64,000 nt of DNA, from positions 2,170,001 through 2,234,000 of the forward strand of contig NC_089459.1 of NCBI RefSeq assembly GCF_026210795.1, in the 5' to 3' direction. Under the pieces are notes generated by a model. That model had not been told where the DNA came from. It searched no databases and saw nothing but the letters and a program-made list of their open reading frames with translations. Source of the DNA: Rhizophagus irregularis (Eukaryota > Glomeromycota > Glomeromycetes > Glomerales > Glomeraceae). The position numbers and the translations under genes are program-made. Shown piece after piece: positions 1 to 64,000 of the stretch (position 1 is its first letter; each line of letters begins with the position of its first letter).

Positions 1-1728
1 TTTATCTTTTTCTGGTTCCCTAGTTCTATGTTTCCTTTTATCTGCTCCTTTATCGGTCGTGTTGTTGGAGCAGTCTATTATATATAAAAATTAGGTAGGG
101 TCTGCCCCTCGGGATAGATGATGGACTAAATGTTGGGCACATTCTTTGGATAGATGCTCTCTTAGAATAGTTCTTCCGACTTTACATAAAATAAATAAAT
201 AAAATAAGCAATAATACCAGTTCAACAAACTAAATTGCAACTGTAATTTATTTTTAAATTAATGTATTTTAATAAATTGAAATTGAATAATTACTCTAAT
301 TTCATTATGTTTTACTCTTATGGATTAACATCTATAAAATTTTATTATATTCTCAAGCAATCATCTTTGGAGTAAAGTAATTATCAATCAACAGAGTCAA
401 TAAATGGTAATTGATCCAACTCTTCAGTTAGAGTTTTTATCTAAGAGCAGATTTTTTGAAGTTTCGAAAATAATAATATAAATATAAGACAATTTATTAT
501 AAGATAAGTTTAACATAAATAATGCAAAAATTCTGTTTATTATAAATAAGAACCAAATGGGACTTATAGTTTATCAGCAAAATGATAGATTTAATGTATT
601 TCATAGTGCTTACTAATGAATATGTTTCATTTAATGGAATAAATAGAAGCTGAAGTTTTCTGCAAAATTCATTATAAGTATTAGACTGAAATCAGAAATA
701 AAGAAAAGGTATTATTAAAATTAATAATGATTATAAAAACTGAAAAACAATTCTTAAAATATACATTATTGATTAATTTATTAATATAATTTGTAAAACT
801 ATAAATTAAAAAAAAAATAAAAAAAAATAAAAAAAATTAATATAATTTGTAGTATTATTAATTAAAGATATTAGCCTTAATTATTTTTTAAAAAAGTTTG
901 AATTACGGTTATAAGATTTTTATAACCTTAATTAATTACGGCATATAAAAATTTTGTGTTATAACACTTTTTTGAATTAAGGTTAACATCTTTATTATTA
1001 ATGACAGAATTCTATTTATAATCATGTATAATTTTTAATTTATTTACAAAAAGCTTATTTGTTGTGTCGATTATATTTGAACAGATTGGTTCACTATAAT
1101 AAAAAAATGATAAAATTAGTCAGTTAATAATGTAAAAATATAAATTAGCTTTAATAGATATATTTTTACTTATTAAATGAATTTTGCTTGCTGTTTTTCT
1201 TAATTTAATCATTTTATTAAATCTTAATTTTCAGATATAAAGTAAATTTGATAAAGCAGAATATGTAGTCTATTGTACTTACTAGTCATTTCTGTACTGA
1301 ACCTTGTACTTTTTAGCTTAATGATGATAGATAGATTTGGTACTTTTTATGATGATGATAACATATTCTTCATAGTTTTAACCAAAGTAATAAAAATTTT
1401 TGAGAAAAATTATGGTAACAAATTTTTATTATCATAGAGTTGCATTTTATACTGATTTTTTAACTGAATTAGCTAACTTTTTATTCTATAAATATAGAAA
1501 TTATTAAAAATTATTATTTAAAATTTAAGGTAATATATGGTCTTATTAATATCCTAACTTTTTTTAAAAGAAATAATTGCTTCTGCTTTTTTTGCTTTAG
1601 TTAATATATAGATATAAAATTATCATCAGACTAAATATAAAAAAAAAAAGGTAATTTTTATCAAACAATCATTTTCAACTAAACAAAATACCTCTCTACT
1701 GTTTCTCAATTTCTAGTAAAAATATAAG
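1..1728. other. AT-rich stretch without a recognisable gene
   Basis: No ORF with coding character is seen on either strand. The first ~170 bases are less AT-rich than what follows and may be the end of a repeat that begins outside the window. Around 885-985 there are small hairpin-prone sequences (a TTATAAGATTTTTATAA stem and repeated CCTTAATTA). Poly-A tracts lie near 810-835. I cannot assign a function to any of it. Confidence 0.5.
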
Positions 1729-1730
1729 TA

Positions 1731-3020
1731 CAGTCGCCTCAGAAAGTATCGCCCAATTTTTTGTTGTGTAATGATACACCCAATTTAAATTATTTATACC
1801 CCTATTTTTTATTATTTTAAATGTTTTCCTCATAATTTTATGACCTGATGAACGCATTGCACGGTTAAAAAAATTATGTCACATTATACCGAATTATCTT
1901 CTCTAGAGAAAGGAAAAATACTAGCATATATGGAAAATTTTAACCCTGCACAAATAGCAAGAAAAATGGGGCGTGACCCTACCACAATACGTAGATTTAT
2001 TGACAAATACAAGAAGACAGGGGTGACTGAAAATTTACCATGATCAGGACGGCCACCTGCTCTCAATAATAATGAGAAAAATGCACTTATAAATGAAGTT
2101 AAGAAGAACAGACGTGAACCTTTACATGAAATTATTAATACATTGGGCTTAAATTGCAGTCTAACAACTGCTAGACAGACACTATATGATGCTGGAATCC
2201 ATTCCCATGTTGCAGCAAAAAAACCTTTTGTATCAAAAAAGCATGTATTAGCTCATGTTAGTTGGTGTGAGAAATATAAAGAAAAAACAATTCAGGATTG
2301 GAACCAAGTTATTTTCTCTGATGAATCAAGTGTTGAAATTGGCAAGCAGTCAAGACAGATAAGAGTTTGGAGACATACAGGGGAAAGGTTTAACATTGAA
2401 TGTTTGACACCTACTTTTAAAAGTGGTCGAAAATCAGTTATGGTTTGGGAATGTTTTGCTGGAGGAATAAAAGGACCATTAATTTTTTGTGATGAAAATA
2501 AAGAAGGAGGTGAAAAAATCAATTCAAACACTTACATTAGAATTTTAAATTCACATTTATATCCATTTCAACACACAGTTTGCGAATTAACAGGAAGAGC
2601 TGCAATTTTCCAACAGGATAATGCACCTATTCATACCACGAAAATAACCAAAAATTGGTTGAAGAAGAATAAAATTGCGATTATTGATTGGCCGGCAAAT
2701 TCTCCTGATTTAAACCCAATAGAGAACATCTGGAAACAATTAAAAGACAATATCCAGGCCCGTAAGACCTTTCCAAGAACTGTGAGTGAACTTAAAGTTG
2801 CACTAAGTAAAGAATGGGAAAATTTGGATTGTTCCATTTTTAAAGAGGTTGTTGCTTCGATGTTACAAAGAATCAATGCAGTGTTAGAAGCAAGAGGAGG
2901 GCCAACACATTATTAGTTATTTTAGAAATTAATTTTTTACGTAAAGTTTAATAAAAATTAATAAAATTTGGCTATTTTTGGTATCAATTTTAAATCAGGC
3001 AATACTTTCCGAAACGACTG
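1731..3020 (+). mobile_element. Tc1-family DNA transposon with TIRs and TA flanks
   Basis: The element is 1290 bp. It starts CAGTCGCCTCAGAAAGTAT at 1731 and ends with the reverse complement of CAGTCGTTTCGGAAAGTAT at 3020, with 4 mismatches over the first 23 bases of the two ends. TA dinucleotides flank it at 1729-1730 and 3021-3022, as expected for Tc1/mariner target-site duplication. It contains one transposase frame (1876-2916) in the same orientation. The intact ends and single nonsense codon suggest a fairly recent copy. Confidence 0.93.
1876..2916 (+). pseudogene. Tc1-like DD34E transposase, one premature stop
   Basis: This is one reading frame of 346 codons from ATG 1876 to TAG 2916, broken only by a TGA at 2041-2043. 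The N-terminus has a helix-turn-helix with the pattern QIARKMGRDPTTIRRFI. After it comes the linker PxSGRP, in which the TGA replaces the usual arginine (CGA to TGA, a CpG-type transition). The catalytic D/D/E residues sit in IFSDESS, FQQDNAPIH and SPDLNPIENIW; 34 residues separate the second D and the E, which defines DD34E Tc1 enzymes. The length is normal for the family. The product would cut and paste the flanking TIR element. An ATG at 2143 downstream of the stop could only give a protein lacking the DNA-binding domain. Confidence 0.93.
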
Positions 3021-4009
3021 TACATATACTTCTTTTTGATCTCTTTTCCAGTTTTTTTTTTTGGAAATTTAATATTATTGACTATTTCAAAGTCATTCAT
3101 TACAGAATTTCCAGTGAATATTGGATTGTGAAAACAAAATATAGATTTCACTTTGATCTGTTTATATTTAACTTCCTATCTTTTTACTTACTTATAATTT
3201 TTTAGATCAATCATTTTAAATAAAAGATTTTTTAAGAATTAAATTAATAATTATTTTTAACTGATAAGTACTGTACATAATTTTCCTATCCCAACTGGTC
3301 AGCAAAAAGCTTTGATATCAGATAACTGAGTGAATCACCTATGTTTATTTAAGACTTAAATATAAGGCAATTGAGTAGGTCATCTATATCTCAGTAGGAC
3401 TAATACTGATTTAGGTAAATGGTCTTCTGAACATTAAACAACTAAACAGATTATTTGCATTTCAGTAATAGTTTTGTAGCTTAGTGAACAGCTTTAAATA
3501 ATAAAAACCAAGTAGATTCTTATCATACCACTATATTTTATCTATATTTTAGTAAAAAGTATTTTATCTTTCTATATTTCTTAAAGAGAAACTTTACTTT
3601 TATCATTCTTTTTCTTACTCAAAGATCATAATTATATTGAAACTTCTAAAATATTTATCTGTTTTTCTTTGAAATTGCTTTTTGTTATATTTCTTTAAAA
3701 AGTCAGTTATATTCTATTTTGATGATATTTAAGTAAAATATTTATAAATTTTATTAAATATAATTATTGTGATTCTGAAATATATAATATAAAAAACAGT
3801 TTGAAAGAAAAATCAAATATCAATCTGATATATGTCAAATAATTTAATTATGTGTCAAATAATCATTTTGTAAAAAAATTTTCCTATTTTTAGTTTTATT
3901 TTTACTTTGTTTATATTAATAAATAAAATAATATAATGTTTAAATTATTCAATTAATTAATTGATAATAAACTAATAAATAATTAAATATTCATTAATTA
4001 ATAAAATAG

Positions 4010-4270
4010 ATAAGTTTCAAATAAATTATTAAAAGATTATTGAATTATTTAAATTAATAAAATGGATAAAATACTGAAAATTTATTATGATAAAATGAAT
4101 AAAACAATTAAAATTTATTGAATAATAAAATGGATAGAATTCAGATAAAAAACTGAAAATTTATTATAATATTTAAATAGATAAAATTCAGATAAAATAC
4201 TGATAATATATTAAATAATTAAATGGATAAAATTTAAATAAAATGCTGAAAATATATTAAATAATTAAAC
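4010..4270. repeat. Degenerate AT-rich tandem array
   Basis: Recurrent blocks of the form AAAATGGATAAAATxCTGAAAATTTATTA occur about four to five times at ~55-65 bp spacing, much diverged. No coding content. Confidence 0.5.
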
Positions 4271-4564
4271 ACTATAATTTTAGTATATAATTACTAATAA
4301 ATTTTAATTAAACAATAGTTATATTATATAATTTCAACTTTACTGTTTAGATTTCTTGCCAGATCTTGTTTTATATGAAATTTCTATTAGTTTCTATTAA
4401 AAAGATTTTTTATTCTTCTTTTATCTTTCCAAATATTATTTTTTTTTTCTACAATACATTTGATAGTTTATTAAATAGCAAAAAGAATCAGTAAAATACA
4501 AATAGTAAAATAACCTAAACTAACTATGTATTTAATATTATTAACTACCAAATCACTTGTCATG

Positions 4565-4700
4565 CTAAAAAGTATCTCACATATGCATTGTCAGGTAAAA
4601 TTTTTGCTCAGAGGGTATAGTTTGCTTAGAAGTGACCATTTTTAGCATAAAATACCTTTCTTTCTTTACAAAGTATTCATAGAACCCATTATATTACAAA
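4565..4700 (+). repeat. Dispersed repeat, copy shared with 28.78 kb
   Basis: The segments CATTGTCAGGTAAAATTTTT and CATAGAACCCATTATATTACAAAA resemble CACTGTCAGGTGAATATTG and CATAAGACCCATTACAAAAC at 28795-28920, in the same orientation and order. This suggests an old dispersed repeat; class unknown. Confidence 0.45.
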
Positions 4701-5550
4701 AAGAAAGAAATTTTATTATAAGAATTGTAAAATAAGAAGAGTAACCATCCATCCAGATCACTCCTTTCACAGGTATCTAAAGAAAATGTAAGCTAGAAAC
4801 CTCTTTTAATCAGGTCATAGGATCTAAGGCACACATTATAAAACTAAAACTAACCAGTTATAGAGGAAAAAAACTTTGCAAAATTTTATTGAAAAACATG
4901 TAAGAGGTTCCATTTACAATTTATAAATTGTGATCTAACATCAGATATTCTATTGTACAGTTTGGATTATCAGATATTAGTAGCCTTTACAAAACACATA
5001 TGTCATTCAACTATCTTATATAAGTTCTATCTGAAAATATAATAAAAAAAACACTAACGCAAAAACTAAATTTATAAACTAAAATAAATATAAAATAAAA
5101 AAATAAAAGGGTAAAGAAAAAAAATCCAGTTCTTCATAACGAAAGAATTTATTTCTATTCTTTTTCCTTCGAAATGTATAGGTACAGTTAAAGATGAGGT
5201 CTAAGACCTTTATTAAAGGTTGTTTAAAAAAAAACTAGAGTCAGTCAGTTTCACAAAATTGGAAAAAAATTAGACTAAATATTACACTATTAAAGCCATT
5301 AAATTTCCAAAAGAAGTTATCTGTTCTATAGATTGATTCAAAATGGAAGTTATTTTCCATATTAAGAGTTTGTTGTTATTGTGCCAGCAAGTTGCGAAAA
5401 GTGTCCAAAAATACATCTAATTTATGATGTGAATCATTCCAAAATTTTTTGAAGGGTATCCTAATCAGAAGTCTTATGATTTGATGAATAGAAAATGCTG
5501 GCAGGTATAAGTAAACAATAGATATTGAAAAAGGTGTAGAAGAAGGTATA

Positions 5551-5976
5551 CAGGTCAAAAAATAAAAAATCAGACATCAATCAGTCACCAATCAGGCAGT
5601 TTGCTAACTTTTGATCTAGTGATCAGAAAAGGATAAAATATAACTCATTGGAATTATCTCAACAAGACAAATCTAATGGTAGTAAAATCGCATTTCTAGG
5701 ATTAATAGTTAATAAAAAATTAAATAAAATATGAATGATATATTTTTATTTTTACATTTTATTTAATTTCTCATCAAGTATTAATTCTAAAAAATGCAAT
5801 TTTACTACCATTAGATTCGTTTTGTTGAGACGATTCCAATGAGTTATATTTCATTTTTTTCTGATTACTAGATCAAAAGTTAGCAAACTGCCTGATTGGT
5901 GATAGTATTTGGCGAAAATGCTAATCAGTCACTGATTGGTGACTGATTGATGCCTGATTTTTTACTTTTTGATCTG
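5551..5976. mobile_element. Foldback MITE with CAGGTCAAAA ends
   Basis: The element is nearly a full-length palindrome. The left arm beginning CAGGTCAAAAAATAAAAAAT pairs with the right arm ending ATTTTTTACTTTTTGATCTG, and the match runs about 190 bp inward with a ~40 bp extra segment in the right arm. Flanks are AAGGTATA (left) and TGGGTATA (right), a 6/8 match compatible with a decayed 8-bp hAT-type duplication. It has no ORF. The loop-proximal arms carry the motif ATTCGTTTTGTTGAGACGAT, which recurs in the unrelated neighbouring element at 6152-7112. Confidence 0.75.
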
Positions 5977-6151
5977 TGGGTATAGGAGAGTCACATTGAA
6001 AATATTTCAGTAGGATAATAAAAGTCTTCTAGGGATAATCTTTCATAAGATGCTTAAGTCATTGTAAAGCTGTCGTATGTTTTTTGATAACTTTATCCAA
6101 AATATCAAAAAATATCAAACTATTGAAATATAGATAGTTTTGTTGTAAATA

Positions 6152-7112
6152 CAGTCAACTCTCTTTATAGTCACACATTTGGGACAGTCCATATTTGGTG
6201 ATTATAAAGAGATGTGACTATATAAAAAATTTCTTATATTAGTATATTATAATTCCGGCCAAAAATTAACATAATTTTAGCCAAAATTATACTCAAAACT
6301 TTATTGTATCATAACTCCACCAATATTAATCTTAGAGAGATGATCTTACCGCCATTCGATTCGTCTTGATGAGACGGTTCTAATGGTATAAAATACGTCG
6401 AAATCCAATCACTAGATTAATTTCCGAAATTAAAAAAATATTAATGGTTTTTGTGTAATAACTCTGCCAATATTGATCCTAGAGAGACAATCTTACTACC
6501 ATTCGATTCGTCTTAATGCGGCGAATCTAATGGTATAAAATACATTGAAATCCAATCACTAGATCAATTTCCGAAATTAAAAAATATTAAATGGGTTTTA
6601 AGTAGTAACTCCGTCAATATTGATCACAGAGAGATGAGTTTACCACCATTCGATTCGCCTTGATGAGGCGATTCCAACGAGCTATTAATCGTCTTTTTAC
6701 AATCACTAGGTACCAAGAAATTTAGCAAAATGTTAAATGGCGCAGTAAACATAAATCAAGAAATATAATAATGCCGATGCTTAACATTTTGTTGAATAAC
6801 TCATCAGCCAGTGATCGCAAAAGGATAAAACTACCACCATTCGATTCATCTCAGTGAGACGATTCTAACAAGCTATGATACATCTTTGTACGATTATTAG
6901 ATGCCAAGTTATTTAATATATTCTTTATATAACTGTGATTATAAATGGTTCTTTTTAATATAAGATTTTTGAGGATAGGTGTGATAGTGACTATAGATAG
7001 ATTGTGACTATATAGGATAGTTTTTAATAATAAAGTGTTTTGAACATTCAACTGGTGTGACTATATAGTAGAATGTGACTATAACGGGAGTGACTATAGA
7101 GGGAGTTGACTG
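6152..7112. mobile_element. Non-autonomous pogo/Tc1-type element with internal repeats
   Basis: The left end CAGTCAACTCTCTTTATAG and the right end, read inverted, CAGTCAACTCCCTCTATAG match at 21 of the first 23 bases. TA flanks both sides (6150-6151, 7113-7114). These ends resemble the CAGTCAAACC-type termini of pogo/Fot1-like elements. There is no transposase; the interior has three to four imperfect ~145-bp repeats (starting near 6311, 6460, 6605 and partly 6785), each with CCATTCGATTCGTCTTGATG-like hairpin motifs. It is probably mobilised in trans. Confidence 0.82.
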
Positions 7113-7114
7113 TA

Positions 7115-7755
7115 GATGACAAAATCTTTAGTAATTATTAATTAGACTTTTATCGTAAACTCTTTTTATAGTAAAAAAATTTCTGCTTAATAATTTTGAA
7201 GTTGAATAGTAGTTTTCATAACGTTACTGTTTATATTGCGTCACTTAAATACATTCTGTCTTTTAGTTCTGTCTTTTAATTCCATCTTTACATATTTCCA
7301 GTCTAACTTTTTATTATCCTACCTTCAAGTTAAGGATTTTTGCTAAAGTTCAAAAATAAAAAATTACTAATATTACAGCAAAAAGGTAATAAAATAAAAG
7401 AGGTTTATATGAAAAATAATAAATAAACTTAATTAATTAAAGAAAAAATGTATTTGTAACAGCCTGTTACATATCTTATTTGTAACATCCTTTTTTTATT
7501 TTTTTTTAATAATAAATTTAATGTGTGTTTCACAAATAAAATTTTTATATGCAAAATTTAATTTGGAAAACTTTTACTTAATGTATTTAAGACAGTTTCA
7601 TAGACAAAATTTTAAGTTATAAGCAGTTTCTTGAAATTTTTTAAAAAATTCTTTTGTCTTAGTTACATGACTGATCTTTTGTTTTTGTTTACATTATGCC
7701 TGATCTTAAATTTTAATTGGATAAAATTAGGGGTTGTTACAAATAAGACGCGTAA
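7115..7755. other. AT-rich spacer
   Basis: No gene seen. It contains a TGTAACAGCCTGTTACA palindrome at about 7455-7473. A related sequence, CTGTGACAGGCTGTTACAA, follows the GGTACC repeat at 27272-27291, so these may be edges of the same repeat family. Confidence 0.4.
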
Positions 7756-7758
7756 CAC

Positions 7759-8310
7759 ACTGGTCAAAATTAATGCTATCGGGTACATATTGGGTACCTG
7801 ATATGTGTACAATATATGTGATATATATGTATGATATTTAACAATACTACACATATCGGGTACCCGATAAGTGTAGTAGAAATGTAGAAAATCGGTGACA
7901 TATATTGCAAACATCATATATACATCTTACATATATCGGGTAGTTAAATATTGGTCACATATTATAGACTTATTGGGTACCCAATATATTATGATATATA
8001 TCATATATATATTATACAGATATCATACAGATATCAGACAGATAGATATAGAATCACTGGTCAAAATTGTGGTAAACTTGGGTACATATCGGATACCTGA
8101 TATGTGTACAATAAATGTGAAATATGTGTATGATATTTAACAATACTACATATATCAGGTACCTGATATATGTAGTAGAAATATAGAAAATCAGTGACAT
8201 ATATTATAAACATCATATACATATCGGGTAGTCAATTGTCAGGTACCCGGTATATTATAGTAAAATATCGGATAGATATTATACACTTGTACAATATTTA
8301 TTTTATGCAA
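7759..8310. repeat. Two tandem ~297-bp units rich in GGTACC palindromes
   Basis: Two units begin with ACTGGTCAAAATT at 7759 and 8056. Each contains several copies of palindromes of the type ATATCGGGTACCCGATAT and a shared internal block (TATGATATTTAACAATACTA). The same family occurs at 24.4, 26.8-27.3, 29.5 and 47.9-48.2 kb. It is non-coding; the short ORFs here are by-products of the repeat. Confidence 0.8.
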
Positions 8311-10245
8311 TAATATAAATACTAATAAATCCATAATTTAAATTCAATTATAATATTAATTTATTTAATAGTACTAAAAGTTTTATTATTTTTAATTAAT
8401 AATAAAAAATTACAAAAAAATAAAATTACAAAAAAGTATATAAAAATTATTCTAGCCATATAAATAATTAGAATTATGTATATCTGTTATCTACAAATAA
8501 TGTGTTCGGTTATTTGCTGCTTATTTTTATCTTTTTAATATTTAAAAGAAAGAAATAGAAATAGTAAAGTATATTAGTAATAATAAAGATATTAGTATAA
8601 ATATTGTTAAACGAATTTGTAAAAGAAAAGGAATGATATTAGAAATGTTAATAAAAGAAAAGAAACATAAAAAATGGTTAGTAATAGAAAATGTTAGTAT
8701 ATTTAGTAGTAAAATATATTAGTAAAAACAAACATTAGTAGGTTAAAAAAAAAGAAAAGAAGTATTAAAAATATTAATAATTTAAATAAAAATTAGTAAA
8801 AAATATACCTTTATATTTATTTCACCTTTTTTTGAAGTTTGCTATTAAATATATTAATTTATTTTTTTAATAAAATAAAAAAATAAATATTTAAATTACC
8901 TTGATATGCGTTACTTCCATATTCTTCTAAAAATACATGATTAGATTTTCTTTTTCTTAAAATTACTATATATAAACCAAATTAAACTTTGATTAAATTT
9001 TTCTAAAAGAATGTTTAGATTACCTTGACATCTTTTGATTTAGATTTTTTTTTTCTTGAATTCGCAGATATAGAATTACCATCTTTATGTATAGTATCAA
9101 AAAATGTCCGCTCTTGATGTGGAAGATACTTAGGAACCACCTCGTCTCCCAATTAATGGACACCTTAAGTCAGAGGAGGCTGGCCTATCAGGTACAAGTA
9201 CCCTACAACTTCATCCCTAAGTAGTCAAAAATCTTGGGTGGTTCCAGGACCACAGCGTACTACATGATTAGTCTTTGGACATGTTGGGATTTGATAAGTG
9301 AGAGAAAAAATAACTCCAGCGCCAGCATTTGTAAAGAATAATAAAATAATATTTTTAAATTAGTTCTTTCTTTAAATTTTTGAAAAAATTTTGTTTCTTA
9401 AAATCATAATATTGTAAAAAAATGCTGGTTGCTACAACTGACGGACAACGACAAATTGTCAGGCTACCCCCGGACAAAGTAATTGGAAGGCAGAAAATGT
9501 CATAAAATATCCAGCCCTATTTCATAACATTTTCCTCCAGGCTAAAGCAAATATTACAAAAGAAATTGTAAATATATTTAACAAGCAATAGATACATGGC
9601 CGTTGAAAAATATATTTACACTTCATATTGTAATACCACAGTCTAACAAAGAAAGACAAGAAATTGCAAATATATTTAACAAGCAATAGATACATGGCCG
9701 TTGAAAAATATATTCACACTTATACCACAAAAAAAGACTCAAACCACAACATATTGTAAAGAAAATATGAAAAATACGTGTATATCCTATTTTCATACCT
9801 TGCTTAATAGCTCTACTATTATTTAAAAGCAGCTTTTCTCTTTTTTGTATGTGGGTAGTTGCGTACATTTTTTCTTTTCTTTTATTCTCTTCTTTTGTAT
9901 GTGAATGGTAGGTACATTTCGTGAATAGATATGTCTTACTATGTTGAATATATAAACTAAAGTGGTAAAGTATTGTTAATATTGTAAAAGATAATTAAAG
10001 TATACTTGAATAAAAGAGAAAAGAAGTGACAAACAAAAATACTGTAAAGAAAAGTATAGTATTTTTAATAAGAAAGAAAAGTGTATCTTTGAAAATAAAC
10101 AAAAAAAATCACGCATTAGTAAACACAAAATTTATCTATTTTTAGATATCATATGCATATAATCAAAATGATCTTAATTGGTTTATATTATTACATTATG
10201 CATAAAGATCAATGTGATTTTATTGGTTAATTTTAACCTTACAAT
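7759..10245 (+). repeat. Left copy of a 2.2-2.5 kb repeat (inverted at 46.0-48.2 kb)
   Basis: The whole block recurs in reverse orientation at 46037-48209. Matching landmarks are the GGTACC palindromes at the outer end, a TAGATAACAGATAT-type segment, the segment around 9090-9330 (GTCCGCTCTTGATGTGGAAG), the segment TGTCATAAAATATCCAGCCC near 9500, and an internally duplicated ~99-bp unit at about 9563-9720 (CAAGCAATAGATACATGGCC twice) that is also doubled in the right copy. No ORF is conserved between the copies, so it is a non-coding or non-autonomous repeat. TGGCCTATCAGG (9181) and GGTTCCAGGACC (9240) loosely resemble Pol III A and B boxes. Confidence 0.8.
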
Positions 10246-10489
10246 AAAACTAAAAAATATTTAACTGATCATTACACATACACATATTTTTATTTATCAA
10301 TTTATTTGAAACATGTTAATAATATCTAAATAAAAAATTCTATAAATAAAAAATATAGAATTAATATTTTTGTTATAGCAATAATTGTAATTATATATTT
10401 TTGCTATTCATCGATTGTAAAACAAAGCAATTATATTTAAGAGGTATTTTTCTTTAAAAAAAATGTAATATTTTAAGTCATATTCCTTA

Positions 10490-10915
10490 ATTATATTGCA
10501 ATTATACCTATATTAGTATATCGGTATATGAATATCAGTATATTAAATATCGCTATGTCAACTGAAGACAATACGAATTTCATGTGTAGTTAATTTTATA
10601 AGTTTGTTATCAATCATTTGTCTAATTGTTCGATACTATTCTAAAATGGCGTAAATTAAAATCGAATTAAGTTCCAGTATAATGATATATTTGACCAGTT
10701 ATATCAAATGAAAGAATTCATATGTGCTGCATGTGATGGGATGTACATGTTGACTAATTAGACTAACTAATTTTAGTTTCAGGTTTAAACTATTAAGAAA
10801 TGTTTCAGTCAACTATGTTTCACGCTTTTTATCGTTTGTATAATTTATTGTAAAATACGTATTCAATCCAGAATTAATCTATAAATTAAATTTTCTATTT
10901 AACAATTAAAATAAT
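10490..10915 (-). repeat. Relic of a CACTA 3' end, direct repeat of 18.49-18.95 kb
   Basis: This segment matches 18490-18945 in the same orientation (shared strings include TCAATCATTTGTCTAATTGT and GGGATGTACATGTTGACTAA). At 18.9 kb the repeat runs into the last codons of the CACTA transposase. Here too the complement of AAATTTTCTATTTAA encodes the terminal NRKFNL-stop remnant, but the rest of the transposase is missing. It is a solo 3' fragment of the same family. The 18640-18727 interval is absent from this copy. Confidence 0.72.
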
Positions 10916-11402
10916 GCAAAAGTAATAATAAAAAAAGCAATAAAGTGAAATTTCAATTCTTTATCTAAAATATGAATAAATTTAATTATTCGCCAATCAA
11001 CCCTTCTATAATTCTTTAATATTCTTTAATAAGTACAGCTAAATTAAATGAATCATAATTTTAATAATAAAAATTTAGAATAAAAAAAAAATAAATAAAT
11101 AAAAATTAAATTAAAAAAGTTTATAAAATAATAAAATATAATGATTAAGTCGCATGGGAGGAAATAATCGTCCCCAAGAACATAAAATGATTACTCCTAT
11201 TACTTTAGACTTAATCAAAAATTCTTTTTAGACTGTTCTTTTATTTTGTGACTAAGTAAATTACTTTATCAAATTTCAATTCAGGAGTCAAAGTACCTAC
11301 CATGAATTACTTGAAAAATAATTCAGAAATTTACCCTATCAAACATAAACAGCAAAACAATCTTCAAAGAAAATTTCGTATTTCTAATTTTATTTATGAT
11401 TT
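10916..11402. other. AT-rich 3' flank of the oxygenase gene
   Basis: A 91-codon plus-strand ORF at 11302-11577 overlaps the last exons of the minus-strand oxygenase gene and looks like a shadow. Nothing else is supported. Confidence 0.45.
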
Positions 11403-13387
11403 CTATTCCAAAAGATCTTCATGTCTTAAACCTCTTCGTCCTTTTATCAAATCTAAAATAATTTACAAATTAGATATTTATTTATTTAAAAAAAAAACAA
11501 ACAATAAAAATATATATTTACCATCTTTGTATCTTCTTTTATCTGTTGAATTTTCTGATGATTCCTCCTCAATTTGAAATTGTTGTGCTTTTTTAAGTAA
11601 AATTCGTTTTGGATTATGACCTTGAGAATTATAAAGATCTTGTATTTTAATGATTGTATCATTATCATTATTTTTATGAAAATCCTCAAATTTTTTAGAT
11701 AAAAAATTCGCATGCACAAAATAAACTATACTGAATCTTATCCCTCTAATAATCGGAAGGTTGCCATGTAATAGCAAATAAGAAGGAAATGCAACAATTT
11801 GTCCTGGTTTTAATTTTACCAGGATTTGAAGTTGAGGAAAACATAATTCGCCTCCCTCAAAATCTCCCAAAGCTACCAAAAAACAAAGTCCATTTGGATC
11901 ATCATTACTATCCCAATGGTAATTACTGATTACGTTAAAATTAATAGCTATTGTGGGAAAAATTCCAAAAGTTCTCGGTACAAATGGTCCTATTGTTAAC
12001 TTGCTTAGTTTTGTATAATAATGTTCATAATATTTGTTAACAAATCTGTTTACACTATTTGATATTGGTTGTAGTGCAAAAAGTAGATCGTTAACACAAT
12101 TCTGATGATCAATATTATGAGAGCTGGCAGTATCAGAAGTAGTATATGGAAGATCACCATAACTAATGAAAGCTCCAAATCGTTCAGCAAGATTTTTCCA
12201 AAAACTTCTACTTCGATGGATTGGATTGTCCAACATATGAAAATAATAACTATTTATGGCTTTGGTTGCTTCAATGACAGCATTAAAATCATCAAGTCCA
12301 TCCAGATGAACCAAAGTTTTACCACAACCATCAACAATACATTCAGAATTTGTTACATAACGAAAGTTCTTAATATTATTATCTTGTGCTGATACAATCA
12401 TTTTTTTTTATTTATAGTTGATTTTTTTTTCTCAATTTCTAAAATTTCTTTGGATATTTCCAAAACTTTAGAATTTCGAATTTCAGCAGCATGTGAAAGT
12501 CTCTTCCATTGTGATTTAAGATGTTGATGTACATCACTTTTACTAATTGGCTTTTTTAATTCCAACCATTGACCAAATTTAATCCACATATCATTATTAT
12601 TGTTCATTAATTGATCATTAGTTGATTCAGTAATACTTTTAGCAAGATTATAAAATTCTAAAGGAATTTCAGGAATGTCATTATTATTTTTAGATTGTCT
12701 TGATTCCCTTATTAAGCATTCAATTAATAAATCCATTACTGAAATATCTTTCATAATTGAAATTGTTGTTACATTAGAAGATATTCGGCAAAAAGCGCAA
12801 AGCGGAACACTTGACCATTCATTTTTCATATATCGAACTATATCTGAGGTACTTAAATCTCTGGAACCTCCTTGAGTTCGATGCTTAAATTATACAATAT
12901 AGATTATTTTATTTATATTTTATATTTTATGACATATCAAAGATAATATATACCTGCAAAGGATTAAATATTATGTTTGTTTTTACTTCAACAGGCGAGG
13001 AGGAACTAACAGATGAGGAACTAACATCATCTTGAGTTTGTTGCTTAATTATAAATTAAAAAAAAAATTTGTCTCGTTAAATTACTTATTTATATAAGTA
13101 TTAGATCTAGTAGTATATAAATGAATCATCATCCTGATTCATTTATATATTAAACTAGATCAGTAAATCATCCAGTTTATAAATGATAATATCATATACC
13201 TCTATAAGATCAAAAGCTATTGTTTGAGAAGAAGAATTCGTATCTTGAACTTGCTGTTTAATTATAAAATTCTGATATTAGATTATAGTGGAATTGTTTA
13301 TATTTTTAGAAGTAAAATGAAAAGTACCATAGATGTCTTTTGTAATCGTTTCTTTGCATTGTATTTGGTATGTCTTGAACGTTTCAT
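11403..13387 (-). CDS. Six-exon 2OG-Fe(II) dioxygenase, possibly TET/JBP-like
   Basis: Proposed exons on the minus strand: 13387-13328, 13253-13200, 13043-12954, 12883-~12402, 12401-11522 and 11452-11403. All four N-terminal junctions are GT-AG and phase 0; the last intron (69 nt) is phase 1. The catalytic part (307-codon frame from 12401) has the Fe(II) motif HWD (H162, D164), a GGELCFPQL strand (183-191), the distal histidine in LLHGN (H212) and the 2-oxoglutarate arginine in GIRFS (R222). This order is typical of 2OG-Fe(II) oxygenases. The GGEL/LLHG layout recalls the fungal TET/JBP-like group that oxidises 5-methylcytosine in DNA, but subfamily and substrate are inference. The N-terminus is basic (MKRSRHTKYNAKKR), then S/T-rich. 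The frame shifts by -1 at an A9 run near 12401-12409; this could be a mutation, an assembly error or recoding. Confidence 0.72.
12398..12409 (-). other. A9 run with ATGA overlap: -1 frame change inside the oxygenase gene
   Basis: On the minus strand the N-terminal exon frame ends in KKK-TGA, and the catalytic frame opens at the ATG overlapping that TGA by four bases. Nine consecutive A residues precede the TG. Moving from the first frame into the second needs a -1 shift, which an A-rich slippery run could give; a one-base indel would look the same. Confidence 0.6.
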
Positions 13388-14279
13388 CTTTTTCTTAAAA
13401 GAAGCTAAGTAAGTCTAAAGTAAAGGATAAATCCAAGGAACAAAATCAAGATAACAAACCCAAAGAATAAAATCAAAAGACAAACTAAAGAATAAAATCA
13501 AGGTAAAATAAAATAAAGTTAATAAGGAACAGAACAAAGAAGTTAAAATAAATGAAAATAATAAATTTACATGTTTTAAAATCAACTGGAAGACTGAAAT
13601 ATCATAAAAAAAAGAAACATTAAAAGAATAAAATGCAAGAAATAGAAGGATTGGAGCGAAAAAAACTTACTGTGTGAACGTTCTTAATAAAAATAAATAA
13701 ATATCACCACCGGTCTAATAATGAGGTACTAGTCATACTCAATATGTCACTGATTTGCAATATTGATATCTAGGCTTGGCGCAGATCGGTTACATAAGAA
13801 CACAGTATGAGATTATTCTAACCATATATCCTAATTTACATATTTATAAGTATACTTCATTTTCAAATGCCGTAATATTACGGCACAATGCCGAATTGCG
13901 TATTGACGCAACGTAATTCATTTATACTGACATAATTACATCAGGAAGTCACGGGAAAAATGTTCATCAAATGTACATCGGCCACTTGATGTACATCATA
14001 AAGAAATGCTGACCTGCAATGTACTACCGATGTCACAATATTTGATGTTCATCGCCAATTCAAAATGTTCATTACCCATACATTACGATGTACATTATTT
14101 TAAAGATAATAAACATCATATCAATATTTTACTATTATTTATATATGTTAATATAACGATGCTAAATATTATTGAATAACAAATTATTTTATTAAATTAC
14201 ACTATATTAAACAATCTATATACATTAAATTACACTATAACAATCTATATACTAAAGTCTATTAAATTAACTCAATACT
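13388..14279. other. Intergenic stretch with palindromes
   Basis: No ORF is supported. An 18-bp palindrome TGCCGTAATATTACGGCA lies near 13868. The segment 13950-14110 holds several GATGTACAT / ATGTTCAT words in both orientations, such as ATGTACATCGGCCACTTGAT, which suggests a decayed MITE or a cluster of protein-binding sites. The 13390-13680 part, next to the start of the oxygenase gene, is its likely promoter region. Confidence 0.4.
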
Positions 14280-15624
14280 CTGGGACAAAGAAAAGTTTCG
14301 AAGTTATTCTTCGAAACTTTACCAATCTTCGTGTCCAGGAAATACAACCTATAATAAAAAGATAAAAGTATTAATAAAAAAAAATTAATTTAATTAAAAA
14401 GTTTCGAAGTGAAACTTCGAAACTTACCAATCCGTTAAGATTCGTATATACTTACGAATCTTGGTTCCTTCTTTCGGTTCTTTGGAAACCCACCCAAATC
14501 TATGAAAAAAAGAAAAGGAACGGTTAGTAACCGTTCATAATATTAAAAAAAAGAAAAAAAAAACCAAGATTCGGAATACTTACGAATCTTGGTTCCATTT
14601 GTCGGATGTCTACCCGAACCTATAAAAGAAAGAAAGGAACGGTTAGTAAACCGTTCCATAAAATAAAAAAATAAATAAATAAACCAAGATAAGAATCTTG
14701 GTTCTAACAAAATCACCTTCCTCTATCCCCCTTTCTACGCGTCCTACAAAAAAAAATAATTAAAGAAACGTTAGTTCATTTCTCATATTTAAAATAAAAA
14801 AATCCCCCCTTTTCCCGTTCTTACTACCTTAAAGTAGTCCATCGTAGTATTCAAGCCAGCGCCTTTCTAGTACGCGTCCTACAAAAAAAAATGATGAAAA
14901 GAAACGTTAGTTCGTTTCTTAAGTTTAAAATAACAAAAAAACCCCTTTTCCCATTTCTCACTACCTTAAAGTCCAGTTTCGTTTCAAGCTGGATCAAGAT
15001 ATATTAGGTTCATCCTCGTCGTCATATGCTTCTGTGCCTTACTGGAGTCACCATTACCAAACACTTCACCGATCCCATCATGAGTTATAACGTCTAATTA
15101 TAAGTACAACCTACAATAAAAAAAAATTAATTTTAAAAAAAATTTTTAAAAAAAAAGTTTCGAAGAGAAACTTCGAAACTTACTTGAAAAGCTGATCCAA
15201 AAAATCTTAAAGACAATTCCTACAAAATAGACAAAAGAAGAAACGGTTAGTTTCTTCAAAACAAAATAAAAAAAAATTTCAAGAAATGTTTCGAAAGTAA
15301 ACTAAACTTTCAAAACTTACCGATCATATCATCCTGAGTTCAGAAAGTTCAATACCTGCAAAAAAAAAGAAAAAAAATCAAAATAAAATTAAAATAATAA
15401 AAAATCAAAAATAAATAAATTTAAAAAGTTTTGAAATTTTCAAAACTTACCAATTCATTGCCGACCTACAAAAGAAGGCCCCAACGTCGAGAAATCCAAC
15501 CGAAGTCCAAGAAGTTAATATCCGAAGTCCAAAGCCGAAGGACCGATATCTACAAAAAATAAGAGAAAATTTTAAAAAAAACTTTTTTAAAAAAAACGCA
15601 CACACGTCACCCTACTTACATACC
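14280..15624 (-). ncRNA. Array of ~10 hairpin-bearing introns separated by mini-exons
   Basis: Read on the minus strand, the region is a run of intron-like units. Proposed introns: 15623-15550, 15450-15357, 15321-15221, 15184-15111, 14964-14879, 14827-14744, 14716-14620, 14583-14500, 14455-14349 and 14322-14280 (43-107 nt). Most start GTAAG or GTAGT and end in a T-run plus TAG or CAG. Several donors open straight into a perfect hairpin, e.g. AAGTTTCGAAG...CTTCGAAACTT. In others the branch point (T)ACTAAC lies in the loop of a second hairpin (GGTTACTAACC, GAAACGAACTAACGTTTC). Spacers are 26-146 nt; 15110-14965 has stops in all three frames, so a coding transcript is unlikely. It could be a spliced non-coding RNA, an introner-like array or a decayed gene. 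Transcription is not proven. Confidence 0.6.
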
Positions 15625-15977
15625 TGTCTGTCGTCTAATTCCAAAAAGTAATAAAATTTTGAAAGGTAGGTTTTTTATTTCTTTAATTTTTTATTTTTAT
15701 TTTTCTAAATGTATTAAGAAACATTTCTAACGAAATGTTAACACTTTTTTTAAAAAAAAATATACTTTACGAGATCTTTTTTTTTGGACTTTTTTTTTTT
15801 TATCGAATTGAAAAAAAAAGATCGATCGGCAAACTGATTACGTGATACCGATCAAAATCTTTTTTTTTTTATGACGACATTTTTATATTTTTTTTATAAT
15901 GATGTCTTATATATTTTTTTATAACGATGTTTTTTATATTTTTTTATAACTAAACTAAAGAGTTACTTATAGTACTT
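15625..15977. other. Homopolymer-rich stretch upstream of the intron array
   Basis: Long T runs alternate with A runs, including a ~35-bp near-repeat (TTTTTATAACGATGTTTTTT type) at 15868-15950. It would be the promoter region if the minus-strand array is transcribed. No gene seen. Confidence 0.4.
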
Positions 15978-16263
15978 ATATACTTTAGACATACTTCAAA
16001 GAAACTATTCGAAACTCTATCCTTCGACCATGCAAACAATGCAATAAACACAGCTACAAACACTTACATAGGCTTATGCCTGAAACATAATAACATACTC
16101 ACGGAATTAAAAAAACAAACACAAAATTACAACATCTTTCTCAAACACACAACTGGAATGACCTTCAATCTAAAATCACGTATTGACGCCTCTCCACTAT
16201 TCAAATCGGATTCAATCAATCCAACATATAACAATAATCACCCTTTTATTTACTAATTCACCA
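15978..16263 (+). pseudogene. C-rich open frame fragment of unknown identity
   Basis: An open frame without a clear start runs through about 15960-16263 and ends at TAA. It contains stretches such as NTYIGLCLKHNNILTELKKQ and TGMTFNLKSRIDASPLF. Codons often end in C or A, unlike the surrounding A/T tracts, so I take it as a fragment of a former coding sequence, possibly from a transposon. I do not recognise the family. Confidence 0.3.
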
Positions 16264-18480
16264 CCTGATACCTACCGAATTGACTTGCCTCCTATATAAT
16301 TACATAGGTCGCAAAAGAGTACGTGATTTAGCGTTCAATGAATTTATAACACATTAAAATAATAAATAAAAAATTTTTTTTTTTTAATAAATCTATTTTT
16401 TTCGGTTTTTTTTTAAACCGAAATTTAAAAAAAAATTTTTTATTCTGGTATAGAAAACAGCTACTGATTTCTTCCTATTTGGTATTGGTTTTGTACTTTG
16501 TAAAAATGTCGAATAAAGTTAATTACTATGGAGTAGTGTCTAAATGATCATCGAAACACTTACCCAGTATATTCTTTTTTGGTTAGACAAATTAACTTCG
16601 AAAAATTTATATTCTTCTATTTATTATAGATTTAGATTATATATAAAATTATGATTTTTTTTGATTTATAAATTTATTCTTAATCCTCGATTCGATTATA
16701 GATTATAGAGTACTAGAGCTTATTCTCTTTTTTATCGAATTTGTACCTTATCAGTTATAAATAATTTTTATCCAAAAAAAAAAAAATAATAGATATTGAT
16801 AAACATTACATCATGAGTTTAGTATATACTAAAATTTTTTATTTTTTTTTAGATTTTGTTACAAAATACTTAGTTATAGGGTTTAATCTTTTTTTTGGAT
16901 TAGGCTCTAAGTATTTTTATATAATTATGTAATTTTTACTAATAAATAATTAATAAAAATGCGTTACTATTTAAAAATAAAAAAAAAAAAGAAATTTGTA
17001 GCCGTAATTATTATGGCATATTACGTCAGGTATAATGCCTTTTTCCTATTCTGTAATCTGTAAGATGTTTTACAAAATACCTTTTATGAATTTTATTAAA
17101 GGATTCTATATTATTTTTATTTTTATATGTTCCCATAAAGTTCTCGAGTTAAGATCTTCAAAACACTTGCAACATATATTCTTTTTTAGTTGGATCTGCC
17201 TGGCCAAAATAGGAAAAAATATGTAATCGATTCAGATCCAGATTCCTATTCCTTTTCGATTTCTATTTGGATTGAATCTTAAATTATAGCCCCATGGGAA
17301 GATGGGTCTTATAAATAAAAAAAAATTTTTTTTAAAAAAAATTCATTTTTATGTTTGTTATACAAGTAAAAAAAATTTGGATTATCGTTTTCAAACAATA
17401 TGCAGCTCTATTTCGATTATTTAAACCGGTTATAAATTGCAAAAAGAAAAAAAATTTTCTTTCTTGCAATCAACGGGTTTATTCCTTGTAAATTATAAGG
17501 GCCTGAACCGTTTTAAGAAAGAATCAAATTCCCCATTTTTCATACTCCTTTTTCATTAAAAAAAATAAACGTCTCTGTAAATTATTAGAAAAAATATTTT
17601 TTTTTTGTTTATAAAGATGTAAGATTTAACATGTATTTTTTTTAAGATGATGATTTGGTAATTTCATATTTTTCTATAAGGAAGTATGAGATATAGGGAT
17701 TTTGTAAAAAAACTTATGAAAAATGTGTGAGATTTCTTTTTCACTGTCATCTTCTTGTGATTATAGCGAAGCCACTTTTTTTTCATGAGAAAAAATTCGT
17801 ATTGCTTCACATTCCTCCTTTTTTTTCTTTCAAAATAAACAAATCGTAATATTTAGAATTTGGAAGCTTTAAAAAATAAAGCTATAAAACTCACAACATT
17901 AGATTATTCATTTTTTATTACATTCCACTAAAACTAAAAACAAAAACTCAATTATCTGTTACATCCATGAGTCTACCAAACATTTAACGCAAAAATACAT
18001 CATAAAGGAAGTTATGGTTGTAATAAGATTAAATGATGCTGACCTGACGGGGTGGTATACCTTAAAGTAACTCAAATTGAAGATTTTGAAGAAGGAGATG
18101 TGGTGTTCTTAAGAACGAAATTCGTCACCAATGAAAAGGATATGATGAATAGTATATCAAATCGGGATAGAAGATGAATTAGGAAAGGGATTACAACTAA
18201 GAAGTCAGGACGAGCTGATAAATAAAAACGGGATTTCAAACCACGGCGTGGACTAATTTGAACAACCGCGTATCTGGAACGTTGAAAGACGAATAATATT
18301 TTGATGTGACGAATAGTTGGTAATGGTGGGAAAATAGAATTGGCAGGTATTGTAGGTAAAGAAAAAGATGATGTGTAGTTTGTATCAATGTAAATAGGAA
18401 ACGTGTTGCGAAAACTCAAGCCACTAGATATCGATAATTCTCAGCACTAATAAAGTCATCGTTTAAAAAAATATAGATAC
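16264..18480. other. AT-rich region with decayed coding traces
   Basis: No intact gene. The tails of 16550-16620 and 17150-17220 are similar (CACTTACCCAGTATATTCTTTT versus CACTTGCAACATATATTCTTTT, each broken by mismatches), suggesting an old duplication. On the plus strand about 18040-18400 can be read, with several TGA/TAA stops, as a frame containing VYLKVTQIEDFEEGDVVFL and KFVTNEKDMMNS; it looks like a decayed gene, family unknown. The 115-codon minus-strand ORF at 18072-18419 is probably its shadow. Confidence 0.35.
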
Positions 18481-18489
18481 TTCTTTATT

Positions 18490-18919
18490 CGACCACCTAT
18501 ATTGATATATCAGTATATTGAATATCAGTATATTAAATATCGGTAATATCGGTATATCAATCATTTGTCTAATTGTTTGATACTATTCTAAAACGGTGTA
18601 AATTAAGATCGAATTAAGTTCGAATTAAGTTCCATTTACGGTGTAGATTAATATCAAATTAAAAGATCTAATTATCTAATTATGTATAACTCAACATATA
18701 TACTTATCCACTATAAGAAAAGTAATATCAGTAATTTCAGTATAATGATATATTTGACATACCTGTTATAGTGCTGTATGTGAGGGATGTACATGTTGAC
18801 TAATAAGACTAACTATTTTTAGTTTCAAGTTAACTATTAAGGAATGTTTCAGTCAATTATGTTTCATCACGTTTTATTGTTTGTATAATTGTAAAAAACA
18901 TTCAATCCGGAATTAATAT
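18490..18919 (-). repeat. 3' flank of CACTA copy 1
   Basis: This non-coding segment directly follows the stop of the copy 1 transposase and matches the relic at 10.5-10.9 kb, so it belongs to the element rather than to host DNA. The exact terminus is not established. CACTATAAGAAAA at 18708 resembles CACTA terminal motifs, but homology to the relic continues beyond it. Confidence 0.6.
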
Positions 18920-21900
18920 TTATAAATTAAATTTTCTATTTAATGGCATTATTGATATATAATTTTGTTTACCGACTCGAATGTTTCTAATTTTTGTGGC
19001 TCTACATAATATTCTATGGACCGCTATTAGTGAATCACAACCTTCCTCATAGTATTCACCCTTCCATAATTCAGTGTTTGATAATTCTGGTTCTATAAAC
19101 CTATGTTTAAACCGAATATCAGAGGAAGGTGCATTCTTATACCATTTGACATATGCCAAAAGATGAGTTCTTGACCACTTCGAGGTAACCTAAGTGTATG
19201 TTCAAAGTAATATTGAACCTCTCCTGGATATATGTCAATTGTTTCATCACTAAATGCTTTCCATTTCGCAAGAATAGTTGAATTTGTTTCATGACGACCT
19301 GCAATCACAGATCCAAATATTTCTGAGCCAATTTGTAATCTTGCATGCTGGTTAATTTGTAAGTCCATAAATCCTAATATTTCATCATGATCTTTCTCAT
19401 ACAACATTTCATACCATTCACATAGAAACATTCGCAATTCTGAAGGAATAACAACTCTTAAATATGATGGTTTAAGCAGTTGACCTGGTATTGCTTCAGT
19501 ACCATATATTTTAGATGTGCTATGTCTCATGGATAGGAAATATTGTAACTCTTCTCTTTCTGCTGTAAGTGCCAAACTACCTACATCTTTTTTTTTTACA
19601 AGAAAGCAAAGAGATTCATCTAAAAGGCCGGATGTCCATTTACATGTTAGATGATAATCAACTAAAGTATTTTTAAGGACAATTTTCATCAATTCAGGTT
19701 CTATTTTTCGGTTACTGTTGGATATGATCCTAAAGATAATAGATTATATTTTTTTTTAAAAAAAAAAGATATCAGAAGACAACAAAATCATCAAGTATCC
19801 TACCTATATATCCGTTAAGTCTCTCAAATGGAAAAAGCCAAAAACTATATATAGGACCATAATCACGACAGCAATCAGGAATGTGAAGCGAAAGATGTAT
19901 ATTACTTGTTATGAATTCTGGTCCATATGTGTTTTCTATAAGGTAAGCCATATCTTTTAATCTCTCTTGTGCTTCTTTTAAATCATCTTCAGTAATAATT
20001 CTTGTTACCAAAAGATTACATGCTCGAACAAAATATCCTAAAATCTTTCTGTCATTATCATCTAACATATCCCACAAGATAGCTGTAGAATAAATCATAA
20101 TAAAGGTTTTCCATTGATCAGCAGTTAAGTTTGAAAATCCATCACTTCCAATCGCAATTTTTGGAGGAATACAACCAATATCAGAAGGTAATTTAACATG
20201 ATCCATTCTATTTTGTGCCACTCGAAGTTGTTCCATACTTAATTTTCCCTGGCTCACAAAAATAGATTTAATTATCCATTTTGCTACACCAAGAAAAAGG
20301 CAATGCATTGGATCTACTACAGCAAAACGTATGGGATCCATATATGGAAGACGAAGCAATTCAGACCAACGTATACCATATTCTTTGAAATGATCTTCTC
20401 TAGAATTTTTTGAGTTGCATTGCAACCATTCATATGCATGTTTTCTATGTGATTCTGCGTTACTCAACTCATAAGTATGAACTCCTCCATAGTGATTTTT
20501 TCTATACTCTTCACTATAAACACTACGTTTCTCACACCTATGGCATTTCATTAATGCAGATCCATGTCCAAACAACTTTCGTGTGGCTGGTATATCTGAT
20601 GATCCAACAATTAATGCAACTTTAATGTCTAGACCATCAGGATAATGGTAAGTTTTTGGAACTCTCCAGCCCCTCCAGAGCTCTAAAAGCTCGTCTACAA
20701 TAGGGGCTAAATAATGATTAATACGATCTAATCCCACTTCTTTTGGACCTGGCAAAAAACCCAAATATATAATATTTTCAGGTTTATTCCTTTCTGATCT
20801 TGGTAAGTTACAAATAGATGCATATATAGCACCTGTACTGTGTTGTGTATATGTAAATGGCTGAAACCAGTCGAAGGTTAACAAGAAGACCTAAATTGGT
20901 TGTGGCAGTTTCTGATGTAAAAAATGGACTACCATCAAAAGAAAAGGTTTTCCACACATTACCATCATAAATATCTGAATAGATATTAACTCTTTCTCTT
21001 TGAACTCCTGATAATTTTAGCATATTTTCAAAACCAGGTCGTTGGTATAACATACTTAATTGTTGACGAATACTTGGTTTAGGGTAAATCATACGAGGTT
21101 CAGCAATTATTCCACTTTCTTTTTTTTTAAGAATAGAAAGTGGATTATTGCATTTATTACGACGACTGGGTACTGGATTATTTGGGAATTCTTCATGTAG
21201 GCAATTTGCAATAGCAGTTTTTCCTCCTTCTTTATATTCAACAATATTTTTAACATTATATAATTTATGACAATTGTTACATACAGTTAACTGCATTTTT
21301 GGTTGAAAGATATTTAACATTTTTTTTGCAAGATATAAGGATGCTGGAAAATTTTTAAATTGTGATTTATTTAAACGAGTAAGTACAATATGTAAGAATT
21401 TTATTAATGCTTCAAGTGCCACATCAGGTAATCGAAATCTTTGTTGAAATTTAAATAACCATATTATAATCTCAGTATTAATAGAATCACTTAAGCTTTC
21501 CATTACAAATACTTCATCATTATCAAATTCAGGAGATGCAAAAAATTCTTCTATATCATCCTTCTCCTCCTCATCATTTCCATCATTATCATCATCATCA
21601 TCTTCATTATAATCACCTTCATCTTCACCATCATTATTCTCAGCACCATTATTTTCATCACCATTATCCTCATCATTATCACCATCATCCTCATCATCAT
21701 CATTTTCTTCTTCTTCTTCATTGTAATATATATATTCATCATTTTCTTCTTCTTCTTCATTATAATATATATATTCATCATTATCCTTATTTTCATCAGG
21801 TGCTGGAATATGAAAATAAGAAGGATTTGGCAATGATGGTGATGATGAAAATAATGTATGTATGTTTTCATTATTATTTGATTGGGATGAATCAGTTTCT

Positions 21901-22376
21901 TCATTGAAAAGATCAAAGACATTATTTTGTTGGAAAGAATTAGGATTAGGATTTAATGCCCTTTTTCGCTTTTTTGTAGGGTTTGCATCTTGAATAATGA
22001 TGGATTTTCTTTGTTTTCTCGCTATAATAGTATCTGCCTGATTTTTTCTAGCATTCTCTGAGTTCCATAAACTTTTCTCCTTTGTGTGATTTTCTTGAGT
22101 GCGAAAATCAACCTTTGTGCCATTACAACGAATACAAAGACATGGATACAGGTACCTTTTTTTGGATTTTATTAAATCGACCATCTTTGTTTTTTTAGAT
22201 TTTATTGAATTATCCATTTTAGATTTTATTAAATAGGATACAGAGGCAGATGATTCAACTTTACTTTTTTTTGATTTTATTAAATCAGACACAGAGATTT
22301 CAATTTTAGTTTTTTTGGGTTTTACTAAATCAGACACAGAGGTAGAGGTAGAGGTTTTACTTTTTTTATTATTCAT
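18920..22376 (-). pseudogene. CACTA/Plavaka-like (Tnp2) transposase, copy 1, frameshifted
   Basis: Exon 1 runs 22376-19804 and exon 2 19729-18920, split by a 74-nt GT-AG intron that copy 2 also has. The N-terminus repeats VSDLIKSKK-type basic motifs, then a cysteine cluster (YLYPCLCIRCNGTKVDFRTQ) and a long D/E/N-rich acidic stretch. The catalytic part shows the Tnp2-like triad candidates GSSDIPATRKLFGHGS (D), VDPMHCLFLG (D) and LFPFERLNGYIG (E), with CHRCEKR between. The length (about 1,120 residues over two exons) is normal for CMC-superfamily transposases. One extra base near 20875 breaks the frame between LGLLVNL and FDWFQPF, and an indel near 19165 breaks it before AYVKWYK, so it is inactive as read. 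It faces away from the accessory gene at 22.9 kb, head to head. Confidence 0.88.
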
Positions 22377-22895
22377 TTTATTAAAATATATTTATTAAAA
22401 TGTAAGTGTCAAGAAAGTTAAAGTTACAATTACTTAAATGAAGCTTATTTTTCAAAATCAGGGTTCGCGTTCAACACCTTTTGAAATCCAGTTACACATT
22501 CAATTCTTTTAGGGTCACGTTTTTCTTTCAAAATCAGATTCGCGTTTAATTCTTTTTTAGATTCGAATTAGTTCGCGTTTAATTCTTTTTTTAGATTAGA
22601 ATCAGTTCGCGTTTAATTCTTTTTTAGATTAGAATTAGTTCACGTTTAATTCTTTTTTTAGATTAGAATCAGTTCGCGTTTAATTCTTTTTTAGATTAGA
22701 ATTAGTTCGCGTTTAATTCTTTTTTTAGATTAGAATCAGTTCGCGTTTAATTCTTATTCACACATCCTATCATAACATTTGCGTATTCGTGTTTTTCGTG
22801 TCTTTATGATTCTGAAATCAATATAAATTTACACAAACCCTTTTCTCCTCTTTTCAATCAAAATTTTATATTTCAACTAAAATATATAAGTAATA
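22377..22895. promoter_or_regulatory. Shared divergent promoter of CACTA copy 1
   Basis: This 519-bp gap separates the divergent starts of the transposase (minus) and the accessory gene (plus). In its centre is a tandem array (22538-22755). In CACTA elements, protein-binding repeats near promoters and ends regulate expression; this role is inferred here by analogy only. Confidence 0.5.
22538..22755. repeat. 33/34-bp alternating tandem repeat
   Basis: About six to seven copies of AGTTCGCGTTTAATTCTTTT followed by TTAGATTAGAATY. Units alternate between AATT and AATC ends and between six and seven internal T residues, giving a 67-bp dimeric period. It contains CpG-bearing TTCGCG cores in an otherwise CpG-poor setting. 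Confidence 0.85.
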
Positions 22896-24170
22896 ATGGA
22901 TAGTGATCGGGAATCTAATTCTTCTTCTTCTTCCACTTCCTCTTCCTCTTCTACTTCCTCTTCCTCTTCCTCTTCCTCTTTATCTTCGTCTTCATCATCA
23001 TATAAAATGATTAAAGCAAGTATTATTTATTATAATTTATTTATTATTTCTGGTTTTTTTTATTTTATTTATGTTTGCCTATTATTTTATAGCAAGAAGT
23101 GTTTATATGGGTCGACTCAGAACTAAAAGATATCTATAAAATAGACGAAAAACTAACTTGGGTCGAACAAAAGAAGAATATAGTTACGAAGCTACTGCCA
23201 CCTCTATATAAGATTGTGAATAAAAAATACAGCATTACGAATAGAAAATTATTAAAAATGTTGTATGGACGGTGGCGTTCTAGACATCGTACAAGTAATA
23301 TCAAAAATCAAGGAGATGAAAGAGTTAAACAAAACAAGAGAAGATCAAGTAAAAATTCAAGAATGCAAGAGGTAAGTAAATATTTAATTAATATGAAATA
23401 GAATTTTAGTTAACTTTACTGCATTTTATAATTACATTATTAGAAGAAGAAAAGAAGGGCGCACGCAACAAATTACTTAATAGAGAATAAAAATAAATAT
23501 ATTCTCAGATATCCGGAGGAGGATCTAGTAAAGATTCTTAAGGATTCAGGTTACCACTCAGAAGAGTGGGAAGAAACTGATCCTGAGGAAGAATGGCCCA
23601 TTACGCAATCTGCAGTAGTTGAAGATGATGAAATTATTGAGGAAGCTATAAAACAAAAGTCATCATCAATATACATTCATAATAAATGGTGGCGTTCTCC
23701 TGCAGTATGTATAATTTTTATTTTATTTGTTTTATTTATTAAAAATATTAATAATAATTTATTTATTTAAGCTTTTGAGATTATTACACGACCGAATTGA
23801 TCCAACAGTCGAATTATTAAAAAAGAAACCATTAACTTTAAAACGTAAAAGAGCTCAATCAAGTCAATCAAGATACAATACATCTAACGTGCCACCCATA
23901 GGTGTACCAAGTTGGTGCCTTAATCAGGATGCACTTGAACAATTTAACTATTCAAATGTCAATATTCCAGTATATGACTATAATACTGATGATCAGAATA
24001 ATAGTGATAATGATATTGAAGATGAAAATAATAATGAAGAAGAAATTCAAAACAGAACAAATTCTAGTAAAAAAAAGAAAAAAAAAACCAAAAAAAGGTC
24101 AAATCAAAAAAAAATAAGAAACATAAATCAAAATAATTCTTTTTTTTATGTAATACTTGTTATAATCTAG
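22896..24170 (+). CDS. CACTA accessory protein (TnpA-like position), copy 1
   Basis: Four exons: 22896-23019, 23097-23371, 23444-23704 and 23772-24170; introns are GT-AG and short (67-77 nt). The protein is about 352 residues. It has a serine-rich N-terminus, then a conserved block with VFIWVDSELKD and LLKMLYGRWRSRHR (a helical, basic, possibly DNA-binding module). Further on are an acidic WEETDPEEEW segment, NKWWRSPA, LLHDRIDPTVELL, PSWCLNQDALEQFN, NIPVYDYNTDD and a lysine-rich tail. Copy 2 carries the same gene, same exon pattern (exon 2 is 275 nt in both) and same divergent placement, so it belongs to the transposon. By analogy with the two-gene En/Spm layout it may bind element ends; I recognise no named domain. 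No internal stop was seen, so this copy may be intact. Confidence 0.75.
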
Positions 24171-24404
24171 TCTTAAATAAGTTTACTTTATTGGATTATA
24201 TAATAAATTGAATGATTAAACTTTAGATCGAACAGATCTAATCTGATTTGATCTGCATAAAAGCTAACATTTAGCAAAACAATGTATTTTGTTATATTTT
24301 ATTTATTATAAGCTTATAAAAAATATCGAAATAGATTAATTGGAACAAAATTTTAATTAACAAACATGTAATTTCAAAATATTATTTAAATTAAAAAATC
24401 CTAC
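24171..24404. other. 3' flank of the accessory gene
   Basis: AT-rich and non-coding. The first ~50 bases weakly match the corresponding flank of copy 2 (TAAATARGTTTA), so the transposon probably ends within or soon after this interval. Confidence 0.35.
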
Positions 24405-24770
24405 ACATATCGGGTATTATATAACATATTGGTAACCAGTGTTGGAAATTCAGATTTTAAATCATGTGCAGAATGCGCACATTATTTGAAATTTTTATGT
24501 GCGCAAATTCATATGCAATGTGCGGAAATGTGTAAAATATACAAGAATGTGTCAGATATGCAAATTTTTGTGTGCGCAAAGCGCATGCAAAAATTTTTGG
24601 TCATGTGCGGAGTTTTTAAAATTTGTGCGCGCGCACACTCCGCACATTGCTGTTGGTAACTAATAATTTAGATATCGGATACCTGGTAACCAATTAGATA
24701 CATATCGGGTATATATATATGCATATTAATAACATATTAGGTATCCGATTTGATTTCTAATGTGCAAGAT
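24405..24770. repeat. GGTACC-palindrome repeat split by a hAT MITE
   Basis: The left part (24405-24436) and right part (24661-24770) contain ACACATATCGGGTAT, TTTAGATATCGGATACCTG and ATTAGGTATCCGATTTGATT, matching the element at 27.06-27.28 kb. The MITE 24437-24652 interrupts it. Confidence 0.75.
24437..24652. mobile_element. 216-bp hAT-type MITE with perfect 8-bp target duplication
   Basis: It starts CAGTGTTGG and ends ACATTGCTG. Perfect duplications TTGGTAAC lie at 24429-24436 and 24653-24660, the hAT hallmark. The subterminal parts are rich in TGTGCG/GCGCAC words, e.g. ATGTGCAGAATGCGCAC and its near inverse. The 76-codon ORF across it begins in the flank and is not a gene. Confidence 0.88.
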
Positions 24771-25003
24771 TATATATAAATACTGTATTTTCATGTGGTA
24801 CTGTCTGATATTCATTTTTGGTTACTGGAAAGCATTATTTATTGATTTATATAGCTAAGTTTATCATGCTCTTAATCTTTAGATTATCAATTATAACGTC
24901 ATGATTTTCTAAAAAATATTATAAAATAATGGTTTATTCCCCAATTTAACATTTTAACATCAATTTTTTTTTTTTTCATAAGAGTTTTTTTTAAAAAGAT
25001 AAA

Positions 25004-25796
25004 ATGTACGCGTTTTTTATTTTTTTCCTACATTTTTTTATTTCTATTAAAATGTACAAAAAAAACCATGAATCTAATATTGAAAAACCTGAAAAAAGTA
25101 AGACGTTTCGTCACGAAGATGAAAAAATTGAAAAAACTGATAAAAATAAGATATTGTTGTTAGAAGCTCAAAAGATCGCAAGTCAAGTTTATAAAGATGG
25201 AATAAAGGAAATTTATAAACTTACTGTTGACGCAACTTAAAAAGAATGATTCGTAAGTAAAATAATTAATATAAAAATATAAATAAAAAGAAATTCCTAA
25301 ATATAATTTTAAATATATTTTTTAGTTATGAAACAGATAAATATATTTCTTCGTTATCTCATATTAGCAATATTAGTAAGAAATTTTTAACAATTCACTT
25401 TTGAGAAAAAATGTCCTATCAATTTAGTTATTAATATAAAAATTTCCATTATATTTATTATTAGTAACAATGGCTGCCAAGCACCAACCATACCAACAAC
25501 CACAACAATTACAACAACAACCACTACAACCGTTACACCAGTCTAGTATTTATTAATTTAATACGAAATTAAAGTTTATAAATTATCTAATGACTTATTA
25601 TATAAAAATTTTTAAAATTACAAAAACAGGTGATTCATCAAAAATTTTTTGTTTATATTGCTATGGCCCACATTGGCTAGTAAATTGCCACCAAATACCT
25701 CCAAAATATAGGGGAAGTTGTATAAAGTGTTGGAAAAGTACCAGGCACCAAGCAAAGGATTGTAAATCTAATAGACAGAAAGAGCCTTGGCACTAG
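25004..25796 (+). CDS. Small spliced zinc-knuckle protein, apparent 1-nt frameshift
   Basis: Proposed exons: 25004 (or 25052)-25252, 25326-25375, 25465-25545 and 25630-25796, with GT-AG introns of 73-89 nt. The last exon has two zinc knuckles: CLYCYGPHWLVNC and CIKCWKSTRHQAKDC (CCHC type, spacing slightly off the retroviral consensus). Exon 3 has a proline/glutamine-rich run starting MAAKHQPYQQPQQ. The first exon is basic and acidic in alternation and ends KLTVDAT-stop; the frame that joins it to KKNDSYETDKY needs one base more or less near 25235. A shorter start at 25470 (MAAKHQ) gives an intact 80-residue protein over two exons. CCHC knuckles bind nucleic acid; the precise role is unknown. 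Confidence 0.6.
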
Positions 25797-26428
25797 AGCT
25801 TTTTTTTTATAATTTTTGTAAGTAAAATTTTTAAAATTATTATTACTAATTTTTTGAATCTAATTATTTAACTTTTTTCAGATCAGATCGGCTGAATTTT
25901 TTTTTTATGTTTAAGTGGGGCAGCCAATTTCTTTTTTTTTTGGGTCAGCAAAAAATTTTTTTTTCTTTAGTCCAATTGTAATTGGAACTTGATTCGTGGG
26001 GTCGAACAGTATTCTGATTGTGGTCAGATGTAAATTTTTTTTTTTAGTCCAATTGTAATTGGACTTGGTTCGAGTGGGGTCGAACAGCATTCTGATTGTG
26101 GTCAGATGTTCTTTTCGTAATATATTATAATATTCAATAATGTTTTTTTTATATTTTTTTTATCATATGAATAATTTTTAATATAATTTTTTTTTAAAAA
26201 AAAAAATAATAAAGTTTTATAAAAATTCCATATATTAGGAATTATTTTGTAATCACAATACATATTTTATTTTTAAAGGAACTTTTATATATAAAACCTA
26301 CTAAAACACGATCTTTGGCCATGTCACATAAGAAATTGATGTATTCAATATTAATGTAACATTTTTTTTAAGCAATGTACTTATAAGAATCAACATTTAT
26401 ATATATATATAGTATCAGTAAAAAAAGA
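25797..26428. other. 3' region of the zinc-knuckle gene with a 76-bp duplication
   Basis: T-rich and non-coding. A ~76-bp tandem duplication lies at about 25967-26110: TTTAGTCCAATTGTAATTGG followed by GGGGTCGAACAG and TGGTCAGATG occurs twice. CCAATTGTAATTGG is palindromic. It may be 3' UTR of the gene just upstream. Confidence 0.5.
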
Positions 26429-26730
26429 AAGAAATGTTAGTACGTTTCTTTAATATTAAAAAGAAACCCCCTCCTCCTCTATTTCTTACATTTCAAGTCT
26501 AAGTTCATTCAAAAAGTCTGAAAACCTAAAAAAAAGAAAGAAAGAAATGTTAGTACGTTTCTTTAATATTAAAAGGAAATCTCCCCCTCTATTCCTTACT
26601 ATGTTTCTTTAAAATTAACAAAAAGTTCTTCTCCCCTTCTCTATTTCTTACTACATTCCAATCCAGATTCATTCAAAATCCAGCGAAAAAAGAAGTCCCG
26701 TTATTCTACAAACAAGAGATCCAGCATTCT
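26429..26730 (-). other. Second cluster of hairpin introns of the 14-15 kb family
   Basis: On the minus strand the order is acceptor-TAG, spacer 26728-26655, intron-like 26654-26526, a 36-nt spacer 26525-26490, then an intron-like unit with donor GTAAGAAATAGAGG and no clear acceptor. Both units carry the hairpin AAGAAACGTACTAACATTTCTT (split here at the loop: AAGAAA..TACTAAC..TTTCTT), with the branch-point word TACTAAC in the loop. They also carry the GTAGTAAGAA..GAGAAGGGG donor side seen at 14827 and 14964. No through-going ORF. Confidence 0.55.
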
Positions 26731-26816
26731 AAAAAAAAGAATAAATATATATTTAAACGATCTTAAAAATTATTAATGATCAGTCAGATGACTGTCGATT
26801 AGATTTTAACCAAATA

Positions 26817-27290
26817 GAAAAATTTGTGTCACACATAGTACCTCCGATTATTAGAATTTCATACAAATATCGGTACCCGATATCTATTAGAAATATATTG
26901 GTGACTAATAGTTTAGATATCAGGGTCTCAATTTTTAGGAGTATTTTTAATGTGATAAATCGGGTACCTGATATGTAAAAATGCCCGATATATAACTGAT
27001 TAGTCACTGATATATAGGTACCCGATATGTACCTGATAGAATCGATTTTGACCAGTGATACACATATCGGATACCTGATATATATTATATAACATACTGG
27101 TAACTAATAGTTTAGATATCGGATACCTGATAATTTAACTATATTTGAAGTTTCACATTAAAAATCAAATCGGGTACCCGATATATTGTTAATATGTATA
27201 TATACCCGATATGTACCTAATTGGTTACCGATATATAGGTACCCGATATGTGTATGATAGATTCTTTTTTGACCTGTGACAGGCTGTTAC
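26817..27290. repeat. Two adjoining GGTACC-palindrome elements
   Basis: The first (about 26817-27054) ends in GATTTTGACCAGTG. The second (27055-27277) ends in TTTTTTGACCTGTG and is followed by ACAGGCTGTTACAA. Each has several ATATCGGGTACCCGATAT-type palindromes. The second is the inverted counterpart of 29458-29690. Non-coding. Confidence 0.78.
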
Positions 27291-28635
27291 AATTAGATTT
27301 ATCCTTAATTAAATATTATATATAATATTAAAGTATAATAAAATTTATTGAAAAAATAATATATTTTATTAAAATACCAGAAGTTTCTATAGTAATTTCA
27401 GTTGTAACTAAAGTATTAATTTCAGAAGTAAAAGATGCTAAATTTATTATATTATTTGTAACTAAAATATTTAATTTAATATTAAAAAGTAGTAAAACTT
27501 ATTTTAATTATAATAAAAGTATTAGCTTATGAAATTACTATTTTGATTATAAGTGAAGCATAAATAATAAATAGTAAAGTATTTTTATATCAATGTAAAA
27601 TTATGAGATGTTATTAGAAAAAAATTACCTGAAGTACTTCCAAAATCTTTTTATATTAGCTAATAGCTAGCTAAAAAAATAAACTGATTGAAAATTTTTT
27701 ATTACTTAATTTTTTACAAAATTTTTTTTTTATTTATTATTTTTTTATACAATATAGATGATATTAACTTGCTAGCACTAATAAGGTAAATAAATATCAT
27801 AATTAAATATTTGGAATGTTATTTATAAAGTCTTTTTAGAAAAAATAGATTAAAAATAACCAATCATTTTCATTATTTCAATTTTATTGTTTTTACTAGT
27901 ATTTATATTTACATTATTTATATAAATTATATGTTTACAATTTTTTTTTTTCAAAGTAATGCAATTTGTGAGTTTATTAATTATATATAAAAATACAAAA
28001 ACTTCTATTATACAGTATAACTAATTTATTAAAATTTTAAACCAGTTTTCCATCTATAAGATTACTCCTATACCCTACTATTACCTTATAAAATTTACTT
28101 ATATCTTTGATAGTAGCTATTGGATTATATAGGATTATTATTTTATAAGGTTTAAGTAAATACTTTTATTTACAATTTATTAAATATTTATGAATAAAGT
28201 TAAAAATATGTTTTTATCATAAATAATGCACAATTTTAAGAGTAAAATTGCAATAGATTTATTAAATATTCAAATAGGTAAAATAAAACTTATAAATGCA
28301 TTAAACATAAAATTTATATCTTTAACCAATTATTATTTGATTAAACGTTTTAATTAATCAGTTTTTAACTAGTTAAGGTTTTTTTAAATGGTTCTAATTC
28401 CTAATATAAATTACCTAATAAAAAATTTATTATTATTTTTTTTATTAACTGCAGCATATTTAAAACTTTATTAGTAAAAATAAATTCATATTATACATAC
28501 AAGTAAATACAAAAAATCTAAACTAATTTAGTAAATTTTAAACCATCACACGTCAAATGACCAAAAACAGGCAAAAAAAATGGCTAGAATTGCATAAACT
28601 ATTCACAAATTTATATAAACTATTTACAAATAGTA
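27291..28635. other. AT-rich spacer
   Basis: No gene recognised on either strand; no repeat resolved by eye. It lies at the centre of the mirror-like arrangement of repeats described in the findings. Confidence 0.45.
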
Positions 28636-28644
28636 TAGGTTAAT

Positions 28645-28695
28645 TCGCAAATAGCCAAAAACAGCCAAGAATAGCCAAGAATAGCCAAGAATAGC
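28645..28695. repeat. AATAGCCAAG minisatellite
   Basis: About four direct copies of the decamer AATAGCCAAG and variants. It overlaps a minus-strand chance ORF (28640-28978) that I do not accept. Confidence 0.7.
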
Positions 28696-28779
28696 CACTG
28701 CTTTTCACGCCATTTTTTTTGCCGATTTTTAGCATTTCAACCTGTGCATTCGTTATCTTGTTATCTTCTGATGAAGACC

Positions 28780-28925
28780 TCACGTATACACTGTCAGGTG
28801 AATATTGTGCTATGAAAATACTTTCTGCATTTACATATATATACTTATTCTTAAAAAAGATCCCTCCTTTCAGTCTTAGTAAAAAAAGTTCATAAGACCC
28901 ATTACAAAACAGAAAATAAAAAAAA
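28780..28925 (+). repeat. Dispersed repeat, copy of the 4.57 kb segment
   Basis: It shares CACTGTCAGGTGAATATTG and GTTCATAAGACCCATTACA with 4565-4700 at similar spacing. Class unknown. Confidence 0.45.
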
Positions 28926-29457
28926 GAATTTAAACAAAAAAAAATCAGGGTAAAAAAAGGATTAATATATATAGACATGATAGCGAGTACTCCTATTTAT
29001 CCCAAAAATATTATATTTAGACTAGTGATCTTAGTAAAGTCTGAATTTCAGTTAGCTGTCAAAGCCTTTTATATTTGAAATAGATTGCTTCTGTTTTCCA
29101 AAAGACTTTTTCTTCTTAGTCTGTTTACCATTACCGTCATTTTGCAAAATATTCAGATTCTTATCTTGGTTCTACTTCTAAGTAGATTATCTAATAAAAA
29201 ATTATTAAATTATTAGATTATTTAGATTATTATTAAATTATTACAGAACTCCGCTTACTTATAAGATAGGTCACCCCTAGGCCTAAGGTAAAAATCATAT
29301 ATAAAATTCTTTGCAGATCCTACTATAAAAGGAAATTTTATGTTACATTGTTATGATTTTTTTCCTTTTTAGCTAATTAACCAATAGAATTTAAGAAAAA
29401 AGTAAGGTAAAAACTATTAGTAAAGGGCTAATTTTCTATGGTGACTTTTATTATACA
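28926..29457. other. AT-rich spacer
   Basis: No gene. A slightly more GC-rich patch at 29250-29300 (GGTCACCCCTAGGCCTAAGG) has no identifiable role. Confidence 0.4.
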
Positions 29458-29695
29458 CAGGTCAAAAAATGATCTATCTCACACATATCAGGTACCTATA
29501 TATCGGTGACTAATTAGGTACATATCGGGCATTTTTACATATTAACAACATATCGAATACCCGATTTGTCACATAATGCGCAAATTTCAAATACGGTTAA
29601 AAAAATGTAAATTACTAAGTGTCCGATATCCAAACTATTAGTCACCGATCCGTTATCTAATATATATCGGTCACCGATATTTGTACGATCTTTAA
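29458..29695 (-). repeat. GGTACC-type element, inverted copy of 27.06-27.28 kb
   Basis: It begins CACAGGTCAAAAAATGATCT and continues with TATATCGGTGACTAATTAGG and ATACCCGATTTGTCACATAA. It aligns along most of its length with the reverse complement of 27055-27277. It lacks a clean opposite terminus. Confidence 0.75.
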
Positions 29696-30201
29696 AAAAA
29701 ATTTGTGTGTTTATTTAATATTATCGTAGTGCGGCCAGAGAATACCTAAACTTCAAACCCGTTATCAAAAGCATATACAAATTATTCAAATTACCGCGAT
29801 TTTCTGAAATCCACTTATTGTAATTAAATTTCTCATGGCAAAAAAATAAATACGTTCCCCTTTTTTTCTTTGTAAACTATTACACTGAATTTGCAAAATG
29901 GCGTATAAGGTGTATTGTACTATTACCATATTAGGAATCTTTCCATATAGCCAGGATACCTGAAAAAAAATAAATTTTAAGGAGATATTTTTTTACCCAA
30001 ATCGTAATAAAATTGTAATACAAACTAATTCCATATAAATGACGAATTTTATTTCTCCAACATCTTTAGTTCGATCGTTACCGATAAGGGTGATTATTGG
30101 TATCTTTGATTCGCGATCGACTTCTGATGGAAGTTTGATAACTGGAGGCGATCGATTCGATCATATTGAATTTGGATCCTATCTTTCAATTTAATTAATC
30201 T
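29696..30201. other. Spacer, somewhat less AT-rich
   Basis: No ORF accepted. 30060-30180 contains several CGATCG words (GATCGTTACCGATAAG, CGCGATCGACTTC), unusual for this window, and may be a 3' part of the minus-strand ORF at 30.2-30.5 kb or a fragment of another element. Confidence 0.35.
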
Positions 30202-30465
30202 TTAAAGAAATACGTAAGCCAAAATGCCTGCGCTGATCCCTGTCCTTTTGGAGTTTATAGGGTGACAATGAAGATCGGCTATTGCCCAAGTATACTCTTT
30301 ATTGATTAATTTCTTTGAGAGACATTTTCGTCGATGTGCTTTGTATGATAACAATGTTGCCTCTATAATTCTGGGCTGGATTAGAGGAAAAAGTCCTGAT
30401 TGCACCTCACCCATTTTGTCGTCAGGCACAGTCTGAAACTTCTGTTTGTAAACTTTTATTTCCAT
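30202..30465 (-). CDS. Hypothetical 87-residue protein
   Basis: This ORF stands out from the AT background by its base composition and amino-acid mix (MEIKVYKQKFQTVPDDKMGE, then SGLFPLIQPRIIEATLL and WAIADLHCHPINS). It is basic and has no predicted signal peptide or membrane segment. I do not recognise a family. Its last codon before a possible GTATTT donor is Tyr 83, and an open frame continues beyond a putative 31-nt gap, too short for a normal intron. It may be an exon of a decayed gene. Confidence 0.4.
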   Translation of the reverse strand: MEIKVYKQKFQTVPDDKMGEVQSGLFPLIQPRIIEATLLSYKAHRRKCLSKKLINKEYTWAIADLHCHPINSKRTGISAGILAYVFL

Positions 30466-31442
30466 ACCAACTGCGTGGGTTTAGGGTATATTTTATTCCC
30501 TAACCCTTAGACCTACTTGTTAGGTTAGGTAGGTTGCATTGCACTCTGTAGCCTACCTTTTTAATGAGTTTTATGGCCACGTTTGCTCATTTAAAAATGA
30601 ATTAAACAGGTTGCTATATCATTAAACACATCGCAGCCATTTGGTGATGAAGCTATAATTGTCTAATAAGGGTTCGCCCTGTCTGGCAATTTATGGTGGA
30701 TTCAAATGGATCAAATTACAAACAATAATAATTTAGTCAAATGAGAATTCCAGGAAGGAACGAGGATGCTTTGTCTAATTGAAAATATTTTTTTTATTTT
30801 ATTTTATTTTTTATATTTTTATTTTTATTTTATTTTATTTTTTTATTTTTTATTTTTCTATTTGAGATTATTCATCGTATCCTATGTTCATTCATAAATG
30901 GTATTTTCGAATATACTTATCCTTATTATCATAGCGAGTTTTCTTAAAGCGTACCTGTGGCACCTCATCTGACTTGGGAAGTGTCGCTGAATCTAAAGCA
31001 AGGTACCCGGTTAATCCTCAACTTTGGGTTATGAGTTATGATTTAAGCATATAGTAATTTAATTTGACTTACATACCAAAAACAAAAATTTGTGTATATT
31101 TTCATTTTAATTTTTTTGAAAAAATAATATTATCGTATTTAGCTCATTAATCTAATTTATCGTATGTTAATATAGAAAATTTAATTAATCAGTTTTTGAT
31201 ATCTTATTAAATACCTTATCCGTAATTAAATTGTTACTGTAATAAAGTAATCAGTACCGTAACTTGTTTATTAATAAAAAATAAACTGTAATCTATAGCT
31301 TTATCAAACCATGATATTTTAATTTAATCAATCAATTTTTAAAAAAATTAAATGAAAATGGTTGAATTCTGATTTTTATTAAAGTCTGATTAGTATTTTT
31401 TACGATAAACCTATTTAGGCAAAAGTGTAATAATTGTAAAAT
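30466..31442. other. Spacer with a probable retroelement or UTR fragment
   Basis: 30480-30760 is moderately GC-rich (TTAGGTTAGGTAGGTTGCAT, AAGGGTTCGCCCTGTCTGGC) and may be a fragment of a repeat. 30785-30860 is a T-rich low-complexity tract. 31080-31440 is plain AT-rich flank of CACTA copy 2. No gene seen. Confidence 0.4.
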
Positions 31443-32618
31443 TTATTTTTTTGATTTTTTATTTTTTGATTTAGATTTATTTTTCTTTTTTTTCCTTTTG
31501 TTGTTATTTTTGTTATTTACGACGTTATTATCAACATCATCATCGGCACCATTGTTGTCTTGAATAATGCTTTCATCAGTATCATAATCATAAACCGGGA
31601 TATTTTTGGTTAAACAGTTGAATTTTTCAAGTGCTTCTCTATTCAAACACCAGCTTGGTGCGCCGGCAGGTGGCACAGTAGCTGTTTCTGTTTTGTCTAG
31701 AACTCTTTTACATTTTAAGTTTGGTGGTTTTTTCCTTAATAACTCTACCGTTGGATCAATACGATCATGTAATAAACGTTAAAGCTTAAATAAAGAAATT
31801 AAACTATAAATTAGTGTTTATACTTTGATAAAAAATAATAAAATATACATACAGCAGGAGATCTCCACCATCTTTCATAAATATATATCGAATTTTTTTT
31901 TGTGACTACTTCTTCTTCATCATTTTCATCATCTTCATCATCTTCGTCGGTTTCCTCCTATTCTTCGGAATGGTAGCCTGAATCTTTTAAAATTTGAACT
32001 AGATCCTTTTCAGGATATCGGCAAATGTACTTATCTTTGTTTTGTATTAGGTAATTGGCCGCGTTTGTTCTTCTTTTTTTTTCTAACAATGTTAATTATA
32101 AAGCACAATATAATTAATTTAAAAAAAAACTAAATTTAATAGCTTCTGTTAATTAAATAATTTACATCCTGCATCCTTGAATTCTTCATTGCTCTTCTTT
32201 TGTTACGTTTTATTTGGGCTTCCCCTTGCTTTCTAATATTACTAACGCGATGGCGAGATCGCCAATGTCCATATAACATCTTTAATAAATCACTATTTGA
32301 GACTTTATATTTTTTATTTACAAGTTTGTAAAGTGGTGGAAGCAACTTGGTGACTATGTTATCTTTTTGCTCAGCCCATGTGAGCTCATAGTTAATACTG
32401 TATACGTCTTTTAGCTCGGAGTCGCTCCAAATAAACACTTCTTTCTGTAAAATAATAGATAAATGTAAATAGGATAAAAGCAGAAATAATATATAAAATA
32501 ATCAAATACTTGCTTTTATCGTGTTATAAGAACTTTTAGAAAAGGAAGAAGAAGAAGAGGAGAAGGAGGATGATGATGATGATGATTCATCACTAGATGA
32601 TACATTATCACTATTCAT
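31443..32618 (-). pseudogene. CACTA accessory protein, copy 2, disrupted
   Basis: Exons on the minus strand: 32618-32510, 32440-32166 (275 nt, as in copy 1), 32082-31853 and 31784-31443. It conserves the Ser-rich start, VFIWSDSELKD, LLKMLYGHWRSRHR, ERWWRSPA, LLHDRIDPTVELL, PSWCLNREALEKFN and NIPVYDYDTDE of copy 1. It is broken by TAG at 31960-31958 (TGG in copy 1), by a TAA at the second codon of exon 4, and by a frame slip in the A9 run at the start of exon 3. It is divergent from the transposase at 32931 with a 312-bp gap, the same head-to-head plan as copy 1. Confidence 0.8.
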
Positions 32619-32930
32619 TGTTACGAAGTATAAAATCTTTTTGTTATTTTGTAAAATAAAAAAATCCCGTATAAAGTAGAGATTTCAGAACGCGAGAAAG
32701 TTAATTGTGTGCAAATTTATAATAATTTCGGAGATTTCAGGATGCAGATCAAGGCTCAAAGGTAGCAACGTGTTTGCGCAATTCTCACCAGGTAAAAGTA
32801 ACGCGCTCATAAAATTCTTGTGCAATTCTTTTGTATGATAAGGATTATTAAAAGCTCGTTTCTGAACGTCTTGATTACTAACTATTAAAAGTGATAGAAT
32901 AAAAAATATATTTTATACATTTTAATAAAA
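32619..32930. promoter_or_regulatory. Shared divergent promoter of CACTA copy 2
   Basis: This 312-bp gap lies between divergent starts. It lacks the 33/34-bp tandem array of copy 1 but contains scattered AACGCG / TTGCGC words. The regulatory role is inferred from position. Confidence 0.4.
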
Positions 32931-33390
32931 ATGAGTAATAAAAAATGTAACTCTGTATCTGAATTAATAAAGAGTAATAAAAAACGTAAAGTTGAAACCT
33001 CTGAAACCTTTGTGGCTGATTTAATAAAGCCCAAAAAAAAGTATTTGTATATTTGCAATTGTGCTCGTTGCAAAGGTGCAGAAGTTGATTCTCGCACTCA
33101 AGAGAAACATACGTATGATGATAGTTTGTGGGAATCGAGATCAAAAGATTCTAGAAAAAATCAGGAAAATACCATCATGATAAGAAAGAAAAAAACATCA
33201 TCTGTTAATAATACATATATAAATACAGAAATAACATTGAACATATCAAAAAAGCGAGAAAGAAATAATTACTCCGGTACATCTAGTCCGGATCAGGACT
33301 CTTCCCATCCTGGTCCCTCTTTCCAATATATTGAAGAAAATATAACATTATTTTCATTAAAACCTTCATGTTTTCGTATTCCAGCACCTA

Positions 33391-35978
33391 TGGTGCGTCT
33401 CACCTATAAACCACAAAAATATCATGTGACTTTAAATTTTTATAAGTCAGGTATTAAGTAATAAAATACAAATTGAAACCGATAAAATAATATAATAGCA
33501 TAAGCTAAACATTTCTAACGGTTTACTTTTTAAGATTTATTAGAAAAATTTAATTTTATTAAGTTCGAAAGTTCAAGAATAATTTATATGATCTATATGA
33601 AAAAAGGAAAATTTCGGACTGAGATCGGGGATATATCATCATGTGAATTTTATAGATCGGAATATATCGTTACAAGATCAGGATATATCCAACCTAATGT
33701 TACGCGAATTTCATATGAAAATTACCGATTTCAATTAATTTCTCACACATTAATCAATGACTCGTCCATCAAAGCGAAAATCCAAGGCTAAAGAGCAAGA
33801 AAGAAACAACTATGGAACGTTTACAAAAAAATCAAGGATATCTGATGAATTGGATGAATGGGGAGACGAAAATGATAGTGGGTGGGATGATGATGAAGTT
33901 AGTTTATTAAACGAAAAAAAAGCTCTTGAGTTGACTTGGTCAGATAACACACACTTGGAACAAAAAAAACGTGGACCATATCTTACCGGAAAAATAAAAA
34001 AATCAACATATTTTGACAAGTATGGACCAAGTGGTTCCTTTACAAAAGCTGCAAAAAGAACCATGAAAATTTCAACTTTCATGAATAGAAATCAGACAAT
34101 TCCGGATGATTTTGTAGAAGTTTTGGATGATTTGGATGAAGAGGAACAGAATCAACTCAATATAGATGAAAGAATCAAAAATCTAAAGACTGAACTTGGA
34201 GAACAGCAAAAGATTTTAACAGTAACTGAATATAATAAAAAACGCGCAATATATGAGTATTTAAAGAGATTAGATGAAAATGGAAAGGGGAAGATGAAAG
34301 CTAGCAAAGAAGCTGCGCAGTTGATTTTTATAGATTGTGCACCAAACAGAGCAAGATCAATTCAATATTGGGCGAATTTTTGGCTTCAGAATAATCACCT
34401 TCCAATGAGTCGTCAAGGGAAACATCAAAAAACAATACGATTAATAGATGATGAGGATATAGCAGTGAAATGTCACACATGGATTCGATCTCAAGGCGGA
34501 ACAACCACCCCATTGAAGTTTAAGGAATTTGTTGAGCAAAAATTGCTCATTAATTCTGGAATAACGAAAAAGAAAACTATCGCCAAAGCAACTGCAACTC
34601 GATGGTTAAATGTACTTGGCTATAGCTTTCAATCACAAAAACAAGGTAAGAATTCGTTAATACAGTATTATACAAAAAAAACAATCACACATTATTTATA
34701 TTAAGGTACATACTATGATGGTCATGAACGTCCTGATGTTGTTGAATATCGAAAGTTATTTCTGGATAAAATTTATAGTTATGAAAGGTACATGGCTAAG
34801 TATGAAGGTGAAACTATGGAACGAATACCACCAATGTTAGAATCTAATAATAAAGAGATAATCCTTGTAACACATGATGAGTGTATATTTTACTCTAATG
34901 ATGGGAAACGAGGTGTATGGACAAAAACAGGAGAATTGCCATTGCGTAAAAAGGGAAATGGACGTTCGATAATGGTTAGCGAATTTTTGTCAGAAGAATG
35001 TGGCCGTCTTAAATTAAATGCACAACAGCATCAAGAAAACTCTTCCATACCTCAAGAAGCGCGCACTTATCTTCAGCCAGGCAAAGATCGAGAAGGATAT
35101 TGGACAAGTGAACACCTAATCGATCAAGTAAAGACAAAAGCAATCCCTATTTTCAAAACTCTTTTTCCTAATTGTATTGGATTGTTTGCATTTGATAATA
35201 GTTCGAACCACGCAGCATTTAGGCATGATGCTCTTGTAGCCAGTAAAATGAACTTAAAACCGGGCGGAAAACAGCCAAAAATGAGGAACACGGTTTTTGG
35301 ATTAAACAATCAGTACCAATCAATGGTAAACGAAAATGGGGAACCCAAAGGGATGAAACAAGTTTTAATTGAACGTGGCTTATGGAAAAATGGCCTTAAT
35401 GCCGACTGTCAGTTGTGTAAAGATAAGGTGGATGATATAACACGGATTGATTGTTGTGCACGCCGGATTATTTCATTGCAACCTGATTTTTTGGCACAAA
35501 AAAGTGCGTTAGAGGAAGCAATACTAGAAGCTGGGCACTTGTGCATTTTCTACCCAAAGTTCCATTGTGAACTTAACTTTATTGAAAGATATTTTGGGGG
35601 GCAGCGAAAAGATATGCTCGCGAAAACTGTGACTATTCGTGGTCAAGCTTGCAACGTGTTGTTCCTGTAGCTTTAGAGTCTGTCGATACGATTATGATAA
35701 GAAAATTTGCAAGGAAGGCGTGGCGTTATATGGATTTATATAGAAATGGAATAACAGGTAAATTGGCTGAATATGCAGCCAAAAAGTATAAATCCCACCG
35801 TTGTATTCCAGATTATGTTTTAGTTGAGTTAAATAAAGTTGAATAAACTGCGCGATTGCAATTTGTTTTGAAACTCGATTCGTAATCATATGACGAAGTC
35901 ACATGATATCACGCTAAGTCACGTGAAATCTACGTTTTTGAAATTTCGGACTTTGTGGTTTATAGGTGAGACGCACCA
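33391..35978 (+). mobile_element. 2.6 kb DDE transposon nested in CACTA copy 2
   Basis: The first 27 bases (TGGTGCGTCTCACCTATAAA plus CCACAAA) are repeated exactly, inverted, at the right end (35952-35978). TA flanks both sides at 33389-33390 and 35979-35980. Removing the element and one TA restores the CACTA reading frame (RIPAPT-IDENND, matching FHIPAPDEN in copy 1), which proves a late insertion. It carries one transposase gene in the same orientation. Confidence 0.95.
33757..35846 (+). pseudogene. DDE transposase of the nested element (IS630/Tc1-like, divergent)
   Basis: Exon 1 is 33757-34645 and exon 2 34706-35846, with a 60-nt GT-AG intron (phase 1). The N-terminal half is charged, with a coiled-coil-like stretch (LKTELGEQQKILTVTEYNKK) and a possible helix-turn-helix region (KASKEAAQLIFIDC). 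Candidate catalytic residues are D in THDECIFYSNDGKRG, D in LFAFDNSSNHAAF and E in CELNFIERY. The D-E spacing is about 128, far longer than DD34E enzymes, with an inserted segment rich in KPGGKQPKMRNT and a cysteine pair (CQLCKDK). TA target duplication agrees with the IS630/Tc1 group, but the family is uncertain. The frame breaks by one base at the TTTTGGGGGG run near 35592-35601, after which AKRYARENCDYSW and LQRVVPVALESVD continue to the stop. Confidence 0.78.
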
Positions 35979-38901
35979 TACAATTGATGAAAATAATGAT
36001 GAAATCAATTATTTTGGTGAGAATTATAATATAGATAATATAAATGAGGGGGAAGAGAATGATGATGTAAATAATATAAATGAGGAAGAGAATGATGATG
36101 TGGATGAGGGAGAGAAGAATGATGATGTAAATAATATGGATGGGGAAGAGAATGATGATGTGAATGAAGGAGAGGAGAATGATGATGTAGATAATATGGA
36201 TGAGGAAGAGAATGATGATGTAGATGAAGGAGAGAAGAATGATGATGTAGAAGATTTTTTCGCATCTCCTAAGATTGACAATGACAATGAAGAAGCATTT
36301 ATAGTGGAAAGCTTAAGTGATTCTATTAATACTGAGATTATAATATGGCTATTTAAATTTCAACAAAGATTTCGATTGCCTGATATTGCACTTGAATCCT
36401 TAATAAAATTTTTTCATATAATTCTTATGCGCTTTGATAAGTTGCAATTTGAAAATTTTTCTACCTCATTATATATGGCAAAAATATGGTTAAACATTTT
36501 TCAACCGAAAATGCAATTAGCTGCATGTACCGATTGCCATAAATTGCATAATGTTAAAGATATTATTGCATATAAGGAAGAAGGAAAAGTTGCTATAATG
36601 AATTGCCCATATAAAGAGTATCCAAATAATCCAATATCAAGTCGTAATCACCAATGCAATAATCCACTTTCCATTCTCAAAAAAAATAAAAATGCAACAA
36701 TTGCGGTACCTCGCATGCTTTATCCTAAGCCAAACATTCGTCAGCAATTGAGCATTTTATATCAACGACCAGATTTTGAGAACATGTTAAAATTATCAGG
36801 AACTCAAAGAAACGAAAATAATATCTATTCAGATATTTACGATGGTAAGGTATGGAAAAATTTTCCATTTGATGGTAGTACCTTTTTTACAACAGAGACT
36901 GCCACAACCCATCTAGGTCTTCTCCTTAATCTTGATTGGTTCCAACCATTCTCCTACACGCAGCATAGTACTGGCGCTATTTATGCGTCTATTTGCAATC
37001 TTCCAAGATCAGAAAGGAATAAGCCCGAAAATATTATATATTTGGATTTCTTACCAGGACCAAAAGAGGCAGGGTTGGAACGCATTAATCATTATCTAGC
37101 TCCTATTGTAGATGAGTTATTAGAACTTTGGAAGGGGTGGAAAGTACCAAAAACTCACCAATTTTCCAATAGTTTAGAAATAAAAGTTGCGTTAATTGTT
37201 GGATCGTCTGATACTCCAGCTACACGAAAGTTATTTGGTCATGGATCTGCAGTAATGAAATGCTATAGGTGTGATAAACGTACCACTTATAGCGAGGAAT
37301 TTAGAAAAACTCATTACGGAGGAATGCAAGACTATAATGAATGGGTAACAAAGCCTGCAGATCTTTTATTACATAGGCAATATGCTCATGAATGGTTGCA
37401 GTGTAACTCAAAGTCCTCCAGAGAAGCACATTTTAAAGTACATGGTATAAGATGGACTGAAGTGCTTCGCCTACCATACATGGATCCTATACGATTTGCT
37501 GTAATGGATCCTATGTATTGTCTTTTCCTCGGTGTTGCAAAATGGATAATTAAATCCATTTTTGTAAACCAAAAAAAATTAACTATGGAACAACTTCGTG
37601 TAGCATAAAACAGAATGGATAATATTGATTTACCTTCTAACATTGGTAGAATTCCTCCAAAGATTGCAATCGGAAATGATGGGTTTTCTAACTTAACTGC
37701 TGATCAATGGAAGACCTTTATTATGATTTATTCTACATCTATATTATGGGATATGCTAGATGATAATGATAGAAAGATCTTAGGGCATTTTGTTCGAGCT
37801 TGTAATCTTTTAGTAGCAAGATTTATTACAGATGATGATTTGAAGGAGGCGCAAGAGAGGTTAAAAGATATGGCCTACCTTATAGAATATACATATGGAC
37901 CAGAATTTATAACAAGCAATATACATCTCGCACTTCATATCTCTGATTGCTGTCGTGATTATGGTCCTATATATAGTTTTTAGCTTTTCCCGTTTGAAAG
38001 ACTTAATGGATATATAGGTAAATTTACTTCAGTGTTTTTCAATTAACTTTAGTACCTTTATTAAAAAAATTCCTGTTATTTAGGATCATATCCTAATAGT
38101 AACCGACAAATAGAACCCGAATTAATGAAAATTGTTCTTAAAAACACTTTGGTGGATTATCACTTATCGTATGAAATGGACATCTGGCCTTCTAGATGAA
38201 TCTCTCCATCTTCTTGTACCAAAAAAAGCTGTAGGAAGTTTAGCAATCACAGCAGAAAGGGAGGAACTGCAGCATTTTCTATTCATGAGACATAATACGT
38301 CTATGATTTCCAAAATATATGGCACTGAACCATTACCTGGCCAAATGCTTAACCCATCATATATCAATGTCGTTATGCCTTTGGAGTTGCGAGGATTTCT
38401 ATGTGAATGGTATGCAATATTATATGAAAGGGAAAAAGAAGATGTGTTAGGATTTATGGATTTGCATATGAATCAGCATGCAAGACTACAAATTGGTGCC
38501 GAAATATTTGGATCTATGATTTCTGGTCGCCATGAAAAAAATGCGAATATATTTGCAAAATGGAAAGCAGCTAATGATGATTCAGTTGACACTTATCCGG
38601 GTGAAGTCCAATATTATTTTGAGCATGCCCTAGATTTCCAGAAGGAACGAAAACTCACCTCCTAGCATATGTCAAGTGGTATAAACCTGCACCTTCTTCT
38701 AGTATTCGGTTTAAACATAGTTTTATGGAGCCAGAAATATCAAATACCGAATTATGGAAAGCCGAATACTTTCAAGAAGGTTGTGATTCCCTGTTAGCGG
38801 TTCATAGGATATTATGTCAAGCTACAAAATTTAGAAATATTATGGTAGGAAAACAAAAATATTTGTCGATTATACCTTTGAATAGAAGATTTAACTTGTA
38901 G

Positions 38902-39126
38902 TATGCCACACCAAATAAAGAAAATGATGACACATTTGATTTCCATTTCAAGGCTTAGTGATAATCGTGTATAATATAAGCAAGAAGATAGTATGTCTCG
39001 TGACTTTCATCAAATGAAAAATTATTAATCGCGTATTACATAAGCATAATTTTTGCTTAACGAATTCGTTTAACGCGCTCAACATTAATTCAACATTTGA
39101 AAATTAACATTAAATCAATCCGAGAT
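38902..39126. other. 3' flank of CACTA copy 2
   Basis: Non-coding. No clear similarity to the 3' flank of copy 1. Its continuation is displaced to 41524 onward by the hAT insertion. Confidence 0.45.
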
Positions 39127-41523
39127 TAGGGTTGGTAAAATAACCGTTAGTTATGAATTTGGTTAATTAACCGGTTAATTAACGGTTAGTTAACGGTTAA
39201 TTAACCCATAAATAACCTGTATATATAATTTTAAGGAAGTTAAAATAAATTTATAATTTATTAAATATTATAAAATTTTAATATATTTTATTTATTCTTC
39301 ATCATCTAAATTAATAACATTTGCTTCAAATCCAAATATACTATCATTATCAGAACTATTATTATTATCATCTTCTTTATTTTCATTATCAGAACTATTA
39401 TTACTATCTTCTTCATTTTCATTAAAATTACTAATCTGTTTCTTTTTTTGTATTTTTACAAGTCTATTACACATTCGAAGATTTCCATAAATATAAACTA
39501 ATTTTTTAACACGTTCATTTTTCAATCTATTTCGAATTTTATTATGAATAAAACCAAAAGTAGAAAAATTTCTTTCTGCAGCTGCAGGAAGATGTAGGAA
39601 TTGAGAGAATTTTAATAGCCAGTTGTTGAAGTTTACTAGTTGGCCATGATTGCGAAACCATAAAGATTAATTAATATTAGCAGATTTCCAAATAATTTCA
39701 TTATCGCTAAGGTGAATTTTTATTACGAAAATTTACCAATTCAGCAAATAATTCTACTGCTTCTTCCTGATTAAATCTTTTATTTACAAATGTTGTAAAT
39801 TCTACATAACCAATAGATTCAACTTCATCATTTTTACTTTTTTCCAAAAATTGTGGATCTAACATATAAGTTGTTATCATAATAGGATGATAAGTATATT
39901 CCCATCGCTTTGCAATAAGTTCTTGAAGTTTATCAGAAAAATTACAATCTATTTGATTAATTTGATTCATTACTTCTTTGAAATATGAATAAACATTTGA
40001 AAGAATTGAAATATCTGATTCAAATAACTTTAATGCTGAAACTATTGGTTCCATAATTTTTGTTATTATATCTAAATCTTCCCAAAACTCATCTGATAAA
40101 ATATGAGCTCTTAAAGTTAAATCCATATTTTGACGAATTCTTATATCCATTAAAGCCTGTTCAAGTGCTGTTCTTGAATTTTGAAGTGATTGAAAACAAG
40201 CAAGATGTGTTCCATCTTGTAAGTGCTGGTAAAACCAATGCAATTTCTTTAGAATAATTTTCTTTTTGAATACGTTTCAATTTAGCTGTTGCCTGTACAT
40301 GTGCCTTAAAATAATTGACCAACTTTTTTGCATTTTCAACAACAGATTTAATTTGATCAATCTTTAAAATATCACTAATTAAAAGATTCATTACATGAGA
40401 ATTACATCCTAAACAAACAATACTTGGATAACTATCTTCAATAATTCGCCAAGCTGCTTTCATTACACTAGCTGTATCTGTAATAACTGCTGAAAATTTA
40501 TTAATACCAACAATTTCCATTTGTTTAATAATTTCATCTGCAACCCATTTAGCTGTATGAGATTCTTCGCAGAATAAATAGCATCAAAGAATAATGGTTT
40601 TGGAGTACAAATAACAAAATTTTGAACTGATTCTTGATTAATATTAGACCAACCATCTGAAACCATTGTAAGAGATTTAGCTTGTAAAATTTGTTCATTA
40701 CATTCAGCTTTAACTTCATCAAAAACATCATCAAGTAATTCATCAGCAAGTTTTCTTCGATTAGGTAATTTGAATGCTGGACGTAATTGTTGAAAAAACT
40801 GAATAACATAATTATTTTCAAGAAAAGAAAAAGGAACTCCAGCAGCAAATAATGCTTGAGCTAGTAAAATTTCAAGAGTATCTTGTTCTTCTTCACTCAT
40901 ACGATCAACAAAATTCTCAATTGTTGTATTTTTTAAATGCTTTTTTGATGTTTTTACTGTAGGAATAAAAGTAGAAGTAGTAGCATCAGAAGTTTCTAAT
41001 AGTTCAGGAATTTGTTGTTTCTTTGTTTTTGCACTTTCTGGAGGCTCCAGGACAACTATCATTAAGATGAACTTGCATTCTTTTAGCTGTACCTTGTTCA
41101 AAAACTTTAGAACAATAATTACAACGTACAGAAGGATGTGTTTTTTTCTTAGACCTACTACCTTCTTCATTACTTTCTGCTTCAGTAATTATTGTCCAAT
41201 GTTTCCAAACAGTTCCCTTTTTTTTTACCATGATAATGAACAATAAATTTGCAAAAAAAAAGTGTTTTTTTAAAAAAAATTTATCTTAAAAAAAAGATCA
41301 TGCAATATGTAGATCATAGATTTAATCAATATTTATATTAATTAATATTTAATTGTGTAACAAAATAATGGATTATCATTTAATCACATGATTTAAATTC
41401 TGCATTTTGATTGGCTAATTATAAATAACGGTTAATTAACCATTTTAAATCAATCATAACTAACAAAATTAACGGTTAATTAACCATGGTTAATTAACCG
41501 TGGTTAATTAACCCCCATCCCTA
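39127..41523 (-). mobile_element. hAT transposon with perfect 8-bp target duplications
   Basis: The ends are TAGGGTTGG (39127) and, inverted, TAGGGATGG (41523). TCCGAGAT flanks both sides (39119-39126 and 41524-41531). Both subterminal regions carry clusters of GGTTAATTAACC / AACGGTTAATTAACCA (39150-39215, 41415-41515), the likely transposase-binding sites. It encodes a minus-strand transposase. Confidence 0.93.
39292..41243 (-). pseudogene. BED-type hAT transposase, multiply frameshifted
   Basis: Read from 41243 to 39292. There is a BED-like zinc finger (CNYCSKVFEQ...HLNDSC), then TMVSDGWSNINQES (first catalytic D region) and ITDTASVMKAAW with CLGCNSHVMNLL (second D and the conserved hAT C/H block). 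LPALTRWNTS follows, and the C-terminal dimerisation block has LPAAAERNFSTFG (catalytic E). The tail is acidic (NEDSN/SSDNE repeats). Frame changes occur near 41045, 40569, 40205 and between 39700 and 39560, so no full-length protein can be made. Residue order and length fit hAT enzymes of about 640 residues. It is contained exactly between the hAT ends. Confidence 0.9.
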
Positions 41524-41971
41524 TCCGAGATGTAAAATTAATAAAATTAATTAATTTTTTTTCGCATTAGTAAGTCGTAATAAATAAATGTTAATTTTTA
41601 CGTAAGAATAATACCGGGCCTAATTTACAAAATTTTTAATCACTTTTAATGGCTAATTTTTTTTTTGTACGATGGAAAACAATGGAAGATCGACATTTTA
41701 ATCGCTTTTAATGGACAAGAGACGGAGTTTTACGAATTCTATGTTTTGTGAATTTTATGATATAATATCATGAATCAACGAAATCATTTTGAAATGGTGT
41801 TACATTAAAAATTGTACTAATAATTAAAAAATGAAATGATGTAATATCATGATAATTGAATGGCATAATTAGAATTGTTACAAGAACTTTCTCGCATTTT
41901 TTTGATAATCAATACTAATTAATAATCAATACATATTTTTTTTATAATCAATACATTTTTTTTTATCAAAT
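41524..41971. other. Upstream region of the Myb/SANT-like gene
   Basis: Non-coding. Two near copies of CACTTTTAATGGCTAA / CGCTTTTAATGGACAA lie at 41641 and 41700. It includes the displaced 3' flank of CACTA copy 2 and the presumed promoter of the gene that starts at 41972. Confidence 0.4.
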
Positions 41972-42878
41972 ATGTTTCCAAATATTCTAAACAATTTTTT
42001 AACAAAATTTCAAACAATGTCCTCATCTTCAACTGATTCAACCACCGTCAATGATACCAATACCATCAATGTCAATACTACCTCCATTTTCGACACTATA
42101 ACTTATTCTTCTGGCCAGATGGAGTGGTCGGATGACCAAATCGCTGCTTTGATTGAGCAGCGGAGGTCAAGAAACTTCAAGTACTATTATCAAATTGCAG
42201 GAAGAAGTAGAAAAAATTTCTGGAATTCCGTTGCGAATAAAGTAAATGAGAGGTGTGGGAGCAATTATTCGGGCAAACAGTGCCAAACAAAATTCAATGG
42301 ATTAGTGACCGGTTATCACGTGAGTTAAATATTAATAAAAATTTGTTGTAATAGTAATTTTAATACTTATTAATACTTATTTAACACTTAATACTTTAGG
42401 ATCAATTATTAGTGATTGCAAACGATCCGAGAGGGGCAAGAAGCCGTGCTGGTGCCATTTTTTTTGAAGTCATGAATACACAGTTTTGGGAGAAACCAGG
42501 TAAGAACTTTTAAATCTAACAACATTACATAATCAACAAAATGATTATATTAAAGAGGTAAATTGTTTTATTTAATATGATTTAATATGTTTCTAGATGA
42601 TCAGTTTGTACAGGCTTCAATTGGTGTTAATATAACTCAACGCAGACGAAACAGAAGGAATGGTATGTAAAGTATAAAAGTTTAATCAAATTATAAATTT
42701 TTATTGATTTTCTTTATTATTTTATAGCACGTGGGAGCCGGAATACTCAAAATACGAATACTCTAAATACAGAAGATCGAAATGGTAAGTACAAAATTTA
42801 TTAATTTTTTTTTCTTTTTTAGTCGTAAATACAAAATTTATTAATTTCTTTCCTTTTTTAGTCGATAATGATGAATGA
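41972..42878 (+). CDS. Five-exon Myb/SANT-like DNA-binding protein
   Basis: Exons: 41972-42319, 42400-42499, 42597-42662, 42728-42784 and 42862-42878; all introns are GT-AG and phases agree (0, 1, 1, 1). Translation gives about 195 residues with no internal stop. A second in-frame ATG at 42017 (MSSSSTDS) may be the true start. After an S/T-rich N-terminus comes a trihelix/Myb-SANT-like domain (EWSDDQIAALIEQRRS, then FWNSVANKVNER and SGKQCQTKFNGLV), which binds DNA in related plant and fungal proteins. Exon 2 adds VIANDPRGARSRAGAIF; the tail is basic (TQRRRNRRN), then T/N-rich. Such proteins often occur beside transposases (e.g. Harbinger second gene), but none of that type is seen here. An alternative exon 5 acceptor at 42822 is also in frame. 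Confidence 0.75.
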
Positions 42879-43240
42879 GTTTTTTATTTTCATTCACGGA
42901 ATAATAATTCACATTCCGATATCCTTCAAAGCTATAATAAATACATAAAATAATAGCATGTTTGTAATTATTATATTAAATAAAAAAGTCTTCAAATAAT
43001 GCTAAACTTAATGATTTGATGCAAGAATCAAATAATACTTAATAATTGATACATGACTACCATCAAAATTTTCAGCGCCGCTAAAAATTAAAGCCTTTTC
43101 TATAAGATCCTTAAATGATATCCAATGCTCTTAAAAATTGTTTTCGTTATGCTAATTAATTTATTGGTCCCTTTCAATTACTGATCATCTGGCAGACTGC
43201 CATACACCAATTTTTTTTCACACGTGGTTTATCCATAGTG
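42879..43240. other. Spacer between the Myb gene and the hAT relic
   Basis: AT-rich; no ORF accepted. The 72-codon minus-strand ORF 43174-43392 lies over the left end of the hAT relic and is a shadow. Confidence 0.4.
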
Positions 43241-43244
43241 CATA

Positions 43245-45999
43245 AATAATAGTGCACATTTTCGTGCACAAAAAATTTTATTCCGTGCACAAAAAAATTT
43301 GATATGCATCGTATATATATTCGTATTAGATAAACGATATGATAATCTAATTTTTCTTTTTTTTTAAGTGTAATAAGAATGGAAGATATCACAAAATATC
43401 TAAATAATTATACTCCTCAAGAGAAAAAAACTGACAAACCAACAAAAAAAAGAAGTCGAAATGATAAAAATACAGAGGTTATTCAAATTAGTGATGTTGA
43501 AGATAATGAAATTAATAGTGAAGGAGAATTAAATGAGATTATTTAAGGCGAAAAATAAAAATAAAAAAAAATAAATATTCACGTTTAGAAAAAGATAACC
43601 TTAAATGGAATCCATCTTGGCCTTTCAAATATCCATGGTTATATTGTGAAAAAAGAAATGGAAAAGAAGTTATGTTTTGTAAAATATGCAAAAATGCAAA
43701 TAGTTCTAGTGTGTGGACAACTACTGGTTTGGAGTGGTTAAAGGAAGATTGTATTGAAAGGCATATAAAAGCAATTAATGCAAAAAATTCAGATCAGTTG
43801 ACAATTAAAGAAGGCTTTATGCAACAAATGAACCATAATCAAGCATTAATTATTTGTTGTATGCGTAATGTATATTATTTAACACAACGTAATATAGCAC
43901 TTAATAATTATGGATCTCTTTGTGATTTAATTACATATCAAATTAATTATCAATATCAAACTGGGGATGAAAATTTTATCCAAAATCTTCGTCCACCTCT
44001 TCTTCAAAATCATTCTGAAATTACAACTTCATCATCTTCAACTAATAATTATGCACTTTATAAAAATGCAGTTCCAGAAAGAGAATTACTTTTTTCTATA
44101 TTTACTATTGTTGAAGAAAGCGTTGTTGCTGAGGTTAAAGAATCACCATGTTAGAGTTTACTTATTGATGAAAGCAATACAAATGTTATATTTGAAAAAA
44201 CTATTGCATTAGTTTCGAAACATTTAGTAAATGGTGGACCTATTTTCGTTTTCTTGGATTGACACAAATAACAGATGCATCGGCTGATGGAATTATGAAT
44301 GTAATAAACCTTTTTATAACTCAAAAAGAACTGGATATAACGAAATTAAGACATTTTGGTAGTGACGGAGCTGCAACCATGACAGGTAATTATTAAATAA
44401 TAATTAATTAATCAAAAATATATAATTTAATAATATATATATATATATATATTTTATCATTTTACTTAGGCATTCGTAATGGTGTTGCAACTCAACTAAA
44501 AAAACTTAATAATTTTATTACATCAACACATTGTGTTGCACATTACTTACACTTAGCTTCAGAAGAAGCTGCAAATGAAACACCATATTTCGCACATTAT
44601 AAACCTATAATTAAAGGATTTATTCTTATTTTTCTAATTCATATAAGCGAATGTATGAATTAAAAAAAATCAAAGAAGATATGGAAGTTTTTGATTTAAC
44701 AATTCTTAATGTATGTGATACGCGATAGCTATCATGGTCTAATGTAATTAACAATTTTCACCAAATAATTGAACCCATTCAAAAAGCATTACAACGTGAT
44801 GTTAATTCATCTAATACGGCTAAATTCTTATTTAACGCAATGTGGATACCGAATTTCTTATTATTACGAAATTTTTTGCTGATATTTTTTTTTATTTTAA
44901 AAAAAATTATATTGGTTTTTCAATTTGATTATATTTCTTTATGATCACAACTCGAAATGGCATATGAATCTATAACCGCAAATTTTATTGGATCTGCAGA
45001 TGTCTTTTACCGAAGTATGGTACCTATTTGCGAAAGTTAATAGATGAGTTAGAATTACACCCTGAAGATTTGCCAGGCTAGTTTATTTTTAACTTATTTA
45101 TTAAATTAATTACTAATAAATTTTTGCTCAATTATGTTTGTTAATTAGATTTTATTAAACATTATGCTGAAAAAGTTATTACAAATTTGTGAAAAAGATT
45201 TCCTAATGAAAATTTATATTATTCTTTACGAATTTTTGATCCTCATGAAGTGCCGCTTGATAAAAATGCATAAAAATGCTTTACAAAAAACTATGTGAAG
45301 AAGAGCTTTCGGATCTTATACATTTTTATGGAAAGAAAAAAAGAATTAATAATGATGAGCATTCATTAATTGATGACGAAGAAGTTAAGAAAGAATGGAA
45401 TTTGGCTAAAAATCTAATTGCGTCATATAGATTTGCCAAAGGATGTAAATTTACTGAATGTTGGTATAAGATCTTTAATACTACTCATTTCCGAAACCAA
45501 TTCCCTAATCTTATTATTCTTATTGATTTGTCATTAATTATACCTTTTTCTAACACTGTGGTAGAGCGTGTATTTTCTAGGCAAAATTTAATCAAAACAA
45601 ACTGACATTCGAAACAGAGTGCATATTGATACTCTTAATATGCATTTACATGTTTCTTTAAATGGCCCTCAAAATTTTGAAAATTTCAATTATTTAGCAG
45701 CTTACAATCATTGGGCTTCTAAAGATCGGGCAATTTAATAATTATAGTGATTTATTTTTCATTTTTTTGGAACATTTTAGTGTAATTAATTATATTTTAT
45801 AAATAAAATCTATAATATAATTAGGAATTTAGGATTTAAAAGTTAGGACGTTTTATATTATAAATTAATATAGTGCACATTTTTATGCACAAAAATTTTT
45901 AAAAATTGAGTTCGTGACGTGCACAAAAAAAAAAATTATTCTTATGTGCATGTGAGCACATTTTTTTTTCCAGATTTTATACACTGGTTGGAAGGTTGG
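43245..45999 (+). mobile_element. Decayed hAT element, ends only partly resolved
   Basis: Near both ends are GTGCAC-rich subterminal repeats: ATAGTGCACATTTTCGTGCA at 43248 and, inverted, ATGCACAAAAATTTT/AGTGCACATTTTTATGCAC at 45873. The right end can be read, inverted, as CAGTGTATAAAATCTGG at 45998, a hAT-like start. No matching left terminus or 8-bp duplication was found, so the limits are approximate. Termini and GTGC words resemble the MITE at 24437-24652. Confidence 0.6.
43379..45738 (+). pseudogene. hAT transposase relic, ZNF862/DUF4371-like
   Basis: The N-terminus begins at ATG 43379 with a lysine-rich linker; the frame stops at 43544-43546 and resumes in another frame from about 43561. 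A TTF/BED-like zinc-binding block follows (WLYCEKRNGKEVMFCKIC, with H at CIERHIKA). Then come PERELLFSIF, LLIDESNTNVIFEKT, LTQITDASADG, RHFGSDGAATMT and STHCVAHYLHLAS. The C-terminal hAT dimerisation block reads IPFSNTVVERVFSRQNLIKT and continues after a frame break with MHLHVSLNGPQNFENF. Stops and frame breaks at 44152, ~44260, ~44640, ~44727 and ~45600 show it is dead. Intron-like gaps (GTAATTATTAAATAA..TTTACTTAG near 44384-44469, and 45080-45150) fit a once spliced gene. Confidence 0.82.
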
Positions 46000-46036
46000 A
46001 AACGTATTTTTTGTAAAATAATTTTTATCTTTTGTA

Positions 46037-48209
46037 TAGGTCACTAAAATCACATGACATTTATGCATGTATATTAATAACCAATTAAAATCGCTTTGAT
46101 TACATACATGTGATATCTAAAATTAATGCGCGATTTTTTTTGTTTATTTTCAAAAATACACTTTTCTCTTCTTACTTATCTTTTATTAACGCTTTACGGT
46201 TCATCTCTTCTTTTCTCTTTTATCCAAGTATACTTCACTTATCTTTTACAATATTAACAATACTTTGGCACTTTAGTGTATATATTTAATATAGTAAGAC
46301 GTCTTTCATCTACCATATACAAAAGAAAAGAATAAAAAAAAGGAAAAAAATGTACCCCTACCCACATACAAAAAAGAGAAAAGTCTCTTTTAAATAAATA
46401 GTGGAACTGTTAAGCAAGGTATGAAAATAGGATATACGCGTATTTTTCATATTTTTCTTTACAATAGTGGTTTGAGTCTTTCTTTGTGGTAAAGTGTGAA
46501 TATATTTTTCAACTGCCATGTATCTATTGCTTGTTAAATATATTTGCTTTCTTTGTTAGACTGTGGTATTACAATATGAAGTGTGAATATATTTTTCAAC
46601 TGCCATGTATCTATTGCTTGTTAAATATATTTGCAATTTCTTTTGTAATATTTGCTTTAGCCTGGAGGAAAATGTTATGAAATAGGGCTGGATATTTTAT
46701 GACATTTTCTGCCTTCCAATTACTTTGTCCGGAAGTAGCCTGACAATTTGTCGTTGTCCGTCAGTTGTAGCAACCAGCATTTTTTTACGATTTTAAGAAA
46801 CAAAACTTTTTCAAAAATTTAATAAAGAAAGAACTAATTTAAAAATATTATTTTATTATTCTTTACAAAACGCTGGCGCTGGAGTTATTTTTTCTCTCAC
46901 TTATCAAATCCCAACATGTCCAAAGACTAATCATGTAGTACGCTGTGGTCTGGAACCACCCGAGATTTTTGACTACCTAGGGATGAAGTTGTAGGGTACT
47001 TGTACCCGATAGGCTATCTCATACGACAAGTCTCGTTAATCGGGAGGCAAGATGGTTCCTAAGTACCTTCCACATCAAGGCGGACATTTTTTGATACTGT
47101 GCGTCAAGATGGTAATCCTATATCTGTGAATTCAAGAAAAAAAACTCTAAATCAAAAGAATTTGAAAGCAACACATATCAAGGTAATCTAAGCATTCTTT
47201 TTAAAAAAATTTAATTAAAAATTAATTTGGTTTATATATAGTAAACTCAAGAAAAAGAAGATCTAATCATATATCTTCAGAAGAATATGAGAGTAACGCA
47301 CATCAAGGTAATTTAAATATTTATTTTTTTTATTTATTAAAGAAAAATAATTAACAAGATCTATTTTCTCTTTAAACAGCAAACTTCAAAAAAAGAGGTG
47401 AAATAAATACAAAGGTATATTTTTTACTAATTTTTATTTATATTATACACTTCTTTTCTTTTTTTCTAACCTACTAATGTTTGTTTTTACTAATATATTT
47501 TACTACTAAACATACTAATAACATTTTCTATTACTAACCATTTTTTACTAACATTTTTTTAATACTATTCTTTTTCTTTTACGAATACATTATTCATACT
47601 AATATCTTTATTACTAAAATACTATTTCTTTCTTTTAAATATTAAACAGATAAAAATAAGCGCTATTTGTAGATAACAGATATCTAATTATTTATATAGC
47701 TATATAGAATAATATATTTTTTTGTAATCTTTTTTATTATTAATTAAAAAACAATAAAACTTTTAGTTTAATTGAAAATAATAAAATTTGTGTAATAAAA
47801 TTTTACTTTAGCCCGAATTAAAATTAAAAATTAATCTGAAATTATAATTTTGCCCAGATTAAATTATAATATTATATGAAAAAATTATCTATCGTATTGT
47901 CAGATAAATGTACGATATATATCCTATATTTACCCGATATCTATATAACATGTGTCCGATATTATACTGACCAATATCTATATGATATTTATACGACATG
48001 TATAAGATATGTGCCCGATATTATACTACCCGATATATGTGTAATATGTGCACGATATCTATAATATATATCACCGAACTTCTGCATAAACATTACAGAT
48101 ATCAGGTACCCGATATGTGTGTAATTGTTGCATATCGTATACATATCATATACATATCCTACATATATCTGGTACCCGATATGCAACCGATAGCCTCGAT
48201 TTTGACCTG
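46037..48209 (-). repeat. Right copy of the 2.2-2.5 kb repeat (inverted relative to 7.76-10.25 kb)
   Basis: The inner end starts TAGGTCACTAAAATCAC (46037) and the outer end is TCGATTTTGACCTG (48209). Landmarks in reverse order match the left copy, including the doubled ATATTTTTCAACTGCCATGT unit at 46500-46620, CCGTCAGTTGTAGCAACCAG at 46759, GTCTGGAACCACCC near 46949 and the GGTACC palindromes at 48080-48190. Short TIR-like ends (YAGGTCA) suggest that each arm may be its own non-autonomous element. No target duplication was found. Confidence 0.78.
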
Positions 48210-48693
48210 TGATAAGTAAGCAGAATCTTATTATTACTTAAATTACTAAATGTTTATTAATTTATAATTTCTGATAATCTAATAATCTTTTTATTAGGTA
48301 ATTTACAGTATATAGAAGATAACAGAATTTTAAAAAGTACAATAATTCTTCTTTTTTTTAAAAAAATTTATAATTTATATAATTTTTTGTCAATTAGTCA
48401 ATTAGTCTTTTTTAAAAAAATTTTTTTTTTAAAAAAAACATTTGTATATTATTCATTTCACTTTATATAAATTTTACTTATTTAGATATTTCTTGATAAT
48501 GTTTTTTATATTTAAATTTGAGTAAAATTATATAAATTTTATCAATAAATTAAATTATTTAATCACTTCAAATTAAAATTAGTCTTATATAAAAAAAAAA
48601 TTAATTTTATATTTATTAAAAATTAATTTAAATTAATTCACTAGAGATGAATTTTACTTTAATTTACATTATAAATTTTATCTTAAATGTATA
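48210..48693. other. AT-rich spacer
   Basis: No gene. A near-palindrome of T and A runs lies at 48410-48440. Confidence 0.4.
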
Positions 48694-48695
48694 TA

Positions 48696-49119
48696 CAGTC
48701 AAACCTTAATATAGTGAACTCTTAATATAGTGAATTTTTCAGATAACTATAATAAATTTCTCTTCGCTATAACTAAAGTTGCTGGAGAAATTAGGGGTTT
48801 TAGCAAGTTAGCGAAATGCTAAAATAGCAAAACTTTGCCAAAACTATATGAAAGTCTTATTAAAAAGTTAGCGAAACTCTGGAAAAAAATGAAACCTGAC
48901 AAAACTTATTATAAATGCCAAAACTGCCAAAACCTTGCCAAAACTATAATAAAACTATAGTAAAATCTTGGAGAAACTAATCATAAAATTTTGGAGAGGT
49001 TTAAGCAGGTAACCTTAGCTATAACGAATTAACCAATCAAATCTCTTAAAATCTTTACTATAGCCTTATAGCGAAGTTAAGGTCTGAAACCTAGGGTTCG
49101 TTATAACAAGAGCTGACTG
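48696..49119. mobile_element. 424-bp pogo-type MITE
   Basis: It starts CAGTCAAACCTTAATATAG and ends, inverted, CAGTCAGCTCTTGTTATAAC. TA flanks both sides (48694-48695, 49120-49121). The interior has variants of AGCGAAACTCTGG / GCCAAAACTATA repeats and no ORF. The ends resemble pogo/Fot1-like elements and, more distantly, the element at 6152-7112. Confidence 0.82.
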
Positions 49120-49121
49120 TA

Positions 49122-51990
49122 ATATATATAGATTCCAATGAAAAGAATGGTGATTTATTTTTTTGATATTACAAATGCAATTATAGTAAAATGTGAAATT
49201 TTTTTTATTTCTGAAAGAAAAATAGAAAATACATATATCAGATATTTCATTATTTAAATAATTATTTTCCATGCCAATAAATATTTAATTTAGTATTATT
49301 GTTATGTACTATTTGCACTTTTAACTAATATTCTTTTATTATAATATTTTAATATTTTTTTAACTTTCTCACCATCCAGAAGTTAGATTAAAATAAAATT
49401 ACTATCATTGGATTTTTTTTGATTATATAGTTTGTTCAAATGATAGCTTTAAAATTTCTGTATAACATCTATCATCTATGTAATGTAATAATTTAAGTAT
49501 AATAGTGAGTATAATGAATTTTTATATTGCATAAAGAAAATTATTTTTCAAAAGCAATATAAAAGTTTAATAATATAATAAAAGATCATTATTTAAATCT
49601 CATAATTGCAAAACTATCTAACAGTTGTAATTTTGTTTCAATATAAGCTTTGATTAATAAGAAAATGAAGTTTAAACTTTTTATTTCAAAATTTCATACT
49701 AAATTTAATTTTAATGTAAAAATTATCAGTAGTATTTCTTTATGATAATGTAATATAACAAAATGCAATTATAATATTTGGTAATTAAAAGTAAATAGTT
49801 TTTTTTTTAATTCTTCAATATAATTTCTATTAAATTTATAACTTTTTTGTTTTTAGAAAGTAAAATAAGCGTAAAAATAATAATAAATTTTCATTTTTTT
49901 TCATTGCTTTTTAAAATAGTATTCTAAAAATCTATTGGGCATTATAAGTTTTAATTTAAATAAAAAAATTCTAATCTCATATTCAAAATAACAAAATGAT
50001 ATTTACACTGCCATTCTTTTTACCAGAAACTATAAATTAATTTTTAAATAGGTTTATTCATTTATCTTATATGCAATATTACAAAAATTATAAATCATAT
50101 TACTGATATTCAATATCACAGTTATATGTATTAATTATTTTTTTATTTATTATATAATTTTTTTATTTTATATTATTAATAGTCTAATTAAGATGTTTTT
50201 ATTAATAAAATATTATAATTCATATTACAATATTAAATGCTATAATATATATTTCACATATATTTTCTTAGTTTCTTAATTTTTTTTTATTTTGCAATAT
50301 TTGTGGCATATAAAAAAAAAAGTAACAAGTGAACTTTTTCTGACCATTTTCAGGAGTGCTGAATAATTTAATCAGAGTGACTTTTTTAGTTTAAACTATA
50401 GTTTTCATGAAAACATATTATAGTATTGAGTACCAGTGGTATGATTTAATAAAGTCATAATATTATATTAAAAATTGTAAAAATTTTTTTTTTTTAGATT
50501 TTTGAATAACTTTTGGTAAATCTTACCTTTGATAATTTTACTTTTAGTAAGTATTAAAATTATTCTAAATTTTATATTTACCTAAAAAAAATCAAAATAT
50601 ATAAAAAAAAAATAATAATAAACCAGTATAAATAAATTAAATTGTAAAAAAAAAATTATATGTAAGCTATTTTTAATATATTTTTAGTAAAATGATTGGA
50701 ATGAAGTAAAATTTAAAAAATAAAACAAAATAAATAATATAAGAAAGTAAATAATTTTAACATTAAATATATTAGATACAAAAAAAAAAATATAGAAAAA
50801 AATAATATTTGCAATTTAGGTGAATTAGCAATTAAGAAAGTAATAACTATTAATAACTATTAACTGTTAATATTGAAAATTAAGGTTTTTGAAAATGATA
50901 AAGTTTATGAAAATTAAAATTTGGTAAAATAACAAATTTGAAGTAAAAGATGCAGTACATTAAAATTTATTGTAAAAACATTATAATAAAACAAATGAAT
51001 CATATTTTATAGTTAATTTTTTATTATTTAAATACTTATTTTCACAATACTCATTTAGTGTGTATGTGATATAATGTACACATGAACAATATATACAACA
51101 GTAAAGTTCCAAGAATGTCTTGCCATAGTTTGAATAGTAAAACATTTCCAACATTATTTAGACTTATATCCAAGGTTGAAGTGTATTAATCACAATGTTG
51201 CAAAAAATACATTTTGGCTTTGTCATAAATTTGAACATTCATTAAGATAATCACAAGATCATTTAACCACCTGACAAGAAAAATGTAAATACTTTCACAA
51301 TGAACGAAATATAAAACACAAATATTACTTCACAGAATAAACGTGACTAAACTGCGTTTGTCATCATAAACCCCTGTATGGATATGTGGCACAGCTGCAT
51401 CTGTAACCTTATTATTATTCATAGTACAAATTGTAGTACTTTTTCTTTTGTAATATATAATAAGTTATAAAAGAATTCTTTTTTTAAACATCATTTTTTC
51501 CTTGTGTTTCGAGATCTTTTTAATTTGACTATTTACTCTATTTACTTCACAAATAAGGAAGTTTTTCGGTAATCTATTCGTTGTAAAGTGATGATCTTGT
51601 CCGATGGAAAATAATGGAAATAGTCAAGTGAAACATCTTAATATATCTAACATCTCATTTTTCTTTATACACGTACATCTCTTTAAAATAAAAATGGCAC
51701 TTTGAATAAATTTCTATAAAAAAACAAACGATTGTAAATATATTAAAATGTAAATATTGATTGACCAAAACTAGTTTAGCGGTGTAAACTTTGGAAACAA
51801 GTTTCAGATGACAAAAACAAAATCATGCCAAATTGTCAAATAAATTTCCTGATGTTATTCAATCAATGAGAATAATTACAGTTTATAAATAATTAAGTTA
51901 CTTGATAATAAAAACTTTAGGTTTAGGCGTAAAAAATTTTATTTCCTAATATAATTTCTCTAATAGTAATAAAGTAAATTCAAAAGAAAA
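49122..51990. other. Long AT-rich non-coding stretch
   Basis: Only short, low-complexity ORFs occur. No splice-supported exons, TIRs or tandem arrays were recognised. Confidence 0.5.
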
Positions 51991-54559
51991 ATAAGCTTTT
52001 GAAATTATTTATTAATTTCTGCATGATATAATTGTCCAAGCCCCTTCCTCATAAATTTATTTCCGAATATACTCAAAATAATAAAAAAAAAAAAAAAAAA
52101 AATAGTTTTCCGTGTGAGAATCTACTAGTAGCTCAAATTCATGTGTGAATTTTTACTGCATGATGAACACGCGACATGGTTTATATAAATATATTTATTT
52201 ACGAAATCTGTAATCTTCTGGTTGGTGGATATTTTAATGGCTTTTGAATTTAGCCTTGGAAGATTATTTGCTTTGCCGTTGGCGTCTTGATGATTGACCA
52301 ATGCGGAGAGAAATTGATTGCCAAAAATCTTCAATATATATTGATTTAGTATAATGATGTGTTACAATATAAGAGATCATATCACTGGATATGCATTTAG
52401 AAGTGTACATTTATAAAGAACATTTATTTAGAGATCATATAAGCTTTGCTACTGTGCATTTTATTTAGGGAGCATACATATTACATAATTAATAGTATGG
52501 AGAGTTGACCGAACATAGTACATTTACTATGAAAAAAAACAATTATACTTCATTTTGCTGAGTTTATTGAACATGTTCAGCTTTTATTAAAAAAAATATG
52601 CATAACTCAGTCAATAAACAATAAACCGCCGTTAAAAGTTAATGATATAAAGTTATATATATATAGATAAGATGTTTTTATTAATCTAAAAAATATAATA
52701 CCCAACAATGTTACTTCTGGAAGTTTATATAACCAAAAAGTATATCTACAAATGTGTAGTTTAATTTTCTGGAATTCCAGATTTTTTAATTTTACCAATA
52801 AAAAGTACATGTAACATAATAGGATCACGAATTATTTATTTTAAGATATTATGATAATAATAAAGATAACTAATTATTTATAGTTTGAATCTTTAGTTCA
52901 ATTAGTTTAACCCCTTCCCCCTTTTTGTAATCATACTCAACCTTTAGAATAAGCCAAGAAATAATTTTTGTTGGCGTTATTAGTGCAATGATTCCTTAAC
53001 TTTCGTATTTAACAGCTGATATTCTGCAACGCAACTACCCGCGTACGCCAAAGTAAAGACATTATAAACATGGAATGGTGATTTAGTGGCTTAAAGTAAA
53101 AAATAATACAAATGAAATGCAAATTTAAATGGTCAAGTCATATTTTGACGTAAATAATTAAGTAAAATATATTAAGTTTTACATGGTAATGTAACTGTGA
53201 AGAGAGCATAAGTTTATAGTTCATGGAGGCATTTTGAAACTTAAACTTTATCCTTGGCCAAACCTCCCAACAAATAATCAATATATGGCAATTTTTAATA
53301 TATTTTAATCATTAACCATATTTATATTTTACATGGAACGAGAGGTTTGATCAATAAAGACCATTTCATTTTGGTCAAGAAGATTTAATTTGATTGGCCA
53401 GATCTTTGTTACATTTTGTTTGCGCGACAGAGCTTTTACACCAATATTCTTTTTTAGTCCAATGTGTCTCACCAATAGGATTGTTTATTTTGAAATGACA
53501 GACCGACAGGCCTATAGTATTAACGTAATAACTATTGCATGCATTATGAGACCGTAATAATATGTAATAATATGTTGTTATATTAAAAAGTTAATGTAAA
53601 CATCATCTCGAAAAATTTCTAATGAAGAACCTTCAACTTCAAAAACCCCATTATTTTTAAAGTTGTGTAACCACAAGTAACAATATTTTAAGTTTACTGC
53701 CTTTCTTAATGTTTTGTAACATAATTAATAATTTTGCATTTGGAAGCACTTGATTTACTTTTCATGCAAAATATTAATTTCCAGAATGTTAGGTTTTACC
53801 AACAAAATATGATAGTTATCAGGTTGCTAAAGATTTTGAAAAGCCTTTTTAAAAAATTTTTTTTCCGAACCTTTTTTTTTTTTTTTTTTGAAAAATTGAA
53901 AAATTGAAACATATTTGGTACACAAACAAAAGGAAAAGTATGTCAATTTTCAGTTCAAGCATAGCATCATGCTGGTTCACAAAAATTATCCTAACAAAAC
54001 AAACAAAAGATATAGATAAAGAGGAGAGAAAAAAAATAAAATAAAATAAATTTGGTGTCACGAAAATTATTGACGATCACCGGATTATCTCGTCGTATGT
54101 TTTGGTATAACATCCGCATGTAAAAAAAAAAAAAAGAAAATATATTAAATATATTCAATTTTTTTTATATTAAGAAAATCATAACTTATATGTAAAACAT
54201 TTTACGAATATATTAAGAAAAGTAATATTTATTTTTATCAATAAATCCATAAATAGATTTTTCTCGCATGCGTATCATTTGTTAGAAATTTATAATAATA
54301 ATTTTTTTTTTTTATTATGATTATTTTTATTAATAATTTTAGGTTTAAAAACCATGTGATGGATTTGATTTTACCAATTATCACTTAACAAGTTATCACA
54401 TAACTTTATAGATTAAGTACGATAATCGTAAAGAAAAAAAAAAAAGAGATTTCAAATTATAGACTAACGTATTTTGGACATAATTTTTTTACCAATTTAA
54501 ACAACATATAACCACATTAAATATATATACAATTGACTAATATAGTTAATTATACTACA
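51991..54559. other. AT-rich region, no gene accepted
   Basis: A 69-codon minus-strand ORF (52125-52334, containing FLSALVNHQDANGKANNLP) has a balanced amino-acid mix but no recognised family; it may be a chance ORF or an exon. A poly-A tract lies at 52081-52101. Slightly more GC-rich patches occur at 53030-53060 (CTACCCGCGTACGCC) and 53420-53530. Nothing else is supported. Confidence 0.4.
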
Positions 54560-54608
54560 ATTACTACAATTACTATATGTACTATATGTACTATATGTAC
54601 TATATGTA
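54558..54608. repeat. TACTATATG microsatellite
   Basis: ACTACAATT is repeated twice, then TACTATATG four times. Non-coding. Confidence 0.75.
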
Positions 54609-57600
54609 ATGATAAGCCGGATGAATAACCAGTTTTTTTTTTTAAATTAATTACTTGATATTAATGTTTGTTTGTAATTCAAAAAACAACATGACTCAGA
54701 CCTTTTTGAATTGGGCGCGTAAATATTGAATATCTAATTCAAAAAAAGAAAGAAATATATAAATGATATATACATATATATATATTGTTTATGTTTTGTC
54801 GATTTATTCTTTATTTGAAATAGAAGGATCTAAAAATAAATTAAAGGTTCGCGTAAATATATGTAATATTTTTTTGTACGATATTAAGGATATTATGATA
54901 TTTATTGTATTATTTGTGATTGATATTTGGAAAGTTAAATTAAAATTATTTGTCCATTGTTTATTCGAAAATGGAGATTAATTTAATTTAATTTTATTTA
55001 TTTTTTTTCCGAGATAATCTGATAATCCGGTTTTTCTAATTATATTATTATAATTCATTTTCTTGTTTTCATTTTTTTCATTAACTTTATTTTGATATGG
55101 CAACAATTAATTTCCTTTTTTAAATTTCAATAAATTTCTTATTGCATAATATTTTGGATTAAATCTCTTATCATTGTTTCTCTGAGAACTAATTAATAAC
55201 AAATTTATTCATAATAGACAAAACCCTAGAATGAATTTCAATTATCATTTTACCTTTAACGAGAAATAACGTTTTAAAACAAGGACATTCACTTAATACT
55301 CAGAGAAAAAATAGGGTTAATAATAGAGAATGCATAACGTTTAAAAACAGAAGGTTTTGTTTAGGATTTGTTTTGAAGAGCATTCATATTCATTAAACAC
55401 ATATTAGAACAAATATTCGAAAATCTCTTTGAATGGACAGATAGTAAAAAAAAAAAAGATTTTTTATTTTCCGAGAAAAAACCGAGTCTTTTAATGTTGT
55501 ACCACGGAAATCCCTAATTTAGGCTAGTCTAAACGACCATCAATCTTTCGTTTCAAGTTTTTTCCCAACTTTAAATTTAATAAGACCTAAATGTCAAAAC
55601 TATATACAAGTTTAATGAGAGACAAAGGACATTTGTGAAATGGATTGTGATAAATATTTGTGAAATGTGGTTGTTGTACGAAACCTTGATTTCTAAAATT
55701 GAAAATATTCTATCACATTTAGATAATTAAATAAAAGTACAGTAATATAATATCGAGAGAATTATTTTTACGTGTAATTACGAAAAAAAACTCCTTGTTT
55801 TAACTTTATTTGTTTGAAATTTTTTTTTTGTTTCGCTTTTCTCTTCATACATATCTAATCATTTCCTATTTCTTTACATCTAATTAACCGACTTCCTCTT
55901 GATCTAAAAATAAGCTTTTGATCACTAAACCAAATATGGTATAAAATCATGATAATCATATCTCCTTGTAACATAATTTCATTTTTGGTTTTCTTGATTT
56001 GGAAATAATATTTATTCAAATTGAAACAATAGTTATTCTTACTTTTTAGATTGGGTTAATTTAATCATTGTTTCACTCGGACATTTTTTTTTTTTTTTTT
56101 TTCCTCCTTTTTTACATTTTTTCTCCTTTTTTAATTTCAAAAGGGCGAAGCAATAAAAAATCTATTGTATAATACTTTTAAAACGAAAAAAAAAATTTTT
56201 CGTAAAAAAAAACAAAAAAGTGAAAAATTGATGATGATGAAACCGATGAAACGTAAAAAAAAAAAAAAAAATTAAAAATTTATTTTTTTACTAAAAAAAA
56301 TAAAATAAAATATAATATTATTATAGTATATCTTTATTTTTTTTTTCATTTTATTTCCGAATTTATTCCGAATAGTTTCTTAATAAAGTTTTTGATTAAC
56401 GAAACCATTTTATTTTATTCTCCGATAAGAGAAATCGATAGACATTTAAAGACGTGGTTACTAAATTTAATGTAAAACTTGTTAAATAAAGTATCATACT
56501 AATTTAGGTTAATGTTTGAAATGTTTATTTTTTTTAAAAAAAAAAAGAAGAAAAGCAAATGTAAAATGTCATTCAAAAAAGTAACGTAATGTAAATCAAT
56601 AATAAAATGTCATCACAAAACATAAACATCAAATGACGGAATTAAAAGAAAAAAAAGTACATTACATACATAATAATAATAATTATTATCCATATAATAT
56701 AATATAATGATGATAACCTGTAATTAATATAATAAAACGGAAAAGGTTAACCTTAAAAAAATAATGTTTCATGACGTAAGATAGAAAGAAAACCCTTAAA
56801 ATCATTATTTTAGAAACTTTAATATTGTTTTTTATTTTTTGAAACATGAAAAATATTAAAAAAAAACATTATTTTCATTATTTTCATTATTCTCATTTGC
56901 TCATTTATTTGTTCATTTTTCAAAATATGTAAAGTCAGTTCCAAGTTTGATTGTTTTGTCATTCCTAAAACTATTTTTGAAAAAAAAACTTTTGAATCCA
57001 AATAAACATACGTCAATAATTAAAACAAATATTTTCCCTAAAGAAGTATAAAAGCTAAACCAAGGAACAGGATTTTGGAAGAAAGTTTAATGAAACGCCC
57101 ACCAAAATTTGAAACGAGGAGAATTGATTGACTCCGTGGTGACTCGGTGACTCAGAACATATATTATATATATATATAGACTATATATATATATATATAT
57201 ATAACTATATATATATGAATATTATTTTTTTAAGATTTGCATATGCAACCCTGGGGGATTCAAGTGTTTCAAAAATATCCTGTTTGTGAATTTTTATGAA
57301 TTTTTGATTAATGATTTTCATACACTTTATTATAAATATGGTTAATACATATAACTATAAATAAATCCAAATGTAGTAAAGTTATTGAACCCCTGAATTT
57401 ATGTGGTTTTAAAATTGTTTGTTAAAGATCGAATTATAAAAGTAAATAAACATGACACAAAATGGTAAAAATGACGCCACACTTAAAGCTTAAAGTTTAA
57501 CTAGTAGAACAATTTTCCCAATAAGAGAATTTTTCAACTCGGGAATTTTTTTTTTATTAAAATAAATTTTTTTTATTTGTTCATTGTTTTAAATTTCATT

Positions 57601-60600
57601 GGAACAGGGGCTAAACAAGTTTAATTGTAAACTTGTAATTAAAAAAGGAAAATTAACGGGATTGTAAACCCGTAAATATAATAATTAAATTTTTTTCGGA
57701 ATTAGGATGAATGGACATTTTTTCATTTTATTTATCTTTCCGATAAGTATTCATTCAAAAACAATTGACAAATTAAAATTTAAAAAATTTTTTATAATTT
57801 TTTTACACACGGTCTTTAATCGCCGAAATCATGAGTCCAAAAGCCGATATCAAGGTATTGGATACCAAAGAGTTCTTCCCTTTAATAGATTCATTCTTTT
57901 AAATTATGAAACTTTAAATTGTACAATCTTTCGGTTGTTAGCGATTGATAGATACTATCTTATCTTCTCGGTTATTTGTAAAACAATTAAATAAAAAAAC
58001 AACAATAATAATAATAATAATAATTAATAATAATAATCCCCAAAGGTTCTAAAATTACTAACGAAAAGGATTTAACAATCGCGAGCCTTTTACGCGTTTT
58101 TGTTTTTAATGATAATCATCGTCAGATGATGATTTTGATGATTTACTTTACTTAATCAAGTTAATAATACTATGTTTTTTAACCGGAATTACTTGCACGC
58201 GTGTGTTTGTTTGTTGTAATCTTTTTATTAGTTGTAACCATAATGATAATTTTTACTTTTTATGCATCGTTCTCCTTGAAAGAATATCAAATATCGGACG
58301 GGATCTTCCGCGTAATAAAAGATTGGTAAAGTTTTGGATATAAAGTATATTCTAAAGGGGTAGTTAATGGATTTTCATAAAACATGGTCTTAACCAAAAA
58401 ATTTTTTCATTAGAAAAACTATATTGGTAAATGTCCATTTTTACCAATAAGAAATTCATTCATCATAATGTGTAACACATGACTCGGATGACTCGGAATT
58501 AACTCAGTGCGAACTCAGTGTAAATTATAAATATGTTATTTATTGGTTTATTCTTATAGTTATACATAAACCCCTTTTATAAATTAGTTTGTACCCTCGT
58601 ACTAATAATCATTCTTTTTCATCTCACACACGATAATAAAAATTTATATTTGATACTACGTTACAAATATCACATTCGGTAATATATTGTATTTTATTTA
58701 AAGGAAAATAATAAAAATAATATTAATAATAAGAATAAACATTGAGATTTTTATTTTTTTTTTAAAAAAAAATAAAAATAAAATTTCGTTAAAATATATA
58801 TAAAATATATATATATTATTCTATATATTATTCTATATTAAACTGAATTTATTATGTAAAAAACAAAAAACTTTTTTTTTTTCTTATCTTTTTGATATTT
58901 GGATGATCCGGAATTTAATGTAAAGCCGATTAAGAAATATGGTTTAGTTATTTTAGTTATAATAAAATGGTGACACTTAAAAAAAGATTCACATAAAATT
59001 CCAAATATAATAATCATTTAACCGATATATTAATATATTTTTTGGGGAAAAAAAAAAAAAATTTATCTGATACAAATTTTTTCAAGAGAATTTGATTGTT
59101 AATGTTTCAGAAAGAACCAACTTTGGAATAAAATTATAAAAAATTATAAAAAAAAAATTTTATTATTGTCATTAAAAAATCAAATTATTTACACGCGAGG
59201 TTTTATTATTATTTAATCTATTTAAATCTTTAAAAAAATATACAAATAATAATTTCACGATCGATGGTTGGATATTGAATTTTTAATAGTGAAGCACGCG
59301 TAAAAAAAAAATAATAATAATTTGATATACGTATCACAATGATACAATCTTTTTCTTGTACTGGATTAATTTTAATAGATTACAGTGAATTAATTATTAT
59401 ATGAGATTATAATGAATTACAATAGATTAACTAGTAGATTGATCATAATTTTATTCCGAATGCCGAATGTATCGAATGTATTCTAACTTTTTATTTTTTA
59501 TTTTTTATTTTTTTTTCGTAAAAAAAAACCTTCCAAAAAAGAATAACAAAAAAAAAACAAAAACCTTTTTTGAAAAAAACAAACTTTTTTTTTCTCATTT
59601 CTCCTTTAAGTTTCACTCATAATTTTAATTTTTCTTCTTATGAACTTATTGTTTTGAAGAAAAAAAAAAAAAAAAAAATTTCATAAGGCGGTACTTTACA
59701 TTTATGGAAATAATAAAGTTGAAAATGGCGTTAAATTTAAGATTACGTGTTATTATTAATAATCGTAATATCAGATATTTAGGCATGACAAATAATCTAA
59801 ATAAGAAATTTAGAAGGGTAATTTCGATTTACATATAAAGTTATTTTTTTTAAGGGGTGTTTTTTTTTTGAGAATAATCGCGTATTAAAACAAATAAACC
59901 GGATTTATCTCTGTATGAAAAAAAAAATATATGAAAATTTTTCATTAATTTCCCAAATATCTGGGAAAATATGTAACGGTAAAAAAAAAAAATTATTATG
60001 TATCATTAAAAACAAAAATATGATGAAAAAAATCCATTTTTATTGAAATGAAACCAAAACATTTTTTTTTTTTTTTTTTGTACAAGGGAAAAAAAAATAA
60101 ATTTTTAGATAACAATCAAAGAAGAAGAAGAAGAAAAAAAAATTAAAATGACTTTTTTTTTCCGAAATTATTATTATTTATTTATTATTATTTTTATTAA
60201 TTATTATTATTTTCATTTTTTTTCATTTTTTTCTAGTTTAAAACTGCGGTAAAGTGTTACGGGTAACAAAATACCCTAGCCCGGTCAATTGATAATGAAC
60301 TTATTGGGTATGGGGAATCAATCATTTTAGTCAATAATAATCAAGTTTTCAAACCAGACGAATGAATCAACGTTAAAATTTTTTTTTTTGAATTAATTTA
60401 ACTAATTAAGATATAATAATGTTACCTATTTTAAAAACATTATTAGCCGTAACCCAGTCCAATTATATAATAAGTTTTTTTTAAAAAAAATATCACATAA
60501 TAAATCGAATAAATCAAGTAAATGATCTACCTTATAAATATATATTTAGAAGGAGATATACAGGTTTGAACATTTAAATTCAAATCTTGTTGGTCAATTT

Positions 60601-61779
60601 CTATAACCCTTTTATGTTTCCTTTAATTAATATTTTTTCAATGTTTGAATAAAAAAAATATGCTTAAAAAAAAATCAAAGCGCCTAAATAAAAAAAAAAA
60701 AACAATTAATTTAAAATTGGGAATATTTTGATAAGTGCGGAAATTTCTATAAATTTTAAATTAAAAAAAAAAAAATTAAAATGATTTCATTTTTGTCAAC
60801 CTGTTTATTAATCTGAAAGTCTGAAACAATTAAATTTTTTCCTTAACATAAATGAATTATTCTAATGTTCTATTTTTATATTATCTTAAAGAAATCTAAG
60901 TATTCTTTTAATGTTTGAATAATAATTATTGTTTATTATTATATAATAATTGATTGTTTTTTTCTTTCAATTTTCCGTTTCATTTTCCGTTATTTCGTTT
61001 CGTTTTTTATTAAAATTATTTCTCGGTATTATTTTTTTTATACTGTACTTTAGAATTTAACTTGTCAAATATGGTACACGCTATTTTCACATGTTAATTT
61101 TTCTTTCTCTAATCTTACCTATCTAATTTAAATAGGTGATATGATAATCTTTTTTTCATGGCGTGATAAATTTAGAGGCACAGACTTTCTTCTTGCATAA
61201 CAAAGAACTAAAAGATAAAGTTTTTTTTCTTTTTATTTATCTCTTTAAGAAAAGATTATCAACGTACTATCTAAAATGGTCTTATGATTTATCGATTACA
61301 CAAAAAAAAAGGATTGACATTGCTGTTTATAAAACAACAACAAAAATAAAATAAATAAAATAAAGTAAAAATAAAATAAAAAAAAAAAAAATTAAAAATA
61401 AAAAAAAATAAAAATAAAAATAAAATTTAAAAATCAATTCACTTTTTTAATTAAATATTTCATAAAAAAAAGATTTTGTTGATAAATATTAATTTATTAA
61501 AATCATTTTTTATTAATATCCAAATAAAGTAAATAAGATACGCGTAAAAAAAATTTTTTTATCAATTTATCAATTTAATCAACTTTTAATCGACGTTAAT
61601 CGACATAATCGATGTGACTCATTGAAACGAATCAAATTTTGAATCACGAAAACGTTCTAAAATTATACTTAATTTAATGTAACAATATACACCAATCATA
61701 CAATCACGCCAATCACAATAACTTCAAAGTTGGTTAAATTAATCTTTTATTTTTACAATGAAATTATCGATAAGTTACT
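54609..61779. other. 7 kb non-coding stretch dominated by poly-A/poly-T tracts
   Basis: It consists almost entirely of unique AT-rich sequence with many A and T homopolymers of 8-20 bases, plus an (AT)n tract at 57164-57218. No transposon termini or gene exons were recognised. One short ORF with good codon variety, 57831-57902 (MSPKADIKVLDTKEFFPLID...), could be a small peptide, an upstream ORF or a first exon. The poor transposon content contrasts with the left 49 kb and would suit a regulatory region or long intron of a gene outside the window. Confidence 0.45.
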
Positions 61780-61895
61780 TAAGTTACCTAGTTAACTAAT
61801 TACCTAGTTACCGAGTAGTAACCTAGTAACCTAGTAACCTAGTTACCGAGTCACCTAGTCACCAAGTCACCTAGTCACCTAGTTACTGAGTCACA
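61780..61895. repeat. 8-10 bp minisatellite (TAACCTAG / TCACCTAG)
   Basis: Direct repeats of ACCTAGTTA, ACCTAGTA, ACCTAGTC and ACCGAGTC run across about 110 bp. Non-coding. Confidence 0.85.
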
Positions 61896-62117
61896 TTTAC
61901 CCGCAGCTGGAATAGTATGCACCGTAATTTTCGTCAAATCGGGTTTATTAACCAAATGTAGTTTAATATATCATATTATTATCAATTTATTATATGGCGG
62001 GAATCATCTTACAGCTGCATTCAACTAAACTAACTTAACTTTAAAGACAAAGATCCTGAACCCCTGGATTCTTCTTTGCGCAAATTTATTTGAACAGAAG
62101 GGAATTTTGTTTATTGG

Positions 62118-62212
62118 TTATCATGGTCATGTTATGGTCATGTTATGTTTATGTTATGTTTATGTTATGTTCATGTTATGTGTCATGTCATGGTCATGTC
62201 ATGGTCATGTGC
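62118..62212. repeat. CATGTTATG/TTATGGTCATG minisatellite
   Basis: About ten copies of 5-12 bp words built from ATGTTATG, GTCATG and TTTATGTT. It gives rise to a Met/Val/Cys-rich chance ORF (62107-62382). Confidence 0.85.
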
Positions 62213-62589
62213 ACAAAATAATGGATTCCACCAATAACCAATTATTATTGTATTGGTCCAAGTCACATGAAAATGGACCAATCATTGAAAATCGTTTAAT
62301 TCACATGATCATGGTCCAATCATTTAAATTCGTTCGTCCTTATAACCTTTCATTTTTAATTGCATTTATCATTTATTTTTGATCAATTTGTAAAGCTTTG
62401 AATCAATTGTATCTGAATTCCATACATTTAAGGTTGGTCGCCGTAAGTTATTTTGAATTACAACCTTGGTGGTTGTAATATTATAAACGTAAATTGTAAA
62501 TAGGCTGTAAATACTACAATATTGTGGTTAGCTAAAAGATGGTAATTTTGATTTAAAACCATTACAATTACTTGACTTTTAGTATTTAA

Positions 62590-64000
62590 GAAATCTTATA
62601 TACCTTATTTATTAGACCCTGTAAAAAAATTTTATCCGTAATTTCTGTAAAAAATTCCGTGGGAGAGAATCAATGGGATTTTGTGAATTATGCAGACATT
62701 TTAAATCAATTTCACCATTTGAAACTCCATATTAACATGTAATGCCATATTACTGAACATATTATTATTTTTGCCTATTAATTTTATTAAACCGATTGTA
62801 TGATATTCATTCAAATAAAATTAATCCATAATAACATTTTAATGCCCATCCTCCATATTACTATATAGAACCATTTTGCCTATTACTTTAATTTATTAAA
62901 CCGATTGTATGATATTCATTCAAAATTAATCTCTAATAACATTTAATGCCCATCCCTCCATATATTACTGAATATATAACCATTTTTGCCTTTTACTTTA
63001 ATTTTATTAAATCGATTGTATGATATATTCATTTAATCTCCATTATACCATTTTAATGCCCATCCCCCATATTACTATATAGAACCATTTTGCCTATTAC
63101 TTTAATTTTATTAAACCGATTGTATGATATTCATAGAAATTAATCTCTAATAACATTTAATGCCCATCCCTCCATATATTACTGAATTTATAACCATTTT
63201 TGCCTATTACTTTAATGTTATTAAACCGATTGTATGATATATTCATTTAATCTCCATAATAACATTTTAATGCCCATCCCCCATATAGAACCATTTTAGT
63301 CATTCACTATTCGGTGAATGACTATAGTCATCCACTTAATCACGTGTCTGAGTTTCTTCGGTACGTTGCTATGAGGCTTATTAAGTTGTCTAATTTTTTT
63401 TTTATTTCGTTCCAGATATGTTAATAATATTTGCTTCGTAACTCCAGAAGCATCGTGTTGTATTCCTGCCAAATTGTTTCTCTGAATAACTATAGCCATC
63501 ATACCTATTACTTTAATTTTATTAAACCGATTATATGATATTCATTCAAACAAAATTAATCTCTAATAACATTGTAATGCCCATCTCTCCATATTACTGA
63601 ATATAGAACCTACTTTTATTAAACCCATTGTATGGTATTCATCCTTAAGACCTTTCATTTTTAATTGTGTTTCTTGAATAAAATCACATTTCCGCTGATC
63701 CCAACTTAAAGCTAAAATGTAGTCATTTGACCTAAAATGATAAAACTAGCATTATATTAAAAATGTAATAATAAACGTAATAATATTTATAGAAATCCTA
63801 TACCTTATTTATTAGACCCTGTAAAAAATTTTATCCGTAATTTCTGTAAAACAACTTCACTATTTGAAACTCCATATGAACATTATAATGGGCCATCCCT
63901 GAATATACTGTTATAGTACCATTTTTGCCTATTGCTTTAATTTTATTAAACCGATTGTATCTCTATAATAACATTGTAATGCCCATCCCTCTATATTACT
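62590..64000. repeat. ~107-bp satellite array with higher-order duplication
   Basis: The unit is TAATGCCCATCCCTCCATAT, then TACTGAATATAGAACCATTTTTGCC (split here), TATTACTTTAATTTTATTAA and ACCGATTGTATGATATTCAT. Units begin near 62840, 62947, 63055, 63160, 63270, 63577 and 63980, about 105-110 bp apart. A leader block (TTATTTATTAGACCCTGTAA, TTTATCCGTAATTTCTGTAA) occurs at about 62600 and again at 63800, indicating a ~1.2 kb higher-order repeat. The array continues beyond the window. Confidence 0.88.
63297..63505 (-). mobile_element. ~205-bp inverted-repeat insertion inside the satellite
   Basis: It interrupts a satellite unit between CCATTT and CCTATTAC. The left side has the hairpin TAGTCATTCACTATTCGGTGAATGACTA and then ATGACTATAGTCATCCAC; the right side has, inverted, ATGGCTATAGTTATTCAG. 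It contains a 68-codon minus-strand frame (63502-63296: MMAIVIQRNNLAGIQHDASG..., ending VIHRIVND) with varied codons unlike the satellite. It may be a small MITE or a captured exon; family unknown. Confidence 0.45.

Follow-up and report, generated by a model that had tools for sequence, protein, structure and literature searches.

We analyzed a 64-kb stretch of the Rhizophagus irregularis genome (the window), with the whole assembly of 146,748,485 bases in 32 contigs as the scope of the genome-wide searches. The window contains a tandem array of short intron-like units on the minus strand, which lies within a truncated copy of a small transposon that in turn lies within a much larger one. The features referred to below are as follows; the splice sites of the array are predicted and were chosen by hand.

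7758..27278, minus strand: CACTA/EnSpm-like element carrying the array, with termini CACTGGTCAAAA and CACAGGTCAAAA and a 3-bp target duplication (aca)
19093..22376, minus strand: ORFs of the CACTA-like transposase gene, with Transposase_21 and DUF4218 in 19772-20884
11478..12401, minus strand: TET/JBP-like ORF (PF12851) of the CACTA-like element, downstream of the array and in the same direction
26400..26760, minus strand: short second array, alpha-like, just inside the right end of the CACTA-like element
13939..15855, minus strand: 5'-truncated copy of the array-bearing PlavakaB-like TIR transposon, with its 3' terminus at 13939
14349..15624, minus strand: tandem array of nine intron-like units and eight non-coding mini-exons
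15624-15550, 15450-15356, 15320-15220, 15183-15111 and 14964-14879, minus strand: predicted intron-like units 1 to 5
14827-14744, 14716-14620, 14583-14500 and 14427-14349, minus strand: predicted intron-like units 6 to 9
14562..14594, minus strand: beta-type donor hairpin, in which the exon end AACCAAGATTC pairs with the intron start around GTAAGT (RNA fold; covariation of the arms)
14636..14657, minus strand: beta-type branch-site hairpin GGAACGGTTTACTAACCGTTCC (sequence; RNA fold)
14518..14536, minus strand: beta-type branch-site hairpin GAACGGTTACTAACCGTTC (sequence; RNA fold)
14899..14920, minus strand: alpha-type branch-site inverted repeat AAGAAACGAACTAACGTTTCTT (sequence; absent from the minimum-energy fold of its intron)
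14763..14784, minus strand: second alpha-type branch-site inverted repeat GAGAAATGAACTAACGTTTCTT (sequence)
15237..15257, minus strand: gamma-type branch-site hairpin GAAGAAACTAACCGTTTCTTC (sequence; RNA fold)
15183, 14427 and 14322, minus strand: donor stems (sequence)

An earlier, sequence-only reading of this region had described about ten consecutive GT-AG units of 43 to 107 nt, alternating with mini-exons of 26 to 146 nt. The array is real, but the complete units that could be placed number nine and span 73 to 101 nt each by their predicted splice sites; for two further donors, at 14455 and 14322 (minus strand), no separate acceptor is evident. Inner exons number eight and measure 27 to 146 nt; the upper limit holds and the shortest exon is one base longer than proposed. 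The units appear consecutive rather than nested. CTAAC serves as the candidate branch word in five of the nine, a TTAAT-like word stands alone in three, and neither is present in the first unit. The exons are non-coding: as had been noted, no reading frame passes through the array. The 146-nt exon is closed by stops in every frame, while the spliced array of 650 nt offers no ATG-initiated ORF longer than 20 aa and no stop-free run longer than 59 aa.

The hairpins proposed for these units are also present. Donors fused to a stem had been placed near 15182, 14425 and 14320, and we find such stems at 15183, 14427 and 14322; branch-site words within stem loops had been placed at 14657 and 14919, and the corresponding stems start at 14657 and 14920. 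The stem at 14562-14594, joining the end of an exon to the start of the following intron, is likewise there and is recovered in the RNA fold. When six stretches of the window were folded as RNA, they were more stable than their dinucleotide shuffles (z from -2.0 to -6.0), and the described hairpins form part of the minimum-energy fold in five of the six; the exception is the alpha unit 14964-14879, which prefers another fold.

Three main unit types, here called alpha, beta and gamma, recur across loci. Alpha units have an exon like GACGCGTACTAGGAGGACGCCGGCTTGAATACTACGAAACCGGACTTTAAG and a branch-site repeat of the form AAGAAACG-AACTAA-CGTTTCTT; beta units have an exon resembling GTTCGGGTGGGCTTCCGAAGAACGGAAAACCAAGATTC, a stem enclosing GTAAGT in which the end of the exon pairs with the first part of the intron, and a branch-site stem GAACGGTT..AACCGTTC; and gamma units have the donor GTAAGTTTCGAAAG.., followed by a stem of their own. 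Allowing up to two mismatches, at least 425 beta-type branch-site hairpins (control, 2) and at least 568 alpha-type ones (control, 0) are present genome-wide, and a search of IMG/VR contigs for the beta hairpin returned no exact match. The earlier proposal that related stems recur and that the units were copied thus stands, as the same unit types are found in tandem here and at many other loci. The window array itself is matched over at least 92% of its length at 96 to 100% identity in eight places, including the window, and in one more at 83%. Locus L033 contains a tandem repeat with a period of 138, 8.7 copies and 91% matches. In locus L054, branch-like words are surrounded by additional stems that differ in sequence from these, for example GGGAACGTTACTAACGTTCCC and ATGGCGTTA..TAACGCCAT; four of its stems were folded, and three were more stable than shuffled sequences (z -3.2, -4.3 and -2.4) with the fourth not (z 0.67).

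We also note that the long beta arrays of L032 and L033 start after a GA-rich run and have a tail that differs from that of the elements with CATCAGG ends described below. Both are broken by an insertion of inverted repeats with AATAGGTTATC repeats, and they perhaps belong to another array-bearing family. In addition, at G000:C8:2947725-2948191, five alpha-type TACTAAC branch hairpins follow one another at intervals of about 110 bases and make up a dense array.

The 3' tail of the window array ends sharply at 13939, and this end is common to all 13 loci fetched; the flank beyond it is shared with the window by one locus (L039) and is different in the others. On the upstream side, similarity to the 5' part of another such element stops near 15855 and no second terminus was found in the window, and we therefore regard the window copy as 5'-truncated. 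A genome search with the 21-base terminus gives 42 matches, against none for its reversed control, and includes seven convergent pairs 2.6 to 4.4 kb apart. The elements have termini CATCAGG..CCTGATG, with CATCAGGAAGTCACGGG inverted at both ends of those that were read. Four elements read whole (L052, L053, L054 and L056) are 2.6 to 3.2 kb long and have the same layout: between the TIRs, a 5' region containing pyrimidine-rich runs is followed by an array built from the same kinds of unit and then by a 3' tail; L054 additionally contains stretches of other sequence. None of the four has a stop-to-stop ORF longer than 113 aa, and the array-bearing elements are apparently non-autonomous.

Twenty two-ended elements were collected in total, of which seven interiors were read whole or in part, six more match the array, and seven were neither read nor among the matches listed; two alpha hairpins lie inside one of these last seven (C4:5109436-5111744). 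The target duplication is 2 bp in 15 of the 20, with a longer match (TTT, TATA, ATAT) in three, 1 bp in one, and none in one. These ends and 2-bp duplications fit PlavakaB transposons, for which CATCA..TGATG ends and target duplications of 2 to 3 bp are reported (PMC12730594). At one further locus (L099 and L100, C30:9500-12650), termini of the array element lie 9.5 kb apart and enclose an ORF that looks by eye like a transposase; it has no Pfam transposase match and does not truly resemble the transposase ORF of the window at 20808-22376, and two identical copies of it are present on C15. This pair may be an autonomous relative or may reflect nesting of another element.

The outer, CACTA-like element is 19.5 kb long. 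Among six copies compared, the left boundary is at 7758 in all six and the right boundary at 27278 in four, with the other two alignments ending earlier. It has CAC..GTG termini and 3-bp target duplications at all five sites checked, and palindromic TATCGGGTACCCGATA-like repeats are present at both of its ends. The transposase gene is of the Tnp2 type, with Pfam matches above cut-off to Transposase_21 (6.3e-09) and DUF4218 (1.7e-06); the two ORFs beside the one with these domains have no Pfam match. The PF12851 match of the TET/JBP-like ORF falls just below its family cut-off (E=4e-08; 33.1 bits against 34.9).

At 15849-16352 the window departs from the other CACTA-like copies, with about 0.5 kb of other sequence where those have about 1.5 kb; by eye, the latter resembles the disrupted remains of a captured gene, parts of which are SANT- and ZZ-like. 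Elsewhere in the window, 31573-38900 (plus strand) is a second CACTA-type transposase region, inverted and about 80% similar, with Transposase_21 in the ORF 35890-37608, and a Tc1-like transposase ORF is located at 2143-2916 (DDE_3, 2.7e-16; HTH_Tnp_Tc3_2, 1.4e-08).

Comparison of the copies bears on how the stems are kept. Within 38 array stretches (36 fetched loci plus two from the window), an exon-intron stem of at least 8 bp is present at 96 of 195 distinct donors, compared with a mean of 12 and a maximum of 19 in 50 shuffles, and a stem of at least 7 bp surrounds 71% of 147 array branch candidates versus 8% of 60 elsewhere in the window, with common descent uncorrected in both counts. We then compared real with shuffled arm partners in units picked by their consensus arms, again with the common descent of units uncorrected. 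The donor stem pairs in 516 of 620 cells versus 478.7 with shuffled partners (maximum 498), the beta branch stem in 278 of 312 versus 262.6 (maximum 273), and the alpha branch stem in 194 of 232 versus 178.4, although in the last case the shuffled maximum (194) equals the real value at least once. Looser unit sets agree (0.725 versus 0.690, maximum 0.712; 0.785 versus 0.716, maximum 0.744; descent likewise uncorrected), and pairings slid out of register are far lower than those of the true arms. The compensatory changes that the sequence-only reading had proposed to look for are therefore seen, in that the arms covary beyond shuffled partners, with the reservation that a shuffle equals the alpha value.

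The donor motif is conserved as well. In 114 distinct beta units picked by their branch hairpin, the six donor positions are 0.90 to 0.98 conserved (mean 0.945), compared with 0.44 to 1.00 (mean 0.76) for exon positions of the same units. When branch hairpins were picked by their arms alone, 153 of 174 contain CTAA (137) or TTAA (16), and 147 of the 174 are followed within 45 nt by T..YAG, which random positions show in 800 of 2280 cases in sense and 515 of 2280 in antisense. The arrays thus present a donor, a branch site, a pyrimidine tract and a YAG in the order of spliceosomal (U2) introns. Among 161 donor hairpins picked in the same manner, 117 start with GT, 90 of them with GTAAG, and 18 with AT, and a fair part of this set is damaged or matches by chance.

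An excess of G-U over A-C changes in the stems would be a sign that they are kept at the RNA level. The ratios are 46:30 and 29:18, and 120:76 and 72:43 in looser unit sets, but 28:47 with the consensus-arm units, which arises partly from badly aligned arm ends, and 43:45 for one alpha pair genome-wide, the second number being raised by copies of the CACTA-like element. A T-rich sense strand alone could favor G-U changes.

Taken as a whole, we consider it probable that the array is cargo of small, apparently non-autonomous PlavakaB-like TIR transposons, in which exon-intron units appear to have multiplied by tandem duplication, and that one array-bearing copy landed in the CACTA/EnSpm-like element, with which it would now be copied along. 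Judging by the order and conservation of their splice signals, the arrays are likely to be transcribed and spliced. Sense transcription could start within the pyrimidine-rich 5' part, were a promoter located there, or reach the array by read-through from a neighbor; the short introns would be taken out singly by the spliceosome, and the mini-exons joined into a non-coding RNA. More tentatively, and with rather less confidence, we suggest that the stems serve local intron definition: each would confine a donor or a branch site to the small intron that it belongs to, making mis-splicing among the near-identical neighbors of a tandem array less frequent. A search of the genome for processed (spliced) copies gave two one-mismatch matches for the beta junction, which we take as chance, and none for the alpha junction. 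This lack of processed copies counts against the explanation we favor, as do the divided G-U against A-C counts, the damage to many units that the arm-picked donor hairpins illustrate, and the four of nine window units with a TTAAT-like branch word or none. Transposition of a non-autonomous element, moreover, requires no transcript, and seven of the 20 two-ended elements have neither a read interior nor a listed array match.

The chief rival, which we regard as somewhat unlikely yet worth serious weight, is a neutral expansion. In this view a non-autonomous derivative captured the spliced leader of an ancient transposon gene, which slippage and unequal exchange then multiplied; template switching, correcting the palindromes at the DNA level, would together with concerted evolution hold the stems near-perfect, and there would be no present RNA function. 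The plain recent tandem growth seen in the L033 repeat, the lack of a clear G-U preference and the many damaged donors agree with it. Conservation of the splice words in the loops (CTAA or TTAA in 153/174; GTAAGT positions at 0.90-0.98) argues against it, because palindrome correction would not keep loop words.

It is unlikely, if conceivable, that the element uses splicing as camouflage or as a switch, softening or gating its effect on the transcripts that it interrupts. An RNA crossing the insertion would then be cut into short non-coding pieces and rejoined, with border hairpins gating the splice sites. The main prediction of this proposal, sense-oriented insertion in genes, finds weak support. 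Six of 20 joined insertion sites are open over their full length in some frame, five of them reading in the array's own direction (C5b, C10, C16b, C17 and C31b) and one in the opposite direction (C29b), compared with a baseline in which random 234-base pieces of the window reach at least 70 aa in 23% of cases. Only C16b among the five sense-open sites has a Pfam match above family cut-off (Sel1, 3.4e-22). The left flank of a further site, C5a, looks kinase-like by eye and has no Pfam match, and at C29a the frame is lost across the insertion join.

We think it very unlikely that the stems are DNA-level sites, for example for binding of transposase or in replication, with incidental splice-like words. 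Stems could act as DNA, CACTA-type elements have end-proximal repeats, and the outer element has its palindromic TATCGGGTACCCGATA-like repeats at both ends, but the arrays fill the interiors of elements, run one way, and keep the order of donor, branch word, T-run and YAG. A role in small-RNA silencing, in which poorly spliced array transcripts become siRNA templates, has only a slim chance of being correct; inefficiently spliced transposon RNA is reported as an siRNA template in Cryptococcus (PMC5851062), the setting here is a transposon, and stems that include the donor could slow splicing, but the stems are short (about 7 to 14 bp) and Rfam finds no match in window positions 10000-24000.

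A family of introners, with single units spreading as introns into many genes, is slimmer still as a prospect, and we reject it. The sequence-only reading had suggested that the units are introner-like, and the approximately one thousand hairpin units genome-wide and the recurrence of related stems would agree with this. However, of the 20 isolated-looking hits that we fetched (those standing alone among the 100 listed of 164 exact matches), 17 proved by eye to be arrays of at least three units within 701 bases, which disfavors introners, and the other three are remnants of one or two units without a demonstrated host exon; single units also have no visible terminal repeat or target duplication. 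The mobile unit is the entire array, carried in a TIR transposon, and not the single intron. This result also comes close to the ordinary MITE that had been named as an outcome refuting the earlier reading, in that the units sit in a MITE-like element, yet that element is no ordinary MITE.

A multi-exon protein-coding gene has next to no chance and is rejected, since the window exons are closed and 10 of the 13 arrays show no excess of open frame (P 0.09 or more), even though spliced L033, L030 and L032 have longer frames than with shuffled exons (P 0.01, 0.04 and 0.04) and 89 of 175 exon-like stretches have a length divisible by three, a count that is inflated by repeated related units.

We recognized no description of an array-bearing element of this kind in the titles and opening lines of abstracts in the open-licence literature, and the proliferation of introns within a transposon that these elements may display is of a form that we have not found described. 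If the arrays are spliced, a DNA transposon would be the site of multiplication of introns that are not introners, and the elements would constitute a natural experiment on the way in which RNA structure near splice sites guides the choice among near-identical tandem introns. This question of splice choice would be testable, given that a single genome offers about a thousand of the hairpin units, in several sequence types with paired changes. The arrays are also a caution for annotation of this genome, where both gene and repeat calls may misinterpret them.

Among known systems, PlavakaB of the CMCT clade (PMC12730594) is closest to the inner element, sharing its terminal sequences, its short target duplications and a fungal host. 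Some PlavakaB families carry TET/JBP genes; the accounts of them in the text consulted contain no intron arrays, and the elements read here lack any ORF longer than 113 aa and are PlavakaB-like in their ends and target duplications. The outer element resembles the EnSpm/CACTA transposons with a TET/JBP gene described in the same source in its CAC..GTG termini, 3-bp duplications, Transposase_21 domain and TET/JBP-like ORF; three other fungal lineages are named there for these, and the text never mentions Rhizophagus; the outer element differs from them in carrying along a nested array-bearing element. In soybean, a large CACTA element is spliced from a MYB gene (PMC4219821), which likewise is a CACTA element affected by splicing, but the part of that report at hand mentions no small structured intron array. 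Introners (PMC9860276; PMC4457414) are also numerous related introns linked to transposons with TIRs and TSDs, and fungal ones are reported with inverted repeats or stable structures (PMC8469720); they sit singly in many genes, whereas here the introns are in tandem within non-coding cargo and the array moves whole. The internally symmetrical stwintrons of the Hypoxylaceae (PMC8469720) are likewise proliferating, related fungal introns with inverted repeats, but they are nested, lie in coding genes without target duplications, and are reported often to leave the donor G and branch A unpaired. Finally, the nonconventional introns of euglenids are reported to have a similarly stable RNA structure around the intron ends; these lack GT-AG borders and complementarity to U1, whereas the units described here have GTAAGT, CTAAC and YAG.
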